Shown: positions 1-64,000 of the stretch, one piece after another
Numbering within the stretch: position 1 is the stretch's first letter
How the letters are laid out: each line of letters opens with the position of its first letter
Assembly (NCBI GenBank): GCA_022841905.1
Contig: JALHQO010000014.1
Span: forward strand, 1 to 64,000
Source of the DNA: Hyphomonadaceae bacterium
GTDB lineage: Bacteria > Pseudomonadota > Alphaproteobacteria > Caulobacterales > Aquidulcibacteraceae
Direction of reading: 5' to 3'
DNA: 64,000 nucleotides
Position numbers and translations under genes: made by a program
Notes under the pieces: model-generated
What the model was told of the DNA's origin: nothing
The model's database searches: none
What the model saw: the letters and a program-made list of their open reading frames with translations, nothing else

Positions 1-1
1 G

Positions 2-295
2 CCTCCATCGCCGCCGGCGCCACCGCCCGTGGTTCAACCGCCGCCAGCGCCGCCCCCTGTGGTGCAACCGCCGCCGCGCAATCCGCTAGGCGGGCGCCCG
101 CGCGACGGCGTTGCGCCGCCACCAGCGCCACCAGCGCCACCACCGCCACCGCCGCCTCCAGTCGTCGTCTCGCCGCCGGCGCCACCCGTTGTCGCGCCTC
201 CACCGCCACCGCCGGCTCCGCCGCCGCCACCACCGGCTTCGGCCGAAGAGGACGAGGCGGAGGCGGAGACACCCACGGTCGCATCGCCGAACTGA
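2..295 (+). CDS. C-terminal proline-rich tail of a protein truncated by the window start
   Basis: The frame is open from base 2 to a TGA at 293-295 and has no convincing internal start, so this is the 3' end of a gene beginning upstream. What is visible is almost entirely proline with alanine and valine: PPP runs, PVVQPPP-type repeats and a basic patch NPLGGRPRDG. It closes with a short acidic end (EEDEAEAE). Such Pro/Ala tails are seen on envelope-spanning or surface proteins, but the functional domain is not in the window, so no function is assigned. The repetitive CCG/CCA/GCG codons also produce open frames on the opposite strand, which are artefacts. Confidence 0.6.
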   Translation, partial: PPSPPAPPPVVQPPPAPPPVVQPPPRNPLGGRPRDGVAPPPAPPAPPPPPPPPVVVSPPAPPVVAPPPPPPAPPPPPPASAEEDEAEAETPTVASPN

Positions 296-379
296 CGTTG
301 CGCGAGATTGCGTTCGCGCGGCCCGCCGTTATGAAAACGCGCGGGCCGCGCACGCGTGCGCCCCAAGAGGAGGAACCCG

Positions 380-1162
380 ATGCGCCTTTCGTCTGAAATT
401 TCCGCTGTCGTGACAGGCGGCGCGTCGGGTCTGGGCAAGGCCACCGCCGCCAAGCTGCGCGCTGAAGGCGTGAAGGTTGCGCTCTTCGACCGCGACGAAG
501 AGCGCGGCGTGGCCGCCGCCGCCGAACTTGGCGCGACGTTCTGCAAGGTCGATGTCACCAGCGATGAAAGCGTCGACGCGGGCTTCGCCGCGGCGCGCAA
601 GGCCAACGGTCAGGAACGCATTCTGGTCAACTGCGCCGGCATCGGCTCAGCTATGAAGACGGCCAGCCGCTCGCGCGAGACGGGCGACATCAAGCATTTC
701 CCGCTCAACATTTTCGAGCTCACCATCCAGATCAATCTGATCGGGACGTTCCGTTGCGTTGCGAAATCCGCCGCGGGCATGCTGACGCTGGAACCGCTCG
801 ACGGCGGCGAGCGCGGCGCCATGGTGATGACGGCGTCCGTCGCCGCTGAAGACGGCCAGATGGGGCAGGCAGCGTATTCAGCGTCGAAAGGCGGCGTTGT
901 CGGCATGACGTTGCCGATCGCGCGCGATCTTTCGGGCGAAGGCATCCGCATCAACACCATCCTGCCGGGCATCTTTGAAACGCCGCTCATGCTGGGCGCG
1001 CCGGAGAAGGTGAAGGAAGCGTTGGCGGCGAGCGTGCCGTTCCCGAAGCGACTCGGAAACCCCGAGGAATACGCGTCGCTGGCGCTCGAGATGCTCCGCA
1101 ACCCTTACTTCAACGGCGAAGACGTCCGCATCGACGGCGCCATCCGCATGGGTTTGCGCTAA
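380..1162 (+). CDS. SDR family dehydrogenase, 3-hydroxyacyl-CoA dehydrogenase type 2 (HSD10)-like
   Basis: A 260-residue NAD(P)-dependent short-chain dehydrogenase. The ATG at 380 follows the ribosome-binding site AGAGGAGGA, which decides against an in-frame start 24 bases upstream. Visible motifs are the cofactor loop TGGASGLG (residues 12-19), NCAG near 84-87, a catalytic Ser near 153, and the YSASK pair Tyr166/Lys170. The NTILPGIFETPL segment and the inserted loop after the NAG motif resemble the HSD17B10 / 3-hydroxy-2-methylbutyryl-CoA dehydrogenase group, which oxidises 3-hydroxyacyl-CoA in fatty-acid or branched-chain amino-acid breakdown. Substrate is inferred from resemblance only. 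A strong terminator follows the stop. Confidence 0.85.
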   Translation: MRLSSEISAVVTGGASGLGKATAAKLRAEGVKVALFDRDEERGVAAAAELGATFCKVDVTSDESVDAGFAAARKANGQERILVNCAGIGSAMKTASRSRETGDIKHFPLNIFELTIQINLIGTFRCVAKSAAGMLTLEPLDGGERGAMVMTASVAAEDGQMGQAAYSASKGGVVGMTLPIARDLSGEGIRINTILPGIFETPLMLGAPEKVKEALAASVPFPKRLGNPEEYASLALEMLRNPYFNGEDVRIDGAIRMGLR

Positions 1163-1193
1163 GCGAACGACCAATCGCGCATCACCCCAACCC

Positions 1194-1224
1194 AAGCCCC
1201 TCCTCTCAAGAGGAGGGGCTTTTT
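1194..1224 (+). terminator. Rho-independent terminator after the HSD10-like gene
   Basis: An 11-bp perfect stem (1194-1204 with 1211-1221), six-base loop CTCAAG, followed by a T run. It lies 31 bases past the stop of the dehydrogenase. Confidence 0.85.
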
Positions 1225-1607
1225 GCTTTTGTTCCGAGGGAAAAGCGATTGGTCGCGGGGCTGCGCGTTCGGGAGCGGGCAGATGTGATTCGGCGCTCAG
1301 CTGCAAAAACATCGAAACGAGTGGGTTTTGCACACAGGCGCGGCGCTTCTGGCGGCTAAAACCCCTGTAAATCAGCTTTTTTGCGTTGCGACTCGGTGGC
1401 TCTCATGCAACGGAATCCGCCGCACACGCCAAAAAGCCTCATTTTTCGGGCTTTTTGGCGCATCTCAAGCGAGGCGCGGTCACGCTCCATCAAGAATTGA
1501 GTGGCATCACTCATAGGCCGGCGGTGAACAGGGTCGTCAGAAACCCACGTATTACCGTCGGTTCGTTGAGTTTAACGCATGACAACCTTTGAAGAGGGGA
1601 ATTAGCA
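1225..1607. other. Intergenic region upstream of the HU gene
   Basis: There is no believable gene here. It holds a strong 12-bp inverted repeat (1427-1460, listed separately) and presumably the HU promoter. The last bases before the HU start contain the purine-rich ribosome-binding site GAAGAGGGGA. Short open frames in this stretch lack coding character. Confidence 0.6.
1427..1460. other. Perfect 12-bp inverted repeat (stem-loop) upstream of HU
   Basis: CGCCAAAAAGCC (1427-1438) and its exact reverse complement (1449-1460) flank a 10-base spacer TCATTTTTCG. The A/T-rich arms could form a bidirectional terminator-like hairpin or a protein-binding palindrome about 150 bases before the HU start. 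No gene immediately precedes it, so a plain terminator role is not obvious. Confidence 0.6.
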
Positions 1608-2018
1608 ATGGCCCGTAAGGCAACCAAGAAGACGACGAAGAAAACCGCCAAGAAGGCGCCGGCTCGCAAGTCGGCCAAGAAGGCGGCAGCACCCGCACCG
1701 AAGGCCGTGAAGGTCTCGGCAGTACCGGGCAAGACGGTGACCGCGAGCGCTCTGCTCCAGGCGATCGCCGATCACCACGGCATCAAGAAGTCGGAAGCCA
1801 AGGTTTTCGTCGACGGCTACATCGACGTCGTGAAGGCCTATGTGCTCAAGGGCGCCAAGGTGAAGATCGGCGACATCGGCATGGTCATGATCCGCGCCCG
1901 CAAGGCCCGCATGGGCCGCAACCCGCAAACGGGTGAGCCGGTGAAGATCAAAGCGTCCAAGAAGCTCGCCTTCCGCCAATCGTCGGTGATGAAGGCGGCG
2001 GTGATGGGCGGCCGCTAA
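1608..2018 (+). CDS. HU-family DNA-binding protein with Lys/Ala-rich N-terminal tail
   Basis: A 136-residue protein. Residues 1 to about 42 are a histone-H1-like tail of KK, KT, KA and PA repeats (ARKATKKTTKKTAKK at the start). From about residue 43 to the end is an HU/IHF fold: helices around SALLQAIADHHGIKKSEA, then a beta arm region ending in ARMGRNPQTGEPVKI, the usual GRNPxTGE signature. HU proteins bend and compact DNA without strong sequence preference; the tail should add non-specific DNA affinity. Ordinary HU is about 90 residues, so the extra length is all tail. The gene is monocistronic, with its own ribosome-binding site and a downstream terminator. Confidence 0.9.
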   Translation: MARKATKKTTKKTAKKAPARKSAKKAAAPAPKAVKVSAVPGKTVTASALLQAIADHHGIKKSEAKVFVDGYIDVVKAYVLKGAKVKIGDIGMVMIRARKARMGRNPQTGEPVKIKASKKLAFRQSSVMKAAVMGGR

Positions 2019-2073
2019 GAGCGGACGCGTCACTGACGCTTGGAAGTTCATAACCCCATCGGGGGTTGTCGAG

Positions 2074-2102
2074 ACGGCCGGTGCGCAAGCGCCGGCCGTT
2101 TT
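2074..2102 (+). terminator. Rho-independent terminator after HU
   Basis: An 11-bp GC-rich stem (2074-2084 with 2089-2099, one G-T pair), GCAA tetraloop, then TTTT. It lies 55 bases past the HU stop. Confidence 0.85.
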
Positions 2103-2166
2103 CGCTTGCGGCTTTGCATGACACACTGGAAAGGAGAGTCGACCGAACCGGGGATTTGAAAGCGGC

Positions 2167-2844
2167 ATGCCGATTCTAGACACGCAGGGGCTGCAGGCCG
2201 TCGGCTGGCACGGCTTTCTGGATTTTCCTTATCTACTCGGCGCGGCGGCGGCCTTGCTGCTGGCCATCGTGCTGGGCGCGTTGATCGCCTTTCACCCGAC
2301 CTCGCAGCGCAGCGTCGACACGATGCGCGAAGCCGAGATGCCGAAGGTCTACATCATCTACGCCCTTATCGGCGCGATGGTCGGCGTCGTCGTGCTCGAA
2401 TACGGCATCGTGGTGGGCTTCATCGTCTTCGGCCTTGGCGGCCTGATGCGCTTCCGCACCGACACTGATAACACGCGCGACACCGGCCGGCTCATTGTAG
2501 TGACGCTGCTCGGCCTGATCAGCGGCCTGAACCTGCCGCACTTCGCCGTGCTGGCCTTCATCTTCGCCTGGGTGCTGATCTATATCTTCGACGGACACCC
2601 GGTGTGCAGCATTGAGGTCAAAGAGATTCCCAAGGGCAAGGTGAGGGACGCGGCTGATGCGTACCGTCGTGTGCTCACCGAGCAGAACTGCAAGGTCATC
2701 AGCGAAGACAAATCCTTCTCCAAGAGCCGCGTCGACTTCGTCTTCCGGCTGCCGCGCAATCTCACGCAGGAGGCGCTGCACACGGCGCTGTGTGCGCAAG
2801 TGCCTCCCGAAATTCGCGGCGAACTCGATTGGGAAGTCGAGTAG
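2167..2844 (+). CDS. Multi-pass inner-membrane protein of unknown function (DUF4956/MgtC-like appearance)
   Basis: A 225-residue protein with hydrophobic spans at roughly residues 22-42, 62-96 (a long double span containing GFIVFGLGGLMRFRTDTDN) and 112-142, then a soluble C-terminal domain of about 80 residues with a ferredoxin-like alternation of strands and helices. The Arg-rich loop after the second span and the following LIVVTLLGLISGL resemble membrane proteins of the DUF4956 / MgtC type. I cannot assign a transport or regulatory role. It starts at an ATG 148 bases after the HU stop, and the next gene follows its stop by one base, so the two are probably co-transcribed. Confidence 0.6.
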   Translation: MPILDTQGLQAVGWHGFLDFPYLLGAAAALLLAIVLGALIAFHPTSQRSVDTMREAEMPKVYIIYALIGAMVGVVVLEYGIVVGFIVFGLGGLMRFRTDTDNTRDTGRLIVVTLLGLISGLNLPHFAVLAFIFAWVLIYIFDGHPVCSIEVKEIPKGKVRDAADAYRRVLTEQNCKVISEDKSFSKSRVDFVFRLPRNLTQEALHTALCAQVPPEIRGELDWEVE

Positions 2845-2845
2845 C

Positions 2846-3208
2846 ATGATCGCGCGCTTCGCCTTCACGGCGGTCGTCGCGCTGATGCTTACCGGTTGCG
2901 CGGGCTTGCGCGCGATGCACGCCAATCAGGACTGCAATTACGGACGCGACCCAAGCTGGCGGCAGGTCGAAGCGCCAGCAGATGCGGAACGCTATCGCCA
3001 GCTCGCGCGGGCTCATCCCAGTGAAGAGCGCGCACCCGTCTTACCGCGCGAGGTCTGGTTCGAGCGCGCCGATGGTTCAGTAAAATATTGTGTGATCGAT
3101 GCGCGGCCGCTCTTGTGCGACACGCAGAGCGGAACTTGGTGGGACTTTGAGCAAACCGAAGAAGGGCCGCGCACGAGCGGCGCCAATTTCGGCATCTGCC
3201 TGACTTGA
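2846..3208 (+). CDS. Small putative lipoprotein
   Basis: A 120-residue protein starting at the ATG one base after the preceding TAG. Residues 1-17 are a lipoprotein signal peptide ending in the lipobox LTGC, so the mature protein should be acylated on that cysteine and anchored in the envelope. The mature part is short and polar with two further cysteines in VKYCVIDARPLLC. I do not recognise the family. It forms a two-gene unit with the membrane protein upstream. Confidence 0.65.
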   Translation: MIARFAFTAVVALMLTGCAGLRAMHANQDCNYGRDPSWRQVEAPADAERYRQLARAHPSEERAPVLPREVWFERADGSVKYCVIDARPLLCDTQSGTWWDFEQTEEGPRTSGANFGICLT

Positions 3209-3212
3209 TCGC

Positions 3213-3419
3213 TTAGCTCTTTGCCTTCGCGTTGCGCGCCGTTACGCTCTCACCGCCGATGCCCCAATTGTCGGTCTCGACCTCCTCGATAATCACCACC
3301 GTCGTCGCCGGGTTCTTGTTCAGCACGCGCTGGAGCAAATCCGTCGTACCCTTGATCAGTTCGGCTTTCTGCTCAGCTGTCGCGCCGGTCTTGGTGATCT
3401 TGATGTTGACGTAGGGCAT
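3213..3419 (-). CDS. 4-oxalocrotonate tautomerase family protein
   Basis: A 68-residue protein starting MPYVNIKITK. After Met removal Pro1 is the catalytic base of this family, which decides for the ATG at 3419 rather than an in-frame start 66 bases upstream. The ribosome-binding site GAGGA precedes it. Further family features are the helix TAEQKAELIKGTTDLL and the strand TTVVIIEEV. These enzymes interconvert enol and keto acids; substrate unknown. It lies 7 bases after the aldo/keto reductase stop and is the last gene of a three-gene minus-strand operon (ABC ATPase, reductase, tautomerase). Confidence 0.88.
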   Translation of the reverse strand: MPYVNIKITKTGATAEQKAELIKGTTDLLQRVLNKNPATTVVIIEEVETDNWGIGGESVTARNAKAKS

Positions 3420-3426
3420 CTGGTCC

Positions 3427-4410
3427 TCACGCGAAGCCGGCGACGGGGTGGGGGACGTACGGCGCTTCGAGCTGCTTGATCTCATCGCCGCTCAACGTGA
3501 CGTCCACCGCCGCGACTGCGTCGTCCAACTGTGCCGGCTTGGTCGCACCCACAATCGGCGCCGTCACGCCCGGCTTCGCCAGCAGCCACGCCAGCGCCAC
3601 CTGCGCGCGCGGCAGCCCGCGCGCTTCGCTGATCGCGCCGACAGCATCGATCACTGCGCCATCCGCCTCAGCCGTCTTCTTATAGAGATACTGTCCAAAC
3701 CGATCGCTCTCACTGCGCTCGGTGACAACATCCGTCGACCGCGCCAGCCGCCCGCGCGCCAGCGGCGACCACGGGATGACGCCAATGCCTTGATCGCGGC
3801 AGAGCGGCAGCATCTCGCGCTCTTCTTCGCGATAGAGCAGGTTTAAATGGTTCTGCATCGAGATGAAGCGCGTCCAACCGTTTGCGCTCTGCAGCGCCAG
3901 CGCCTGCATGAACTGCCACGCCCACATTGATGACGCGCCGATGTAACGCGCCTTGCCGCTCTTCACGACATCATGAAGCGCTTCCAGCGTCTCCTCGATC
4001 GGCGTCTCCGGATCGAGGCGGTGGATTTGGTAGAGATCGACATAGTCCGTACCGAGCCGCTGCAAGCTTGCATCGATCTCGCCGAAGATGTGTTTGCGCG
4101 AAAGCCCTTTGCCGTTCGGATCATTGGCGCGCATCTCGCCGTGCACCTTGGTGGCGATCACGATCTCGTCGCGCTTGGCGTAGCGCTTAATGGCGCGGCC
4201 GAGGAATTCCTCGCTCGTGCCGCTGGAATAGACGTTGGCTGTATCAAAGAAATTGATGCCGGCCTCGACCACGCGTTTGTAGAACGGCTGCGCCGCGTCT
4301 TCGTTCAGAGCCCACGGATGGTTGCCCTTGGTCCCATCCGCATACGCCATCGTGCCGAGGCAGATGCGCGAGACCTTGAGGCCGCTCCTCCCGAGATTGA
4401 CGTATTTCAT
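3427..4410 (-). CDS. Aldo/keto reductase
   Basis: A 327-residue (alpha/beta)8 NADPH-dependent oxidoreductase. The catalytic tetrad is visible: Asp56 and Tyr61 in FFDTANVYS, Lys88 in IATKVHG and His130 in YQIHRLDP. SMQNHLNLLYREEE and the late GATKPAQLDD segment are the usual cofactor-binding region. The start resembles the AKR11/YajO-like group (LGRSGLKVSRICLGTM). It reduces carbonyls; substrate cannot be told. The start codon overlaps the stop of the upstream ABC ATPase by 4 bases (ATGA), so the two are translationally coupled. Confidence 0.9.
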   Translation of the reverse strand: MKYVNLGRSGLKVSRICLGTMAYADGTKGNHPWALNEDAAQPFYKRVVEAGINFFDTANVYSSGTSEEFLGRAIKRYAKRDEIVIATKVHGEMRANDPNGKGLSRKHIFGEIDASLQRLGTDYVDLYQIHRLDPETPIEETLEALHDVVKSGKARYIGASSMWAWQFMQALALQSANGWTRFISMQNHLNLLYREEEREMLPLCRDQGIGVIPWSPLARGRLARSTDVVTERSESDRFGQYLYKKTAEADGAVIDAVGAISEARGLPRAQVALAWLLAKPGVTAPIVGATKPAQLDDAVAAVDVTLSGDEIKQLEAPYVPHPVAGFA

Positions 4411-5351
4411 GCCGTCAGCTCCACGAACACGTCTTCCAAGTCCGGTTCTTCGATCGAGAGATCCTTGATCGTGATGCCGGCATTGCGCACGCGGTCGAGC
4501 ATTTCTTCGACGCTATGCGCGCCCGTGCTGTAGGTGACGGCGATTGCCCCGCTCGGGCGCATGGCGAAGGTCACGTCCTCGAAGCCCTTCACCGGCAACG
4601 TCGGCGGCGTTTGCGGCGTCACCACCAAAGTCTTGCGATCCAGCCTCGAGATCAATTTATGCGTTGGCTCGCACGCGATAACCTTGCCATGATTGATGAT
4701 CGCAATCGTATCGCACAGCTCTTGCGCTTCCTCGAGATAGTGCGTCGTCAGCACGATCGTCACGCCGGACGCATGCAGCGCGCGCACATACTCCCACAAC
4801 TGCCGCCGCAGCTCCACGTCGACGCCCGCCGTCGGCTCATCCAACACCAGAACAGGCGGCGCATGCACCATCGCCTTCGCCACCAGCAGGCGCCGCTTCA
4901 TGCCGCCGGATAGCGTCCGCGCATACGCGTCGCGTTTGTCCCACAAGCCGACCGCGCGCAGAATCTCTTCCGTCTTCCGCTCACTCTTCGGCACGCCGTA
5001 ATAGCCCGCCTGAATCTCCAACGCTTCGCCGGGGGAGAAGAAGGGGTCCATGTTGAGTTCTTGCGGCACGATGCCGATGGCGCCGCGCGCATTCATCGGG
5101 TCAGCGTCGATATCGTGGCCCCAGATCGACGCTGTGCCGCCGCTCTTCACGACGAGGCCACCGAGAATGTTGATGAAGGTCGACTTGCCGGCGCCGTTCG
5201 GCCCCAGCAGCCCGAAGAACGAGCCGCGCGGGATGGCGAGATCGACCGTCTTCAGCGCGTGCGTGGGCTTGCCCTTGCCTTGGGCGCGGTAGGTTTTGTC
5301 GAGGCCCGTGGCTTCGATGGCGAAATCCGGCGACGATGTGGGTGCGAGCAT
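4407..5351 (-). CDS. ABC transporter ATP-binding protein (ABC-2 type, YadG-like)
   Basis: A 314-residue ATPase subunit. Walker A GPNGAGKST is at residues 50-58, the signature LSGGM at 147-151, Walker B VLVLDEPTAGVD at 167-178, and the H-loop in LTTHYLEEAQ. The C-terminal 80 residues form the extra domain typical of ABC-2/drug-export ATPases (ending in DLEDVFVELTA). It would power an inner-membrane permease, but no permease gene lies on either side: downstream are an aldo/keto reductase and a tautomerase, upstream a divergent small gene. The partner must be elsewhere, or the operon has been rearranged. Confidence 0.9.
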   Translation of the reverse strand: MLAPTSSPDFAIEATGLDKTYRAQGKGKPTHALKTVDLAIPRGSFFGLLGPNGAGKSTFINILGGLVVKSGGTASIWGHDIDADPMNARGAIGIVPQELNMDPFFSPGEALEIQAGYYGVPKSERKTEEILRAVGLWDKRDAYARTLSGGMKRRLLVAKAMVHAPPVLVLDEPTAGVDVELRRQLWEYVRALHASGVTIVLTTHYLEEAQELCDTIAIINHGKVIACEPTHKLISRLDRKTLVVTPQTPPTLPVKGFEDVTFAMRPSGAIAVTYSTGAHSVEEMLDRVRNAGITIKDLSIEEPDLEDVFVELTA

Positions 5352-5443
5352 GGGAAACCTGAGCGCTCGCCACGTTGCGCGGCGGCGCGATGCGCTCTAG
5401 GTACGGGCGCGCGCGACGCGCTTCAACCCGGACCCGGCAAAGA

Positions 5444-5674
5444 ATGACCAAGCTCCGCGACAATCCGCTGACCGACGCATCCACGCCCGGCCATCCCGAC
5501 GCTCTACCCGCGCCGGAAATCATCATGGTCACCTCGCGCCGCGTGAAGTGCGATGGCGGCGGCGGCGCGCTCGGCCACCCGGTCGTCTATTACGACATGG
5601 GCGAAGAGCCCTTCGTCGAATGCGGCTATTGCGACCGCCGCTTCGTCTTGGCCGAAGGCGCGGACGGGCACTAA
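5444..5674 (+). CDS. Zinc-finger domain protein, CHCC type (NDUFS6-like)
   Basis: A 76-residue protein. Its second half carries the zf-CHCC pattern: Cys in VKCDGGGGALGHP, the His in GHP, then CGYC. This domain is shared with the NDUFS6/13-kDa subunit of respiratory complex I and with many short alphaproteobacterial proteins, where it is thought to bind one zinc. The ATG at 5444 leaves a polar N-terminal extension of about 30 residues; an in-frame start 69 bases upstream would add only Arg-rich sequence of low plausibility. It stands alone, divergent from the ABC ATPase gene. Confidence 0.8.
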   Translation: MTKLRDNPLTDASTPGHPDALPAPEIIMVTSRRVKCDGGGGALGHPVVYYDMGEEPFVECGYCDRRFVLAEGADGH

Positions 5675-5755
5675 CAAAGAAATCGACGAACGGGTCCGAT
5701 TTCGGCGTGTAACGCGCGGGCCCCGTTCCTAGATCGCGTGCAGAGGAGACTTCCA

Positions 5756-6559
5756 ATGCCCGCACGCCCTGCCGACGCCGCCATGTTCCACGCGCTCCAC
5801 AACGACCTGCTCATCCTCCCAAACGCCTGGGACGCCGCCTCCGCGCGCGTTACTCAAGATATTGGCGCCAAAGCCATCGCCACATCGAGCGCCGCCGTCG
5901 CCTGGTCGCAGGGCTACGCTGACGGCCATCACTTTCCGCCTGCGCGTCTCGTCACTGTGATCGAGGACATCGCCCGCGTCGTCAGCGTGCCGATCACGTG
6001 CGATGCGGAGGGCGGCTATTCGGATGATCCGAAGCAAGCGGCGGGAAATGTCCGCGCGCTGATCGGCGCCGGCGCTGTCGGCATCAATCTGGAAGATGGC
6101 CGGGAGCCGCACGAATTGCATCTGAAAAAGATCGAAGCCATCCGCACCGTCGCCGAGCGCGAAGGCGTCAACCTCTTCATCAACGCCCGCACCGATGTCG
6201 TGCTGAAGCAACTCGTTCCAGCCGAGCAGGTGGTCGAGGAAACACTGCGCCGCGCCGCCGGCATCAAAGCCGCCGGCGCCAGCGGCCTGTTCGTGCCTGG
6301 CATTTTCGAAGCAGCGCAGATCGCCGCCATCGTGCAGGGGGCAGGGCTGCCGGTTAATATCATGGCCCGCCCCGGCGTGCCGAAACTGGCGGAACTCAAA
6401 GCGATCGGCGTCAAGCGCCTCAGTGCGGCCACCTCGATCTACACAGCCGCCATGAACACCGTGATCGCGGCCAGTCAAGCGTTCCTTGAAACCGCCGATT
6501 CCGACGCACTCTGGTCTAAACGCGGCACGCCGCCCGATTACAATAAGCTGTTCGGTTGA
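5756..6559 (+). CDS. Isocitrate lyase / PEP mutase family protein
   Basis: A 267-residue (alpha/beta)8 enzyme of the PEP mutase/isocitrate lyase superfamily. Seen are NAWDAASAR near the start, the metal-binding DAEGGYSDD, GINLEDG and NARTDV. These place it with the stand-alone C-C bond lyases (2-methylisocitrate lyase, oxaloacetase or carboxyvinyl-carboxyphosphonate types), but the exact reaction is not resolvable by eye. The start follows the ribosome-binding site AGAGGAGA at 5742-5749. It lies 37 bases upstream of polA, with no terminator seen between them. Confidence 0.85.
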   Translation: MPARPADAAMFHALHNDLLILPNAWDAASARVTQDIGAKAIATSSAAVAWSQGYADGHHFPPARLVTVIEDIARVVSVPITCDAEGGYSDDPKQAAGNVRALIGAGAVGINLEDGREPHELHLKKIEAIRTVAEREGVNLFINARTDVVLKQLVPAEQVVEETLRRAAGIKAAGASGLFVPGIFEAAQIAAIVQGAGLPVNIMARPGVPKLAELKAIGVKRLSAATSIYTAAMNTVIAASQAFLETADSDALWSKRGTPPDYNKLFG

Positions 6560-6596
6560 GGGCTGACGACTCTCCGCCAATTGCCTAGATAGGCGC

Positions 6597-9476
<2,880 letters not shown>

Positions 9477-9515
9477 TGGTTTGCCGCAGGCGAAATCCAC
9501 GCGCATAAAGTGCGC

Positions 9516-9971
9516 ATGAAACACCGCATCGCCGCCGCCTTCTTCGCCCTGGCGCTCAGCGCCTGCTCGCCGCCTGCGCCAGCTGCGCCCGAGCCCGCGC
9601 CAGTCGTGGAAACGCCAGCGCAGCCCGAGACGCCCGGCGTCTCCGTCTCCTTCATGGCGCCATCCGGCAACATCGCCTGCATCTACACCCCAGCCGGCGG
9701 CACGGCGGTGTACCAAACAGCCGACGGCCGCGCCGAGCTTTCCTGCGACCGCAACGAGCCAGACTATCTGCGCGTCGTGTTGTTCGAAGCTGGTCCCGCG
9801 CAAATCGTCCCCACCGATGAACGCGGCTGCTGCAGCGGCGAAGTCATTGCGTATGGCGAGCGCTGGATGGATGGCCCGTTTATTTGCGATGTCACCGAGG
9901 CGGGCGTTCGATGCGCGAACACCGCCGGCCACGGCTTCACACTGAGCCGCACCCGGGCGGACGTGCGCTAG
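9516..9971 (+). CDS. Putative lipoprotein (DUF6636-like C-terminal domain)
   Basis: A 151-residue protein with a signal peptide and the lipobox LSAC near residue 17, then a Pro/Ala-rich linker (PPAPAAPEPAPVVETP). A compact Cys-containing domain follows: SFMAPSGNIACIY, SCDR, GCCSG, FICDV, RCANTAGHGFTLSR. The PSGNIAC...GHGFTLSR pattern resembles the DUF6636 family. Six or more cysteines suggest disulphides in the periplasm. The ATG at 9516 was preferred to a GTG six bases upstream. Function unknown. Confidence 0.65.
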   Translation: MKHRIAAAFFALALSACSPPAPAAPEPAPVVETPAQPETPGVSVSFMAPSGNIACIYTPAGGTAVYQTADGRAELSCDRNEPDYLRVVLFEAGPAQIVPTDERGCCSGEVIAYGERWMDGPFICDVTEAGVRCANTAGHGFTLSRTRADVR

Positions 9972-10142
9972 CGCCTTAGTTTCATCATCATTCGCCGATG
10001 TGGCGCTGCGGCCGGCGCGGCGCGCGTTCAATTTCCAGAGAGCGTGTGCGCAACGGGCCAGAACCTGTTTCCATCTCGGCCATTGACGGCTAAGACTGCC
10101 GACGCCAGTTCATTACGGCAAAGTCAGGAACCTCACGCGCCC

Positions 10143-10841
10143 ATGGCTACAATCGCCCTTGTCGACGACGACGAGAACATCCTCGCTTCCTTGAAACTTC
10201 TGTTCGAGGGCGAAGGCTACACCGTGCGCACCTATACGGACGGCGCCGCAGCGCTTGCCGCGCTCTCGGAGACGCCGCCGGACATCGCTGTGCTTGATAT
10301 CAAGATGCCGCGCATGGACGGCGTCGAAGTGCTGCGCCGCTTGCGCCAGGGTTCGAACCTGCCGGTCATCTTCCTCACCTCGAAGGACGATGAGATGGAT
10401 GAGGTTGTCGGCTTCAATGTCGGCGCCGATGATTACATCAAGAAGCCGTTCTCCCAGCGCCTGCTGAGCGAGCGCGTGAAGGCGCTGCTGCGGCGCACGC
10501 GCGCCGGCACGCCTGGCGCCGAGCCGGTGGGCGACAAAAAGCCGATTGTGCGCGGCGAGTTGACGCTCGATCCCAACCGCCACGCCTGCACCTGGAAAGG
10601 TGAGGCGGTTCGGCTCACAGTGACGGAATTCCTCATCCTCCAGGCGCTGGCGCAGCGCCCGGGTTATGTAAAAAGCCGCGACCAATTGATGGACGCGGCG
10701 TATGACGATCAGGTCTATGTCGACGACAGAACCATCGACTCGCACATCAAGCGGCTCCGCAAGAAGTTCCGCGACATCGACGGCGACTTCGACGCGATCG
10801 AAACCCTCTATGGCGTCGGCTATCGGTACAACGAAGCCTGA
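10143..10841 (+). CDS. chvI: Two-component response regulator ChvI
   Basis: A 232-residue OmpR-family regulator. The receiver domain (1-120) has the acidic pocket VDDDE and the phosphoacceptor Asp52 in [10 protein letters not shown], Thr in [11 protein letters not shown], and Lys in IKKPFS. The winged-helix effector domain (about 135-230) ends [16 protein letters not shown]. The sequence and the partner kinase overlapping it match the ChvI/ChvG pair of alphaproteobacteria, which controls envelope, acid and osmotic stress responses. The ATG at 10143 starts exactly at the receiver domain. Confidence 0.93.
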
Positions 10842-12447
10842 ACGGCCCAGGGCCGAAGATTGGAGGGCGTTTGCGCGTTCGCGCATCGCCCGCATCATCT
10901 TTCTCTGGAATTTCGCCGGCCTGCTCTTCCTGATCGTCGGCGTCTTGCTGCTGACGGAAATGCGCGCCGGCTTGACCGAAGCGCAGTTCCGCAATCTGCG
11001 CACGCAAGGCGAATTGATCACCAACCTCCTGATCGAGACCGGCACGGTTGAGGGCGATCCCTTTCCGTATGTGAACGAAAGCGCCGTGCAGCAGGTGATG
11101 CAGCGCATCCTTCCGCCGATCGCTGAAGGCGCGCGCCCCGGCGTCGGACGTCCGCGTGTGCGCCTGTTCAGCGCCGACGGCCGCACCATCGCTGATAGCG
11201 ACGTCATTCACGGCACGCTGGATGAACAGCCGTTGCCGGACATCGGCGAAGGCTCAAGCTTTAGCGACCGCCTCGGCCGCGCCGCGCAGCGCGTGGAATA
11301 TCTGCGCCTGACGCCGTGGAATCCTACCATCTCGTTGGAAGAAGAGCAGCAGCGCGCCTTGCGCGGCGAAATCGTCTCGGGCGAGCGGTTGAACGAGAAG
11401 GGCGAGCGCGTCGTCTCGGTCACTCTGCCGCTCCGGCGCGTGCAGCAGGTGATGGGCGCGGTTACCATCGAAAGCGCCGACGTCGAGCGCATTCTGGTCG
11501 CCGAACGCGCCAGCATGATTCCGTTCATGCTCGGCGCGACCGTGGCGATCTTCCTGTCCTCACTGCTGCTGGCGCTGTTCATCGCGCACCCCATCCGCCG
11601 CCTCGCCACCGCTGCGGATTCGCTCCGTCTATCCGGCATGACGCGGCTTTCGCTGCCGGATGTCTCCAGGCGCAAAGATGAAATCGGCGCGCTCGGCCAT
11701 TCACTTGAAGCCATGACCAATGCGCTCGCCGATCGCATCGACGCCAATGAGCGCTTCGCCGCCGATGTCAGCCACGAAATCAAAAACCCGCTGGCGTCGA
11801 TCCAATCTGCGGTCGCCTCGGCGCGTGCGGCGCCTAATCCTGAACAACAAGCGCAGATGCTCGCCATTGTCGCGCAAGACGTGCAGCGGCTCGATCGCCT
11901 CGTCACCGATATCGCCCGCGCCAGTCGCATCGAAACCGAAACCGCGCGCGGCGATCTCGACAAAGTCGATCTCGGCAATCTGTTGTTCGAACTCACGCGC
12001 GCTTATGCGCCGCCGCCTGGAGAGCTCGCGCCGGTGGCGATCGCGTTTCGCGGCGCGCGTCCCGAAGGCGCGTTCGTGCTTGGCCAAGCCGGCCCGCTCG
12101 GCCAAGTGTTCCGCAACCTGATCGACAACGCCCGCTCGTTCAGCGCCGAAGGCGGCGAGGTCCTCGTCTCGCTCGCCATCGCGCGCGGCAAGGACGGCCA
12201 GATGGTCCGCGCCGTCGTCGAAGATAGCGGCCCCGGCATTCCACCGGAAAATCTCGAGACCATCTTCGAGCGCTTTTATACGCAGCGTCCGAAGGGCGCC
12301 GCGTTTGGCGGTAATTCGGGCTTGGGTCTCTCGATCGCCCGCCAGATCATCACCGCTCATGGCGGGCGCATCTTTGCGGAGAACCGCGACGAGGGCGGGG
12401 CTCGCCTTGTGGTAGAACTTCCGCTCGCGGCGACCGCGAAGCCGTGA
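10810..12447 (+). CDS. chvG: Sensor histidine kinase ChvG
   Basis: A 545-residue membrane kinase. A transmembrane helix at about residues 28-50 is followed by a periplasmic sensor domain of about 190 residues, a second helix around 238-258 ([20 protein letters not shown]) and a HAMP linker. The dimerisation/phosphoacceptor helix has His322 in [15 protein letters not shown]. The ATPase domain has [19 protein letters not shown] and [14 protein letters not shown]. The only suitable start, ATG 10810, lies inside the end of chvI (32-base overlap), so translation is coupled. It phosphorylates ChvI. Confidence 0.92.
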
Positions 12448-12566
12448 AGCCCCGCGACCTTTCGTCGAAAACTGCCATCGCAGTGCGGCTTTCGCTTTTA
12501 TCGTAGGCGCGAAGGAGTATTCTCCGCCGCCTTGACTGGCCCACTGGCGGGTGGCGGGAGCACTGA

Positions 12567-12974
12567 ATGATCGGCGTTGTCGTGGTCTCCCACGGCCGCT
12601 TGGCGGATGAGTTCATCGCCGCGGCAGAGCATGTGCTTGGGCCTCAGGAACAGATGCGCGCCATCGCCATCGGCCCCAATGACAATATGGAAGAGCGCCG
12701 CGCCGACATTATCGACGCGGTGAAAACCGTCGATAAGGGCGCAGGCGTCGTCATCCTCACCGACATGTTCGGCGGCACGCCCTCAAACCTCGCCATTTCG
12801 GTGATCAACCAAGTGAAAACCGAGGTCATCGCCGGTGTGAACCTGCCGATGCTGATCAAGCTGGCTGAAGTCCGCGATAAGGTCAGCCTTCCGGAGGCGG
12901 CGCTCGCCGCCCAGGACGCCGGCCGCCGCTATATCCGCGTCGCCTCCGTTGAGTTGGCGGGCGGCGCGGCCTAA
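12567..12974 (+). CDS. PTS system mannose-type EIIA component
   Basis: A 135-residue EIIA of the mannose family. It begins MIGVVVVSHGRLADEF with the phosphorylatable His9, and the family motif TDMFGGTPSN is present. In alphaproteobacteria this protein receives phosphate from HPr in a regulatory PTS that has no sugar permease. It sits after chvI-chvG and 8 bases before HPr. The ribosome-binding site is GGGAG. In many relatives hprK lies between chvG and this gene; here only about 120 non-coding bases separate them. Confidence 0.92.
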   Translation: MIGVVVVSHGRLADEFIAAAEHVLGPQEQMRAIAIGPNDNMEERRADIIDAVKTVDKGAGVVILTDMFGGTPSNLAISVINQVKTEVIAGVNLPMLIKLAEVRDKVSLPEAALAAQDAGRRYIRVASVELAGGAA

Positions 12975-12982
12975 TAGGGCGC

Positions 12983-13258
12983 ATGAGCGTCCGCCGCACG
13001 ATACCTGTGATCAACAAGAAGGGCCTGCACGCGCGCGCCTCGCGCAAGCTGGCCGAGCTTGCGCTCAATTATGAGACCACCCGTATTCTGGTGCGCCGCG
13101 AGGATGAAGAAGCCGACGCGCGCTCGCTTATGGATCTGATGATGCTCGGCGCCGGCATCGGCTCGGACGTCGAGGTCGAGACGCGCGGGCCTCAAGCCGA
13201 TCAGGCGATGGCCGATGTCGAAGCTCTGTTCGCGGCCCGTTTTCACGAAGACGAATAG
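12983..13258 (+). CDS. ptsH: HPr phosphocarrier protein
   Basis: A 91-residue HPr. The active-site His16 lies in NKKGLHARAS. The regulatory serine equivalent to Ser46 of Gram-positive HPr is Ser48 in ADARSLMDLMMLGAG. It transfers phosphate to the EIIA encoded just upstream. Conservation of Ser48 suggests control by HPr kinase, although no hprK is found at this locus. Confidence 0.93.
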   Translation: MSVRRTIPVINKKGLHARASRKLAELALNYETTRILVRREDEEADARSLMDLMMLGAGIGSDVEVETRGPQADQAMADVEALFAARFHEDE

Positions 13259-13315
13259 CGCCTCCACGTTTTTGCCTTATTTCCTGCATCTCAGGGCAAA
13301 CGCGAGGGGAGATGT

Positions 13316-15013
13316 ATGAAAGCCTTGAAGACCGTCGCTGCGATCGCGGCCCTGATGCTGTGTGGCGCACAAGCGCCGCTGCCGCCGCGCATCGAGTACG
13401 ACCTGACCCCGATCATGCAGGCCGGCGAACTCCGCGCCGTGCAGATCGACATGCGCTTTCGCGGCGAGGCTGACGGCGAGACTGGCGTTCGCCTGCCCAA
13501 TTCTTGGGGCGGGCAGAACGAACTCTGGCGCTCCATCGCCGATATAACCGCCGTCTCCGGCGCCACTTTGGCCGCCGGTGGCGACGATCCCGCAGCGCGC
13601 ACGCTCACGCACCGCCCCAGCGCGCGCATCCATCTGCGCTATCGCATCGTGCAGGATTTCGAAGGCGCGCCGAATGCGCGGCAGGGCAATGCTTATCGCC
13701 CGGTTGTGCAGCCCAGTTATTTCCACCTGATCGGCGACGCGACCTTCATCACGCCAGCCGAAGCCAATCTGATCACGCCAGTGCGTGTGCGCATGCGCAA
13801 CATGCCGCGCGGCTGGCGCTTTGCATCGGACCTGCAACACCCGGTGCTGACGCTCGGCCGCATCTGGTCGAGCGTCACGGTCGCCGGCGATTTCCGCATC
13901 ATTGAGCGGCCAGAGCAGGATTTGCGCATCGCCTTGCGCGGCGAATGGTCGTTCGGCGATGACGTCTTCGCCGACGAAGTCGAGCGCATCCTTGGCGCGC
14001 AGCGCAGGGTTTTCGGCGACGGCCCATCGCCTTATCTCGTCACGGTGATTCAACTTGAATCACCGCAGCAAGGCTGGCTCTCGATTGGCGGCACGGGCCT
14101 CAGCGACGCTTTCGCGTTCTTCGCCACCGCGAACGCCGAGGCATCGCAGATCATCGGCACGCTCGCGCACGAAGGCATCCACACCTGGATCCCCGGCCTC
14201 ATCGGCGGAATGCCGTCGGACGAGGATGGCCAAGCTGGTCATTACTGGCTCTCCGAAGGCTTCACCGACTTTTATACCGGCCGCGTGCTCGTGCGCGAAG
14301 GCGTTTGGACGCCCGCGCAATTCGCCGAGCACCTCAATGCGTCGCTCAGCGCCTACGCGCAATCGCCGGTGCGCGAGGCGCCCAACAGCCGCATTCTGGC
14401 GGAGTTCTGGTCGAGCCGCGAAATCCAGCAGCTGCCATATCAGCGCGGTCGCTTGCTGGCGACGCGGTGGGATGCAGCGCTGCGTGCGCGCGGCCACGAT
14501 TTTGATGACGCGATATTCGAGATGCGCGCGCGGGCCCGCGCCGGCGATCCGCTCAAAGCCGTCGAGATGTTTCCGATCGTGATGGATGGCTTCGGTGTCG
14601 ATGTGCGCAGCGATGTCGCCACGTATGTCGAAGGCGGCGCGCCCGTGCTGCTGCCGGAAGACGTGTTCGCTCCATGCGGCCGCGTCGAGACACGCAACGT
14701 CGCGGCCTTCCATCGCGGCTTCAACATCGAAGCCACCCAAGCCAACGCCAATATCATAACCGGCGTCGATCCCGCTCTGCCGGCTTACGCGGCTGGCCTG
14801 CGTGACGGCATGGTGTTGGTGCGCCGCGATGGCGGCGAGATCGGCAATGCTGAGCTTGAGATCGCTTATGTCGTCCGTGACGGCGAAACAGAACGTACTT
14901 TCCGTTACATGCCGCGCGGCCAAGGTAGCTTCGAGCGCCAGCAACTTGTGTTGGCGGATGACCTGGAAGGCGAGCGCCTGGCGCAATGTATCCGGGTCCT
15001 TGGCGGCGGCTGA
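13316..15013 (+). CDS. Secreted M61-like (glycyl aminopeptidase type) metallopeptidase
   Basis: A 565-residue protein with a Sec signal peptide (about 1-20). An N-terminal beta-rich region precedes a gluzincin catalytic domain with HEGIH (His285, Glu286, His289) and third zinc ligand Glu314 in WLSEGFTDFY. The C-terminal region (about 465-560) looks like a PDZ domain (GFNIEATQANANIITGVDPALPAYAAGLRDGM). HExxH plus a downstream SEGF and a terminal PDZ is the layout of the M61 family. The cellular substrate is unknown; location should be periplasmic. It starts 57 bases after ptsH with its own upstream GAGGGGAGA. Confidence 0.82.
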   Translation: MKALKTVAAIAALMLCGAQAPLPPRIEYDLTPIMQAGELRAVQIDMRFRGEADGETGVRLPNSWGGQNELWRSIADITAVSGATLAAGGDDPAARTLTHRPSARIHLRYRIVQDFEGAPNARQGNAYRPVVQPSYFHLIGDATFITPAEANLITPVRVRMRNMPRGWRFASDLQHPVLTLGRIWSSVTVAGDFRIIERPEQDLRIALRGEWSFGDDVFADEVERILGAQRRVFGDGPSPYLVTVIQLESPQQGWLSIGGTGLSDAFAFFATANAEASQIIGTLAHEGIHTWIPGLIGGMPSDEDGQAGHYWLSEGFTDFYTGRVLVREGVWTPAQFAEHLNASLSAYAQSPVREAPNSRILAEFWSSREIQQLPYQRGRLLATRWDAALRARGHDFDDAIFEMRARARAGDPLKAVEMFPIVMDGFGVDVRSDVATYVEGGAPVLLPEDVFAPCGRVETRNVAAFHRGFNIEATQANANIITGVDPALPAYAAGLRDGMVLVRRDGGEIGNAELEIAYVVRDGETERTFRYMPRGQGSFERQQLVLADDLEGERLAQCIRVLGGG

Positions 15014-15093
15014 AGGTTTCCCGCTTCGGAACAGGAGGCGGTAATCCGCGTTAACTCCCCAAGCCGCGCCTTTCGCGGCGGGAGGAGTACGCC

Positions 15094-15348
15094 ATGAGCG
15101 TTGAAACAATTCTGATTTGGGCGCTCGTCGGCGCAGTCGCTGGCTGGCTTGCGGGCGTTGTTGTTCGCGGCGGCGGCTTTGGCCTCGTCGGCAACATTAT
15201 CGTCGGCATCATCGGCGCCTTCTTGGGCGGCTGGTTGTTCGGCGTGGGCGGCATCGCCATCGGCGCCGGCATCATCAACACCATCTTCACCGCCTTCATC
15301 GGCGCGGTCGTGTTGCTGTTGCTCGTCCGCGTGATCAAGCGCGCCTAA
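15094..15348 (+). CDS. GlsB/YeaQ/YmgE family small membrane protein
   Basis: An 84-residue, very hydrophobic, Gly-rich protein with three predicted spans (about 5-25, 30-50, 55-78). GAVAGWLAGVVVRGGGFGLVGNIIVG is written here only by its hallmarks: the GWLAG and GLVGNI repeats of the transglycosylase-associated (YeaQ/YmgE) family. The role is usually linked to envelope stress. Start ATG 15094 follows GGAGGAG. It is followed by a 15-bp hairpin. Confidence 0.85.
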   Translation: MSVETILIWALVGAVAGWLAGVVVRGGGFGLVGNIIVGIIGAFLGGWLFGVGGIAIGAGIINTIFTAFIGAVVLLLLVRVIKRA

Positions 15349-15368
15349 TCGACATCAACTGGATTAAA

Positions 15369-15405
15369 CGGACGCCGCCGAGGATAACCGCCTCGGCGGC
15401 GTCCG
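15369..15405 (+). terminator. Long GC-rich hairpin after the YeaQ-like gene
   Basis: A perfect 15-bp stem (15369-15383 with 15391-15405) with a 7-base loop, 20 bases after the stop. It lacks a long T tail, so it may be a terminator or a processing/stability element. Confidence 0.6.
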
Positions 15406-15467
15406 CATTTGTGGCCGCCGGAACAGGCTTCTGCCGCACGCGTTTGTCGCCACCTTGCGAGGACTGC

Positions 15468-15749
15468 ATGCCGGAAGCGCCGCTTTGGCTCATCAACATG
15501 TTTGGCGTCGCTGCCGGGCTTTGCTCGATGGCGAGTTTCGTGCCGCAGATCATGAAAATCTTGCGCGAGAAATCCGCCGAGGGCTTGTCGCTGCGTATGT
15601 ATGCGGTGACCACCGTGGGCTTTATCTGCTGGACCGCATATGGCGCTCTAAGCGGCTCGTGGCCGGTGACGCTCGCCAACGCCGTTTGCCTTTGCCTGGT
15701 GGTGACGATCCTCGCATTGCGCTTGCGCTTCGGCGGTGGAAAGGCTTGA
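15468..15749 (+). CDS. SemiSWEET-type sugar transporter (PQ-loop)
   Basis: A 93-residue protein with three transmembrane helices and the PQ-loop signature SFVPQIMKILREKSAEGLS at about residues 21-39, plus the conserved TAYG in helix 2-3. SemiSWEETs dimerise to form a small sugar facilitator. The ATG at 15468 was chosen because it immediately precedes the first helix; the longer open frame upstream runs through the neighbouring gene in a different frame. Confidence 0.85.
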   Translation: MPEAPLWLINMFGVAAGLCSMASFVPQIMKILREKSAEGLSLRMYAVTTVGFICWTAYGALSGSWPVTLANAVCLCLVVTILALRLRFGGGKA

Positions 15750-15775
15750 ACCTCCGCGCATAGCAGGGGTTTTGC

Positions 15776-16639
15776 ATGATCAGGCGCGCGGCATTCGTTT
15801 TGGCTCTGGGCGCTTTGGCGGGGTGCGGGCAATCGGCCACGCAAGCGCCCGCGCCGGCCGTTGAGCTCTACGCCATGGATTGCGGCCGCGTCGCGTTTCC
15901 TGACGTCGCGATCTTCGCCGACGATCATTCGGTGGACGGCCAAGCGCGCGAACTTGTTGTGCCGTGCTATCTGATCCGCCATCCCGACGGCGACCTGATC
16001 TGGGATACCGGCTTCCCGGACGCCATCGCCGCCATGCCGCGCGGGCGAATGGACATACCTGAAATGGGCGCCGCCGTGGTGATGCCCACGACGCTCGTTT
16101 CGCAACTCGCGCAGCTGAACCTCACGCCGGCCGACATCGAATTCTTCTCGTTCTCGCACAGCCATACCGATCATAGCGGCAACGCCAATCTCTTCGCCGC
16201 GACCTCAACCTGGATCGTCGATCCGGACGAGCGCGCCTACATGTTCCGCGACGAAGCGCGCGCCGATGCGCAGAGCTTCGGGCTCTACAATGCGCTCGAA
16301 ACCGTCACGCCGCGCCTGATCGAAGGCGAAGGCGATTACGACGTCTTCGGTGATGGCGCCGTCACCATCATCCAGGCGCCAGGCCACACGCCCGGCCACA
16401 CCGTGCTGCTGGTGCGCCTGCCCAATGCCGGCGCTGTGCTGCTGACGGGCGACATGTACCACCTCGCCGAAAGCCGTGAGCGCCGCCTGGTGCCAACCTT
16501 CAACGTCGACCGCGCGCAAACGCTCGCCGCGCAGGAGAAAGTCGAGCGCATCGCGGCGGAGACTGACGCACTCGTTATCCGTCAGCACGTCCAGGAAGAC
16601 TTCGACGCACTGCCGCGTTTCCCCGAAGCGTTGAACTAG
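15776..16639 (+). CDS. MBL-fold hydrolase lipoprotein, N-acyl-homoserine-lactonase-like
   Basis: A 287-residue protein with a lipobox (LAGC, about residue 17) and then a metallo-beta-lactamase fold. The zinc motif HxHxDH is SHSHTDHSGN (His128, His130, Asp132, His133). The later ligands lie in APGHTPGH and LTGDMYH. The arrangement, including LVVPCYLIRHPDGDLIWDTG spread over residues 60-80, resembles the AttM/AiiA lactonase family that opens acyl-homoserine lactones, but other lactones or esters are possible. Membrane anchoring in the envelope is predicted from the lipobox. It starts 26 bases after the SemiSWEET gene. Confidence 0.8.
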   Translation: MIRRAAFVLALGALAGCGQSATQAPAPAVELYAMDCGRVAFPDVAIFADDHSVDGQARELVVPCYLIRHPDGDLIWDTGFPDAIAAMPRGRMDIPEMGAAVVMPTTLVSQLAQLNLTPADIEFFSFSHSHTDHSGNANLFAATSTWIVDPDERAYMFRDEARADAQSFGLYNALETVTPRLIEGEGDYDVFGDGAVTIIQAPGHTPGHTVLLVRLPNAGAVLLTGDMYHLAESRERRLVPTFNVDRAQTLAAQEKVERIAAETDALVIRQHVQEDFDALPRFPEALN

Positions 16640-16780
16640 GCGTCAGGGAAACCCTCGCAAAGCGAGGATATCGCGGACGCAGCAGCGACGATGCACGCCT
16701 AGCGCGCGCAATTCCTTTGCTTCGCATGGATGCAGGCGAACACTGCGCAATCATCCATGTGCCTCAGGGAGAGAGCGCTC

Positions 16781-18037
16781 ATGACAGCTTCGAACCAACA
16801 AGCCTTTATCGATTGGCTTACAATCTGGGCCCCACGCATTCTGCTGGCCCTGCTGATCCTCGTCGTCGCGCACTTCGCCGCTAAAGCCGTGAAGTGGGCG
16901 ATCGCAAAGGGCATTGACCGTATTCCGTTCCTGTCGCGCCGCGACGGGCCGGGCGCATCCACCGCCAAACCAGCCGGCCCCGATATCGGCGAACGTGTTG
17001 GCGAAGTCGGTTATTGGCTGGTCTGGCTCTTGGGTTTGATGGCTGCCTTGGCGCAGCTCGGGCCCTGGGCCACGCCAGTCGTCACGCCGCTGACCGGCAT
17101 GGTCGCGGGCTTCTTCAATTATTTGCCCGCCATCGTTGGCGCGGTGCTCATCTTCGTCATCGGCTTTGCGCTCGCCACTATCGTGCGGCGCATGGTTGAA
17201 GCCATGGTGGAAGCCGTCGAGCTTGATCGGCGCCTCGTAGACGCCGGTCTCACGCACACCCCGCGCGGCCCCGGCCTCGCACGCTTGCTCGGCATCCTCG
17301 TCTTCACGCTCATCATCATTCCGGTGGCGATCGCCGCGCTCGATGTCTTGAACATCAGCGCCATCTCCGATCCGGCGACGGCGATGTTGCAGGAGATTCT
17401 CTCCACCATCCCGCGCGTGATCGGCGCCGCTTTGATCATCTTCCTCGCTTACGTCATCGGCCGCTGGATCATGACGCTGACGGAAGAGGGGCTGAAGTCG
17501 ATCGGCTTCGATGCGATCATTTCCGGCATCGCCAACGCCGAGCCGATCCGCGTCGGCCGCGAGAAGATGGATCTGACGCCCGGCGTCGACACCATCAACT
17601 TCTCGGCCTTCCCGCCATCGCGCATGATCGGTCTCGCTGTTCTTATCGGCATCGTGCTGTTCGCCGCGGTCGAAGCGGCGCGCCTGCTTGAGTTCGCCGC
17701 CATGGCCACGATGCTCACCGAAGTGCTGGCGCTCGCCAGCCGCGTTCTGTTCGGCGCGGTGATCATCGCGCTCGGCATCCTGCTCGCCAACATCTTGGCG
17801 GCGGCGGCGCGGCGCGAAGACAAGCCGTCGTCGGAGATCATCTCCACGCTCGTCCGCTGGGGCATCATCGCCTTGGCGACTGCCGTGGGCCTCCGCTTCA
17901 TGGGCCTCGCCAACGACATCATCGTACTCGCCTTCGGCCTGATTCTGGGTTCGGTGGCGGTTGCGGTGGCGATCGCCTTCGGCGTCGGCGGCCGTGACGC
18001 CGCCAAGCGCCTGCTGGACCGCTGGACTTCCAGCTAG
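16781..18037 (+). CDS. MscS-related mechanosensitive channel family protein (conserved TM-helix repeats)
   Basis: A 418-residue protein with about eight hydrophobic segments spread along its length and repeated motifs of the conserved TM-helix type (PAIVGAVLIFVIGFALA, PRVIGAALIIFLAYVIGRW, and similar near 340-360). It lacks a recognisable large cytoplasmic MscS beta domain. This matches proteins annotated as small-conductance mechanosensitive channels or TM-helix repeat proteins. The start at 16781 follows AGGGAGAGA; an in-frame ATG 51 bases earlier has no ribosome-binding site. Confidence 0.75.
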   Translation: MTASNQQAFIDWLTIWAPRILLALLILVVAHFAAKAVKWAIAKGIDRIPFLSRRDGPGASTAKPAGPDIGERVGEVGYWLVWLLGLMAALAQLGPWATPVVTPLTGMVAGFFNYLPAIVGAVLIFVIGFALATIVRRMVEAMVEAVELDRRLVDAGLTHTPRGPGLARLLGILVFTLIIIPVAIAALDVLNISAISDPATAMLQEILSTIPRVIGAALIIFLAYVIGRWIMTLTEEGLKSIGFDAIISGIANAEPIRVGREKMDLTPGVDTINFSAFPPSRMIGLAVLIGIVLFAAVEAARLLEFAAMATMLTEVLALASRVLFGAVIIALGILLANILAAAARREDKPSSEIISTLVRWGIIALATAVGLRFMGLANDIIVLAFGLILGSVAVAVAIAFGVGGRDAAKRLLDRWTSS

Positions 18038-18062
18038 TCCAGCCAAAGCGTTGAAATGATTG

Positions 18063-18090
18063 AGCCGCCGGGCGAGCACCGGCGGTTCTT
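18063..18090 (+). terminator. Probable terminator after the channel gene
   Basis: A GC stem of 7 bp (18065-18071 with 18079-18085) extendable by an A-T and a G-T pair, followed by TTCTT. It lies 28 bases after the stop and before the SAH riboswitch. Confidence 0.55.
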
Positions 18091-18156
18091 CGCATGGCAG
18101 CTTTCGGCATGCCGCAATTGCCAGCGGCAAGCGCCTTTGCTATCTCGCCCACGTCC

Positions 18157-18227
18157 GCCAAGGAGCGTTGCGACGACCGTTAGGTCGCCAGGCTTGGCAG
18201 GCTTCCAGCTTTGGAAACGACGCTCGC
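18157..18227 (+). promoter_or_regulatory. SAH riboswitch (S-adenosylhomocysteine-responsive leader of ahcY)
   Basis: The leader shows the conserved SAH riboswitch core. CCAAGGAGCGTTGCGAC starts at 18158, and GTCGCCAGGCTTGG ends at 18197, closing helix P1 (CCAAG with CTTGG) and P2 (GCGAC with GTCGC). Downstream, AACGACGCTC at 18216-18225 can pair with GAGCGTT to form the long-range pseudoknot. The ahcY ribosome-binding site GAAGGAGGG and ATG (18251) follow within 25 bases. The family is known to activate SAH hydrolase expression when SAH accumulates. The call rests on motif and pairing inspection, not on a covariance search. Confidence 0.88.
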
Positions 18228-18250
18228 GAACTCTCGAAGGAGGGCGCGCG

Positions 18251-19648
18251 ATGAGCGCTAAAGATTACGTCGTGAAAGACCTGAGCCTCGCTGCCTGGGG
18301 CCGCAAGGAAATCGAAATCGCCGAAACCGAAATGCCCGGCCTGATGGCCGTGCGCAAAGAATACGGCCCGTCGCAACCGCTGAAAGGCGCGCGCATCGCG
18401 GGCTCCCTGCACATGACCATCCAGACCGCAGTGTTGATCGAGACGCTGCAGGCACTCGGCGCCGAAGTGCGCTGGGCCTCGTGCAACATTTTCTCGACGC
18501 AAGACCACGCCGCCGCCGCCATCGCCGCCGCCGGCACGCCCGTCTTCGCCACCAAGGGCGAGACGCTGGACGAGTATTGGGATTACGCCCACCGCATCTT
18601 CGAATGGCCGAACGGCGAATACGCCAACATGATTCTCGATGACGGCGGCGACGCGACGCTTCTCTGCGTGCTCGGCCCGAAGGCCGAGAAAGATGCTGAC
18701 TTCCTCGAGCATCACTCGAACGAAGAAGAGCAAGCGCTGTTCAAGACGATCAAGCAATATCTGAAAGCAAAGCCCGGCTTCTACGAAGCCATCCGCGCCT
18801 CGGTGAAGGGTGTTTCCGAAGAAACCACGACGGGCGTGCATCGCCTCTACGAAATGGCCAAGAAGGGCGAACTGCCGTTCCCGGCCATCAACGTCAATGA
18901 CAGCGTCACCAAGTCGAAATTCGACAACCTCTATGGCTGCCGCGAATCATTGGTCGACGCCATCCGGCGCGGCACCGACGTCATGCTCTCGGGCAAGGTC
19001 GCCGTCGTCGCCGGCTATGGCGATGTCGGCAAAGGTTCGGCCGCGTCGCTCCGCCAAGGCGGGGCGCGCGTGAAGGTGACGGAAGTCGATCCGATCTGCG
19101 CGCTGCAAGCGGCGATGGAAGGCTATGAAGTCGTGACGATGGAAGATGCGGCGCCGCACGCCGACATCTTCGTGACGGCCACCGGCAACAAGGACGTCAT
19201 CACCGTCGATCACATGCGCGCGATGAAGAACAACGCCATCGTCTGCAATATCGGTCACTTCGATTCAGAGATCCAAGTCGCTGGCCTGAAGAACTTCAAG
19301 TGGGACGAGATCAAGCCGCAAGTGCATCACATCGAGTTTCCGGACGGCAAGAAGATCATTCTCTTGTCCGAAGGCCGCTTGGTGAACCTCGGCAACGCCA
19401 CCGGCCACCCGAGCTTCGTGATGTCAGCGAGCTTCACCAACCAGACGCTGGCGCAGATCGAACTCTGGACCAACGGCAAGGCCTACAAGAACCAAGTCTA
19501 TACGCTGCCCAAGCACCTCGACGAAAAAGTCGCCACGCTCCACCTCGATAAGCTCGGCGTGAAGCTGACGAAAATGACCAAAGAACAAGCCGATTACATC
19601 GGCGTCCCCACCGCCGGCCCGTTCAAGCCGGATCACTATCGCTACTGA
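18251..19648 (+). CDS. ahcY: Adenosylhomocysteinase
   Basis: A 465-residue enzyme that splits S-adenosylhomocysteine to adenosine and homocysteine, recycling the product inhibitor of methyltransferases. Visible are the substrate domain with [16 protein letters not shown], the [13 protein letters not shown]-binding loop, and the conserved C-terminus KPDHYRY. The start at 18251 sits behind an excellent ribosome-binding site and the SAH riboswitch. Longer in-frame extensions would read through the riboswitch and are rejected. A symmetric terminator lies just after the stop. Confidence 0.97.
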
Positions 19649-19650
19649 GC

Positions 19651-19678
19651 AAACGGCCCCTCGAAAGAGGGGCCGTTT
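19651..19678. terminator. Bidirectional terminator between ahcY and hsp20
   Basis: A perfect 12-bp stem (19651-19662 with 19667-19678) with a GAAA loop and A/T runs on both sides. It serves ahcY on the plus strand and the convergent hsp20 on the minus strand. Confidence 0.88.
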
Positions 19679-19682
19679 CATC

Positions 19683-20159
19683 TTAGCCGATTGGAATACG
19701 CTTGGCCTTGACGCGTGACGGCTCGGCCTTTGGCAGTGTCACCGTGAGGACGCCGTTCTTGAATGACGCTTTGGCGCGTTCGTCATCAACGACGCCCGGC
19801 AGCGCCAGCCGCCGTTCGAACCGGCCATAATAGCGCTCGCTATATTGGCGCTCTTTGTCTTCTGTCTCGGCGTGTTTTTCGCCGCTGATGGTAAGCACGT
19901 CGTCATCGACGCGGATCTCGACATCATCCGCCGACAGCCCCGGCAGTTCGGCCGTGACGGTCATCTCTTTGTCAGTCTCAGACACTTCCACCGAAGGCCA
20001 GCTAAAGCCACCGCGATCACCATTCCAAAGACCTAGACCGCGGCCCATGAAAGCGTCATCGAACAGGCGGTTCATCTCACTTTGTAGATGGAAGAACGGG
20101 CTGGCCGCGCGCGGCACGTTCGGCGTGCGCGAACGACGGCCTGGTACAAGGCTATTCAT
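19683..20159 (-). CDS. Hsp20/alpha-crystallin small heat-shock protein
   Basis: A 158-residue ATP-independent chaperone. The alpha-crystallin domain spans about residues 52-150: PSVEVSETDKEMTVTAELPG, then DVLTISGEK, YGRFERRLALP, and the diagnostic KNGVLTVTLPK. A short C-terminal extension carries the IPI tripeptide (KRIPIG), the I-x-I motif used for oligomer assembly. The N-terminal arm holds PFFHLQSEMNRLFDDAF, common in alphaproteobacterial class A proteins. The ribosome-binding site GGAAGGAGC is strong. A possible heat-shock promoter and a large hairpin lie upstream. Confidence 0.95.
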   Translation of the reverse strand: MNSLVPGRRSRTPNVPRAASPFFHLQSEMNRLFDDAFMGRGLGLWNGDRGGFSWPSVEVSETDKEMTVTAELPGLSADDVEIRVDDDVLTISGEKHAETEDKERQYSERYYGRFERRLALPGVVDDERAKASFKNGVLTVTLPKAEPSRVKAKRIPIG

Positions 20160-20179
20160 CGTAAGCTCCTTCCTTCATA

Positions 20180-20239
20180 GCGCTGCGGCGGCGTGGGCGA
20201 GTGCGGGAAGGGTGAGGTCGCCCACGCCGTTCGCAGCGC
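20180..20239 (-). other. Long imperfect hairpin in the hsp20 leader
   Basis: Arms 20180-20187 and 20189-20199 pair with 20232-20239 and 20219-20229, giving 19 base pairs with a small internal loop and a 19-base terminal loop. The structure lies just 5' of the hsp20 ribosome-binding site on the minus strand. The ribosome-binding site itself is not inside the stem, and the stem is very GC-rich, so it is not a typical ROSE-type thermometer. It could affect message stability or mark a protein-binding site. Confidence 0.5.
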
Positions 20240-20240
20240 C

Positions 20241-20269
20241 AAAATAAGTTAGCCCCGGCGAGGTTCAAG
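20241..20269 (-). promoter_or_regulatory. Candidate sigma-32-type promoter of hsp20
   Basis: On the minus strand CTTGAA (20269-20264) is followed after about 16 bases by TTATTTT (down to 20241). CTTGAA is the classical heat-shock -35 element, while the -10 is only loosely like the alphaproteobacterial consensus. The position, about 85-110 bases upstream of hsp20, is plausible. This is inference from the pattern only. Confidence 0.4.
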
Positions 20270-20414
20270 ACATTGCGCTTCGTCAACCCACGCGCCGGCG
20301 CCCGATCCGGAACATGCGAGCAAAACGCACTCAGCTTTCAACAGCGGCGCTGCCCGGCGCCATTGCCTCGCTCCGATCGTGCACGATAGAAGTTGGGTCG
20401 GGGACACCGCGCCT

Positions 20415-21101
20415 ATGCTGATTTCAGCCACACGCACCGTATCGACGCTGACGATGCGCGCGCTGTTTTATGGCGCGCTTTTTGTCGTCGTCATTTTCGT
20501 CCACCTGTCGCTCACCAGCGTGCTGCGTGCGCAAGGCTGGGGCGGCAGCGCGTCGTTGCTGACGTCGGGCGCGGCGGTGCTTGGCTTCGTGCTGGTCGCG
20601 GTCAACGTCGCCGAATGGCTGCGCGATCGCATGGCCGCGCACCGCGAAATGCAGCGCGTCAGGCAACGTCTGCCCAGCGGGCCGTGCTGTGTCGTCTGGA
20701 AGAACGTCGAGCCGGCGCAGGAGAGCGAAGACGCGATGCCATGGGAAGTCGTCGGCCCCTTGCGCGCGCGCTATCCCAAGCTGGCGCGCCGGCTGGGCGT
20801 TGAAGGCGTGGCGGTGGCGGAGTTCGAGGTCGGCGCCGGCGGCGTCGTGAAGAATGTCCATTGCGTCTATGCGTGGCCGTCCGACGTGTTCTTCGACGCC
20901 GCGCGCGAGGCTCTCCTGGTGGCCAAGTTTCAGCCGAAGGCGGACCAGCACGTGCGCTTCGGATCGAGCTACCGCATGCCGTTTGTTTTCCGCATCGCCG
21001 GCGCTTCGCAGATCAAGGAACGCGGCCGCCGCGCCCGCAAACTGCGCCCGACTCTGCACGCCGCTCAGCAGGCTGTGGAAAAGCTCCGCGGCACGAACTG
21101 A
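20415..21101 (+). CDS. Membrane protein with TonB-C-like periplasmic domain
   Basis: A 228-residue protein. Two hydrophobic segments near the N-terminus (about 13-35 and 48-70) are followed by a basic linker and a C-terminal domain, VAVAEFEVGAGGVVKNVHC...FFDAAREALLVAKFQP. This has the strand-helix-strand layout of TonB C-terminal-like domains (sequence variable, G-x-V then a helix ending AxxxxxF.P). Such proteins may transmit energy to or contact outer-membrane partners, but no TonB box partner is nearby. The start is uncertain: an in-frame GTG 36 bases upstream is the alternative. Confidence 0.55.
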   Translation: MLISATRTVSTLTMRALFYGALFVVVIFVHLSLTSVLRAQGWGGSASLLTSGAAVLGFVLVAVNVAEWLRDRMAAHREMQRVRQRLPSGPCCVVWKNVEPAQESEDAMPWEVVGPLRARYPKLARRLGVEGVAVAEFEVGAGGVVKNVHCVYAWPSDVFFDAAREALLVAKFQPKADQHVRFGSSYRMPFVFRIAGASQIKERGRRARKLRPTLHAAQQAVEKLRGTN

Positions 21102-21105
21102 TCCG

Positions 21106-21119
21106 ATGCGTTAACGCAT
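21106..21119. other. 14-bp perfect palindrome in the divL promoter region
   Basis: ATGCGTTAACGCAT is fully self-complementary and sits 5 bases after the stop of the TonB-C-like gene, 35 bases before the CtrA box. It could be a dimeric regulator site; no known consensus was recognised. Confidence 0.4.
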
Positions 21120-21153
21120 TGATCTTTCTTAACTTAACCCCGCGTTCATTATT

Positions 21154-21169
21154 TTAAGACGTTCTTAAC
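21154..21169 (+). promoter_or_regulatory. Perfect CtrA-binding box upstream of divL
   Basis: The sequence TTAA-GACGTTC-TTAAC matches the full CtrA consensus TTAA-N7-TTAAC exactly. It lies 48 bases before the preferred divL start, in the only A/T-rich patch of the interval, so it probably overlaps the -35 region. Further TTAAC half-sites occur at 21129-21138. Confidence 0.7.
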
Positions 21170-21216
21170 GCTTCCCGGCGCCCGCGCGCGTGCAATCGCG
21201 TGCCCGCTGCGGGAGG

Positions 21217-23703
21217 ATGACCGTCGGGGTCCGGCGATTCGTTTCGCCGTTAGATGGAATTAGGGGTCGGCTTTTGGACGGCGGATTCGCAAGCTTGCTT
21301 GTGGCGGCTGGCTCAGCCGCGATCGCGATGGCGTCGCTGCTATGGGCGCTGCGCGTGACCGATGGCGCGCGCGGCAGCATCGAAGTCTGGAAGACGCGCG
21401 TGCGCGAGCTTGAGGACAAAGTCGCCTGGGCCGACGCCGTGTTCGGCGCTTTTCCCGGCGTTGTGCTGATCTGGGAAGACATGGTGAGCGATGGCGACGC
21501 CGAGTGGGGCAAGCCGCGCATTTATGGCAGCCCGCTTGCGCTCGCTTCGCTGCTGCGCTTCTCCGATAGCGCCGTCGCCGCCGAGCCGCCCGTGCGCATC
21601 CTACAAGGCCTCTCCCTGTTCGACGCCACGGACAGCACCGGCGCCTCGACGCGGCTTGCGCCTGTTCTGGGCCGCTTGCGCCGCGAAGGCGCTGCCTTTT
21701 CGCTCAAGATTTCGACGCCGGACGGCGTTTTCGTCGAAGCCGATGGCCGCACGGCCGGCGCCCGCGCCGTTGTGTGGCTGCTCGACGCTGGCGTGCGCGG
21801 CGTCGAGGATTCCGGCATCCGTGTCGAAGGCGGCCGCGAAGTCATCGCCCGCGACCCGACTGCGTTCCTCGAAATGTGGAACGCAGCGCCCTTCATGGCC
21901 TGGCGCGTCAATGGCGCGCTCAAGCTTGAGTGGGCCAACCCGGACTATCTCGACGCGCTCGAAGCCAAGTCGCTCGATCAAGCCATCACCCGCAATCTGC
22001 TGCTCGACCAAGGCGCAACCGATCTCGCGCGCAAAGCCATCGACACCGGCGAAGCGCAGGAAGAGACGCGCTCAGCCATCGTCAAAGGTGAGCGCCGCAT
22101 CCTTCGCATTCGCGTGAGCCCCGTCGCCGGCGGCGCTGCCGGCATCGCGCTTGACGTCACTGACAGCGAAGTCGCGCGCGACCTGCTCTCCAGTCAGCAG
22201 CGCGCGCATGACGAAACGCTCGATCACTTGGCCGAAGGCATCGCCGTGTTCGACGCGCAAAAGCGTCTCATGTTTCACAACCGCGCCTTCGAGCAGATGT
22301 GGAATCTCGATCCCGCTTTCCTGCAGGATCGCCCGGCGCACGCAGCTTGGCTCGATTACCTCAAGGAAAAGCGCAAACTGCCGGCGCACGCGAACTATGC
22401 CGAGTGGCGCGCGCGCGAATTGGCGCTCTACCAAGAAGTCTCGGACATGCCGCAGGATTTCTGGGTGCTGCCGGACGGCCGCATGCTGCGCATTGCGCGC
22501 CAGCGTCACCCGAGCGGCGGCCTGCTGCTGATCTTCTCCGACATCACCAACGAAGTGTCGCTGAAGAGCTCGTACGACGCGCTGCTGCAAACGCAAAAAG
22601 CCGCGCTCGACAAATTGCACGAAGCTGTCGTCGTGTTCGGCCTTGATGGCCGCTTGAAGCTGCACAACGCCGCGTTCTCCGCCATGTGGAAGCTGGAGCA
22701 GGGCGCGCTCGAAGACGACATGGCCTACGACAAGGTCGTCGGCGCCTGCGAGAAACTGTTCCACGACAAGGCCGAGTGGGCCAAAGTCCGCGCTCGCATC
22801 ACCGATCCATCGCCGGAAGCGCGCACCGAATATCGCGGCGAAATGCGCCGCAGCGACGAGAGCGTCTTGAAATTCCTTACCCGGCCACTGCCGGACGGCG
22901 CCACCATCGTCGCCTTCCAGGACATCACCGCCGACCGCCGCGTAGAAGATGCATTGCGCGAGCGCGCCGAAGCGTTCGAGACCGCCGACAAGCTGAAGGG
23001 CCAGTTCGTCGAAAACGTCTCCTATCAACTCCGCAATCCGCTCCAAGCCATTTACGGCAACGCCGAAATGCTCGCGGCCAAAGTGTTCGGCCCGCTGAAT
23101 GACCGCCAGGTCGAGCAGGTGGATTCAATCATCGAGGCGTCGGGCAATCTCTCTAAGCTGATCGACAACATTCTCGACGTCGCCATGGTCGAAGCCGGCA
23201 ATGTCGCGCTCGATCTCGCGCCGATGGATATGTACGAGATCATCACCGAGAGCGTGCAAATGGCCGCTTCGAAAGCGCGCGACACGGAAGTGCCGATCCG
23301 CGTTAAATGCGATCCCAAGATTGGCGCCATCGATGCTGATCAAAAGCGCATCACGCAAGTGATCGTGAACCTGCTCTCGAATGCGCTGCGCCATACCGAG
23401 CGCGGCGACACCATCACCGTCTCGGCCGAGCGCATCGACGATATCGTCCGCCTCACCGTCGCCGACACCGGCAAGGGCATGGCCTTCGACCAGCAAGCGC
23501 GCGCGTTCGATAGCTTCGAGTCCGGCGATCGCCGCGGCGCGGGGCTGGGCCTCGCGCTGGTTCGCTCATTCGTGGAAATGCACGGCGGCTGGGTGGCGCT
23601 GCAAAGCGAACCGGGCCGCGGCGTCACCGTCACCTGCCACTTGCCCGCCCACGCCCCACTCTCCGGCCCCCCGCCAGCCCCGCCAACGCGGAAGGCTGCG
23701 TAA
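21217..23703 (+). CDS. divL: DivL-like PAS-containing pseudo-kinase with Tyr at the phosphoacceptor site
   Basis: A protein of about 828 residues. One transmembrane segment near the N-terminus is followed by several PAS-like modules (including EGIAVFDAQKRLMFHNRAF and EAVVVFGLDGRLKLHNAAF), then a dimerisation helix and an HATPase domain (NLLSNALRHT, ADTGKGM, GAGLGLALVRS). The H-box reads VENVSYQLRNPL: tyrosine replaces the phosphorylated histidine, as in DivL of Caulobacter, which steers CckA and hence CtrA. A Pro-rich tail ends the protein. The start is uncertain: GTG 21190 and TTG 21274 are alternatives. A CtrA box lies upstream. Confidence 0.85.
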   Translation: MTVGVRRFVSPLDGIRGRLLDGGFASLLVAAGSAAIAMASLLWALRVTDGARGSIEVWKTRVRELEDKVAWADAVFGAFPGVVLIWEDMVSDGDAEWGKPRIYGSPLALASLLRFSDSAVAAEPPVRILQGLSLFDATDSTGASTRLAPVLGRLRREGAAFSLKISTPDGVFVEADGRTAGARAVVWLLDAGVRGVEDSGIRVEGGREVIARDPTAFLEMWNAAPFMAWRVNGALKLEWANPDYLDALEAKSLDQAITRNLLLDQGATDLARKAIDTGEAQEETRSAIVKGERRILRIRVSPVAGGAAGIALDVTDSEVARDLLSSQQRAHDETLDHLAEGIAVFDAQKRLMFHNRAFEQMWNLDPAFLQDRPAHAAWLDYLKEKRKLPAHANYAEWRARELALYQEVSDMPQDFWVLPDGRMLRIARQRHPSGGLLLIFSDITNEVSLKSSYDALLQTQKAALDKLHEAVVVFGLDGRLKLHNAAFSAMWKLEQGALEDDMAYDKVVGACEKLFHDKAEWAKVRARITDPSPEARTEYRGEMRRSDESVLKFLTRPLPDGATIVAFQDITADRRVEDALRERAEAFETADKLKGQFVENVSYQLRNPLQAIYGNAEMLAAKVFGPLNDRQVEQVDSIIEASGNLSKLIDNILDVAMVEAGNVALDLAPMDMYEIITESVQMAASKARDTEVPIRVKCDPKIGAIDADQKRITQVIVNLLSNALRHTERGDTITVSAERIDDIVRLTVADTGKGMAFDQQARAFDSFESGDRRGAGLGLALVRSFVEMHGGWVALQSEPGRGVTVTCHLPAHAPLSGPPPAPPTRKAA

Positions 23704-23732
23704 GTTCTCCACTCTATCCGGAGGACACACCA

Positions 23733-23820
23733 AGGACCGCCGGCTTCCAGCCGGCAATCTTTGCTTCAGTCACGCAATAGATGCCGGCTGAACGAATGCC
23801 GGCCGGAAGCCGGCGGTCCT
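23733..23820. repeat. REP-like inverted repeat with 24-base arms
   Basis: The arm at 23733-23756 (beginning AGGACCGCCGGCTTCC) is repeated inverted at 23797-23820 with a single mismatch, around a 40-base centre that itself contains smaller GCCGGC repeats. This two-armed, GC-rich extragenic palindrome is typical of REP/BIME-type elements. No second copy was seen in the window. Confidence 0.7.
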
Positions 23821-24306
23821 CGGGGATTTACGGGGATAGATTGCCGCCAATCCGACCGCGTTCATTCTTCGCTACAATGGTCCCATCATCTTCGCAGGAG
23901 GGCAGTTGGATCCCTGTTCAGCCAACGCGAAGATGGTGTGATCGAGCGTGATGCGCCGGTGCTTCTCGCAAGAGAAGGCGGAGCACCAGACGGACAGACC
24001 CCTTGGACGTTTTGGTGTTTCGTATCGCAGCGGCCGCAGAAGCCCGCGGAGTTGTACCGCGTGGAGCAAGCACAGAGGATCGCCGCCGAACAGCGACGAC
24101 TTTCACGCCGCCGGCGGACCCGCCTCCTAGAGTGAAACATCTCTCGCGACGAGGCCGGTGAAGCAGATCACGGAGACGCGAGCGAAAGCGTCCGGCGCTG
24201 CGCAAGCAGCGCACACTGTAACTGCCTTAGACGTGATCCCTCGTGTCTCCGTCCTCCGATTTCGCGAAGCGAAATCGCGATGTGAAGTGTCAAACCAAAC
24301 AAACCC

Positions 24307-24412
24307 CGTCATTCCGGGGCAACGCGGCGCGCGGTGAACCCGGAACCCAGGGGCCAACGACGCGCTTGTGGCCCCTGGGTTCCGGATCGCGCTCCGCGCG
24401 TCCGGAATGACG
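24307..24412. repeat. MITE-like 106-bp inverted repeat
   Basis: The element starts CGTCATTCCGG and ends with the exact complement CCGGAATGACG. Towards the centre, CCGGAACCCAGGGGCCA and TGGCCCCTGGGTTCCGG form a perfect 17-bp stem around a 12-base loop. Non-coding elements with these CGTCATTCCGG...CCGGAATGACG ends are common between genes in many alphaproteobacteria. Only this copy is present in the window. Confidence 0.75.
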
Positions 24413-24436
24413 AAGAGTGAAAGTGGTTGTGAAGCG

Positions 24437-24883
24437 CTAAATCCAGCGCCGAACGCGCTTTGTGTACGCGTCGAACACATCGCCGAATTGCCGGCGCATT
24501 TTCGCTTCCTCGAACGGGATAAACACGAAGTTCGCCACCGCGAACATCAGCACCGGCGCGAGCAGCATGAAAGATCGCCCAAACCAAAGCGCGGCGCCGA
24601 CGCAGAAGACGACCATGCCGAGATACATCGGGTTGCGCGTGATCGCGAACACGCCGTTCGTGACCAGTGCATTGTTGGTCTCCGAGTTCGGCAGGAGCTG
24701 TGTGTCGGCGGCGCGAAATTGCCTGATCGCCCAGAACATCAGCGCCAGCGCTGCGACAATGACGATCAAACCGATTGGCCCCGTCTGCCAAACTGGCAAT
24801 GTATCGAGTGCCGGCGCCAAGCTCAGAAAGTACGTCGCCGCGAGCAGAAGCAGCGCCCAAAGCGGCGGCGGCACAAGCCGCAC
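24437..24883 (-). CDS. Isoprenylcysteine carboxyl methyltransferase (ICMT)/PEMT-like membrane protein
   Basis: A 148-residue protein with four hydrophobic segments and the family motif NGVFAITRNPMYLG followed by a late FEEAKMRRQFGDVFDAY. This NPMYLG...EE...FG..Y pattern marks the ICMT/phospholipid-methyltransferase fold, which uses S-adenosylmethionine at the membrane. The substrate in bacteria is usually unknown. The most likely start is a GTG at 24883 that shares one base with the ferredoxin stop (TAGTG), so the gene is the last of a three-gene operon. Longer forms overlap ferredoxin and are not supported. Confidence 0.75.
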   Translation of the reverse strand: MRLVPPPLWALLLLAATYFLSLAPALDTLPVWQTGPIGLIVIVAALALMFWAIRQFRAADTQLLPNSETNNALVTNGVFAITRNPMYLGMVVFCVGAALWFGRSFMLLAPVLMFAVANFVFIPFEEAKMRRQFGDVFDAYTKRVRRWI

Positions 24884-25203
24884 TAGTGCTGGCTCTTCGG
24901 CAGCCGCACGACCAAGCCATCCAGCTCCGCGCTCACTTTGATCTGGCAGGAGAGGCGCGAATTGTCTTCGACGTCGTTGGCGAAATCCAACATGGATTGC
25001 TCCATCGAGTTTTGCTCGCCGGTTTTCGAGAGCCACTCGGGATCGACATAAACGTGACAGGTCGCGCAAGCGCACGCGCCGCCGCAATCGGCGTCGATGC
25101 CTGGCACGGCGTGCTTCACAGCCGCTTCCATCACCGTCTGGCCAATCGGCGCTTCGACGACGTGCTCTTTACCGGAGGCTTCGATGTAAGTGATTTTCGG
25201 CAT
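24883..25203 (-). CDS. [2Fe-2S] ferredoxin, adrenodoxin/putidaredoxin type
   Basis: A 106-residue electron carrier. The cluster ligands are Cys40, Cys46 and Cys49 (C-x5-C-x2-C in [12 protein letters not shown]) and Cys86 (RLSCQIK). This spacing is that of the vertebrate/adrenodoxin class, which passes electrons from a flavoprotein reductase to cytochromes P450 or ring hydroxylases. It lies 17 bases after the reductase gene and starts [11 protein letters not shown]. No P450 gene is present in the window. Confidence 0.92.
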
Positions 25204-25220
25204 GGTCTCGTTTCAAATCC

Positions 25221-26462
25221 TCAACGCGCGGCCGCCACAAGTTCTTTCATCGGCCGCGTCTCATCTTCAAGTTCGCCAGGCGGTATAGTGCGTCCCGTCT
25301 GGATCAGCATCTTCGCCCCAAGATACTCCGCCGGCCGGTTCACCGCATCGACTGCGATCAATTTCGGCCCCTTGTAATAGAAGGCCGCGAACGATCGGTC
25401 AGCCATGACGCCGCGTAAGACGACGTTGTCATAACCTTGGAACAGGCCGGCGATCTGCAATTTGAGGTCATATTGGTCGGACCAGAACCACGGCGCTTCG
25501 ACCGTGTGGGGCTTGGCCCCAGTCAACGCGGCGGCGACGATCTTGGCGCCCTCCATGGCGTTGTGGACGCTTTCCAGCCGCGCCATGCGCCCGTCGAAGT
25601 GCGCCATCGGCCGCGCCGCGCAATCGCCAATGGCGAAGATCGCGGGGTCGGAGGTCTGGCAGAGCGCGTCGGTGACGATGCCGTTCTCGACCGTCAGCCC
25701 GCATTGCTCCGCCAGCGCGACGTCCGGCGTGACGCCAATGCCGGCGATGACGATGTCGGCGGGGATTTCCATGCCGTCGACCAGGGCGACGCCGGTCACG
25801 CGCTCGCGGCCTTTGATCACCGCCGGCTGGCCGCCGAGTACGAATTGCACGCCTTGGCGTGTGTGTTCGTCCAGGAAAAAGCCAGCGACTTCGGGACTGG
25901 TAACGCGCGCCAAAGGGCGCACCGCCGTTTCGATCACCGTCACGTGCAGCCCAAGCTGGCGCGCAACGGCTGCGGCTTCGAGCCCGATGTAGCCCGCGCC
26001 AACCACCACCAGTTTTGCGTCGCGCACAAAATGCGGTTTCAGCGCGTCGACGTCGGCGGCGGTGCGAAACAGATGCACGCCGGCCAGGTCAGCGCCGACC
26101 AAAGGCAGCTTGCGCGGCTTTGCGCCCGTCGCCAGCACCAGCGCGTCATACGGCAGCTCGCGCCCGCCCTCGACGCGCACGCGCTTATTGGCGCGGTCGA
26201 TCCACACCGCGCGCAGCGAGGTCAGCAGCGTGATGTTTTCTTCGGCATAGACGCTGGCCGGCCTGAGCAGCAGCCGGTCCATGTCGAGGTCGCCCTTGAG
26301 GTAGCCCTTCGACAGCGGCGGGCGCTGATAGGGCGGGGCAGGCTCTTCGCCGATCAGCGTAATGTCGCCGGCAAAACCGCCCTGGCGCAGGCGCTGAGCC
26401 GTCTCGCCGCCGGCTTGGCCGGCGCCGATAATGATGACGCGTTTGATTTCGCCCGGACTCAC
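25221..26462 (-). CDS. FAD-dependent ferredoxin reductase (putidaredoxin/rhodocoxin reductase family)
   Basis: A 413-residue flavoprotein. The FAD-binding GAGQAGGETAQRLR is near residues 13-26, the NAD-binding VVVGAGYIGLEAAAVARQLG near 145-165, and the second FAD motif IFAIGDCAARP near 270. PPYQRPPLSKGYL is characteristic of this family. It takes electrons from NAD(P)H to the 2Fe-2S ferredoxin encoded directly downstream. The start is GTG at 26462. It is first in the reductase-ferredoxin-methyltransferase operon, which is divergent from amgK. Confidence 0.93.
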   Translation of the reverse strand: MSPGEIKRVIIIGAGQAGGETAQRLRQGGFAGDITLIGEEPAPPYQRPPLSKGYLKGDLDMDRLLLRPASVYAEENITLLTSLRAVWIDRANKRVRVEGGRELPYDALVLATGAKPRKLPLVGADLAGVHLFRTAADVDALKPHFVRDAKLVVVGAGYIGLEAAAVARQLGLHVTVIETAVRPLARVTSPEVAGFFLDEHTRQGVQFVLGGQPAVIKGRERVTGVALVDGMEIPADIVIAGIGVTPDVALAEQCGLTVENGIVTDALCQTSDPAIFAIGDCAARPMAHFDGRMARLESVHNAMEGAKIVAAALTGAKPHTVEAPWFWSDQYDLKLQIAGLFQGYDNVVLRGVMADRSFAAFYYKGPKLIAVDAVNRPAEYLGAKMLIQTGRTIPPGELEDETRPMKELVAAAR

Positions 26463-26545
26463 AGCGGCTTAGTGTTAGAGGGCAAGCAGCGGCCGGCGCA
26501 AGCGGGCCTTGATGCCGCGCCTGCCCCAAGGCAGCATCCGCCGCC

Positions 26546-27664
26546 GTGACGCTCAAATCCACCATCGATTCGCACGCCGACGCTCGGGCAGAGGCGCTAG
26601 AGCGGCTGTTGGCCGAGACCGGCTTTGCCGGGGCCCAGCGCACGCCGCTGGCCGGCGACGCCTCGACCCGCCGCTACGAGCGCCTGGCCCTCGGCGGGCG
26701 CCGCGCCATGCTCATGGACGCGCCCCGCTCGAACGAAAGCGCCCCATGCCCGCCCGGCGCCACCCCCGCCGAACGCCGCGCCATGGGCTGGAACGCCACC
26801 TCCCGCCTCGCCGCCTCCCGCGTCGAAGCCTTCGTCGCCGTTGCGCAGCATTTGGAAAATCTCGGTCTGTCGCCGCCAAAAGTGTACGGCGCCGATTGCG
26901 AGGCCGGGTACGCGATCCTGGAAGATTTGGGCGACGATCTTTACGCGCACGTCATTCCGCAGGGGACAGACGAGATCGCGCTCTACGAAGAAGCAGCGCG
27001 CGTACTGGCGCACGTGCATGCAGCGCCGGTGCCGAGCCGCATCGAAGGCGCAGGCGGCGCGAACTGGCCGATCCTCGATTACGACGCGCTCGCGCTTGAA
27101 GTGAACGCCGATCTCTTCGTCGAATGGCTGCCGCGCGCGGCGGATGTTCACATCGATGATGCAGCGCGCGCACGCTGGGAAAAAGTGCGCGATAGCTTGA
27201 TCGTGAAGGCGCTTGGCTTTCCGCGCGCATTCACGATCCGTGACTACCACGCTGAGAATTTGCTCTGGCTGCCTGAGCGCCAAGGCATTCAGCGTGTCGG
27301 CTTGCTGGACTTCCAAGACGCCGTGCGCGGTTGGCGCGCGTGGGACTTCTCCATGCTGCTGCACGATGCGCGCCGCGACGTGAGTTACCCCGCCAGCGAA
27401 GCGGCGATCCGCGCGTATCTCGATGCCTGCGGCGCCAGCGACGCTGAGTTCCGCCGTGAACTTGCCGTGCTGGGCGCGCTCAACACGATGCGCATTCTCG
27501 GCATCTTCTCGCGCCTCGCCGGACGCGACGGCAAGGAGCGCTATCTCGCCTTCATGCCACGTGAGTGGGGGCATCTTGCACGCACGCTTGAGCATCCTGC
27601 GCTCTCGGAAGCCAAAGCCTTCGTCGAAAGCGTGGCGCGGCCGTATTTGGAGCGCGCTGCTTGA
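26546..27664 (+). CDS. amgK: Aminoglycoside-phosphotransferase-fold sugar kinase (AmgK, MurNAc/GlcNAc 1-kinase type)
   Basis: A 372-residue kinase of the APH fold. The N-lobe has GDASTRRYERL, the hinge AILEDLGDDLY, the catalytic loop FTIRDYHAENLLWLPE and the metal-binding LLDFQDAVRGWRAWDF. With the nucleotidyltransferase directly downstream it matches the AmgK-MurU pair that recycles peptidoglycan sugars to UDP-MurNAc without the de novo route. It starts at a GTG (26546). The stop overlaps the TTG start of murU. In many relatives tsaE directly precedes this gene; here it does not. Confidence 0.88.
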   Translation: MTLKSTIDSHADARAEALERLLAETGFAGAQRTPLAGDASTRRYERLALGGRRAMLMDAPRSNESAPCPPGATPAERRAMGWNATSRLAASRVEAFVAVAQHLENLGLSPPKVYGADCEAGYAILEDLGDDLYAHVIPQGTDEIALYEEAARVLAHVHAAPVPSRIEGAGGANWPILDYDALALEVNADLFVEWLPRAADVHIDDAARARWEKVRDSLIVKALGFPRAFTIRDYHAENLLWLPERQGIQRVGLLDFQDAVRGWRAWDFSMLLHDARRDVSYPASEAAIRAYLDACGASDAEFRRELAVLGALNTMRILGIFSRLAGRDGKERYLAFMPREWGHLARTLEHPALSEAKAFVESVARPYLERAA

Positions 27665-28383
27665 CGCCGCACACAGCCATGGTGCTCGCCGCAGGCCTAG
27701 GCACGCGGATGAAGCCGTTAACCGACGATCGGCCGAAAGCGTTGGTGCAAGTGCGCGGGCGCGCGCTGATCGATCACGTGCTGGATCGGCTGGTCGATGC
27801 GGGGGTCAAGCGCGCCGTTGTCAACGTGCACGCGTTCGCCGATATGCTGGAAGCGCACGTGAAGCGCCGCGCCGATATCGAGATCGTTATCTCCGACGAG
27901 CGCACTCAGCTGATGGAAACCGGCGGCGGCGTGCGCCAGGCTTTGCCGCTCTTGGGTGAAGCCCCATTCATCGTCTGCAACATCGACAGCGTCTGGGAAG
28001 AGCCAACTGGTTCAGCCATTGCGCGCCTCGCGCGCGGCTACAATCGCGAGACGATGAGCGCGCGTCTGTTGCTCGCTTCAATGGAAGAGCAGCTTGGCTA
28101 TGACGGCGCGGGCGATTTCGTGTCGGAGCCCGATGGCCGTATCGGCTTTCGCGATGAACGGGTGAACGCGCCGTGGGCCTATATGGGCGTGCAAATTGTC
28201 GATCCCGCCGTCGTTGCGCCAGAGCCGATCGAGCCGTTTTCGTTCACGCGCATTTGGCGTCGTCTCGCTGAAGAGCGGCGCCTCTTTGGGGCGCCGCTGA
28301 TTGGCTATTGGATGCACGTCGGCGATCCGGGCGCGCGCGCCGAGGCTGAAGCACGCTTGGCGGCCGCGGCGCCGAGCCCATGA
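27661..28383 (+). CDS. murU: Nucleotidyltransferase (MurNAc-1-P uridylyltransferase MurU)
   Basis: A 240-residue NTP-transferase. The nucleotide-binding signature AMVLAAGLGTRMKPLTDDRP is at the N-terminus, the metal-binding region is CNIDSVW, and METGGGVRQA is typical of MurU/sugar-1-phosphate uridylyltransferases. It should form UDP-MurNAc from the product of AmgK. The start is TTG 27661, sharing TTGA with the amgK stop; an ATG at 27679 would cut the first strand short. Its stop overlaps addB by 4 bases. Confidence 0.88.
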   Translation: MTPHTAMVLAAGLGTRMKPLTDDRPKALVQVRGRALIDHVLDRLVDAGVKRAVVNVHAFADMLEAHVKRRADIEIVISDERTQLMETGGGVRQALPLLGEAPFIVCNIDSVWEEPTGSAIARLARGYNRETMSARLLLASMEEQLGYDGAGDFVSEPDGRIGFRDERVNAPWAYMGVQIVDPAVVAPEPIEPFSFTRIWRRLAEERRLFGAPLIGYWMHVGDPGARAEAEARLAAAAPSP

Positions 28384-31328
28384 CCATGTTGCCATTGGGC
28401 CTGCCCGAACCATTGTTCGGCGGCCCGGCCCCGCGCATTCGCGCCGTGCCCGCATCCGCGCCGTTTCTCGAAGTGCTCGCTGACGCGATGGTCGGCGAGT
28501 TGGTGCGCAAGGATAATCCGTTTGCGCTTTCGGATGCCCTCGTACTACTGCCGAACCGTCGCGGCGCGCGTGGGCTGATGAACGCGTTCGCGCGCAAACT
28601 CGGCGGCGCGGCGCTGTTGCCGACCATTCGTCCGCTCGGCGATCCATATTCTGACGAAGACCCTGACGTTTGGGGCGCTGAGCCGCTTGGCGAAGACATT
28701 CTGCCGCCGATCGACAAGATGCAGCGCCGGTTGCAACTCGCAGCGTTGATACGCAGGCGGGACAAGGCCGATAACGGTGTCGAAGATCCTGCGCGCGCTC
28801 TCGCGTTGGCGGACGAGCTTGGGAAATTGCTCGATAGCGCCGCGACCGTGGAGCGTGTCGATTGGAGCAAATTGCGTACGCTGGTCGAAGAAATTGATCT
28901 CGCGCGCCATTGGGCGAGTTCAGCGGCGTTTCTCGAAATCATCGCGCGCTTCTGGCCGGAGCATCTGAAAGAGCAGGGCCTCAGCGATCCGGCAGAGCAT
29001 GGCGCCGCACTGCGCCGCGCGCTCGCCGCGCGCTGGCAAGCCGCGCCGCCGAAGCGCCCGATCATCATCGCCGGTTCAACTGGTTCGCAAGCGACGACGC
29101 GCGAGCTGATGCGCGTGGTTGCGCGTTTGCCGCGTGGGGTTGTCGTATTGCCAGGACTCGATATCGATTTGGACGACGGCGCCTGGGCTCTCGTCGGCGA
29201 TCAGCATCCGCAGCATGCGCTGAAGGATACGCTGCAGGCCCTGGGCGTGGCGCGCACGGAAATCCCTCTACTCGCTTCCGAGCACACCGGTGGCCGCGCG
29301 CGGCGCGTGTTGATGCGTGAAGCCTTGGCGCCGGCTGAGAAAACTGCGGACTGGCTTGCGCGCATGGATGCGGCTGGCGGCGAGGAGTTTGTGAAAACCG
29401 GCGCCGCTGGTTTGCGCCTTTTGGAGGCGGCGACCGAAGACGAAGAAGCGACTGCGATCGCTTTGCTATTGCGCGAAGCGGTTGAGAAGAAGAGCGCGAC
29501 GGCGGCTGTTGTTACACCCGACGCAAGGCTCGCGCGCCGTATCGAGGCCAAGCTTTCCCGCTGGGGTATCGCGCCAGCGGTTTCGCACGGTTCGCCGCTG
29601 CGTGAGACAGACGCAGGCCGCCTGATCGCGCTCTTGTGTGAACTCGCGCGCGACGCCAGCGAGCCCGTGGCGCTTGCCGCATTGCTGAAGCATCCGCGTG
29701 TCGTGCTGGCGCCCGATGGTCGCGGCCTCACGCTGCTCGAACACAAGGCGCTCCGCGGTCCGCGCCGGTACGACACGCTGGCTGAACTCGCCGCGCTTGG
29801 TGAACCCGACGACAAACTCAAGGGTTGGAGCGCCGCACGCAAGATCGTCGATGCAACTGCGGATGCTTTCGCGCCGCTGGTCAATCTGATGCAGCGCAAC
29901 GAAGTGACGTTGACGCAATTCGCCGACGCGCTCTCACACGTCGCGGAAACCGTCACGCGTCACGAATGCTGGCAGGGTCGCGATGGCGAGATGGCGGCTG
30001 ATCTCTTGCGCGAAGTATACACGCACGGCGCGGAATTGGGCTTGATGCCCGCTTACGCCGCGCCGCGCGTGCTGCTGAAATTGATGGAAGGCCGCGATGT
30101 CGCGCCGCCTGCGGCGGCAAGCGACGCGCCGATTGCGATCTGGGGTTTGCTGGAAGCGCGCTTGCAGCGGCGCGATCTGATGATCCTCGCCGGGTTGAAC
30201 GAAGGCGTGTGGCCCGCGCCGGCTTCGGAAGACCCATTCTTGTCGCGGGCGATGCGCGCCAAGCTCGGCTTAGCGTCGCTCGATCAGCGCATCGGTCTGG
30301 CCGCGCATGATTTCGCGCAACTCGCCAACGCGCCCAATGTCGTGCTCACGCGCGCGCTCCGCCGCGACGGCTCGCCGACACTGGCCTCGCGCTGGCTGTG
30401 GCGGTTGCAAACCTTGGTGAAGGGCGCGAAGGCCGAACTCGAGACCGCCGCCGATTACATCGCTTACGCGCAAGCGCTCGATAAGCCGGCCATGTTACGC
30501 ACCGCGAAACCGCCCGAGCCGCGGCCGCCTGCTGGCAAACGCCTCACGCGCATCAGCGTCACCGGTGTCGAGACATTGATCCGCGATCCATACGCCGTGT
30601 ATGCGCGCCGCATTTTGAAGCTCGAAAACCTCAAACCCATCGGCGCGCCACATGGACCGCAAGAGCGCGGCACCGCGGTTCACGCCGCAATCGAAAAATT
30701 CGGCGATGGCCATGATCCGGCGCTGCTCTCGTCGCTGCTGGACGAAGAACTACGCCTCGCTGGCGTGCCGCCTGAGCGACGCGCGGCGGAGCGCGAACGC
30801 TTGCTTGTTTCCATTGACGCGCTGATCGCCTGGTTCGAGGCGCGTCGCGCGCGCGGCGCCACGATTTATCGCGAGGTGAAAGGTGAGCTAGCGCTTGGCG
30901 ATGTGACATTGAGCGGCGTGGCCGATCGCATCGAGATCGCGCCGAGCTATGCCGCCATTCTCGATTTCAAAACCGGCCAGCCGCCTTCGGATAAGCAAGT
31001 CGCCAGCGGGCTCAGTCCGCAGCTTCCGCTCGAAGCTGCAATGCTGGCCGAGGGGGCATTCAAGGATGTGCCTGCGTCGCAGGTGAGCGAACTCATCTAT
31101 TGGCGCTTTGGCGGCGCCGATCCGACACCGCGCGAGATCGATCTGGAAAAGCCCGTCCACGAAGCCGCCGCCGAGGCGCTCACGGCGCTGCGCGGCTTGC
31201 TGACAAAGTACGCGTCTGCGGAGCAGCCGTTTCTCTCTAAGCCGCGCGTTCTGAAAGTGAAGCTTTACGACGATTACGATCAGCTGGCGCGGCGCAAGGA
31301 ATGGGCCGACGAAAAGGCTGACGAATGA
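28380..31328 (+). CDS. addB: Double-strand break repair protein AddB
   Basis: A 982-residue subunit of the AddAB helicase-nuclease (the alphaproteobacterial counterpart of RecBCD). The N-terminal part is a degenerate helicase domain, as usual for alphaproteobacterial AddB. The C-terminal nuclease domain has TAVHAAIEKFGDG, then the PD-(D/E)XK core AAILDFKTGQPP. MILAGLNEGVWPAPASEDPFLSR is a conserved AddB stretch, found around residues 600-624. It overlaps murU upstream and addA downstream by 4 bases each (ATGA), forming one translational chain. Confidence 0.92.
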   Translation: MTMLPLGLPEPLFGGPAPRIRAVPASAPFLEVLADAMVGELVRKDNPFALSDALVLLPNRRGARGLMNAFARKLGGAALLPTIRPLGDPYSDEDPDVWGAEPLGEDILPPIDKMQRRLQLAALIRRRDKADNGVEDPARALALADELGKLLDSAATVERVDWSKLRTLVEEIDLARHWASSAAFLEIIARFWPEHLKEQGLSDPAEHGAALRRALAARWQAAPPKRPIIIAGSTGSQATTRELMRVVARLPRGVVVLPGLDIDLDDGAWALVGDQHPQHALKDTLQALGVARTEIPLLASEHTGGRARRVLMREALAPAEKTADWLARMDAAGGEEFVKTGAAGLRLLEAATEDEEATAIALLLREAVEKKSATAAVVTPDARLARRIEAKLSRWGIAPAVSHGSPLRETDAGRLIALLCELARDASEPVALAALLKHPRVVLAPDGRGLTLLEHKALRGPRRYDTLAELAALGEPDDKLKGWSAARKIVDATADAFAPLVNLMQRNEVTLTQFADALSHVAETVTRHECWQGRDGEMAADLLREVYTHGAELGLMPAYAAPRVLLKLMEGRDVAPPAAASDAPIAIWGLLEARLQRRDLMILAGLNEGVWPAPASEDPFLSRAMRAKLGLASLDQRIGLAAHDFAQLANAPNVVLTRALRRDGSPTLASRWLWRLQTLVKGAKAELETAADYIAYAQALDKPAMLRTAKPPEPRPPAGKRLTRISVTGVETLIRDPYAVYARRILKLENLKPIGAPHGPQERGTAVHAAIEKFGDGHDPALLSSLLDEELRLAGVPPERRAAERERLLVSIDALIAWFEARRARGATIYREVKGELALGDVTLSGVADRIEIAPSYAAILDFKTGQPPSDKQVASGLSPQLPLEAAMLAEGAFKDVPASQVSELIYWRFGGADPTPREIDLEKPVHEAAAEALTALRGLLTKYASAEQPFLSKPRVLKVKLYDDYDQLARRKEWADEKADE

Positions 31329-34300
31329 GCGCGCTCGTCGATCCCATCGAAGAGGCGACAGCCAATCAGCGCCTCGCAGCCGATCCCGGCTTGTCGGTGT
31401 TCGTCACCGCCAATGCCGGCTCCGGCAAAACCAAAGTACTGGTCGATCGCATCGCGCGACTGTTGTTGCAAGGTTCGCGGCCGTCAGCGTTTCTTTGCAT
31501 CACCTACACCAAAGCAGCGGCGGCCGAGATGCAGCGCCGCTTGTTCGATCGCCTCGGCGGTTGGTGCGTCGCCGATGACGCAACGCTGGCCGCCGAGCTG
31601 GAGAGACTTGGCGCCGGCGGCGCTAACCTCGGCACAGCGCGCGCTTTGTTTGCGCAAGCGCTTGAGACGCCGGGCGGACTGAAAATCCAAACCATCCACG
31701 CCTTCTGTGAACGCCTGCTTGCGCGCTTTCCACTCGAGGCAGGCGTCGCGCCTGGTTTCGATATCGCCGACGAAGCGCGCGCCGCCGCACTGCTCAGCGA
31801 TGCGCGCGCGAGTGCGGCGCTTGCGCCGGACGCGCCGCGCGAAGCGTTTCGCCGCTTCGCGGCGAAACTGCATGGCGAGGGGCTGGAGGCGTTTCTCGAT
31901 CGCCTCGCATGGCGGCGCGCGGAGTTTCACCGCTTCGCCAAAGCGCCACTCTTCGCCGCGCAAGGCTTGCGTGATCGCCATGGCGTCACACACGGCGCCG
32001 ACGAGGTTGCACGTGCCTTCTTTGCTCGCCTTGATCTCGACCTTGCGCGCGAGGCAGCGGCGCGACTGAACGAAGGCAGTGCTCAGGATCAACAGGCCGC
32101 GGAGCGGTTGGGGCGCGTCGTTGAATGCATGGCGGCCAACGCTCCGAGCGGCGCACTCACCGCGTGCTTTGAGTTTGCGTGCACGGAGAAGGGCGAGCTA
32201 CGCAAGGGCTTCGTCACCGCTCCAACAAAGAAGGCGCATCCCTGGCTCGATCCGCATGTGCGCGCGCTGGCGGAGTCCGCGTGCGCGTTGCGCGAACAAC
32301 TGAACGCGATCGAGCGCGCCGAAGATGCGGTCGCAGCGATGGCCTTGGCGCTGAAGCTGGATCAAGCTTATGCCGACGCCAAAACGCGCTCCGGTGTTCT
32401 CGACTTTGACGATCTGATCGAACATGCGCAGGCGCTGTTGCAGCGTTCGGAAGCAGCGCCGTGGGTGCTCTACAAGCTCGACGGCGGTCTCGACCACATC
32501 TTGATTGACGAAGGGCAGGACACCAGTCCGGCGCAGTGGGACTTGATTACGCCGCTGCAGGATGAGTTCTTCGCCGGCGCTGGCGCGCGTGGTGAGAAGC
32601 CGCGTACGATCTTCGCGGTTGGCGATCCCAAGCAGAGCATTTACGGGTTCCAAGGCGCCGATCCCGAGCGCTTTCTCGGCGAAGCGCAGCGCCTCGGCGC
32701 GCGCGCGTACGAAGCTGGTGTTGCGTTCAAGGCGCCGGAGCTGCGCACGTCGTTCCGCACAACGCCGGAAGTGCTGCGCGTTGTCGATGAAGCGATAAGA
32801 GATAAGCCGCTGATCGCGGGGCCGGGCGCGAGCGACGAGATCGTGCACCTTGCATCGCGCGCTGGCGAGCATGGCGTGGTTGAAGTCTGGCCGTGGACGC
32901 CGCGTCCGATTGTCGGCGATCCGCAACCATGGGACGCGCCAATCGATATCGAAACCGGCGCCAGCGCACCCGCGAAATTAGCCAAGCAGATTGCACTGCG
33001 TGTGAAAGAGATGATCGCCGCGAGCGAGGCGGTTTGGGACAAGGACGAAAAGCGCCAGCGACCGATGCGTCCTGGCGACGTGCTGGCGCTCGTGCGCACG
33101 CGCGGCGCGATGTTTCGTGAGTTGATCAAGGCGTTCAAACGCGCGGGCCTCCCGGTCGCGGGCGCCGATCGCATGGTGTTGCGCGACGAGCTTGCCGTGG
33201 AAGATTGCCTGGCTCTGATGCGCGTCGCGCTCGATCCGGCGGATGATCTGTCCCTTGCTTGCGTGCTGAAGGGACCGTGGTGCGATCTGCTCGATGATGA
33301 CGCTGATCTCTTCCCGCTCGCTTACGGACGCGCGCCAGGAGAAACGCTTCATGCTCGTTTGCTGGCCGCGTCGGATGCGAAGTACGCGCCGGCGCGGGCG
33401 TTCGTGCAGGCGTTGATCGCCCGGAAGGGCGCTGACGCGTTTGAGTTTCTGAGCTGGGCGCTGGAGACGCCGCATCACTGCGGCGCTTCGGGTTGGGCGC
33501 GTGTGTTTGAGCGGTTAGGCGCCGAGACGCGCGATCCGCTGGAAGAGTTGCTCCAGCGCGCGCTGAAGCCAGCCGGTCACGTCGCGCCGACCTTGCAGCG
33601 CTTCTTGTCCGACATAGATCTCGATTCTGGCCAAGTGAAACGCGAGTTGGAAGCCGAGCATGGCGCAATCCGCGTGATGACGGTGCACGGCGCAAAGGGG
33701 CTCGAAGCGCCGGTCGTAATCTTACCGGATGCGACGGGGGATGTTGGCGATACGCCGGACAATGGACTCATCTTCGATGATGAGGAGGGGCCATTCGTGT
33801 CGTTCCGATCGAAGGACGACGATGCGAAAGTCGCTGCCGCGCGCGCCGCGCACAAAGAGCGCATGCTGGGTGAGCATTGGCGTTTGCTTTATGTTGCGAT
33901 GACGCGCGCACGCGATCGGCTGATTGTCTGCGGCCCGCAATTCCGCAACGGCGAGGATAAGGAAAGCTGGCGTCTTGCCGTGCAGGAGGCGCTGGAGCGT
34001 CTCGGCGCGGAAAAGATTGAGACGCCGTATGGCGAAGGCTTGCGCTTGGGCGCGCCTGAATTCGCCTCGCCTGAAAGCGCGCCAGAGCATGCGCGTGTGA
34101 CGTTGCCGGATTGGGCCAAATCGCCGGCACAAGCCGGTCCGCAGCGCGCGTTCGCGACGCCGTCGCGCATCGAGCGTATCGATCCAGCGTTGTTCTCCCC
34201 GCGCGGCGATGGGCAAAAGCGTTTCCGTCGCGGACGCTTGATCCACGGTTTGCTGCAACGTCTGCCTGAGGTCGCGCAGAGCAAACGCGCTTCTGCCGCG

Positions 34301-34720
34301 CGGGTGTGGCTCGAACGCCAAGGCGCCGACGAAGCCGAGATGGAGGCCTTTGCGCGCGAAGCCTTGGCGGTGATTGATGATGCGCGCTTTGCGGCAGTGT
34401 TCGGCCCGGCGAGCCGCGCCGAGGCGCCGATCGTCGGTGAGATTGACGGCAAAGCCGTCAGCGGCATCGTCGACCGGCTCGTGGTTGAGGATGCGCGGGT
34501 GATCGTGCTCGATTTCAAGACGGATCGGCCAGCGCCTGCAAATGCGTCAGATGTGCCGAACAGCTATGCGTTGCAGCTGGCGCTGTACCGCGCTGTGCTG
34601 CGCAAGATATTCCCCGGCAAGAGCGTTACCTGCGCGCTTCTCTGGACGGAAAAGCCGGTGTTGATGGAAATTCCGTCAGCGCAGCTGGACGGTGTTTTCG
34701 CTACGTTCACGTCCGGTTGA
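31325..34720 (+). CDS. addA: Double-strand break repair helicase-nuclease AddA
   Basis: A 1131-residue UvrD/Rep-type helicase with a C-terminal nuclease. Walker A ANAGSGKT is at residues 29-36, motif Ia in CITYTKAAAAEMQRR, Walker B LIDEGQDTSPAQWDLI, motif III VGDPKQSIYGFQGADP, motif V VHGAKGLEAPVVILPD, motif VI LLYVAMTRARDRL. The nuclease core is IVLDFKTDRP near the C-terminus. Partner of AddB; the complex resects DNA ends for RecA loading and degrades foreign linear DNA. Confidence 0.95.
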   Translation: MSALVDPIEEATANQRLAADPGLSVFVTANAGSGKTKVLVDRIARLLLQGSRPSAFLCITYTKAAAAEMQRRLFDRLGGWCVADDATLAAELERLGAGGANLGTARALFAQALETPGGLKIQTIHAFCERLLARFPLEAGVAPGFDIADEARAAALLSDARASAALAPDAPREAFRRFAAKLHGEGLEAFLDRLAWRRAEFHRFAKAPLFAAQGLRDRHGVTHGADEVARAFFARLDLDLAREAAARLNEGSAQDQQAAERLGRVVECMAANAPSGALTACFEFACTEKGELRKGFVTAPTKKAHPWLDPHVRALAESACALREQLNAIERAEDAVAAMALALKLDQAYADAKTRSGVLDFDDLIEHAQALLQRSEAAPWVLYKLDGGLDHILIDEGQDTSPAQWDLITPLQDEFFAGAGARGEKPRTIFAVGDPKQSIYGFQGADPERFLGEAQRLGARAYEAGVAFKAPELRTSFRTTPEVLRVVDEAIRDKPLIAGPGASDEIVHLASRAGEHGVVEVWPWTPRPIVGDPQPWDAPIDIETGASAPAKLAKQIALRVKEMIAASEAVWDKDEKRQRPMRPGDVLALVRTRGAMFRELIKAFKRAGLPVAGADRMVLRDELAVEDCLALMRVALDPADDLSLACVLKGPWCDLLDDDADLFPLAYGRAPGETLHARLLAASDAKYAPARAFVQALIARKGADAFEFLSWALETPHHCGASGWARVFERLGAETRDPLEELLQRALKPAGHVAPTLQRFLSDIDLDSGQVKRELEAEHGAIRVMTVHGAKGLEAPVVILPDATGDVGDTPDNGLIFDDEEGPFVSFRSKDDDAKVAAARAAHKERMLGEHWRLLYVAMTRARDRLIVCGPQFRNGEDKESWRLAVQEALERLGAEKIETPYGEGLRLGAPEFASPESAPEHARVTLPDWAKSPAQAGPQRAFATPSRIERIDPALFSPRGDGQKRFRRGRLIHGLLQRLPEVAQSKRASAARVWLERQGADEAEMEAFAREALAVIDDARFAAVFGPASRAEAPIVGEIDGKAVSGIVDRLVVEDARVIVLDFKTDRPAPANASDVPNSYALQLALYRAVLRKIFPGKSVTCALLWTEKPVLMEIPSAQLDGVFATFTSG

Positions 34721-34780
34721 AACGGTGAGGTTCGCCGCCTACATCAGATCAAACGATTCCTGTTCAGAAAGGGCGCTCCC

Positions 34781-35101
34781 GTGGCCACTGCCAAAGTCTC
34801 GGACGATAGTTTCGAAGCCGACGTGCTGAATTCCGGCCGGCCCGTGCTGGTGGATTTTTGGGCGGAGTGGTGCGGCCCTTGCAAGCAGATCGGCCCCGCG
34901 CTCGAAGAAATCGCCGCAGAGATGGGCGACCGCGTGCAGGTGGTGAAGCTCAACATCGACGATAACCCGATGACGCCCGGCAAGTACGGCGTGCGCGGCA
35001 TCCCGACTTTGATGGTGTTCAAGGATGGCAAAGTGCACGCGACGAAAGTCGGCGCCATGCCGAAGTCGAAGATCGTCGAGTGGCTGAACGAGAGCGTCTA
35101 G
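34781..35101 (+). CDS. trxA: Thioredoxin
   Basis: A 106-residue thioredoxin with the active site WAEWCGPCK (Cys31, Cys34), the cis-proline loop GIPTLMVF and Asp near residue 25. It reduces protein disulphides in the cytoplasm. The start is GTG at 34781 behind AGAAAGGG. It lies 60 bases after addA. Its stop overlaps the stop of the convergent folC gene within the bases GTCTAG. Confidence 0.95.
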   Translation: MATAKVSDDSFEADVLNSGRPVLVDFWAEWCGPCKQIGPALEEIAAEMGDRVQVVKLNIDDNPMTPGKYGVRGIPTLMVFKDGKVHATKVGAMPKSKIVEWLNESV

Positions 35102-36381
35102 CTCTCCGCCGCCAACGCTTCGGCCGCCAGTAGAAACGAACCACAAATAAGCACACGCGGCGCAGGCGACTGCGCCGCGTTTTGCATGGCCGCGGCAAGC
35201 GACGGCGCGACGTCGGAAGCAATGCCGTGCTTCGCGGTCAGCGCCGCGATTTCGCCTGGCGCAATGTGATCTTCGCTCAGCGGTACAGCGATCAAGCGTG
35301 CGAGTGACGGCGCGAGTGAAGTGACGAAAGCCTCTGCATCTTTGCGCGCGCGCAAGCCGATGATGGCGATGGCATCGCCGCCGCGTCGTGCTTTCATGTC
35401 GCCCAGCGCCCGCGCGAGCGACTTCGCGGCATCTTCATTGTGGCCGCCATCGACCCAAACTTCTCCGCCAACATCGCGGATCGGCGCACTGAACGCGCCG
35501 CGCGTGAGCGGCTGCAAACGCGCGGGCCAGTGCGCGTTTGCGATACCGGCCGCAAAGGCGTCGTCGGTGAACTCGTGATGCCAAGGTGCGAGCAGCGCGG
35601 CGCAGGCGAGGCCGGCATTGTCGATCTGGTGGCGGCCAAACAGGGTCGGCAATGGCAGATCAAGCGCGCGCTCTTCGGTCTGCACGACGAGCCGGCCATT
35701 GCTTTCATAGGCATCCCAGTGGACGCCGTGTTGAAACAGCGGCGCGTTCACGCGCGCGGCCTGTGCTTCGATGATGGCCCGTGCATCCTCGGACTGACGC
35801 GCGACGATGGCGGGGACGAAAGATTTGAAGATGCCGGCCTTGTGCATGGCGATCTCGGCGAGTGTTGAGCCGAGGGCATCCTGATGGTCGAGGCCGATCG
35901 GCGTGATCACGGTCAGCGCGGGATCGGGGATGATATTGGTGCTGTCGTCGCGACCGCCCATGCCGGTCTCAAGTAGGACGAGGTCGGCGGGCGTCTCTTT
36001 GCACATCAGGAATGCGGACGCAACTTGCGCATCGAACTGCGTGAGGTCTGGCGCCAATGCATGCAGGCGTTCGGCGGCTTGAACCAAAATCTGATCCGAG
36101 ACGATTTCGCCCGCTATCAAGAATCGCTCGTTCAGCTTGAACAAATGTGGCTTCGTGAATGCGTGGACGCGCAAGCCCGCCGCTTCGGCGATGGCGCGCA
36201 TGAAGGCGATTGTCGAACCTTTGCCGTTCGTGCCGGCGACGTGGATGACGGGAGGCAGATGCCAGTGCGGCGCGCCAAGTGCGTGAAGCGCGGCGTGTAA
36301 GGGCGCGCTCTCGAACGGTTTGCCGTGGCCGAATTCGGGGCCGAAGAGCGCTTCGAAACGCTCGAGCGCCGCGTCGCGCAA
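35098..36381 (-). CDS. folC: Folylpolyglutamate synthase / dihydrofolate synthase
   Basis: A 427-residue Mur-ligase-fold enzyme. The P-loop GTNGKGST is at residues 50-57, with KPHLFKLNERF, ETGMGGRDDSTN and the ATP-site HVAG beginning. It joins glutamate to dihydropteroate and to folates. The start is a TTG placed immediately after the accD TAA with no spacer, so it depends on translational coupling. No better start is visible in frame near the expected N-terminus. Confidence 0.92.
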   Translation of the reverse strand: MRDAALERFEALFGPEFGHGKPFESAPLHAALHALGAPHWHLPPVIHVAGTNGKGSTIAFMRAIAEAAGLRVHAFTKPHLFKLNERFLIAGEIVSDQILVQAAERLHALAPDLTQFDAQVASAFLMCKETPADLVLLETGMGGRDDSTNIIPDPALTVITPIGLDHQDALGSTLAEIAMHKAGIFKSFVPAIVARQSEDARAIIEAQAARVNAPLFQHGVHWDAYESNGRLVVQTEERALDLPLPTLFGRHQIDNAGLACAALLAPWHHEFTDDAFAAGIANAHWPARLQPLTRGAFSAPIRDVGGEVWVDGGHNEDAAKSLARALGDMKARRGGDAIAIIGLRARKDAEAFVTSLAPSLARLIAVPLSEDHIAPGEIAALTAKHGIASDVAPSLAAAMQNAAQSPAPRVLICGSFLLAAEALAAES

Positions 36382-37356
36382 TTACTCCGCCGCCTTCGCG
36401 CGCGTCGGCTTCGGCGCTTTGCGCTTGGATTTTGGCGCTTCCTCGGCTTCGTCGGTGGCGATGTCGCTCAGCTCGAACGTCTCTGCGTCTTCTACCGGTT
36501 GCGCGCGCTTGTGCATCAGCACGGAGAGCAGCGTCGCAAGCGTCGCCTTCAACTGGCGGCGATCGACGACGAGATCGACCATGCCTTTGTCGAGCAGATA
36601 TTCCGAGCGCTGGAAGCCCTCAGGAAGCTTCTGGCGGATGGTTTGCTCGATGACGCGCGGGCCGGCGAAGCCGATCAGCGCGCCGGGTTCTGCAATGTGA
36701 ATGTCGCCAAGCATCGCATAGGACGCCGTGACGCCGCCCGTCGTCGGATCGGCGAGAACCACGATGTAGGGCAGGCCGGCTTCGTGCAGCATCTGGATCG
36801 CCAGAGTCGTGCGCGGCATTTGCATGAGCGAGAGAATGCCCTCTTGCATGCGCGCGCCGCCGGACGACGTCACCACGATCATCGCCGCCTTACGCCGCAC
36901 AGCCGCTTCAGCGGCGGCGACGAAGGCTTCGCCGGCAGCCATGCCGAGCGAGCCGCCCATGAATTCGAAGTCTTGCACCAGAACCACGGCGTGCGCGCCG
37001 CCGATGCGGCCGTACCCTGCAGCCATGCAATCGTCGCGGCCGACTTTGGCGCGCGCGATCTTGATGCGGTCGACGTACTTCTTGTCGTCCTTAAACTTCA
37101 ACGGATCGGCGGCGACCTTCGGCAGCGTGATCTTTTGCCAAGCTTGGTCGTCGAACAAAATCTTGAAGCGCGGCTCGGGGCCGATGCGCATGTGGAAGCC
37201 CGATGGCGTCACCCAATCGGCGGCCTCAAGCTCGGCGCGATAGACAAGGTCGCCCGAAAGCGGATCCTTGATCCAGAGATTGTCCGGCGTATCGCGCGCT
37301 TCTTCAGGCTTTTTCTTGGAAAGCCCCGGCCGTGCGAAATTCGACAGCCAATTCAT
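36382..37356 (-). CDS. accD: Acetyl-CoA carboxylase carboxyltransferase subunit beta
   Basis: A 324-residue subunit of the carboxyltransferase that makes malonyl-CoA. The crotonase-like core is typical: [72 protein letters not shown]. The four zinc-ribbon cysteines of the E. coli protein (Cys27, 30, 46, 49) are all absent; their positions here read Asp31, Ser34, Thr50 and about Gly53. The C-terminal 40 residues are a Lys/Ala/Pro-rich tail. It overlaps trpA by 4 bases. Confidence 0.94.
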
Positions 37357-38180
37357 GCGGGTGTCCCTTCAAGTGCACGCGCTGTGCGTACAGCTTCACT
37401 CAAAATCCGCACCTTGCGCAAGACGCGATCGGCGGCTTGGCCCGCTGGCGCGGCGGCTATTTCGTCTACGAACGCCGAACCGACGACGACGGCGTCGGCG
37501 GTGCGGGCAATCTCTTGGGCGGCGGCTGGCTCGCGGACGCCAAAACCAACCGCGACGGGCAGTTGCGTTGCACGCTTCAAACGCGAAACGGCGGCGCGCA
37601 CAGCATCTCCCGTCGCAGCGTTCGCGCCGGTCACGCCGGCAACGGAGGCATAATACAGGAAACCTGAAGCGCCATCGAGCACCTTGGTTAAGCGATTATC
37701 GTCGGTCGTCGGCGTGGCGAGGCGGATGATGGAGAGGCCATGCGCGGCGAATGCGGCGCGTAATGGGCCGTCTTCCTCTGGCGGCAGGTCGACGATGATC
37801 ACGCCATCGGCGCCGGACGCTTGCATAGCCTCAGAGAACGCATCGTAGCCCATGCTTTCAATCGGATTGGCGTAGCCCATGAGAATGAGCGGCGTGTCTT
37901 GATCTGTCTCGCGGAAGCGGCGGGCGAGATCGAGCGTGTGTTTGAGAGAACCGCCCGCCTTTAATGCGCGCAGGGCTGCTTTCTGAATGCTCGGGCCATC
38001 GGCCATCGGATCGGTGAACGGAAAGCCCAACTCGATCACGTCAGCGCCGGCGCTGGGAAGCCCGCGCAAAATTTCGAAGCACGTCTCGTGATCGGGATCC
38101 GACGCCATCACATACGCGACGAGGCCAGCGCGGCCCTCGCGCTTGAGCGCGGCAAAGCGAGAGGCGAGACGTGCGCTCAA
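37353..38180 (-). CDS. trpA: Tryptophan synthase alpha subunit
   Basis: A 275-residue TIM-barrel enzyme that cleaves indole-3-glycerol phosphate. Conserved segments are [28 protein letters not shown] (catalytic Glu and Asp), [23 protein letters not shown], and [11 protein letters not shown]. The likely start is a TTG at 38180, giving [12 protein letters not shown]; there is no ATG near the expected N-terminus. The gene lies 2 bases after a small unknown gene that separates it from trpB. The stop overlaps the accD start (ATGA). Confidence 0.93.
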
Positions 38181-38182
38181 GA

Positions 38183-38611
38183 TCAGCTCGGGCAGCGCGG
38201 CGTGCGATCGCGTGCAAACCAGAGCACGACGTCGGTGGAGTTGGCCTCGCCTGGCGGGTAATCGCCTGGAAAGATGTTGAGCACGTTGAGGCAGTTGTTT
38301 TCGTCGGTGCGCTCGGCCGTCATGCCGCCAGTGACGTACTGGCCCTGATACCAGCCTTGCTCGCCCAACTGGCCGATATATTCGGCGGCGATCGCGGTGG
38401 AGCCGAAGCGGGGCATGGTCACGCACGCAATCTCGAACACAGCAGTGTCGGTGATCGCTTCGGGATACATGCAATCGGGCGGCACGGCCGAGCCTTCGAC
38501 GAGAGCAAGCCGGATCGAGTCCGGCAACAGAATGGGCGCGTCCTGCGCGGCGGCGTTGGCGCAAGGCAGTGCTATGGCGGCGATGGCGATGAGGAGGCGG
38601 CGAATATTCAA
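38183..38611 (-). CDS. Secreted protein of unknown function inside the trp operon
   Basis: A 142-residue protein with an N-terminal Sec signal ([22 protein letters not shown] in residues 2-23, cleavage after AAAQ or ANA) and a small polar mature domain with several cysteines (DCMYPEA, EIACVTM, ENNCLN, TPRCPS), suggesting disulphides in the periplasm. The preferred start is TTG 38611, which shares TTGA with the trpB stop, and its own stop lies 2 bases before the trpA start. I do not recognise the family. The tight packing says it is expressed with the tryptophan synthase genes. Confidence 0.65.
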
Positions 38612-39822
38612 AGCGTTACTCCTAGTGCGTCTGCGACAGTGAAAACGTCTTTGTCCCCGCGCCCGCATAAATTCATGATGACAAGCCCGCCCTTGCCAAT
38701 CTCGCGCGCCACATCGCCCAGGCGCGCCAAGGCGTGGCTTGGCTCAAGCGCGGGCAGAATGCCTTCCAAACGCGCACAAAGCTTGAAGGCTTCGAGCGCT
38801 TCGTCGTCGGTGGCGCTGAGATACTGAGCCCGGCCGATGTCGGCGAGATAGGAATGTTCAGGGCCGACGCCCGGATAGTCGAGCCCGGCGCTGATCGAGT
38901 GGCCCTCAAGAATTTGGCCGTCTGCGTTCTGCAACAAATACGTGCGGTTGCCGTGCAGCACGCCGGGTCGGCCGCCATTGATCGCGGCGCTATGCTCGAA
39001 GCGATCGTCAATGCCGCGCCCCGCCGCTTCGACGCCGATGAGGCGCACGCTTTCGTCGGCGATGAAGGGATGGAAAAGCCCGATGGCGTTAGAGCCGCCA
39101 CCGATGCACGCCATCACCGCGTCGGGCAGGCGCCCTTCGCGCTCCAGGATTTGCTCGCGCGCTTCGCGGCCGATCACGCTTTGAAAGTCGCGCACCATTT
39201 CCGGATAGGGGTGCGGACCAGCGGCTGTGCCGATGCAATAGAACGTGTCGGCGACATTAGTGACCCAATCGCGCAGCGCTTCGTTCATCGCGTCCTTCAG
39301 CGTCGCCGCGCCTGACGTAACGGGCCGCACTTCGGCGCCGAGCAACTTCATGCGGAAGACGTTTGGCTTCTGGCGCTCGATGTCGGTCGCGCCCATGAAC
39401 ACCACGCAGGGCAAACCCAAGCGCGCGCAAATCGTGGCGGTGGCGACGCCGTGTTGGCCGGCGCCGGTTTCAGCGATGATGCGCGTCTTGCCCATGCGCT
39501 GCGCGAGCAGCACTTGGCCGAGGCAATTGTTGATCTTGTGAGCGCCGGTGTGATTGAGCTCGTCGCGTTTGAAGTAAATCTTCGCCCCGCCGAAATGCGC
39601 GGTCATCCGCTCGGCGAAATAGAGCGGCGAGGGGCGGCCGACATAATGGGTCCAGAAGTCGGCCATCGTCGCTGCAAACGCGGGGTCGACCTGGGCTTCG
39701 CGGTAAGCGCGCTCCAGATCGAGCACCAGCGGCATCAGCGTCTCGGCCACGAAACGGCCGCCATAGGAACCGAACCGGCCCTCGGCGTCAGGTAGCTCTT
39801 GCCAGTTGCGGCGCACGTCCAT
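38608..39822 (-). CDS. trpB: Tryptophan synthase beta subunit
   Basis: A 404-residue PLP enzyme that condenses indole with serine. The PLP lysine is in [22 protein letters not shown] is the catalytic loop, and the phosphate-binding GGGSNAIG is near residue 235. The end VADALGVTL is normal. The start ATG lies 9 bases after the trpF stop. Confidence 0.97.
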
Positions 39823-39831
39823 GGGGCGAGC

Positions 39832-40464
39832 TTAGACTTCCACTGCCGTCAAGAATTGGGCGATCAGGAGGGGGTCCTTTAGGCCGGGGGCGGTTTCCAC
39901 ACCAGAGGACACGTCCACTAGGTCGGCGCCGGATACAGCCATCGCCTCGCGGACGTTCGCAGGCGTCAGTCCGCCGGCCAAGAACCAGGGCCGGCCAAAC
40001 ACGCGCCCGCCCAGCAAACCCCAGTCAAACGCCAGGGCGTTGCCGCCCGGTAGGCCGGCTATTGGGGCCTGGGCGTCGAACAGGAACATATCGACCACCC
40101 CGTCATAGGGGCGGGTGGCGTGGAGGTCCTCGGCGCGGGCGACGCCGATCGCCTTGATCAGCCCGCGCCTGGCGAAGGGCCTGACTTCGGTCGCGCGCTG
40201 CGGGCTTTCACCGCCGTGGAGCTGGATCCAGTCCGGTTGGGCGGCAGCGACGGCGGCGGCGATGTGCGCGTCGTCGGCGCTCACGGTGACAAGCACGGTC
40301 TCGACCCGCCCACGCGCGCGCTGGGCGAGCGCCGCTAGTTTTTGCGGCGGCAAGTAGCGCGGGCTCTTTGGATAGGTGACGAAGCCGACGAAGCGCGCGC
40401 CGCCTTCGATGGCGGCGTCCAGCGCTTCGACACTCGTGATCCCGCAGATTTTCGCGTCAGGCAT
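39832..40464 (-). CDS. trpF: Phosphoribosylanthranilate isomerase
   Basis: A 210-residue TIM-barrel isomerase of tryptophan synthesis. KICGITSVEALDAA carries the catalytic Cys, RFVGFVTYPKSPRYLP the conserved region, WIQLHGGESP the next strand, VDMFLFDAQ the catalytic Asp and VDVSSGVETAPGLKDP the phosphate site. It is the first gene of the trpF-trpB-orf-trpA-accD-folC run. A hairpin lies between it and mscL upstream. Confidence 0.95.
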   Translation of the reverse strand: MPDAKICGITSVEALDAAIEGGARFVGFVTYPKSPRYLPPQKLAALAQRARGRVETVLVTVSADDAHIAAAVAAAQPDWIQLHGGESPQRATEVRPFARRGLIKAIGVARAEDLHATRPYDGVVDMFLFDAQAPIAGLPGGNALAFDWGLLGGRVFGRPWFLAGGLTPANVREAMAVSGADLVDVSSGVETAPGLKDPLLIAQFLTAVEV

Positions 40465-40479
40465 GTGAACTAGGGGAGT

Positions 40480-40537
40480 AGGGCCGTGGGGCGTTAAGGC
40501 AATAGGGTTCGCCGATTGCCTTGCGCTCTACGGCCTT
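40480..40537 (-). terminator. Imperfect long hairpin between mscL and trpF
   Basis: AAGGCAAT (40496-40503) pairs with ATTGCCTT (40515-40522), and 40480-40487 pairs with 40530-40537 with one wobble. The structure begins at the mscL stop and ends 15 bases before the trpF start on the minus strand. It has no T run, so it may be an mscL terminator or a leader structure of the trp genes. Confidence 0.5.
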
Positions 40538-40970
40538 ACTTCTTCAGCAGATCACGGATTTCGGTCAGCAGCTTGATGTCTGCGGGTGTTTCGGCGACGG
40601 GCGCAGGCTTGGCTTCTTCCTTGCGCTTCATCGTGTTCATCGCCTTGATCACCAGAAACAGCACCCAGGCGACAATAAAGAACTTGATCGCCGCGTTGAT
40701 GAATTTGCCGTAGTTGATCGCGACTTCCGGCACGGCGGCAACGTAACCAGCGGCGCCTTCCGTGCCGATTGCTGGCGTGCCCGCTTTCAAAACCAGTTTC
40801 AGTGTCGCGAAATCAATGCCCGCGAGCAGCAGGCCGATTGGCGGCATGACGATGTCGTCCACCAGGGAAGACACGATCGTGCCGAACGCAGCGCCGATGA
40901 TCACGCCGACCGCGAGATCGACGACGTTCCCCTTCAACGCGAACTCGCGGAATTCCTTCAGCATCGACAT
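40536..40970 (-). CDS. mscL: Large-conductance mechanosensitive channel
   Basis: A 144-residue MscL. The start [20 protein letters not shown] leads into TM1 with the gating-ring Gly-rich [19 protein letters not shown]. The periplasmic loop is followed by TM2 ([22 protein letters not shown]) and the cytoplasmic helix ending [11 protein letters not shown]. It releases solutes under hypo-osmotic shock. The ATG at 40970 gives the normal family N-terminus. Confidence 0.95.
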
Positions 40971-41115
40971 TAGCGGAGCCTTCTCGGGTGGACTGGATGG
41001 CGAGGGCTCTTGCCAGACTTCGCGCGGTCGGGCCAGCCGGGTCACGGCGCACTTGGACGTCCTTGTAATTCTTACTACATTGTCGCCCGAGCAAGGGATT
41101 CGAGCGAGGGGCGCG

Positions 41116-42129
41116 ATGAAGCTGGGGACGATTTGGCGCGTGGTTTGGCCCGAGCGTGGGCCGTTGTTTGCGGTCGTCGGCGGCATCGTCTCACTGTTGG
41201 GCGACTTCGCCAGCTTCCTCGGCAATATCGCCTCGCCGCAGCTATTGCTTTGGCCCGCTGTCGGCCTCGCCGGCCTGCTGGCTTGGTTCTGCCTCGGCCG
41301 CGTGACGGCCGTTCCAGCGGGCGCGGAGCCTGCGGTTGAGAACGCGGCGGTGCAGTGCCGTGAGTGCGATGCGTTCCGCGTCATGCTCTTTGCGAGCGCT
41401 GGCGTCGTGCTCTTGCTGCTCGCCGGCCAGGGCACGACCGCGACCGAGCGGATCGGCGCGCAACTGGGCCTGATCCAGGAAGACGTCGAGGCGATCCGTG
41501 ACGACACCACCGCGATCCGCGATGTCACCGCGTCTTCTGAATTGGTGCGAAATCCGCGCTCGGCGGAAGATTTCTTCCGCAATGCCTGGATCCACAACAT
41601 GGTTCGCCGCGACGCGCAAAGCGCGTGGACGTCGATCCAGGGCCTCTATGAAAGTCACACGCCGAACAAGCTCGATGCGGCGGAGCTCTACTTCAATGCC
41701 GGGCGGGCGTTTGTCGCCCGCGAGCAATTGCTGAACCAGATGATCGCGATTGGCCGCCAGCGCCGCGATGCGTCGATGCTGGTGATGGCGGCGCGCAACG
41801 TCGATACAAACGAGCAGGCGTACGCGTTATTGGACGAAGCGCGCGCCATCGATCCGGAATTGCCGTTCACGCACTGGGACCCGTTCCGCACGCAATTCAT
41901 CGGCCTCGTGCCCGGCGGCACGCCGGAGCAGCAGCTGGAGCAATCGCGGCGCTCCTTGGCTGGTGCGGAGACCTTCTTGGAAGTCGCGGGGCGTAAGCCG
42001 GTGGCGAGCTATTACTACCAGCCTCAGCACGCGCCAGACATGGAAAGCTTCGTGCGCAGCCAGATCGATACGTATCGCGGCACGGTGCGCAATTGGGAGC
42101 AGGTCGTGCAGGGGCGCGGGCGGCTCTAG
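41116..42129 (+). CDS. Membrane-anchored protein of unknown function with helical C-terminal domain
   Basis: A 337-residue protein. Two hydrophobic segments (about 18-62) and a third (about 87-107) are followed by a short coiled-coil-like stretch ([22 protein letters not shown]) and a soluble helical region of about 200 residues with TPR-like spacing ([23 protein letters not shown], then NTNEQ-like turns). A CxxC pair lies between spans 2 and 3 (VQCREC). The start ATG 41116 follows GAGGGGCGCG. Function unknown; it could be a scaffold at the inner membrane. Confidence 0.6.
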
Positions 42130-42130
42130 C

Positions 42131-42421
42131 TTACGGTTCTTCGCCGCCATTGACCTTTAGCCGCAGCTCTTTGCCCGGCTTGAAGAAGGGCACGAGCTTG
42201 GCTTCGACTTTTACCGCAGCGCCGGTGCGCGGATTACGGCCGGTGCGCGCGTCGCGCTTGCGCACCGAGAAGGCGCCGAAGCCGCGCAGCTCAACGCGGC
42301 CACCTTCGGCCAACGCCACGCCGATTTCATCAAGCACCACGTCCACCGCGTGCTCGATCTCGGCGGCCTTGATGGGCGCCATCTCTTCTTGGAGTTTGTT
42401 GACCAATTCCGACCGCAGCAT
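42131..42421 (-). CDS. ihfB: Integration host factor subunit beta
   Basis: A 96-residue HU/IHF-fold protein with the beta-subunit start [14 protein letters not shown], the arm motif [21 protein letters not shown] and the Pro that intercalates DNA in NPRTGA. It bends DNA sharply at specific sites as a heterodimer with IhfA. It is downstream of rpsA in the same direction, the usual alphaproteobacterial order, but a terminator separates the two. Confidence 0.92.
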
Positions 42422-42510
42422 CGGATTCCCCGTTCACGATCCTGTGTTCCCGTTAAAGAGCGCGGCAGGGGCGCGGCGTCAACTGCCACGTGCTTGAATT
42501 TTGGAAAGAA

Positions 42511-42541
42511 AAAGCCCGGCGCGGGGTTCGCGCCGGGCTTT
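42511..42541 (-). terminator. Rho-independent terminator of rpsA
   Basis: A 12-bp perfect stem (42511-42522 with 42530-42541) with a 7-base loop, followed on the minus strand by a T-rich tail (TTCTTT). It lies about 30 bases after the rpsA stop. Confidence 0.88.
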
Positions 42542-42571
42542 TAAGCAGAATGCCGATGGTTCGGCGGACGC

Positions 42572-44263
42572 TTACTTCTTGTCCTTCAGAGCCGCGCCCA
42601 GGATGTCCCCGAGTGAAGCGCCGCTGTCGGACGAGCCGAACTGGGCGATGGCTTCCTTCTCATCGGCCAGTTCCATGGCCTTGATCGAGAGCGCCACTTT
42701 GCGGCTGGCCTTGTCGAAGCCGGTCACCATCGCATCGACCCGATCGCCCTTGGAGAAGCGGTCGGCGCGTTGTTCTTGGCGATCACGCGACAGGTCCGAC
42801 TTGCGGATGAAGCTGCGCAGGGCATTGCCTTCGCCGAACGCCACTTCGATGCCGCCGGTCGCCACGTCGACGATTTCGACCGTAATGATCTGGCCGCGCT
42901 TGAACTCGGCGTCCGCCATCGGGTCGTTGTCGACCTGCTTGATGCCGAGCGAGATGCGCTCCTTCTCGATATCGACGTCGAGCACCTTGGCTTTGACCAT
43001 GTCGCCCTTGTTGTAACGGGCGAGCGCCTCTTCGCCCTGGACGTCCCAGGCGATGTCGGAGAGGTGGACCATGCCATCGAGCTCGGCGTTGAGACCGATG
43101 AACAGACCGAACTCGGTGATGTTCTTGACCTCGCCTTCGATGATCGAGCCGACGCCGCTTTCGGCAACGAACGCGTCCCAAGGATTGCTCTGGGCTTGCT
43201 TGATGCCGAGCGAGATGCGGCGCTTTTCGCCGTCGACGTCGAGCACTTGCACATCGACTTCCTGAGAGGTGCTCAGGATCTTCGAGGGGTGCAGGTTCTT
43301 CTTGGTCCAGCTCATTTCGCTGACGTGCACCAGGCCTTCAACGCCCGGCTCGAGTTCAACGAAAGCGCCGTAGTCGGTGATGTTGGTGACGCGGCCGGTG
43401 AACTTGCCGCCAGCCGGGTATTTCGCGTCCACGCCATCCCACGGATCGCTCAACAATTGCTTCATGCCGAGGCTGATGCGCTGGGTTTCCGGGTTGATCT
43501 TGACGATCTGGACTTTCACTGTGTCGCCCACATTGAGCACTTGGCTCGGGTGGTTGACGCGCTTCCAGCTCATGTCGGTGACGTGCAGCAGGCCGTCGAT
43601 GCCGCCCAAATCAACGAATGCGCCGTAATCGGTGATGTTTTTGACGATGCCTTCGCGGACTTCGCCTTCCTTCAGCTGACCGACGATCTCGGCGCGTTCC
43701 GAAGCGCGGCTCTCTTCGAGCACGGCGCGGCGGGAGACGACGATGTTGCCGCGCTGGCGGTCCATCTTCAGGATCGCGAACGGCTGCACGATGTTCATCA
43801 GCGGGCCGACGTCGCGCACGGGGCGGATATCGACTTGGCTGCCCGGCAAGAACGCGTTGGCGCCGCCGAGGTCGACAGTGAAGCCGCCCTTCACGCGGCC
43901 GACGAGCGCGCCATTGACGGCTTCTTGTGCGGCGAATGATTTTTCGAGACGCGTCCAGGCTTCTTCGCGGCGCGCCTTCTCGCGGCTGACGACAGCGTCG
44001 CCGAGCGCGTTTTCGATGCGATCGAGATAGACTTCGACGATGTCGCCCACTTTCGGAGCGCCGGCGCCGTCATCGATCAGAAATTCGCGAACTGGAATAC
44101 GGCCTTCGGTTTTCAGGCCAATGTCGACGACGACGAAATCGTTTTCGATCGCCACGACGGTCGCCGGGATAACCCGGCCTTCCACCATGCCGCGTGATCC
44201 GAGGCTTTCATCCAAAAGAGCCGCGAAATCGTCGCGCGTGGGGGTCTGGGCTTCAGTAGCCAT
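42572..44263 (-). CDS. rpsA: 30S ribosomal protein S1
   Basis: A 563-residue protein with six S1 RNA-binding repeats. Repeats 3-6 are easily seen by the recurring [13 protein letters not shown] / [10 protein letters not shown] signature; the first two are the diverged ribosome-docking repeats. It recruits mRNA to the 30S subunit. The start is the ATG at 44263 ([13 protein letters not shown]). It lies 171 bases downstream of cmk. Confidence 0.97.
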
Positions 44264-44434
44264 TCTTACTTCAACTCCAACATTGATAAGGGCCGACCGG
44301 TTGGCTCCGGCGGTCTCGGCTGCACCATGCGGCCGTCCTTCGATTTGGCTTAAGCAGCGCCAAGCGACCCGGGCCCAGTTGGACCTCAGGAACGCGGGAT
44401 CTCTATAGATAGAGAGGCTCGGCCCGGCAAGAAG

Positions 44435-45061
44435 CTATGCCGTCCTCATGCGCTCAATGATGGCCACGGCCGCGGCGACTGCCGCATCGATTGAGAGGGC
44501 GGTGGTGTCCAGCAAATGGGCGTCGGACGCCTGGTAGAGCGGTGAATCGGCGCGTTTCATATCGCGCTCGTCGCGTTCGGCGATTTGCGCCTTCAGGTCT
44601 TCAAAGCTGATCGCTTCGCCCTGTTTCTGCAGTTCAGCCAGCCTGCGGCGGGTGCGCTCCTCCAGTGACGCGGTGACGAAGAGCTTCACGTCGGCGTCGG
44701 GGCAAATGACGGTGGCGATGTCGCGGCCATCAAGCACCGCGCCAGCAGGATCGGCGGCGAAGGCGCGCTGAGCCCGGCGCAGCACGGCGCGTACGGCCGA
44801 GATGCTGGCGACCTTGGATGCGGCGAGCCCGACGGCGCTGGAGCGGATGCGGTGCTCATCGATCGCGGCAAGATCAAGCGCCTCGGCGGCCTCGATCGCA
44901 GCCGCCTCCTCGGCTGGATCGCCGCCGGCATCGAGCACGGCTAGGCCCACGGCGCGGTAGAGCGCGCCCGTATCGAGCCGCTTCAGCCCATAATGTTTGG
45001 CGACGCCGGCCGCGACCGTGCCCTTGCCGGAAGCCGTGGGTCCATCGATGGCGATGATCAT
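44435..45061 (-). CDS. cmk: Cytidylate kinase
   Basis: A 208-residue NMP kinase. The P-loop GPTASGKGT is at residues 6-14. LDTGALYRAVGLAVLDAGG and LDGRDIATVICPDADVKLFVTA are conserved, and RDERDMKRADSPL is the lid. It phosphorylates CMP and dCMP. In most relatives aroA precedes it directly; here a monooxygenase and a symporter gene lie between. Confidence 0.95.
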   Translation of the reverse strand: MIIAIDGPTASGKGTVAAGVAKHYGLKRLDTGALYRAVGLAVLDAGGDPAEEAAAIEAAEALDLAAIDEHRIRSSAVGLAASKVASISAVRAVLRRAQRAFAADPAGAVLDGRDIATVICPDADVKLFVTASLEERTRRRLAELQKQGEAISFEDLKAQIAERDERDMKRADSPLYQASDAHLLDTTALSIDAAVAAAVAIIERMRTA

Positions 45062-45132
45062 GGGCGCGACTTAGCAGTCATGTTCCGTAGCGCAAGCTTG
45101 ACACAGCGTCACGAAACGCGCGGGATTCAGAC

Positions 45133-46632
45133 ATGAGCATTGAATCCTTTGACGTCGTGATCGTCGGCGCGGGCCTGTCGGGCATTGGCGCCGGCTACCA
45201 TTTGCAGCGCGACTGCCCGGGCAAAAGCTACGTCATCTTGGAAAACCGCGCCGCGATTGGCGGCACCTGGGACCTGTTCCGCTATCCCGGCATCCGCTCG
45301 GACAGCGACATGTTCACCTTGGGATATAGCTTTAAGCCGTGGACCGAGCAGAAGGCCATCGCAGACGGTTCCTCCATCCGCAAATACGTGAACGAGACGG
45401 CGCGGGAGCACGGCATCGATCAGCACATCCGCTTCAGACATCGCGTCGTGAAGGCGGAATGGTCGAGCGCGGACGCGCGCTGGACTGTCACGGCGGAACA
45501 CGACGGCGGGCAGACACGCTTCACCTGCAAATTCCTGCTGATGGCTACCGGCTATTATAATTACCAGCGCGGCTATCTCCCCGAGTTCAAGGGCGCCGAC
45601 CGGTTCCAGGGCGACCTCATCCACCCGCAATTCTGGCCGGAGAACTTCGACTATGCGGGCAAACGCGTCGTCGTTATCGGATCCGGGGCGACGGCGATGA
45701 CGCTGGTGCCGGCGCTGACCGACAAAGCCGCGCACGTGACGATGGTGCAGCGCTCGCCAACATGGGTCGCGTCGTTGCCGGCCGAGGATCGTTTGGCGAA
45801 TTTAGCGCGGCGCTATTTGCCGGCGCAGCTGGCCTATGATCTCACGCGCTTCCGCAAGATCGCCTTCCAGCAGTTTCTTTTCCGTATGAGCCGCAAGCAG
45901 CCGGAAAAGGTGAAGCGGCGGCTACTCGATCTCATCCGCGAGCAGCTTGGTCCAGACTATGATATCGAGAAAGACTTCACGCCGCGCTACAATCCTTGGA
46001 CGCAGCGTCTGTGCCTCGTGCCCGATAACGATCTTTTTGTTGCGTTGCGCGAAGGCAAGGCCTCAATCGCCACCGACACGATCGATACCTTCACAGAGAA
46101 GGGGCTCAAGCTTTCCTCCGGCCGCGAGATCGAAGCCGACGTCATCGTCACGGCGACGGGGCTTAGCTTGCAAATGCTTGGCGGCGCGGAGTTGTTCGTC
46201 GACGGCGCCAAGGTCGAGACTGGACAATCATTCGCCTACAAGGGCGTGATGATTAACGACGTGCCCAACATGGTGTGGGTGATATTCGGTTATCTGAACG
46301 CGTCGTGGACATTGCGCGCCGACCTGATCAACGAATACGCCTGCCGTCTGATCAACTACATGGACGAATACGGTCTCGATCAGGCGACGCCGCGGTTGAG
46401 CGGCGAACAGGAGGCGCTGCCGTTCTCGGATTTTTCCTCCGGCTATTTCCAGCGCGCGCAGGAGATACTACCCAAGCAAGCTGGTGTCGCCCCTTGGATA
46501 CAAAGCCAAAGTTATGCGCGTGATTTGCGTGATTTGCGCTATGGCGCGATCGAGGATGGCGTGCTGGAGCTAAAGCGTAAGCCGGCGCCGGCGCTTGCGC
46601 CTCAACGAGCGCTCGTGGAAACCGTCGGCTGA
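45133..46632 (+). CDS. Flavin monooxygenase, Baeyer-Villiger type (EthA-like)
   Basis: A 499-residue FAD/NADPH enzyme. The first Rossmann motif GAGLSGIGAG is at residues 12-21, the Baeyer-Villiger fingerprint F-x-G-x3-H-x3-W-P is Phe158, Gly160, His164, Trp168-Pro169, and the second Rossmann motif VVVIGSGATAMT is around 179-190. NRAAIGGTWDLFRYPGIRSDSDM matches the EthA/BVMO subgroup. It should insert oxygen next to a ketone. It is divergent from cmk and followed by a symporter 56 bases downstream. Confidence 0.9.
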   Translation: MSIESFDVVIVGAGLSGIGAGYHLQRDCPGKSYVILENRAAIGGTWDLFRYPGIRSDSDMFTLGYSFKPWTEQKAIADGSSIRKYVNETAREHGIDQHIRFRHRVVKAEWSSADARWTVTAEHDGGQTRFTCKFLLMATGYYNYQRGYLPEFKGADRFQGDLIHPQFWPENFDYAGKRVVVIGSGATAMTLVPALTDKAAHVTMVQRSPTWVASLPAEDRLANLARRYLPAQLAYDLTRFRKIAFQQFLFRMSRKQPEKVKRRLLDLIREQLGPDYDIEKDFTPRYNPWTQRLCLVPDNDLFVALREGKASIATDTIDTFTEKGLKLSSGREIEADVIVTATGLSLQMLGGAELFVDGAKVETGQSFAYKGVMINDVPNMVWVIFGYLNASWTLRADLINEYACRLINYMDEYGLDQATPRLSGEQEALPFSDFSSGYFQRAQEILPKQAGVAPWIQSQSYARDLRDLRYGAIEDGVLELKRKPAPALAPQRALVETVG

Positions 46633-46688
46633 TGCTGGTGCATGCACGCCGGTTGCGATAGACGCGGGCCACACTAAGGGGCGCGCGC

Positions 46689-47942
46689 TTGAAAGTTCTG
46701 AGCCTTCTCGTTCTCGTTTCGTTGATCGCGGGGCTTGTCGTCGGCGCGCTGATCCGCAGCGAAGCGCCGGGGCTGACCGCGTTCGCCAACAATCTCGAAG
46801 CCTTCGGCGGGCTCTGGCTCAACACATTGCGCATGACGGTGGTGCCGCTGGTGGTGTCACTGCTGATCACCGGCATTGCATCGGTGGCTGATACGGCCCG
46901 CACCGGCGGCCTGGTGCTGCGCGCGATTATCCTCTTTACCTTTTTGCTCTTCTTCGCCGCTCTCTACACGACGCTGGCGACGCACGGTCTGCTGGCGCTG
47001 TGGCCGGTGCAGTCTGATGCTGCGGCGGCCTTCGTCGCCGGCGTGGGCGATCAGGCGGTAACGGTGACTGAGGCGCCGACCTTCGGCGCCTGGCTGCAAG
47101 GCTTAGCGCCGGACAATCCCGTGCGTGCCGCGGCGGAGGACGGCGTGCTCTCGCTTGTCGTGTTCTCGATCTTCTTTGGCTTTGCCGCGACGCAGCTTGA
47201 GCCATCACTGCGCCAATCGATCGTGAGCTTTTTCCGGGCCGTGTCGGAAGCGATGATCGTTATCGTGCGTTGGGTTCTGCTGGCCGCGCCGATTGGCGTT
47301 TTTGCGTTGGCGCTGGGCGTTGGCTTGCGTGCGGGCTTCGGCGCGGCGGGCACCTTGGCGCAATATGTGGTGATCGTCACGGCGGTGACGGCGGGCTCAA
47401 CCGTATTGGCTTGGTTGCTTGCTATCACATGGGGGCGCCAACCGATTGCCCGCTTCACCGCGGCTGCAACGCCGGTTTGGGCGATCGCAGCGTCGACGCA
47501 ATCGTCTTTGGCGTCATTGCCCGCGATGCTGGAAGCCGCGTTGCGCGGGCTCCGCATTTCGCCGCACATCGCTGACGTTACGCTGCCGCTCGCCGTCGCG
47601 ATTTTTCGGTTCACCAGCCCGGTGGCCAACCTTGCGGTCTGCTTCTTCATCGCCGAACTCTACGGTCTCGAACCATCCATGCTGCAAATCGCGAGCGCGA
47701 TTTTCGTCGCCTACGCGGTGAGCATCGCGGCTGTCGGTCTGCCCGGGCAGATATCGTTCATCGCATCGATTGCGCCAATCTGTTTGGCGCTCGGCGTGCC
47801 CACGGAAGTGTTGGGCATTCTGATCGCAGTCGAGGTAATCCCGGACATTTTCCGAACGCTCGGCAATGTCACAGGCGATCTCGCCGCAACCTCCATCCTC
47901 GCGCGTAACACGCCGCGCGAGGAGGAGACGCTGAAGGATTAG
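46689..47942 (+). CDS. Dicarboxylate/amino acid:cation symporter (DAACS family)
   Basis: A 417-residue transporter with about eight membrane helices and two re-entrant loops. Family marks are NTLRMTVVPLVVSLLITGI, the serine-rich hairpin AIAASTQSSLASLP, and the late VSIAAVGLPGQISF and VEVIPDIFRTLGNVTGD regions. It takes up C4-dicarboxylates, glutamate or aspartate with Na+ or H+. The start is TTG at 46689 behind AAGGGG; no ATG fits. Its stop overlaps the convergent gene by 4 bases. Confidence 0.88.
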   Translation: MKVLSLLVLVSLIAGLVVGALIRSEAPGLTAFANNLEAFGGLWLNTLRMTVVPLVVSLLITGIASVADTARTGGLVLRAIILFTFLLFFAALYTTLATHGLLALWPVQSDAAAAFVAGVGDQAVTVTEAPTFGAWLQGLAPDNPVRAAAEDGVLSLVVFSIFFGFAATQLEPSLRQSIVSFFRAVSEAMIVIVRWVLLAAPIGVFALALGVGLRAGFGAAGTLAQYVVIVTAVTAGSTVLAWLLAITWGRQPIARFTAAATPVWAIAASTQSSLASLPAMLEAALRGLRISPHIADVTLPLAVAIFRFTSPVANLAVCFFIAELYGLEPSMLQIASAIFVAYAVSIAAVGLPGQISFIASIAPICLALGVPTEVLGILIAVEVIPDIFRTLGNVTGDLAATSILARNTPREEETLKD

Positions 47943-48412
47943 CGGCGGAATTGCTGACAAGCGTCAGCGTAGTGGCTTTCGGCTTGTTCGATGCGCACGG
48001 CTGAACTTTCGGCGCCGTAAGCATTATCCGTTTCCGACTCGGAAGCGCCAGCAATGGCGGCGTCGCCTTGCGCAGTGATACGCGTGCCAATAGTGCGCGC
48101 GGCGATGCGGACTTCCGCCGGCATCAGCGCTTGTGCGACGCCAGCGGTGACGCAATCGCAGAAGCCGGGCGTTTCATACTGTTCGCACGCGGCGCGATAG
48201 GTGCGTCGCGCCTCGCCAATCTCTTCATCGCTGGCGAGCTGACGCGCATCGGGCGTCGGCGTAACGGGCAGGACGTTGGCGGTCGGCGGCAGTTCCGCGC
48301 TGATGGCGGAATCGTACTGGCCGTTCGGGTTGAGCGGTTTGGTTTGGGCGATGGCGAGTGAGGTCAGCGAAACTGCTGACACAAGTGCGGCCGCTGCGAA
48401 TAGTTTGCGCAT
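47939..48412 (-). CDS. Secreted protein of unknown function
   Basis: A 157-residue protein with a Sec signal (MRKLFAAAALVSAVSLTSLAIA, cut near residue 22) and a helical mature domain with four cysteines (AACEQYETPGFCDC, ADACQQF). The ATG at 48412 is preferred because it gives a clean signal peptide and follows GGAGAC; the frame continues upstream without coding character. The Cys-rich CEQ...CDCV segment may bind a metal or form disulphides. No family was recognised. Confidence 0.6.
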   Translation of the reverse strand: MRKLFAAAALVSAVSLTSLAIAQTKPLNPNGQYDSAISAELPPTANVLPVTPTPDARQLASDEEIGEARRTYRAACEQYETPGFCDCVTAGVAQALMPAEVRIAARTIGTRITAQGDAAIAGASESETDNAYGAESSAVRIEQAESHYADACQQFRR

Positions 48413-48509
48413 GGGGATGTCTCCGGGGGTTGTGACGCGGAGAACGCGCGGTGGGCTGTGGAGTTGCGTTGCGGCACTGCGGAACCAAGAGTCACGGTGC
48501 TTGCCTCGC

Positions 48510-49817
48510 TCACACTTCAACGATCTCGCCGCCAAGCCCGGCCATGCACGCCGCGAAACCTGGGAACGATGTTCCAATCATCTCCGCTTCATCGACCGTG
48601 ACGGGCTCCTTCGACGCCATCCCGAGCACTAGGAACGACATCGCCACCCGGTGATCGCCGTGCGTGCGGATCGTCGCCCCGCCTTTGACGCTTTTCGGTC
48701 CGCCGCCGCGCACGACCAAACCATCCGGCAATTCTTCCGCATCGACGCCGCAAGCGCGCAGGCCCTCCACCATCAGCGCAATGCGATCACTCTCTTTCAC
48801 GCGCAGCTCGGCGGCGCCGACGATGCGCGTTTCGCCTTCAGCGAAGGCGGCGACAGTAGCCAGGATCGGGAACTCGTCGATCATCGCCGGCGCGCGCCGT
48901 GGCGGCGGGGCAGCACCCCGCAACTTGCTCGCGCTCACCACCATGTCGGCGATCGGCTCCCCAATCGGATCGCGGCGCTCTTCGTAGCTAATCTTTGCAC
49001 CCATCTCGAGCAGGGTCTCGAAGAAGCCAAGCCGGAGCGGATTAACTAGGACGTCTTCAACGCGCACTTCGGACTTCGCCAGGATCAACGCCGCCGCAAC
49101 CGGAAACGCCGCTGAAGAGGGATCGCCCGGTACGTAGATGTCGGCGCCCTTGAGCTTGCTCGCCCGTACGCGCGGATGCAGCGCGCCGTCGATCTCAACC
49201 TCGTCGATGTCGCCGCCGAAGACAGCGAGCATGCGTTCGGTGTGATCGCGCGAGCGTTCGGGCTCGATCAAAATGGTCTCGCCTTCAGCGTTGAGGCCCG
49301 CCAGCAGCACCGCGGATTTCACCTGCGCTGACGATACCGGCGAGCGATAGGTGATGCCCTTCAACTTGCCGCCATGCACGATGAGCGGCATGCGCTGGTT
49401 CTGTGAATCGAAGCGCGCGCCCATTTGCGAAAGCGGAGCGATGACGCGGTTCATCGGGCGCTTGCGTAGCGACTGGTCGCCATCGAAGCGCGCACTTAAG
49501 GGATAGCCGCTCGCCGCACCCAGAAGCAGGCGCGCTGCGGTTCCCGAATTGCCGCAATCGATGGTTTCGCTGGGCTGCGCAAGCTGCCCCGCGCCGTGGA
49601 CGACCCAGCGACCCTGATCGTCTTGTTCCACGGTCGCGCCAAAGCTGCGCACCGCCGCCGCGGTCGCCATGACGTCAGCGGCTTCCAACAGTCCGCGGAT
49701 CTCGGTTCGGCCTTCCGCCAAGGCGCCCAAAATGAGCGCCCGATGCGAAATCGACTTATCCCCGGGCGGGCGGGCGCGGCCCTTGAGCGGTCCAGCAAAG
49801 CGCGCCCTCAGACGCAT
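48510..49817 (-). CDS. aroA: 3-phosphoshikimate 1-carboxyvinyltransferase (EPSP synthase)
   Basis: A 435-residue enzyme of the shikimate pathway. PGDKSISHRALILGALAEG, IDCGNSGTAARLLLG, FDGDQSLRKRPMNR, SSAQVKSAVLLAGLN, PGDPSSAAFPVAAALI, MIDEFPILATVAAFAEG and RVKESDRI are all conserved. The RKRPM and DPSSAAFP forms resemble the class II (CP4-like) group. The glycine in GNSGTA is the residue replaced by Ala in the CP4 enzyme. The start MRLRARFAG at 49817 is preferred over a start 30 bases upstream. Confidence 0.95.
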   Translation of the reverse strand: MRLRARFAGPLKGRARPPGDKSISHRALILGALAEGRTEIRGLLEAADVMATAAAVRSFGATVEQDDQGRWVVHGAGQLAQPSETIDCGNSGTAARLLLGAASGYPLSARFDGDQSLRKRPMNRVIAPLSQMGARFDSQNQRMPLIVHGGKLKGITYRSPVSSAQVKSAVLLAGLNAEGETILIEPERSRDHTERMLAVFGGDIDEVEIDGALHPRVRASKLKGADIYVPGDPSSAAFPVAAALILAKSEVRVEDVLVNPLRLGFFETLLEMGAKISYEERRDPIGEPIADMVVSASKLRGAAPPPRRAPAMIDEFPILATVAAFAEGETRIVGAAELRVKESDRIALMVEGLRACGVDAEELPDGLVVRGGGPKSVKGGATIRTHGDHRVAMSFLVLGMASKEPVTVDEAEMIGTSFPGFAACMAGLGGEIVEV

Positions 49818-49933
49818 GACGACACCTAATATGAGTTGGGAGGACAAAGCTTTTGACAGGCGCTCCCGATGGTGGCAAGCGAGCGCCCCGCGCGCGGGCT
49901 ATTTATCGCGTCGCGAGCCGATAGGAGAGCCGT

Positions 49934-50422
49934 TTGGCCAAGACCGATTTGGGCGACAAGCAAGTCTGCCCGAACTGCGGGGCGAAGTTCTACGACCTCC
50001 GACGGCGCCCGGCGGTCTGCCCGAAATGCACCACAAGCTTTGACCCGGCCGAGGAAGGCGTTCGCGCCCGACGTGGCCGCGCCCGCGTCGCCGCCAACGA
50101 TCCGTCTTACGAGGATGATGACGAGGTCGAGAATAAGAAGAAGGCCAAGAGCGGCGACGACGAGGACGATGAGGACGAAGAAATCGAAGAAACGGTCGCC
50201 ATCGACGCCGAAGCCGATGCCGAGCCGCTCGTCGTCGATGACGACGAAGAAGAAAAGCCGGCCGGCGACGAAATCCCCGAGGGCTTCTCCGAAGGTGAGG
50301 AAGATCTCGGCGAAGACGCCGCCGACGACGACACTGTGCCGCTGATCGACGACGAGGAAGAGTTCCCCGAAGACGAGATCGGCGAAATCGGCGGTGGCGA
50401 TGACGACGACAGCGGCCGCTAA
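49934..50422 (+). CDS. TIGR02300/FYDLN-acid family zinc-ribbon protein
   Basis: A 162-residue protein. Residues 1-40 hold a zinc ribbon with two CPxC pairs (CPNC and CPKC) around the family tag KFYDLRRRP, and the rest is a long Asp/Glu-rich tail broken by one Lys-rich patch. This is the alphaproteobacterial FYDLN-acid family of unknown function; the tail suggests binding to basic partners. The start is TTG at 49934 behind AGGAGAG. It is immediately upstream of tRNA-Ala. Confidence 0.88.
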   Translation: MAKTDLGDKQVCPNCGAKFYDLRRRPAVCPKCTTSFDPAEEGVRARRGRARVAANDPSYEDDDEVENKKKAKSGDDEDDEDEEIEETVAIDAEADAEPLVVDDDEEEKPAGDEIPEGFSEGEEDLGEDAADDDTVPLIDDEEEFPEDEIGEIGGGDDDDSGR

Positions 50423-50503
50423 GCGCCGCGCTTGAATGCCGGAAGTGCGGAGCGTAGGTTCCGCGCGTTCCAAAATCGCCCGGTCCCAACCGGGCGAAGA
50501 AAT

Positions 50504-50579
50504 GGGCCCTTAGCTCAGCTGGGAGAGCGCCTGCATGGCATGCAGGAGGTCAGCGGTTCGATCCCGCTAGGGTCCACCA
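50504..50579 (+). tRNA. tRNA-Ala (anticodon GGC)
   Basis: A 76-nt cloverleaf. Acceptor GGGCCCT pairs with AGGGTCC and includes the G3-U70 pair that is the alanine identity element. The D-loop is AGCTCAGCTGGGAGAGC, the anticodon stem CCTGC/GCAGG with loop ATGGCAT (anticodon GGC), and the T-arm GGTTCGATC. CCA is encoded at 50577-50579. Foreign-looking DNA begins directly after it. Confidence 0.97.
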
Positions 50580-50895
50580 CCTAGTACAGCGTTGTAAACG
50601 CACGACTTTTTTCGCCGCGTAACGCTCGGATAGTACGGCACTAGTTTTCTTTGTAGCGAACAAGAGACGCGATGATGCGGTCGCAACGCGCCGAATCTGG
50701 CCTGTGTCTCTGTGGGCAAATTTCGAGTTAGCTGTTTCGTCGCCGCGCTTGCGCAGAGGAGCGCGCGCTCGACTCTTCGGTAGAGCGAAGAGTAGCGGGT
50801 GCGCCGATTTGTGGTCGCCTGGCAACTTGTCAAAAGTGAACTGAACACAACGCCCCTGGCTCAGTGCGAAACGACCGGCGTCGCCGGTGGTGCTC
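50580..50895. other. Non-coding junction between tRNA-Ala and the recombinase gene
   Basis: A 316-base stretch with no believable gene. It contains a T6 run shortly after the tRNA (about 50607), which may end tRNA transcription, and a small hairpin with 8-bp arms ACTCTTCG/CGAAGAGT at 50772-50793. If the island is real, this is the expected place for the left attachment site. Confidence 0.5.
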
Positions 50896-52488
50896 TCAAT
50901 TGAACTGGGCAAAGCGCGCGCGTTGTGCCGCCCAGGTTTCGGGTATCGGTTGGGCGATCAGAGCGGACAAGGTCAGGCGCGGTGGCTGACGGCCGTCAAG
51001 AATCATCTCCACCAGATCCGGTGCGAGATAGGCCAGGGGCAACAGCTTCGCGGTATGCAGGATGCAGTGCTTTTCCGTGCGCGCTAGCTCACGAATTGAC
51101 CTCGGCTGTCCGGCGTCAAGCTTGGCGACCCACGCTTTTGCCCTAGTGATGGCGCGCACCAGTGCATCATCAACGCGCGGCTTTGCTGCGCCGTGAACGC
51201 CTATCATCGTGGTCGCGTTGCGGGGGCGCGCCATTGAGATTGATGCTCTGATGCGGATCATCTGATCGAGGCGCTCTGTCGTTGTGGACGAGGGTAGCGC
51301 GAACAGCGACGCTTCATCTAGAGCATCGGCTTTAAGCTCGAGCGTCAGATGTCGTGCGCCGACTTCAACGCGCTGGAGGGCATCGACCACGCGATCTTGC
51401 TCCGCCTCGTTTGCCTTCCAATCCGATGTGAGCAGGGGCGATGTCGCAGCAATGACCGCCTCATCCATGGCGCGCATCGCAACGCGCCGTAGCGATCCTG
51501 CCTCCTTGCTTCGTCCTCGGAGTGCCGGTGCTGAAACATAATATCGAAAGCGACGCGATCCTTTGCGCGCGCTTGTTGGCGCCATGGCGTGACCGGCATC
51601 ATCAAACAGCTTGCTCTTGAGAAAACCGATGGTGGTCGTCGGGCTCGCGCGCTCGCCATTATCCGCGAAGATTGCTTGCGCCTCATCCCATGTCGTCGCG
51701 CCGATGATCGCCTCGTGCTGACCGGGATAGACCTTACCCTTGTGCCGGATCATCCCGCGATAGAGCGGGTTTGTGAGTATGGTGTAGAGACCGCCGCGGG
51801 TGATCGGATGTCCGCCGTAGGCCATGCCGGCAGCGCTTGTCCATTGCTTGGCCATCACGCCAAGTCGCTCTAGCTCAGGCTCCAGCGTGATCACCGATCG
51901 CAATGCGATGAAACGCCCGAAGATGAGGCGAACGTGCTCTGCTTCAGTTTCGTTGATGGTGAGCGTTCGTCCGTTCGGCTCGTAGCCAAGCGGCGGTTTG
52001 CCGCCCATCCACATGCCCTTGGCTTTAGATGCTGCGAACTTGTCCCGGATGCGTTCGCCGGTGACCTCTCGTTCAAACTGCGCAAACGATAGAAGGACGT
52101 TTAGCGTCAGCCGACCCATGCTTGTGGTGGTGTTGAACGCCTGCGTGACCGAAACAAACGAGGCGCCGGCTTTATCGAGAACCTCCATGATCTTGGCGAA
52201 GTCCCCCAGTGAGCGCGTCAGACGGTCCACTTTGTAGACGACCACCACATCAATCCGCCGCGCTTCGATGTCCGCCAGCAGACGTTGAAACGCCGGTCGC
52301 TCTATCGAACCGCCAGAATAGCCGCCGTCCTCATAGGGTTTGCCGAACAGCGTCCAGCCTTCGCCCACCTGTGACTTGATGTAAGCGCCGCAAGCCTCTG
52401 ACTGTGCATCGAGTGAGTTGAAGTCCTGGCCCAGACCTTCTTCGGTGGAGGTGCGGGTGTAGATGGCGCAGCGGCGGCGTCCGCTCAT
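50896..52488 (-). CDS. Serine recombinase (large, resolvase-type)
   Basis: A 530-residue site-specific recombinase. The N-terminal catalytic domain has AIYTRTSTEE with the nucleophile Ser14 (Y-x-R-x-S), SLDAQ, YEDGGYSGG, RPAFQRLLADIE, VVYKVDRLTRSL and FEREVTGERIRDK. The middle is the recombinase zinc-ribbon/DNA-binding region (GGLYTILTNPLYRGMIRHKGK), and the C-terminal 200 residues are helical and variable. These enzymes insert or excise islands by concerted four-strand cleavage. Its start overlaps DUF2924 by 4 bases. Confidence 0.92.
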   Translation of the reverse strand: MSGRRRCAIYTRTSTEEGLGQDFNSLDAQSEACGAYIKSQVGEGWTLFGKPYEDGGYSGGSIERPAFQRLLADIEARRIDVVVVYKVDRLTRSLGDFAKIMEVLDKAGASFVSVTQAFNTTTSMGRLTLNVLLSFAQFEREVTGERIRDKFAASKAKGMWMGGKPPLGYEPNGRTLTINETEAEHVRLIFGRFIALRSVITLEPELERLGVMAKQWTSAAGMAYGGHPITRGGLYTILTNPLYRGMIRHKGKVYPGQHEAIIGATTWDEAQAIFADNGERASPTTTIGFLKSKLFDDAGHAMAPTSARKGSRRFRYYVSAPALRGRSKEAGSLRRVAMRAMDEAVIAATSPLLTSDWKANEAEQDRVVDALQRVEVGARHLTLELKADALDEASLFALPSSTTTERLDQMIRIRASISMARPRNATTMIGVHGAAKPRVDDALVRAITRAKAWVAKLDAGQPRSIRELARTEKHCILHTAKLLPLAYLAPDLVEMILDGRQPPRLTLSALIAQPIPETWAAQRARFAQFN

Positions 52489-52901
52489 GACGATTTCTCC
52501 CGCGTGAAATCATCAAGCTTGAAGAAGCGCGGGCCGTTCCAGTGCACGCCAGTGATGGCGCTCGCGACCGCGCTCAGCGATGCATAGCGGCGTCCGTTCC
52601 AGAGGAAGCCGTCGTCTGTCACTGTGACGGCGAAGGGCACGCCATTCCATTCGCGGACTAGCACTGTGCCCGGAGACAAACGCGGCAGCGCCGGGCCGGG
52701 TGCAACGAAGGCGGTGTCCAGCCGACGACCAGCTTTGCGGACGGCGACAGCGGACGTCGCCGCTTCTTGCTGGTAAATAATCGCCCGCAGCAACAAGTCA
52801 CGTGAACTGTGCTGCGGGAGGTCATCCTTGCAGTACTGGACCCAATGTTGGCGCAGCTGCTCAAGCGACATCTGGCGAAGCGTGAGAGTTTCAACAATCA
52901 T
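52485..52901 (-). CDS. DUF2924 domain protein (recombinase-associated)
   Basis: A 138-residue protein. The second half carries the DUF2924 pattern: PGTVLVREWNG, VTVTDDGFLWNGRRYASLSAVA and ITGVHWNGPRFF. Members are nearly always encoded next to serine recombinases in alphaproteobacteria and their phages. The N-terminal half is helical (QLRQHWVQYC). A role as an accessory or directionality factor is inference from context only. It overlaps the recombinase and the upstream small gene by 4 bases each. Confidence 0.88.
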   Translation of the reverse strand: MIVETLTLRQMSLEQLRQHWVQYCKDDLPQHSSRDLLLRAIIYQQEAATSAVAVRKAGRRLDTAFVAPGPALPRLSPGTVLVREWNGVPFAVTVTDDGFLWNGRRYASLSAVASAITGVHWNGPRFFKLDDFTREKSS

Positions 52902-53104
52902 GGCGTCGTCGCCAACCGTGCGAGGATGGTCGCCGATCGCGCGATCTCAGCAAGGTCGCTGCTGTATTGCGCGATTGTGTTAGCGGCGAAGGCGGCGGGC
53001 GCGCGTTGACCGAGCACGATTTCTTCATTGGCCGCTTCAGCCAATTCCACCATGACCTGCCACAGCGCTTCGAGCGCAACGCCTGCGGAAGCCGGCGCGA
53101 TCAT
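52898..53104 (-). CDS. Small protein of unknown function in the recombinase operon
   Basis: A 68-residue protein, mostly helical and Ala-rich, with one acidic stretch (VELAEAANEEIVLG). It overlaps DUF2924 downstream and DUF3489 upstream by 4 bases (ATGA) on both sides, which supports it as a real gene of this operon. No domain was recognised. Confidence 0.6.
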   Translation of the reverse strand: MIAPASAGVALEALWQVMVELAEAANEEIVLGQRAPAAFAANTIAQYSSDLAEIARSATILARLATTP

Positions 53105-53406
53105 TTCTTGGCGTCCAGTTTGTAGACGCGTTCATCACCGACTTTGGTTGACGTTATGGACAGGCCTCGACCTTTTTTGAGCGCGCCAGCAATGGCGCCG
53201 CGCACCGAGTGCTGCTGCCAACCCGTCAAAGACATGAGCGTGGTGATTGATGCGCCTTTGGCCGGTCGCATTGCAGCGACGATCACATCTAGCTTTGACC
53301 CTGCGACGTTTCCTGCGCCGCGCTGCATTGCTTGGCGGCTGGCGCCCTTGGCCGACTTCTTGGCCGAAGCTGATTTGCTTGGACCAGATTTGGTTTTCGG
53401 TGACAT
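53101..53406 (-). CDS. DUF3489 domain protein
   Basis: A 101-residue protein. A Lys/Ser/Ala-rich N-terminal tail (about 1-38) is followed by a winged-helix-like DUF3489 domain: KLDVIVAAMRPAKGASITTLM, then the diagnostic TGWQQHSVRGAIAGALKKG, then VYKLDA. The domain usually accompanies serine recombinases and is assumed to bind DNA. It is first in the operon, with GGAG about 9 bases before the ATG at 53406. A start 51 bases upstream is less likely. Confidence 0.88.
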   Translation of the reverse strand: MSPKTKSGPSKSASAKKSAKGASRQAMQRGAGNVAGSKLDVIVAAMRPAKGASITTLMSLTGWQQHSVRGAIAGALKKGRGLSITSTKVGDERVYKLDAKK

Positions 53407-53921
53407 TGTGCTTGCTCCGTGGCCGACGTTGCGCCGGCACGAGAGCAAGCCCCGCAAAATCGGGGCGAAAGGGGCGTTGAAATGAGGGGCCTCTGAGAGA
53501 GGTCTAATGTACGTTCCGCTGGTGTTCCTTGCAGTTCATGCTGCACCACACACGCTCCATTTCGCCCTGTAGTCCAGTCGAATTCTGCTCAGCAGGGGAT
53601 GGCCGTTGCGGGGCAGAAGCCGACGTCGCGGACTTTGTGATTTTGCGCACAAGCGGACATCGCGAGCTTCACGGGCAGCTATGGCGGCTCTTACAGGGAG
53701 GGACGTGCCGCGAGTTCGCATGAAGTCGAACGGGAACATCGACCGAGCGTACTTGTGGCCTGGATCGGCGACCGCGCATGCTGAATGGGCGCTCTATCGG
53801 CGCGCGAATAATTGTCGGGCGTCTTGGATACTCTCGAAGAGGATCATCCTCCGCTGCCACCCCCGAGCGGCCCCCGGCGGCCGACGGGCCGAGTTCGCTC
53901 GACTCGCGATATGATGCGCGA
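53407..53921. other. Divergent intergenic region between the recombinase operon and the cargo genes
   Basis: A 515-base stretch that should hold the promoters for both sides. It contains a 6-bp hairpin GCCCCG/CGGGGC (53449-53466) and one small minus-strand open frame with a CxxxC end (53504-53650, listed separately). Plus-strand frames here have Arg-rich, low-complexity translations and are not called. Confidence 0.5.
53504..53650 (-). CDS. Possible 48-residue Cys-containing protein
   Basis: From a GTG at 53650 to a TAG at 53504-53506. The C-terminus GEMERVWCSMNCKEHQRNVH has the look of a short zinc finger (C-x3-C with two following His residues) and is in the same direction as the DUF3489 operon 98 bases downstream. 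The N-terminal half is Ser/Pro/Ala-rich and unremarkable, so this may instead be the remnant of a longer gene. No ribosome-binding site is evident. Confidence 0.25.
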   Translation of the reverse strand: MRKITKSATSASAPQRPSPAEQNSTGLQGEMERVWCSMNCKEHQRNVH

Positions 53922-54647
53922 ATGACCAAGCAGACTAAGCCGCCTAACGGTTGGGGCGTCGACGCGCTGACCACCCATTTGCAGATGGCCCACGAAAATC
54001 GGTTCGCGACCTTCGCGAATAAGAAGGTTGAGAGCCAGCTTTTGATCGCGCTGGACGGCTGCTTCGTGAAGATCGTTCCAGCGCTGATCAACCCTAATCA
54101 CCCGGTCGCCGCGATGCTACTCATACGCACGCACGCGCTGTTCCGCGGCGCTTGCGAGCACGCAATGGCGGGCCAGCTCCCCGAGACGTTCAACATCATC
54201 CGGGCCTGCCTGGAATGCGCGGGCTACTCACTCCACATTGCGAAAAATCCCGGTGCGGATCGGGTCTTTCTTCAGCGCCACGATGACGCAGCGGCGCTCC
54301 AAACTTCGAAGAACATGTTCAAGGTGTCGGAGGTGAGGAAGACGATCACCGCCGCCAACGCAAAGGCGGGCGAGGTCTTCGACCTGCTTTACCAACTGGC
54401 GATCGACCAGGGCGGGCACCCGAACGAGCAAGCCATCACCGGCAACATGCGGATGATCGAGGGCGACGGGAAAATCGAGATCCAGCAGGTTTATCTGCAC
54501 GGCGACGGCCTTCAACTCGACTTTGCCCTGAAGTCCACGGCGCGCGCGGGCGTTTGCACCCTTGAAATCCTGCGTGAGGTTTTTCCGGAGCGATTTCGCC
54601 TCCTCGGCATCACCGACGAGGTTCTGAAATTACGGCGGGGCCTCTAG
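53922..54647 (+). CDS. Helical protein of unknown function next to the KAP-like NTPase (DUF5677-like appearance)
   Basis: A 241-residue, mostly alpha-helical protein without signal or membrane spans. The stretch LIRTHALFRGACEHAMAGQ, then NIIRACLECAGYSLHIA, resembles the helical core of DUF5677-type proteins. It contains Arg75-x4-His80, which fits the loose RX4-6H pattern of HEPN nucleases, though that alone is weak evidence. The ATG at 53922 is preferred to a longer frame, which is Arg/Ser-rich. It is 17 bases upstream of the NTPase gene, so the two almost certainly form an operon. Confidence 0.6.
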   Translation: MTKQTKPPNGWGVDALTTHLQMAHENRFATFANKKVESQLLIALDGCFVKIVPALINPNHPVAAMLLIRTHALFRGACEHAMAGQLPETFNIIRACLECAGYSLHIAKNPGADRVFLQRHDDAAALQTSKNMFKVSEVRKTITAANAKAGEVFDLLYQLAIDQGGHPNEQAITGNMRMIEGDGKIEIQQVYLHGDGLQLDFALKSTARAGVCTLEILREVFPERFRLLGITDEVLKLRRGL

Positions 54648-54664
54648 GATCTGGAGAAAAAGTG

Positions 54665-56353
54665 ATGGCGACGGAACACGTCGAACAGCAGATCAGGCGA
54701 TTTCTCGAAACCGCGGAGCCGGAGACCCTCTGCGTGCGCGGCGCGTGGGGCGTCGGCAAGACCTTCATCTGGAACTACGTTCTCCGCAAAGCGAGAGACG
54801 AACAAAAGATCAAGCTGGATAGCTATTCCTACGTCTCCCTGTTCGGATTGAACAGCATCGAGGAACTTAAGTACGCGATCTTCGAGAACCGGATTCCATT
54901 GGCCGAGATAGGCAAAAAAGCGACCTTTGAGTCGCTCGAGCGCAACGCGCGAACTTATTCGAGGGCGATTTCGGCTGCGCTGTCAAAACTCCCTATTGTC
55001 GGCGGGTATTTTGAAGTTGCCGCCCCGCTATTGTTGCTGACGATCGCTCAACAGATTGTCTGTATCGATGACTTGGAGCGGAAGGGTTCGGACTTAGAGG
55101 TCCGAGAGGTCTTTGGTCTTGTCTCGTTTCTCAAGGAGCAACGCGACTGCAAGGTTGTCCTACTCTCAAATACCAGCGAGCTGCGGGACCAAGACAAAGA
55201 GCAATTCGACGCTCACCTTGAAAAGGTAGTCGACGAGGCTCTGACATTCGAGCCGACGCCGCAGTATTGCGCCGAGATCGCGCTTACGGACGATCAGACC
55301 GGGTTGGCCAAAAAGTGTGTGGCGCTCGGCATCTCAAATATTCGCATTATAAAACGCATTCAGCGCTTGGTTGATCACGTGCAGGTGCCGCTGCGTTCCT
55401 TTCGCAAGGAAGTCCTTGATCAGGCGGTCCACACGCTGGCAATCCTCGGGTGGATCAAGTTCTCCAAGGAAACGGCTCCGCCGCTGCAAATGCTGCATAA
55501 TCGGCTCGGTCGTCGGATGATGGAGTCAGTGGGGCAAAAGAAGAAAGACGAAGACCCCAAAGAAGCGGCGTGGAACGCGCTGATCGACAACTATGGCTTC
55601 GCTGACATTGATGACTTTGATGCCGTCCTGTTGGACGGTGTAGAACACGGGTACTTCGATGAAGAGCGGTTGAAGGAGCAAGCGGAAAAACTCAGCCGCA
55701 GCTTTGAAGATCAAGAAGGGCAAAACGCTCAGCGCGCTGCTTGGCGCATGTTTCACGACTCGTTCGACGATAACGGCGCGGACGTTGCCTCGAATTTGTT
55801 TGCCGCGCTCAAACAACACATCTCGCACGTCAGCATCACCAATCTGAATGGTGCGATGACCGTGCTGAAGGAATTAGGGCAACGAGAAAAGGCAACAGAG
55901 CTGCTCGCTGCGTGGGTCCAAAGCCGACAGGGCAATCCGCGGAACTTCGATCTAGATCGGGGACCTTTCAGAGGGGAAGTTAACGACCCCGAACTCGTCG
56001 TGGCATTTGCAGCGGCGGCGGCCGAGCAAACCGAAACGAGAGAACCAATAGAAATCCTGTTGAAGCTCGCTGAAGATGGGGGATCTGAGGAGGACTACGC
56101 CATACTGGACCGCATCAGCGTCGAGGACATCCTCGCACAATTGAAGTCGCGCAAGGGCGATGATTTGCGAGCCTTAATAAACGCATGCATCGGCTCGGAC
56201 AGGATTATCAACGCACGCGATGTTGAACGGCAGGTTTCGGCTCGCGCCAAAGAAGCGCTCGCCCGCATCGGTGCGACGAGCGACGTGAATGCGCTGCGAG
56301 TTAGTCGATTTGGCGTGGGCCCAAAAGCGCAAGGTGGAAGAGAGGAACAGTGA
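54665..56353 (+). CDS. KAP-like P-loop NTPase (candidate defence ATPase)
   Basis: A 562-residue protein. Walker A GAWGVGKT is at residues 26-33, and after a long insert containing a hydrophobic patch (about 111-130) Walker B IVCIDDLERK has Asp135/Asp136. This is close to the IDDLDR motif of KAP NTPases such as PifA. A sensor strand VVLLSNTSEL follows. The C-terminal 350 residues are helical, with repeats suited to sensing or scaffolding. Codon use is less GC-rich than the flanks. The ATG at 54665 follows GGAG by 8 bases. Function is inferred; no nuclease motif is visible. Confidence 0.7.
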   Translation: MATEHVEQQIRRFLETAEPETLCVRGAWGVGKTFIWNYVLRKARDEQKIKLDSYSYVSLFGLNSIEELKYAIFENRIPLAEIGKKATFESLERNARTYSRAISAALSKLPIVGGYFEVAAPLLLLTIAQQIVCIDDLERKGSDLEVREVFGLVSFLKEQRDCKVVLLSNTSELRDQDKEQFDAHLEKVVDEALTFEPTPQYCAEIALTDDQTGLAKKCVALGISNIRIIKRIQRLVDHVQVPLRSFRKEVLDQAVHTLAILGWIKFSKETAPPLQMLHNRLGRRMMESVGQKKKDEDPKEAAWNALIDNYGFADIDDFDAVLLDGVEHGYFDEERLKEQAEKLSRSFEDQEGQNAQRAAWRMFHDSFDDNGADVASNLFAALKQHISHVSITNLNGAMTVLKELGQREKATELLAAWVQSRQGNPRNFDLDRGPFRGEVNDPELVVAFAAAAAEQTETREPIEILLKLAEDGGSEEDYAILDRISVEDILAQLKSRKGDDLRALINACIGSDRIINARDVERQVSARAKEALARIGATSDVNALRVSRFGVGPKAQGGREEQ

Positions 56354-56374
56354 TTGCCGTTTTGGGGCAACGTA

Positions 56375-56965
56375 TCACTGAAGTCCGATCAGGTTGACCA
56401 ACAGCAATGTCGCCACGACTGCGGCCACCGTCGCGACCTGCACTAGCAGCACTATCCTCATGTCGAAGAGTATTTTGTAGTCCGCGCTGAGGGGCATGGC
56501 GCGGAGGCGATCCACAAACAGTACTTTGCCCGTGCGGCCGGTGTGTGCGTAGAAATACGGTCTATTGAAGAAGTCGATCCACGCCAGCGGCCATACGATA
56601 AACGCGGAAGCCACGAGTAGGACGCCTTGCCATAAGTTGTAACGATGAAAGCCAGCGTGCTCTCTCGACGCACGCATGTTGGTGGCGATCTGGCTTGCGT
56701 GAGTTCGCGCGGTGGCACCCCCGATCGCCATCCAAATGAGGGCGGCGTCTTTTTGCCAATTGGTAAGCACGAGATGAAACGGCAACACAATTAGATCGAT
56801 GATCGGGTGGAATAGCGCCCGATACAACGCTGCAACTTGAACCATGAGGTCGGACAGCTCTATGCCCGACGCCCGCGTCACGAAGTTGAAGATCGCAACC
56901 GAAGACAGGAGCATGGTGATCTGTGTCCACCAGCTCTTGTACGCTGCCTTGACGCTTGCCCACAT
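56375..56965 (-). CDS. Multi-pass membrane protein, convergent to the NTPase gene
   Basis: A 196-residue protein with four or five hydrophobic segments (about 15-30, 45-66, 75-86, 112-132 and 168-192). It has no recognisable domain. The stop lies only 21 bases from the end of the NTPase gene. It could be an effector or anchor for the neighbouring pair, but opposite orientation weakens a direct operon link. The translated sequence is normal in composition and the frame is intact. Confidence 0.55.
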   Translation of the reverse strand: MWASVKAAYKSWWTQITMLLSSVAIFNFVTRASGIELSDLMVQVAALYRALFHPIIDLIVLPFHLVLTNWQKDAALIWMAIGGATARTHASQIATNMRASREHAGFHRYNLWQGVLLVASAFIVWPLAWIDFFNRPYFYAHTGRTGKVLFVDRLRAMPLSADYKILFDMRIVLLVQVATVAAVVATLLLVNLIGLQ

Positions 56966-57409
56966 GCGGCGCTCCCCACCGTCAAGTGTAGCACTTCAGC
57001 TCAGCCCCTCAACGACGAGTACTGACGCTGAAAGTCCGTTGAGCGGCACGCAGGCTGGAAAGGCCGTTATTGGGATGAAGTGCTCGTGCCGATGAGCAGA
57101 TAACTACCGATTATCGACTCATCGATCCGTTGCGACCGAACCGCAGCGATCAGCGGGGGAGTCGAACCGTTCAGCGCATAAGTGATGATCGTGGCGCGGC
57201 GGTGAGCGGGCCAAGCCACGGACCCGATAAGCGCGCCAAAGCCGACGCTCATTGCGATACGGCCGACCGGCAATCGGTGACCCCAAATCAGGCGGTGACC
57301 TCCGTCGAGAGAAGCCCCGACCATTTTCTTTCAAACGTTCGACTAAGCGGAGGCTAGACAAGCGCCGTGCGCGCGCGCGTTATCTCACCAACGATAGGGA
57401 GCGCATACC
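56966..57409. other. Intergenic region at the right edge of the putative island
   Basis: A 444-base stretch without a confident gene. A minus-strand frame at 57067-57324 (85 residues, one hydrophobic patch GFGALIGSVAW) is possible but has no ribosome-binding site or relatives that I recognise. The right attachment site of the island would be expected here or slightly downstream. The last 20 bases carry AGGGAG before the next gene. Confidence 0.4.
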
Positions 57410-58324
57410 ATGGATGCTTCACAGCTTATGTTCAAAGAAGGCTTGATGCGCGGTGAGCGCATCCTGGTCACTGGCGGTGGCTCTGGCCTCGGCAAGGAGA
57501 TGACCGAGGCGTTCGTGAAATTAGGCGCCGATGTCTACATCTGCGGGCGCAGGGGCGATGTGCTGAAGGAAACCGCCGACGAGATCATGGGTATGCACGG
57601 CGGCAATGTCTGGCCGATCCCGTGCGACATTCGTAACGCCGAAGCGATTCACGAAATGGTGGATCAGATTTGGGCGACAGGCGGCGCACTCACCGGGCTC
57701 ATGAACAACGCCGCTGGCAATTTCATCTCACGCACCGAAGACCTGACGCCGAAGGGTTTCGACGCGATCTCCAACATCGTCTTTCGCGGCTCGTTCTACG
57801 TGACGCACGACATTGGCAAGCGCTGGATCGCCGAAGGCAAGAAAGGCAACGTTTGCTCTATCATCGTCACCTGGGTTTGGGATGGCGGCCCGTTCACGGT
57901 GCCTTCGGCCATGTCAAAGGCCGGCATCGACGTCATGACCAAATCGCTCGCCATCGAGTGGGGTCGCTATGGCATTCGCCTCAATACAATTGCCCCAGGA
58001 CCGTTCCCGACTAAGGGCGCTTGGGAGCGGCTCTCGCCAGGCCGTGACGCGGCGACAGCAAGCGCGAGCGTCGGTGTCGACAACCCATCTATCCACGGCC
58101 GCATTGGGAAGATGCACGAACTCTGCAATCTCGCAGTTCTGTTGATGGCGCCCGGCGCTGAGTACATAAACGGTCAGACCATCGCGATTGATGGCGGCCA
58201 GCATCTGTTAAACGAAGGCGGATTTTATGGTCTCTTGTCGCAATGGGGCGACGCGGAATGGGAAGCCGCCCGCGAGGCGATCAAGGGCGCCAACGAAAAA
58301 GATCGGGCCAAGCGCACCACATAA
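57410..58324 (+). CDS. 2,4-dienoyl-CoA-reductase-like SDR
   Basis: A 304-residue short-chain dehydrogenase. The cofactor loop TGGGSGLG is at residues 21-28, with NNAAGNFI near 99-106. The usual catalytic Tyr-x3-Lys is Ser166-x3-Lys170 (VPSAMSKAGID), which together with LNTIAPGPFPTKGAWERL is the pattern of mitochondrial-type 2,4-dienoyl-CoA reductases. These reduce dienoyl-CoA intermediates of unsaturated fatty acids with NADPH. The long C-terminal tail is as in that family. It is single, followed by 250 non-coding bases. Confidence 0.85.
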   Translation: MDASQLMFKEGLMRGERILVTGGGSGLGKEMTEAFVKLGADVYICGRRGDVLKETADEIMGMHGGNVWPIPCDIRNAEAIHEMVDQIWATGGALTGLMNNAAGNFISRTEDLTPKGFDAISNIVFRGSFYVTHDIGKRWIAEGKKGNVCSIIVTWVWDGGPFTVPSAMSKAGIDVMTKSLAIEWGRYGIRLNTIAPGPFPTKGAWERLSPGRDAATASASVGVDNPSIHGRIGKMHELCNLAVLLMAPGAEYINGQTIAIDGGQHLLNEGGFYGLLSQWGDAEWEAAREAIKGANEKDRAKRTT

Positions 58325-58577
58325 AAGTACGGCGCGCCTTGGCTCACGCAACATGACCATCGGCTGGATTTGAACGGCCAAGCCCGTCGTAAAATGTGTC
58401 GATCCGGCGCGTGCTGGTCCGTAGCGGACGCAATGCGAGCGCAAGTCACGAGACGAACCAGCCCTTGGCGACGGCAGCCGTCCGCCAAACCAGGGCTCCG
58501 GCCGGGAAGGCGAACTGTTCAGCGAAGGATCGATGTCGAGGGCGTTGCCGGCTGAGGGAAAGTCTTTCAGTGGCAAA

Positions 58578-59504
58578 TCACGATCGCCTTAGCCCGGCTA
58601 CAGCGCGCTTAAGCGCGTCGACAGAACTAGCACGCGCCTTGATCGCGATGGTCGCGGTCTGTGCATGCATGAACCCGTGGACACCACCGGCGTATACATC
58701 GAACTCGATTTCAACGCCGGCTAAATCGAGCGCGCGCGCGAAGCGCGCATTTTCGCCGAAGAATAGATCGCAATCACCAACGGCAAGATAGGTGGGGGGC
58801 ATTCCTGAGAGGTCACGCGCGCGACCAGGCGCGGCGTAGATTGGAACGGATTCGGCGCTGATGGCCTCGCCTAGATAGCAACGCCAAGCGAACTGATTGC
58901 TTGGCCCGCTCCAGACCGGCACATTGTCTGCTCCAACTCCTGCAGCAGTGCGGTCATCAAGCATTGGATAGATCAGGTGGAGAAAAGCCGGCCGGTCTTT
59001 ACCGGTGTCGCGAAGTTTGAGCGCCAGCCCCGCTGCTAGCCCGCCGCCTGCGCTTTCACCGATGAAGCCAATGCGGGAGCCGTCAATGCGCCATCGTGGG
59101 GCGTCGGCGAGGAGAAAGGCAAAGGCCGCAGCACAATCGTCGAGAGGAGCGGGATATGTAGCCTCCGGCGCCAAGCGATAATCCACCGACGCGATGATGC
59201 ATTGAGCTTCCGCAGCGAGCGCTCGCATCGACGGCGCCTCCGATAGAGCGCTGCCGCCAACGAATCCACCTCCGTGGATATGGAGCGCACATGGCGCTGC
59301 TGTGAGAAGGCCAACGGGGCGATGCATCAACAGGCGCACGCCCGGAGAAGTCGGCAGTGTCACCGATTCAGAGATGACTTGCAGGTCATCCGGTTGTGCG
59401 ACCACGCCCACCGTCATTTTGCGAAAGTCGCTGAGGGTTTCGGCGCTCAGATGGAAATGCTTGAAGCGCTCCACAAAATCGCAAAGCTCTGGGTCAATAT
59501 TCAC
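58578..59504 (-). CDS. Alpha/beta hydrolase, hormone-sensitive-lipase family
   Basis: A 308-residue esterase. The oxyanion-hole HGGGFVGGS, the nucleophile elbow GESAGGGLA, the acid in VGDCDLFFGEN and the His in GGVHGFMHA give the full triad of the HSL (family IV) group. It should hydrolyse small acyl esters or lactones. The preferred start is GTG 59504, which overlaps the stop of the transketolase-like gene as GTGA; a TTG 21 bases upstream is possible. It is the last gene of the minus-strand catabolic operon. Confidence 0.88.
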   Translation of the reverse strand: MNIDPELCDFVERFKHFHLSAETLSDFRKMTVGVVAQPDDLQVISESVTLPTSPGVRLLMHRPVGLLTAAPCALHIHGGGFVGGSALSEAPSMRALAAEAQCIIASVDYRLAPEATYPAPLDDCAAAFAFLLADAPRWRIDGSRIGFIGESAGGGLAAGLALKLRDTGKDRPAFLHLIYPMLDDRTAAGVGADNVPVWSGPSNQFAWRCYLGEAISAESVPIYAAPGRARDLSGMPPTYLAVGDCDLFFGENARFARALDLAGVEIEFDVYAGGVHGFMHAQTATIAIKARASSVDALKRAVAGLRRS

Positions 59505-61873
59505 GAGCGCGGCGTCCGGCGCCAACGAGCAGCTTGGTGCGTCGCAGCGATTACGGAGGCCGCGTCAATTCCATGCTTTGCATAGAGGTCGGGCAGATCG
59601 CCTGACTCTCCAAAGCGCGTGACGCCCAACGCGTGCACCGGATGTCGGGCCACTGCGCCTATCCACGAAAGCGTGAGAGGATGACCGTCAATCAAGGTGA
59701 CTAGTCCGGCGTCAGCAGGCACGAGCGACAATAAGGACTCTATATGCGCCGCTCGCCTCATGCCTTTAGCGCGATCGGCACAGGCCGCGTGCCAATCATT
59801 GTAGAGCCTGTCAGGCGAGGTGATCGCAAGCAGGCCAAGCCTTGGATAGTCCTCGATGAGGGTTGCAACTGCCTCCATCGCTTCTGGCGCAATAGCGCCG
59901 CAATAAGCGATGGCGACCGGGCTTGAACCTTCGGGCTTGCGCAACCAATAAGCGCCTTCGATCAGGTCCGCTTCCTGCTCTTCACTCAGCGCGCGCGGCA
60001 ACTGCGGAATAGTGCGCGTAGAGAGTCGCAAATAAACGGAGCCACCTTGTTTGGCCTGCATGTGGCCAAAGCCCCAGCGCATGAGCGTTGAAAGCTCATC
60101 GACATAAGCAGGCTCGAAATATGCCAGGCCCGGCTGACCAATGCCGATCAGCGGGCTGTTGACGGATTGGTGGGCGCCGCCCTCCGGCGCAAGGGTGATG
60201 CCCGAAGGTGTGGCTACCAGCATAAAGCGGGCGTCCTGATAGCAGCCGTAGTTCAACGCATCGAGGCCGCGGGCAATGAAGGGATCGTAAAGCGTGCCAA
60301 TCGGCAAAAGGCGTTCGCCCCAAAGATCGCCAGCGAGGCCCAAAGCCGCCAACAATAGAAACAGATTGTTCTCAGCGATCCCGAGCTCAATGTGTTGGCC
60401 CGTCGAACCACCGCCCCATTTTTGCGTCGATGGGATCTTCGCGTCGCGAAAAACGTCCGGCGAAGGGTTGCGCCGAAAGAGGCCGCATAGATTTACAAAC
60501 CCACCAAGATTGGTGGAGACGGTGACGTCCGGCGAGGTGGTGACAAGTCGCGCAGCGAAGTCAGGGTCGGCTTTGACAAGGTCGACGAGAATGCGCCCGA
60601 AGCCCGCTTGCGTGGACATTTCTTCGGCGCGAGGTCGCGGAAAAGTCTGACGGTCTGGGATCTCGATGAGGGACGCGACAGTTGGGGCGGTCTTTGTCGC
60701 GCGCGCAAAGGGCGTCGATGAAAGAAAGGTGCGAAGCGCTGCGGCGTCTTGTGGGGCTAGTCCCGCAAAAGGGGCCCATTCATGCCCACCTGCGATCCCC
60801 ATACTCTCACGCAAAGCTTCGATTTGGGTCGGGGTCATTAGGCCGGCGTGATTGTCTTTGTGACCCGCGAACGGAAGCCCGTGGCCCTTGATCGTGTAGG
60901 CGGTGAACAGCGTAGGCGTGTCATCGTCCGCTGCCGCAAAAGCCTCAAGCAGCGTGTCCACGCAGTGGCCGCCGAGGCCGGTCATCAAAGCGTCGAGGCT
61001 GTCATCGTCGTATGATTCGATGAGGGCTTGGCCACGCGGGCTAAGATCACGGGAGAGCCGTCCACGCCACGCACTCGCGCCTTGATAGGTGAGTGCTGCG
61101 TAATCTGCGTTGGCGCACTGATCGATCCAGTCTCGCAATTCGTTGCCGCCGGCGCGCGCGAACGCTTCACGTTGCCGCTTGCCATATTTGAGCGTGACGA
61201 CACGCCATCCCGCAGTGTCAAAGATGTCCTCGAAACGGTCGAACATGCGATCTGCGGTAGTCGCATCTAAGCTTTGGCGATTGTAGTCGACGATCCACCA
61301 CATGTTGCGAATGTTGTGCTTGTACGCCTCAATGAGGGCTTCGTAGATGTTGCCTTCGTCGAGTTCAGCGTCGCCAAGAAGAGCGATCATGCGGCCTTCG
61401 CGCGCGGCATCAAGCCAACCATGGGCTTTGAGATAATCCTGTGTCAGCGAAGCGAAAGCTGTGATGGCGACACCCAGACCCACAGAGCCGGTGGAAAAAT
61501 CCACGTTGATCTTGTCTTTGGTGCGAGAAGGGTACGATTGGGCGCCGCCAAGACTGCGGAAGCTCTGTAATTGCTCAAGGCTCTGGCGTCCGAGCATGTA
61601 TTCGATCGCGTGCAACACCGGAGAAGCGTGAGGCTTGACCGCGACTCGGTCGGCTTCACGCAAGGCGGCGAAATAGAGCGTCGCCATGATGGTGGTCATT
61701 GAGGCGCACGAGGCTTGGTGCCCACCGACCTTTAGCCCATCGCGGCTCTCCCGCAGATGATTGGCGTTGTGGATGGTCCACGCCGAAAGCCATCGGAGCC
61801 GCGCGTCGAGCAGCTCGAGCATGCGCACTTGTTCGGTGTTGGTGATGACATCAGGCGCAGTCAGAGTATTCAT
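59501..61873 (-). CDS. Transketolase-like / homodimeric 2-oxoacid dehydrogenase E1 (AceE type)
   Basis: A 790-residue thiamine-diphosphate enzyme. GGHQASCASMTTIMATLYF begins the pyrophosphate region, the ThDP motif is GDAELDEGN (167-175) with VDYNRQSLD, and the second domain has IELGIAENNLFLLLAALG and PEGGAHQSV. The order of domains and the AceE-like ends point to the homodimeric E1 group, although E. coli AceE is about 100 residues longer. No E2 or E3 gene is nearby. Placed between an acyl-CoA synthetase and an esterase, it may act on a 2-oxoacid or ketose from a catabolic route. Confidence 0.85.
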   Translation of the reverse strand: MNTLTAPDVITNTEQVRMLELLDARLRWLSAWTIHNANHLRESRDGLKVGGHQASCASMTTIMATLYFAALREADRVAVKPHASPVLHAIEYMLGRQSLEQLQSFRSLGGAQSYPSRTKDKINVDFSTGSVGLGVAITAFASLTQDYLKAHGWLDAAREGRMIALLGDAELDEGNIYEALIEAYKHNIRNMWWIVDYNRQSLDATTADRMFDRFEDIFDTAGWRVVTLKYGKRQREAFARAGGNELRDWIDQCANADYAALTYQGASAWRGRLSRDLSPRGQALIESYDDDSLDALMTGLGGHCVDTLLEAFAAADDDTPTLFTAYTIKGHGLPFAGHKDNHAGLMTPTQIEALRESMGIAGGHEWAPFAGLAPQDAAALRTFLSSTPFARATKTAPTVASLIEIPDRQTFPRPRAEEMSTQAGFGRILVDLVKADPDFAARLVTTSPDVTVSTNLGGFVNLCGLFRRNPSPDVFRDAKIPSTQKWGGGSTGQHIELGIAENNLFLLLAALGLAGDLWGERLLPIGTLYDPFIARGLDALNYGCYQDARFMLVATPSGITLAPEGGAHQSVNSPLIGIGQPGLAYFEPAYVDELSTLMRWGFGHMQAKQGGSVYLRLSTRTIPQLPRALSEEQEADLIEGAYWLRKPEGSSPVAIAYCGAIAPEAMEAVATLIEDYPRLGLLAITSPDRLYNDWHAACADRAKGMRRAAHIESLLSLVPADAGLVTLIDGHPLTLSWIGAVARHPVHALGVTRFGESGDLPDLYAKHGIDAASVIAATHQAARWRRTPRS

Positions 61874-61891
61874 TTGGGCTGCTTTTAGACT

Positions 61892-63427
61892 TCAGATCTG
61901 ACGATCGTGTCCGATCCAATAGGGCTCGCGCAGGCGGCGTTTAAAGATCTTGCCTGAATCTTCGCGTGGTAGAGCGACCTCGATCTTCACGACGCGCGGC
62001 AGTTTAAAATCTGCAAGTCGTGGCTGAAGAAACGCGCGCACGCTTTGAAGGTCTGGATCGGCGCCCGGACGGGGCTCGACGACGGCACAAACCTGTTCGC
62101 CGAATTCTGGGTGGGGTATGCCAAAGACCGCGCAATCTGCGACTTCGGGCATTGTCAGGAGTTCAGCCTCTATCTCCGCAGGATAAATGTTCACTCCGCC
62201 GCTAATGATGATGTCGCGGGCACGGTCGCGCAGAAACAGAAAGCCGTCCTCGTCGAGATAGCCGATGTCGCCAAGCGATACGAAGCCATCCCTTTCGATC
62301 GCAGCGCGATCTTTCTCGCGCTGATGATAGGTAAAGTCGGGAAAGGCTGAGTTGCGGATGTAGACCTCGCCGACTTCCCCAGGCGCCAATATCGCCCCGT
62401 CGGGCGAGATAATGCGGAGAGCGCAACCGTCCATTGCTTTGCCGACGGTGCCGGGTTTTGCGAGAGCTTCTTCAGATGTGCACGCGACGACGCCGCCGGT
62501 TTCGGTGCCCCCATAATATTCTCGTATGACCGGGCCCCACCATTCGATCATGGCGCGCTTTACGTTTGGTGGGCAGGGCGCAGCAGCGTGGGCGACAAAT
62601 TCAAGCGAAGATAGGTCATAGCCGTTGCGCGTTGCCTCCGGCAGCGCCAGAAGTCTTGAGAACATTGTTGGCACCATGTGCACATGCGTGATGGCGTGCG
62701 TCGCAATGAGCGCCAGAAGCGCCTCCGGTTCGAATTTTGGCTGAAGGACCACCAGCCCGCCTGCGCGCGCTGCCCAGAGGCCGTAAAGATTCGGAGCGGC
62801 GTGGTACATCGGCCCAGTGATGACCGTGCGCACGGGGCGGGTTAGCGATAGTCCCAGCGCCGTTTCTACGAGGCCCGCCATCGACGCTGCCATCGCCGCA
62901 TCAGCCGGTGCGCGGCGAACCCCTTTGGGTTTTCCGGTGGTGCCAGACGTATAGATGATGGCGTTGCGACTGGGCGTAACTGGCCCGGTCCAGGGGGCGC
63001 TTTTGGCGATGAGTGCTTCCCAACGCAGCGATGCGCTTGGCGGGGGCGTTGGGGGCGCCGCCAAATCGTATGCCCGCACGATCTCGCTCGGAGTGTCTAC
63101 GACAATCAGCTTGATGCCGTCTGGCAATATCGCCTTTACCTCGCCGAGGAGGTCTTGGTGGACAATCAGTGCTTTGGCGGCGCTATCTTGCAGGATGTAG
63201 CCGATCTCATTGGCTTTGAAGTGCCAGTTGATCGGCACCGCATAGGCGCCCAGACGGTCCGCAGCGAAACTTGCTTCGAAGAATGCGAAGTCATTGCGCA
63301 AGAGCGTTGCGACGCAATCGCCTTCACCAACGCCTAGGTTGGCCAAGGCAGTGGCGCCCCGTGCGGCTCTTTCATCGAGGTGTTGCTTATCGAGCCGCCG
63401 ATCGCCGCTTAAAATCGCCCCGCTCAT
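61892..63427 (-). CDS. AMP-forming acyl-CoA synthetase
   Basis: A 511-residue ANL-family ligase. The P-loop YTSGTTGKPKGV is at residues 159-170, the adenine site YYGGTETGG, the hinge GYLDEDGFLFLRDRARDIIISGG, and the C-terminal catalytic Lys in REDSGKIFKRRLR. It activates a carboxylic acid to acyl-CoA. The start follows a strong GGAGGAG. It lies 18 bases upstream of the transketolase-like gene and 68 bases after the racemase-family gene. The first residues lack the usual 20-residue lead, so it is slightly short. Confidence 0.92.
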   Translation of the reverse strand: MSGAILSGDRRLDKQHLDERAARGATALANLGVGEGDCVATLLRNDFAFFEASFAADRLGAYAVPINWHFKANEIGYILQDSAAKALIVHQDLLGEVKAILPDGIKLIVVDTPSEIVRAYDLAAPPTPPPSASLRWEALIAKSAPWTGPVTPSRNAIIYTSGTTGKPKGVRRAPADAAMAASMAGLVETALGLSLTRPVRTVITGPMYHAAPNLYGLWAARAGGLVVLQPKFEPEALLALIATHAITHVHMVPTMFSRLLALPEATRNGYDLSSLEFVAHAAAPCPPNVKRAMIEWWGPVIREYYGGTETGGVVACTSEEALAKPGTVGKAMDGCALRIISPDGAILAPGEVGEVYIRNSAFPDFTYHQREKDRAAIERDGFVSLGDIGYLDEDGFLFLRDRARDIIISGGVNIYPAEIEAELLTMPEVADCAVFGIPHPEFGEQVCAVVEPRPGADPDLQSVRAFLQPRLADFKLPRVVKIEVALPREDSGKIFKRRLREPYWIGHDRQI

Positions 63428-63495
63428 AAATCCGCTCCTCCGTGTCTGAACGTCAAGCTCTCATGCCTTGAACGATCGGTCAATTAATGCGGCGG

Positions 63496-64000
63496 TCAGA
63501 TTGCGATATCCCAATCGCGCCAAACGCTGCCGTCATCGGCGCCAACGCGCGGTGGTGGGCCCTGTATTGCGCCAGGTGTCTTGGAAAAGCGTGGCGCAGG
63601 TGCGGGTTGGATATGGCCGTTTTGGGTGACGAAGGTCTGGCGCGCCTGATTGTGCGGATGAGCATGGGCTTCGCCCATGGCAAGCACAGGGGAGATGCAA
63701 ACGTCTAAGTGCTGGAGGCGCGACAACCAAGATGCCAGGTCTAGACTGAGAAAGATCGACTCCAGGCGCGCGCGCATTGCGGGCCAGTCGCTTTCGTCGT
63801 GCTGGCGTAGCGCAGCCTCGGCTTCGACGCCAAGCGCGTCCAACAGGCGCGCGTAGAAATGGTGTTCGTAGGCGCCGACGGCGATGTAACCACCGCATGC
63901 GCAGCGATAGGTGTTGTAGAAGGGCGCCGCGCCATCCAGGTCGTTGGCTTCGCGAGCGTCGTTCCACGCGCTCATAATGCGTTTGCCCATGATCATGTTC
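63496..64000 (-). CDS. CaiB/BaiF CoA-transferase / alpha-methylacyl-CoA racemase family, 3' part
   Basis: The gene runs off the window end; about 168 C-terminal residues are visible. GAAPFYNTYRCACGGYIAVGAYEHHFYARLLDAL is recognisable by its parts NTYRC and GYIAVGA, typical of alpha-methylacyl-CoA racemases, and the later CISPVLAMGEAHAHPHNQAR is the family hinge. The catalytic Asp region lies outside the window. It either epimerises 2-methyl-branched acyl-CoA or transfers CoA. It is upstream of the synthetase in the same operon. Confidence 0.85.
   Translation of the reverse strand, partial: NMIMGKRIMSAWNDAREANDLDGAAPFYNTYRCACGGYIAVGAYEHHFYARLLDALGVEAEAALRQHDESDWPAMRARLESIFLSLDLASWLSRLQHLDVCISPVLAMGEAHAHPHNQARQTFVTQNGHIQPAPAPRFSKTPGAIQGPPPRVGADDGSVWRDWDIAI

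What the first reader, a model, noticed from the sequence alone, without database searches (positions are those of the whole stretch)
53922..56965. Candidate undescribed defence cassette: helical protein plus KAP-like NTPase plus membrane protein
Seen: a 241-residue helical protein and a 562-residue NTPase with GAWGVGKT and IDDLER motifs form a 17-base-spaced operon, followed convergently by a multi-pass membrane protein. All three sit in a recombinase island behind tRNA-Ala with less GC-rich codons. Known: KAP NTPases include PifA, which blocks phage T7. Inference: this is an NTPase-centred abortive-infection or exclusion system. I cannot name the pairing from memory.
Basis: partly seen in the sequence, partly recalled or inferred. 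Interest (0 to 1): 0.72.

Follow-up and report, generated by a model that had tools for sequence, protein, structure and literature searches.

The report
Mobile KAP NTPase, unrelated helical neighbour
Three accessory genes brought in on a mobile element beside a tRNA gene were read as one new defence system; one of them belongs to an already listed but, as far as found, untested family of likely anti-phage NTPases, and its neighbours appear to be independent cargo rather than partners.

Summary
In detail: a 241-aa helical protein (53922-54647), a 562-aa NTPase 17 bases downstream (54665-56353) and a convergent hydrophobic protein (56375-56965) lie behind tRNA-Ala and a serine recombinase, at a real integration site. 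The cassette reading fails: among 168 other loci holding the NTPase family (113 clusters), none has a relative of the helical protein in the DNA held, and none of 33 loci of the helical family has the NTPase. The third protein's family is also found apart. The NTPase alone is a plausible defence gene. It matches PADLOC's candidate PDC-S49 (1.5e-26), and 15 of 114 clusters sit at the P2-prophage locus between gpA and portal gene gpQ, a published hotspot of exclusion genes. Nearest neighbours matched 50 PADLOC models, distal ones 3. It is not PifA, and Tmn's two membrane helices are not evident. The helical protein belongs to a separate prophage family (phrog_36906) with a weakly HEPN-like predicted fold and no conserved HEPN RNase motif. 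Verdict: new member of a listed candidate family, not a new two- or three-gene system.

The parts
50504..50579 (+). tRNA-Ala (GGC), integration site; alignments to four congeners stop at 50579 (three) or 50581 (one, in which parts of the recombinase module match again further on)
50896..52488 (-). large serine recombinase
   Evidence: Pfam Resolvase 2.6e-38, Recombinase 8.2e-9
52485..52901 (-). DUF2924 protein of the recombinase module
   Evidence: Pfam PF11149 1e-31
53101..53403 (-). DUF3489 protein of the recombinase module
   Evidence: Pfam PF11994 1.6e-21
53922..54647 (+). 241-aa helical protein, phrog_36906 family, distantly DUF5677-like; independent cargo gene
54665..56353 (+). 562-aa KAP-type P-loop NTPase, PADLOC PDC-S49 / phrog_4740 family; probable single-gene exclusion protein
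56375..56965 (-). 196-aa hydrophobic, probably membrane protein; own family, not linked to the NTPase elsewhere

Best explanation
The region is one end of an integrative element that entered tRNA-Ala through a serine recombinase and carries unrelated accessory genes side by side. The NTPase is a self-contained member of the PDC-S49/phrog_4740 family of KAP-type P-loop NTPases. It most likely works as a one-protein phage-exclusion factor: a nucleotide is bound by the N-terminal P-loop domain (about 1-200), the long all-helical C-terminal part (about 200-550) senses a phage product or assembles the protein, and hydrolysis switches it to a state that stops the infected cell or the phage. Shown (by prediction and comparison): fold class, invariant Walker A/B, mobility, repeated capture at the P2 exclusion locus. 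Inferred: the defence activity. Guessed: sensor, trigger and effect. The helical protein is separate cargo from another prophage-borne family, itself plausibly a defence or toxin gene, that happens to lie just upstream here; the convergent membrane protein is a third independent gene.
For: PADLOC PDC-S49 1.5e-26 for P0002, and all 71 members of alignment A3, P0002 included, match it. Among 172 NTPase loci in 114 clusters at 70% identity, 25 loci in 15 clusters have the P2-type portal gene convergent downstream within 3 kb (18 of 25 within 67 bases) and 13 of those clusters also have gpA upstream; both marker genes were checked against annotated phages. This is the locus described in PMC9122126, section 10 (read), where old-tin and 3 of 8 further cloned systems blocked phages; passages of PMC9519451 place four of its systems there too. 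PADLOC families at 1e-10: 50 for 80 nearest ORFs, 3 for 81 ORFs over 5 kb away in the same set of loci. Nearest ORFs include Mrr-like nucleases, XhoI and an N6 methylase. Independence of the three genes. Predicted structure pLDDT 92 with an AAA-type N-terminal domain. A congener (G127, L238) has a related recombinase module at the same tRNA with genes that look by eye like type I restriction and a DUF262-type nuclease (no family search).
Against: No member of this family has been shown to block a phage in anything I read. PADLOC's PDC models are themselves candidates (recalled), so that match is not independent proof. The nearest ORFs also match many ordinary families, e.g. a NADH dehydrogenase subunit and a tRNA methyltransferase, and one of six opened plasmid records shows a plain metabolic setting. 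Morons can have other roles: PMC9122126 section 10 reports partition and toxin genes at the same hotspot, and 5 of the 8 newly cloned systems there showed no activity. The P2 position was seen in 15 of 114 clusters; the two named hosts (Pantoea L014, Serratia L072) are gammaproteobacteria, not the window's lineage. Only 25 of the 50 neighbour families were displayed and several models hit one protein, so 50 versus 3 overstates the number of proteins; ORFs were called by a crude greedy rule. Separation of the genes rests on flanks of 1.5 to about 10 kb, less at contig ends, and several of the 168 loci are the same place fetched twice (hence the cluster counts).
Confidence: 0.62

Rival explanations
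1. A lineage-specific two-gene system: the helical HEPN-like protein is the toxin or effector and the NTPase its sensor or regulator, joined recently.
For: 17-base spacing and same strand; both families occur in viral contigs; weak HEPN-type fold matches for P0001, e.g. 2hsb TMt 0.67, 1ufb 0.50, AbiV 9bj7 0.40.
Against: 0 of 168 other NTPase loci hold a P0001 relative and 0 of 33 other P0001-family loci hold the NTPase. A 55%-identical P0001 relative in G067 lies between a LepA-like gene and MazF-like genes with no NTPase (names by eye). The HEPN matches have E-values of 0.54 or more.
Confidence: 0.08
2. The NTPase is an element-maintenance or other accessory NTPase of mobile elements (partition, packaging, replication), not a defence protein.
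For: Foldseek's best hits are ORC/Cdc6, RFC and RuvB AAA+ ATPases; some relatives sit beside CopG-like or spanin-like phage genes (by eye); not every gene at the P2 hotspot is a defence gene.
Against: Patchy distribution (6 of 200 genomes of the order, its own included, two of the other five full-length), repeated capture at one exclusion locus, restriction-type neighbours. Query TM-scores of the Foldseek rows shown are 0.16-0.28, i.e. little beyond the shared ATPase core.
Confidence: 0.2
3. P0001 is itself a defence gene (a divergent DUF5677/HEPN-like abortive infection protein) and the main one here. Its first half does not exclude the best explanation.
For: In the 4 of 12 plasmid records opened, P0001 relatives sit near an abortive infection gene (L015), Shedu (L016), HNH and CHAT genes (L017), a dsDNA nuclease and a kinase (L018); 3 of 19 clusters lie within 6 kb of a P2-type portal gene, one at 39 bases.
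Against: Below Pfam's DUF5677 cut-off (13.9 of 27.1 bits); no PADLOC match for P0001 at E 1, and only weak ones among 20 family members (best 0.0021); the HEPN RNase motif R-x4-6-H is present at one place in at most 10 of 20 members, and P0001 lacks it there.
Confidence: 0.25

Closest known systems
PADLOC candidate PDC-S49 (and PHROG phrog_4740)
   Same: Similarity over most of the length, P-loop domain with long helical C-terminus, single gene in viral contigs, genomes and plasmids
   Different: About 60 residues shorter than the PADLOC models (562 against 619-629); at most 41% identical to the relatives listed
KAP NTPases (Pfam PF07693)
   Same: Walker A region scores above Pfam's cut-off (25.6 of 20 bits; residues 17-58)
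   Different: Membrane segments inside the NTPase domain, named in the title of Aravind et al. 2004 (seen as a reference only), are not evident in this family: 3 of 71 members, P0002 among them, have any 19-residue window of 1.6 or more. PifA has none by the same measure, so this does not set the family apart from PifA
PifA of plasmid F
   Same: P-loop NTPase; 34-residue Walker A match
   Different: hhalign finds 28 columns only; PADLOC's PifA model does not match P0002 but matches PifA itself
Tmn
   Same: Described as a KAP-family NTPase that blocks T2, P1, phiVi, phiX (PMC11846954 passages)
   Different: Tmn is described with two transmembrane domains; P0002 shows one borderline hydrophobic stretch. 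No Tmn sequence was compared
DUF5677 / HEPN-fold proteins (for P0001)
   Same: Marginal DUF5677 similarity in 8 of 20 members (best 0.0086); weak HEPN fold matches
   Different: Own conserved set R94, E98, Y102, D162, H166, N168 in 20 of 20 and W116 in 19 of 20

Membership tests
PDC-S49 (PADLOC) | Significant match to the PADLOC models along most of the protein | tested here: met
   1.5e-26, residues 4-366 of 562; all 71 members of A3, P0002 included. PADLOC's own thresholds were not available
KAP NTPase (Pfam PF07693) | Score above Pfam gathering cut-off | tested here: met
   25.6 bits, cut-off 20; only residues 17-58 align
KAP NTPase | Walker A and Walker B intact | tested here: met
   K32, D135, D136 in 71 of 71
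KAP NTPase | Transmembrane helices inserted in the NTPase domain | tested here: inconclusive
   3 of 71 reach hydropathy 1.6, P0002 among them (1.84 at 116-134, running into the Walker B strand); PifA, used as yardstick, does not reach it either (1.27)
PifA | Homology to PifA beyond the Walker A stretch | tested here: not met
Tmn | Two transmembrane domains | tested here: not met
   One borderline stretch only; whether PADLOC 2.0.0 holds a Tmn model was not checked
QatA (QatABCD) | QatA model match | tested here: not met
   No QatA hit for P0002 at E 1; partner genes not sought
HEPN RNase / DUF5677 (P0001) | Pfam cut-off and conserved R-x4-6-H | tested here: not met
   13.9 of 27.1 bits; motif at one place in at most 10 of 20, absent there in P0001
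Conserved multi-gene defence cassette | Same genes recur together in unrelated genomes | tested here: not met
   0 of 168 and 0 of 33 other loci
Anti-phage system | Reduces phage plating | not testable with these tools
   needs bench work

The most novel reading that the evidence does not exclude
PDC-S49-type NTPases form a distinct, apparently soluble branch of KAP-like immune ATPases that act as one-protein sensors and killers, spread across many phyla by prophages and islands; in this genome one has recruited a HEPN-like protein as a dedicated effector, the first step to a two-gene system.
Probability: 0.06. Interest if true: 0.65.

Novelty: new member of a known kind. Interest (0 to 1): 0.34.

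Why it matters
It removes a false cassette from the candidate list, and gives a candidate family (PDC-S49) evidence that does not depend on its being listed: repeated capture by many P2-type prophages at the very site where proven exclusion genes sit. That makes a small, cheap bench test worthwhile. A second unnamed family, phrog_36906, is also found at or near that site in 3 of 19 clusters.

Tried and rejected
Three-gene or two-gene cassette: rejected on co-occurrence. Membership of PifA: rejected. Membrane anchoring as a mark that separates this family from PifA: dropped, since PifA shows no membrane window by the same measure. Canonical HEPN RNase for P0001: motif not conserved. Sequence match of either family to solved structures: P0001 family 0 hits, NTPase family only DNA ligase 4 at E 0.16-0.17. 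Viral fold library for P0001: no hit at E 0.001. Promoter scan: 0 found where shuffles give 1.4; terminator-like sites 5 against 4.7 by chance, so uninformative. Direct and inverted repeat search for attachment sites within 50400-58000: short, mostly imperfect pairs, none at the tRNA end. Search of G581 with 19 kb of C9 beyond the right junction: no match, which the tool itself calls uninformative. Isolated phages: 8 of 50,697 records match P0002, one over most of its length; none match P0001 at E 0.001. Papers: PDC-S49 in 0 papers; DUF5677 with phage in one unrelated paper (listing only). Dropped before counts: a weak P0001-like hit in G342 (L103/L184, E 1.8e-4 at first pass, lost in the second profile), which has no NTPase either; short copies of places fetched again with longer flanks.
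Full report
WHAT IS THERE. The NTPase matches Pfam KAP_NTPase at 25.6 bits (cut-off 20) over residues 17-58 only, while P0001 and P0003 reach no Pfam cut-off. NCBIfam gives nothing above a cut-off for these three.

THE ISLAND. Behind tRNA-Ala come a serine recombinase and the small genes DUF2924 and DUF3489. All 30 genomes of the genus searched, the window's own included, have a match to the tRNA region, and in 24 of the other 29 the best match ends at query base 646, the last base of the tRNA (two of the 24 match over the tRNA only). In four congeners taken out, the alignment from the left stops at 50579 (L235, L236, L237) or 50581 (L238). The DNA that follows the tRNA in the closest congener (G581) is found in the window's genome on another contig, C9:39104-45944, at 93%, so the right end of the insertion lies there. 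Unless the assembly is wrong or rearranged, the inserted DNA then runs from 50580 to the contig end at 76320 and beyond; whether it is one element or several is not known. In G127 (L238) the same tRNA carries a related recombinase module (67% over 50908-51066, 73% over 51980-52673, 74% over 53119-53226) followed by other genes that look by eye like a type I methylase, a specificity subunit and a DUF262 protein (no family search was run on them). Beyond 57410 the window's island carries metabolic genes (by eye), so it is not a pure defence island.

THE NTPASE FAMILY. Relatives: 80 kept of 231 confirmed places in the genome collection, 75 loci in viral contigs, 136 plasmid records, 8 phage records, and 6 of 200 genomes of the order, its own included (two of the other five are full-length matches). 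All 71 members of alignment A3, P0002 included, match PADLOC PDC-S49; K32, D135, D136, E138, R139, N225 and R227 are invariant in it. AlphaFold2 gives mean pLDDT 92 with an N-terminal ATPase core and a helical remainder; Foldseek recovers AAA-type ATPases with query TM-scores of 0.16-0.28 in the 50 rows shown, so the C-terminal part has no evident counterpart there.

POSITION IN PROPHAGES. In 172 loci with the NTPase (114 clusters at 70% identity, the window's own included) a P2-type portal gene lies convergent downstream within 3 kb in 25 loci of 15 clusters, 18 of the 25 within 67 bases, and 13 of the 15 clusters also have gpA upstream on the same strand. The portal is annotated as such in Pantoea plasmid pPant1; the two marker proteins match 'replication endonuclease' and 'portal protein' of annotated phages. 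PMC9122126 (section 10 read) calls this locus a hotspot with 1,650 gene arrangements in 18,150 occurrences and reports phage defence for old-tin and for 3 of 8 further systems cloned from it; it also reports non-defence genes there. Its main text holds no mention of KAP NTPases among the passages found ('kap' hits were names; supplementary tables were not read).

NEIGHBOURS. From 57 dereplicated genome loci, 101 nearest ORFs and 81 distal ORFs (over 5 kb away) were called; 81 of each were taken and 80 and 81 scanned (one nearest ORF was a piece of a broken NTPase gene and was dropped). At E 1e-10 the nearest set matched 50 PADLOC families, the distal set 3. Only 25 of the 50 are shown and many type I methylase models hit a single protein, so the number of proteins is smaller than the number of families; restriction enzymes, a type I methylase, Old, AriA and mad2 models are among those shown. 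In Pfam the nearest set also matches ordinary metabolic families. Six of 136 plasmid records were opened: neighbours include DNA-repair genes, a helicase, ThiF/Mov34, DUF4238 and VapC genes, a TIR protein, plain metabolic genes and contact-inhibition genes with a phage portal. Of the recurring neighbour families listed (the first 40), by eye most are phage genes or frames antisense to them, the rest integrases and common enzymes. Of 114 clusters, 27 have a same-strand ORF of 80 aa or more within 60 bases upstream and 24 downstream; those that resemble each other are two groups of prophage genes upstream and, downstream, frames antisense to the portal.

P0001. Found in 2 of 200 genomes of the order, 5 of 385 of the class (its own counted in both), 12 plasmid records and, with a wider alignment, 25 viral loci. 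P0001 and the two relatives tried match phrog_36906. In the 4 plasmid records opened its relatives lie near Shedu, an abortive-infection gene, HNH and CHAT genes, a dsDNA nuclease and a kinase. Of 19 clusters, 3 (L190-192, L194, L195-196) lie within 6 kb of a P2-type portal gene, one of them 39 bases away; in L194 the arrangement is different (portal upstream, same strand). The model has pLDDT 92.5; Foldseek has no hit at E below 0.4, but 2hsb (titled HEPN) and 1ufb (HEPN as recalled), at probability 0.77 and 0.75, are the best by probability of the 50 rows shown. The HEPN motif is not conserved.

PAIRING. Outside the window's genome, 168 NTPase loci (113 clusters; 156 loci with at least 1 kb upstream held; some are one place fetched twice) contain no P0001-family gene, and 33 P0001-family loci (19 clusters) contain no NTPase. 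P0003's family is in 6 of 299 genomes of the order, its own included, and on one Roseibium plasmid near a DNA methyltransferase gene, in no case with the other two in the stretches held. Limits: flanks run from 1.5 to about 10 kb, and first-look filters may miss distant relatives.

MECHANISM. Most likely a one-protein exclusion factor driven by nucleotide hydrolysis. The ATPase core is predicted and its catalytic residues are invariant; phage exclusion is inferred from position and company; what it senses and what it does to the cell are guesses by analogy with other immune NTPases. PifA and Tmn are the nearest characterised KAP proteins I know of; this family is not alignable with PifA beyond Walker A and shows no pair of membrane helices as described for Tmn. 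By the same hydropathy measure PifA shows none either, so lack of membrane helices does not set the family apart from PifA.

NOVELTY. The family was already on a public list of candidates, so this is a new member of a known kind; what the scan adds is the P2-hotspot evidence and the separation of the three genes. Searches for print, all in one open-access library: PDC-S49, KAP NTPase or phage defence, KAP P-loop, KAP family with prophage, Tmn. Papers seen beyond listings: section 10 and passages of PMC9122126; passages of PMC9519451, PMC13273231, PMC11846954 and PMC10853773.

Noticed in passing
L238 (G127), reverse complement 5989-11391: Same tRNA-Ala site in a congener carries a related recombinase/DUF3489 module followed by genes that read like type I restriction and a DUF262 nuclease (by eye): possibly one element family with exchangeable defence cargo.
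   Followed up: partly
L195:1623-2450, L196:3455-4282, L192:3424-4230: phrog_36906 (P0001 family) genes 39 to 691 bases from a P2-type portal gene, i.e. a second unnamed family at the exclusion hotspot.
   Followed up: partly
L148, L149, L156, L158 around 4000-6000: NTPase family members placed directly after an Rz/spanin-like lysis gene (named by eye) in four prophage contigs: a different moron site for the same family.
   Followed up: no
G000:C9:45944 onward (L249, L250): Right junction of the tRNA-Ala insertion lies on another contig; the sequence at the junction has CCACCA-like bases as at the tRNA 3' end.
   Followed up: partly
L262 (Roseibium plasmid) 4947-5657: P0003 relative on a 23-kb plasmid with a DNA methyltransferase, AAA ATPase and recombinases.
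   Followed up: no
window 57410-64000: SDR, esterase-like, transketolase-like and CoA-ligase-like genes follow on the same contig (named by eye); the SDR has close relatives (77-90%) in 2 of 29 other genus members.
   Followed up: no
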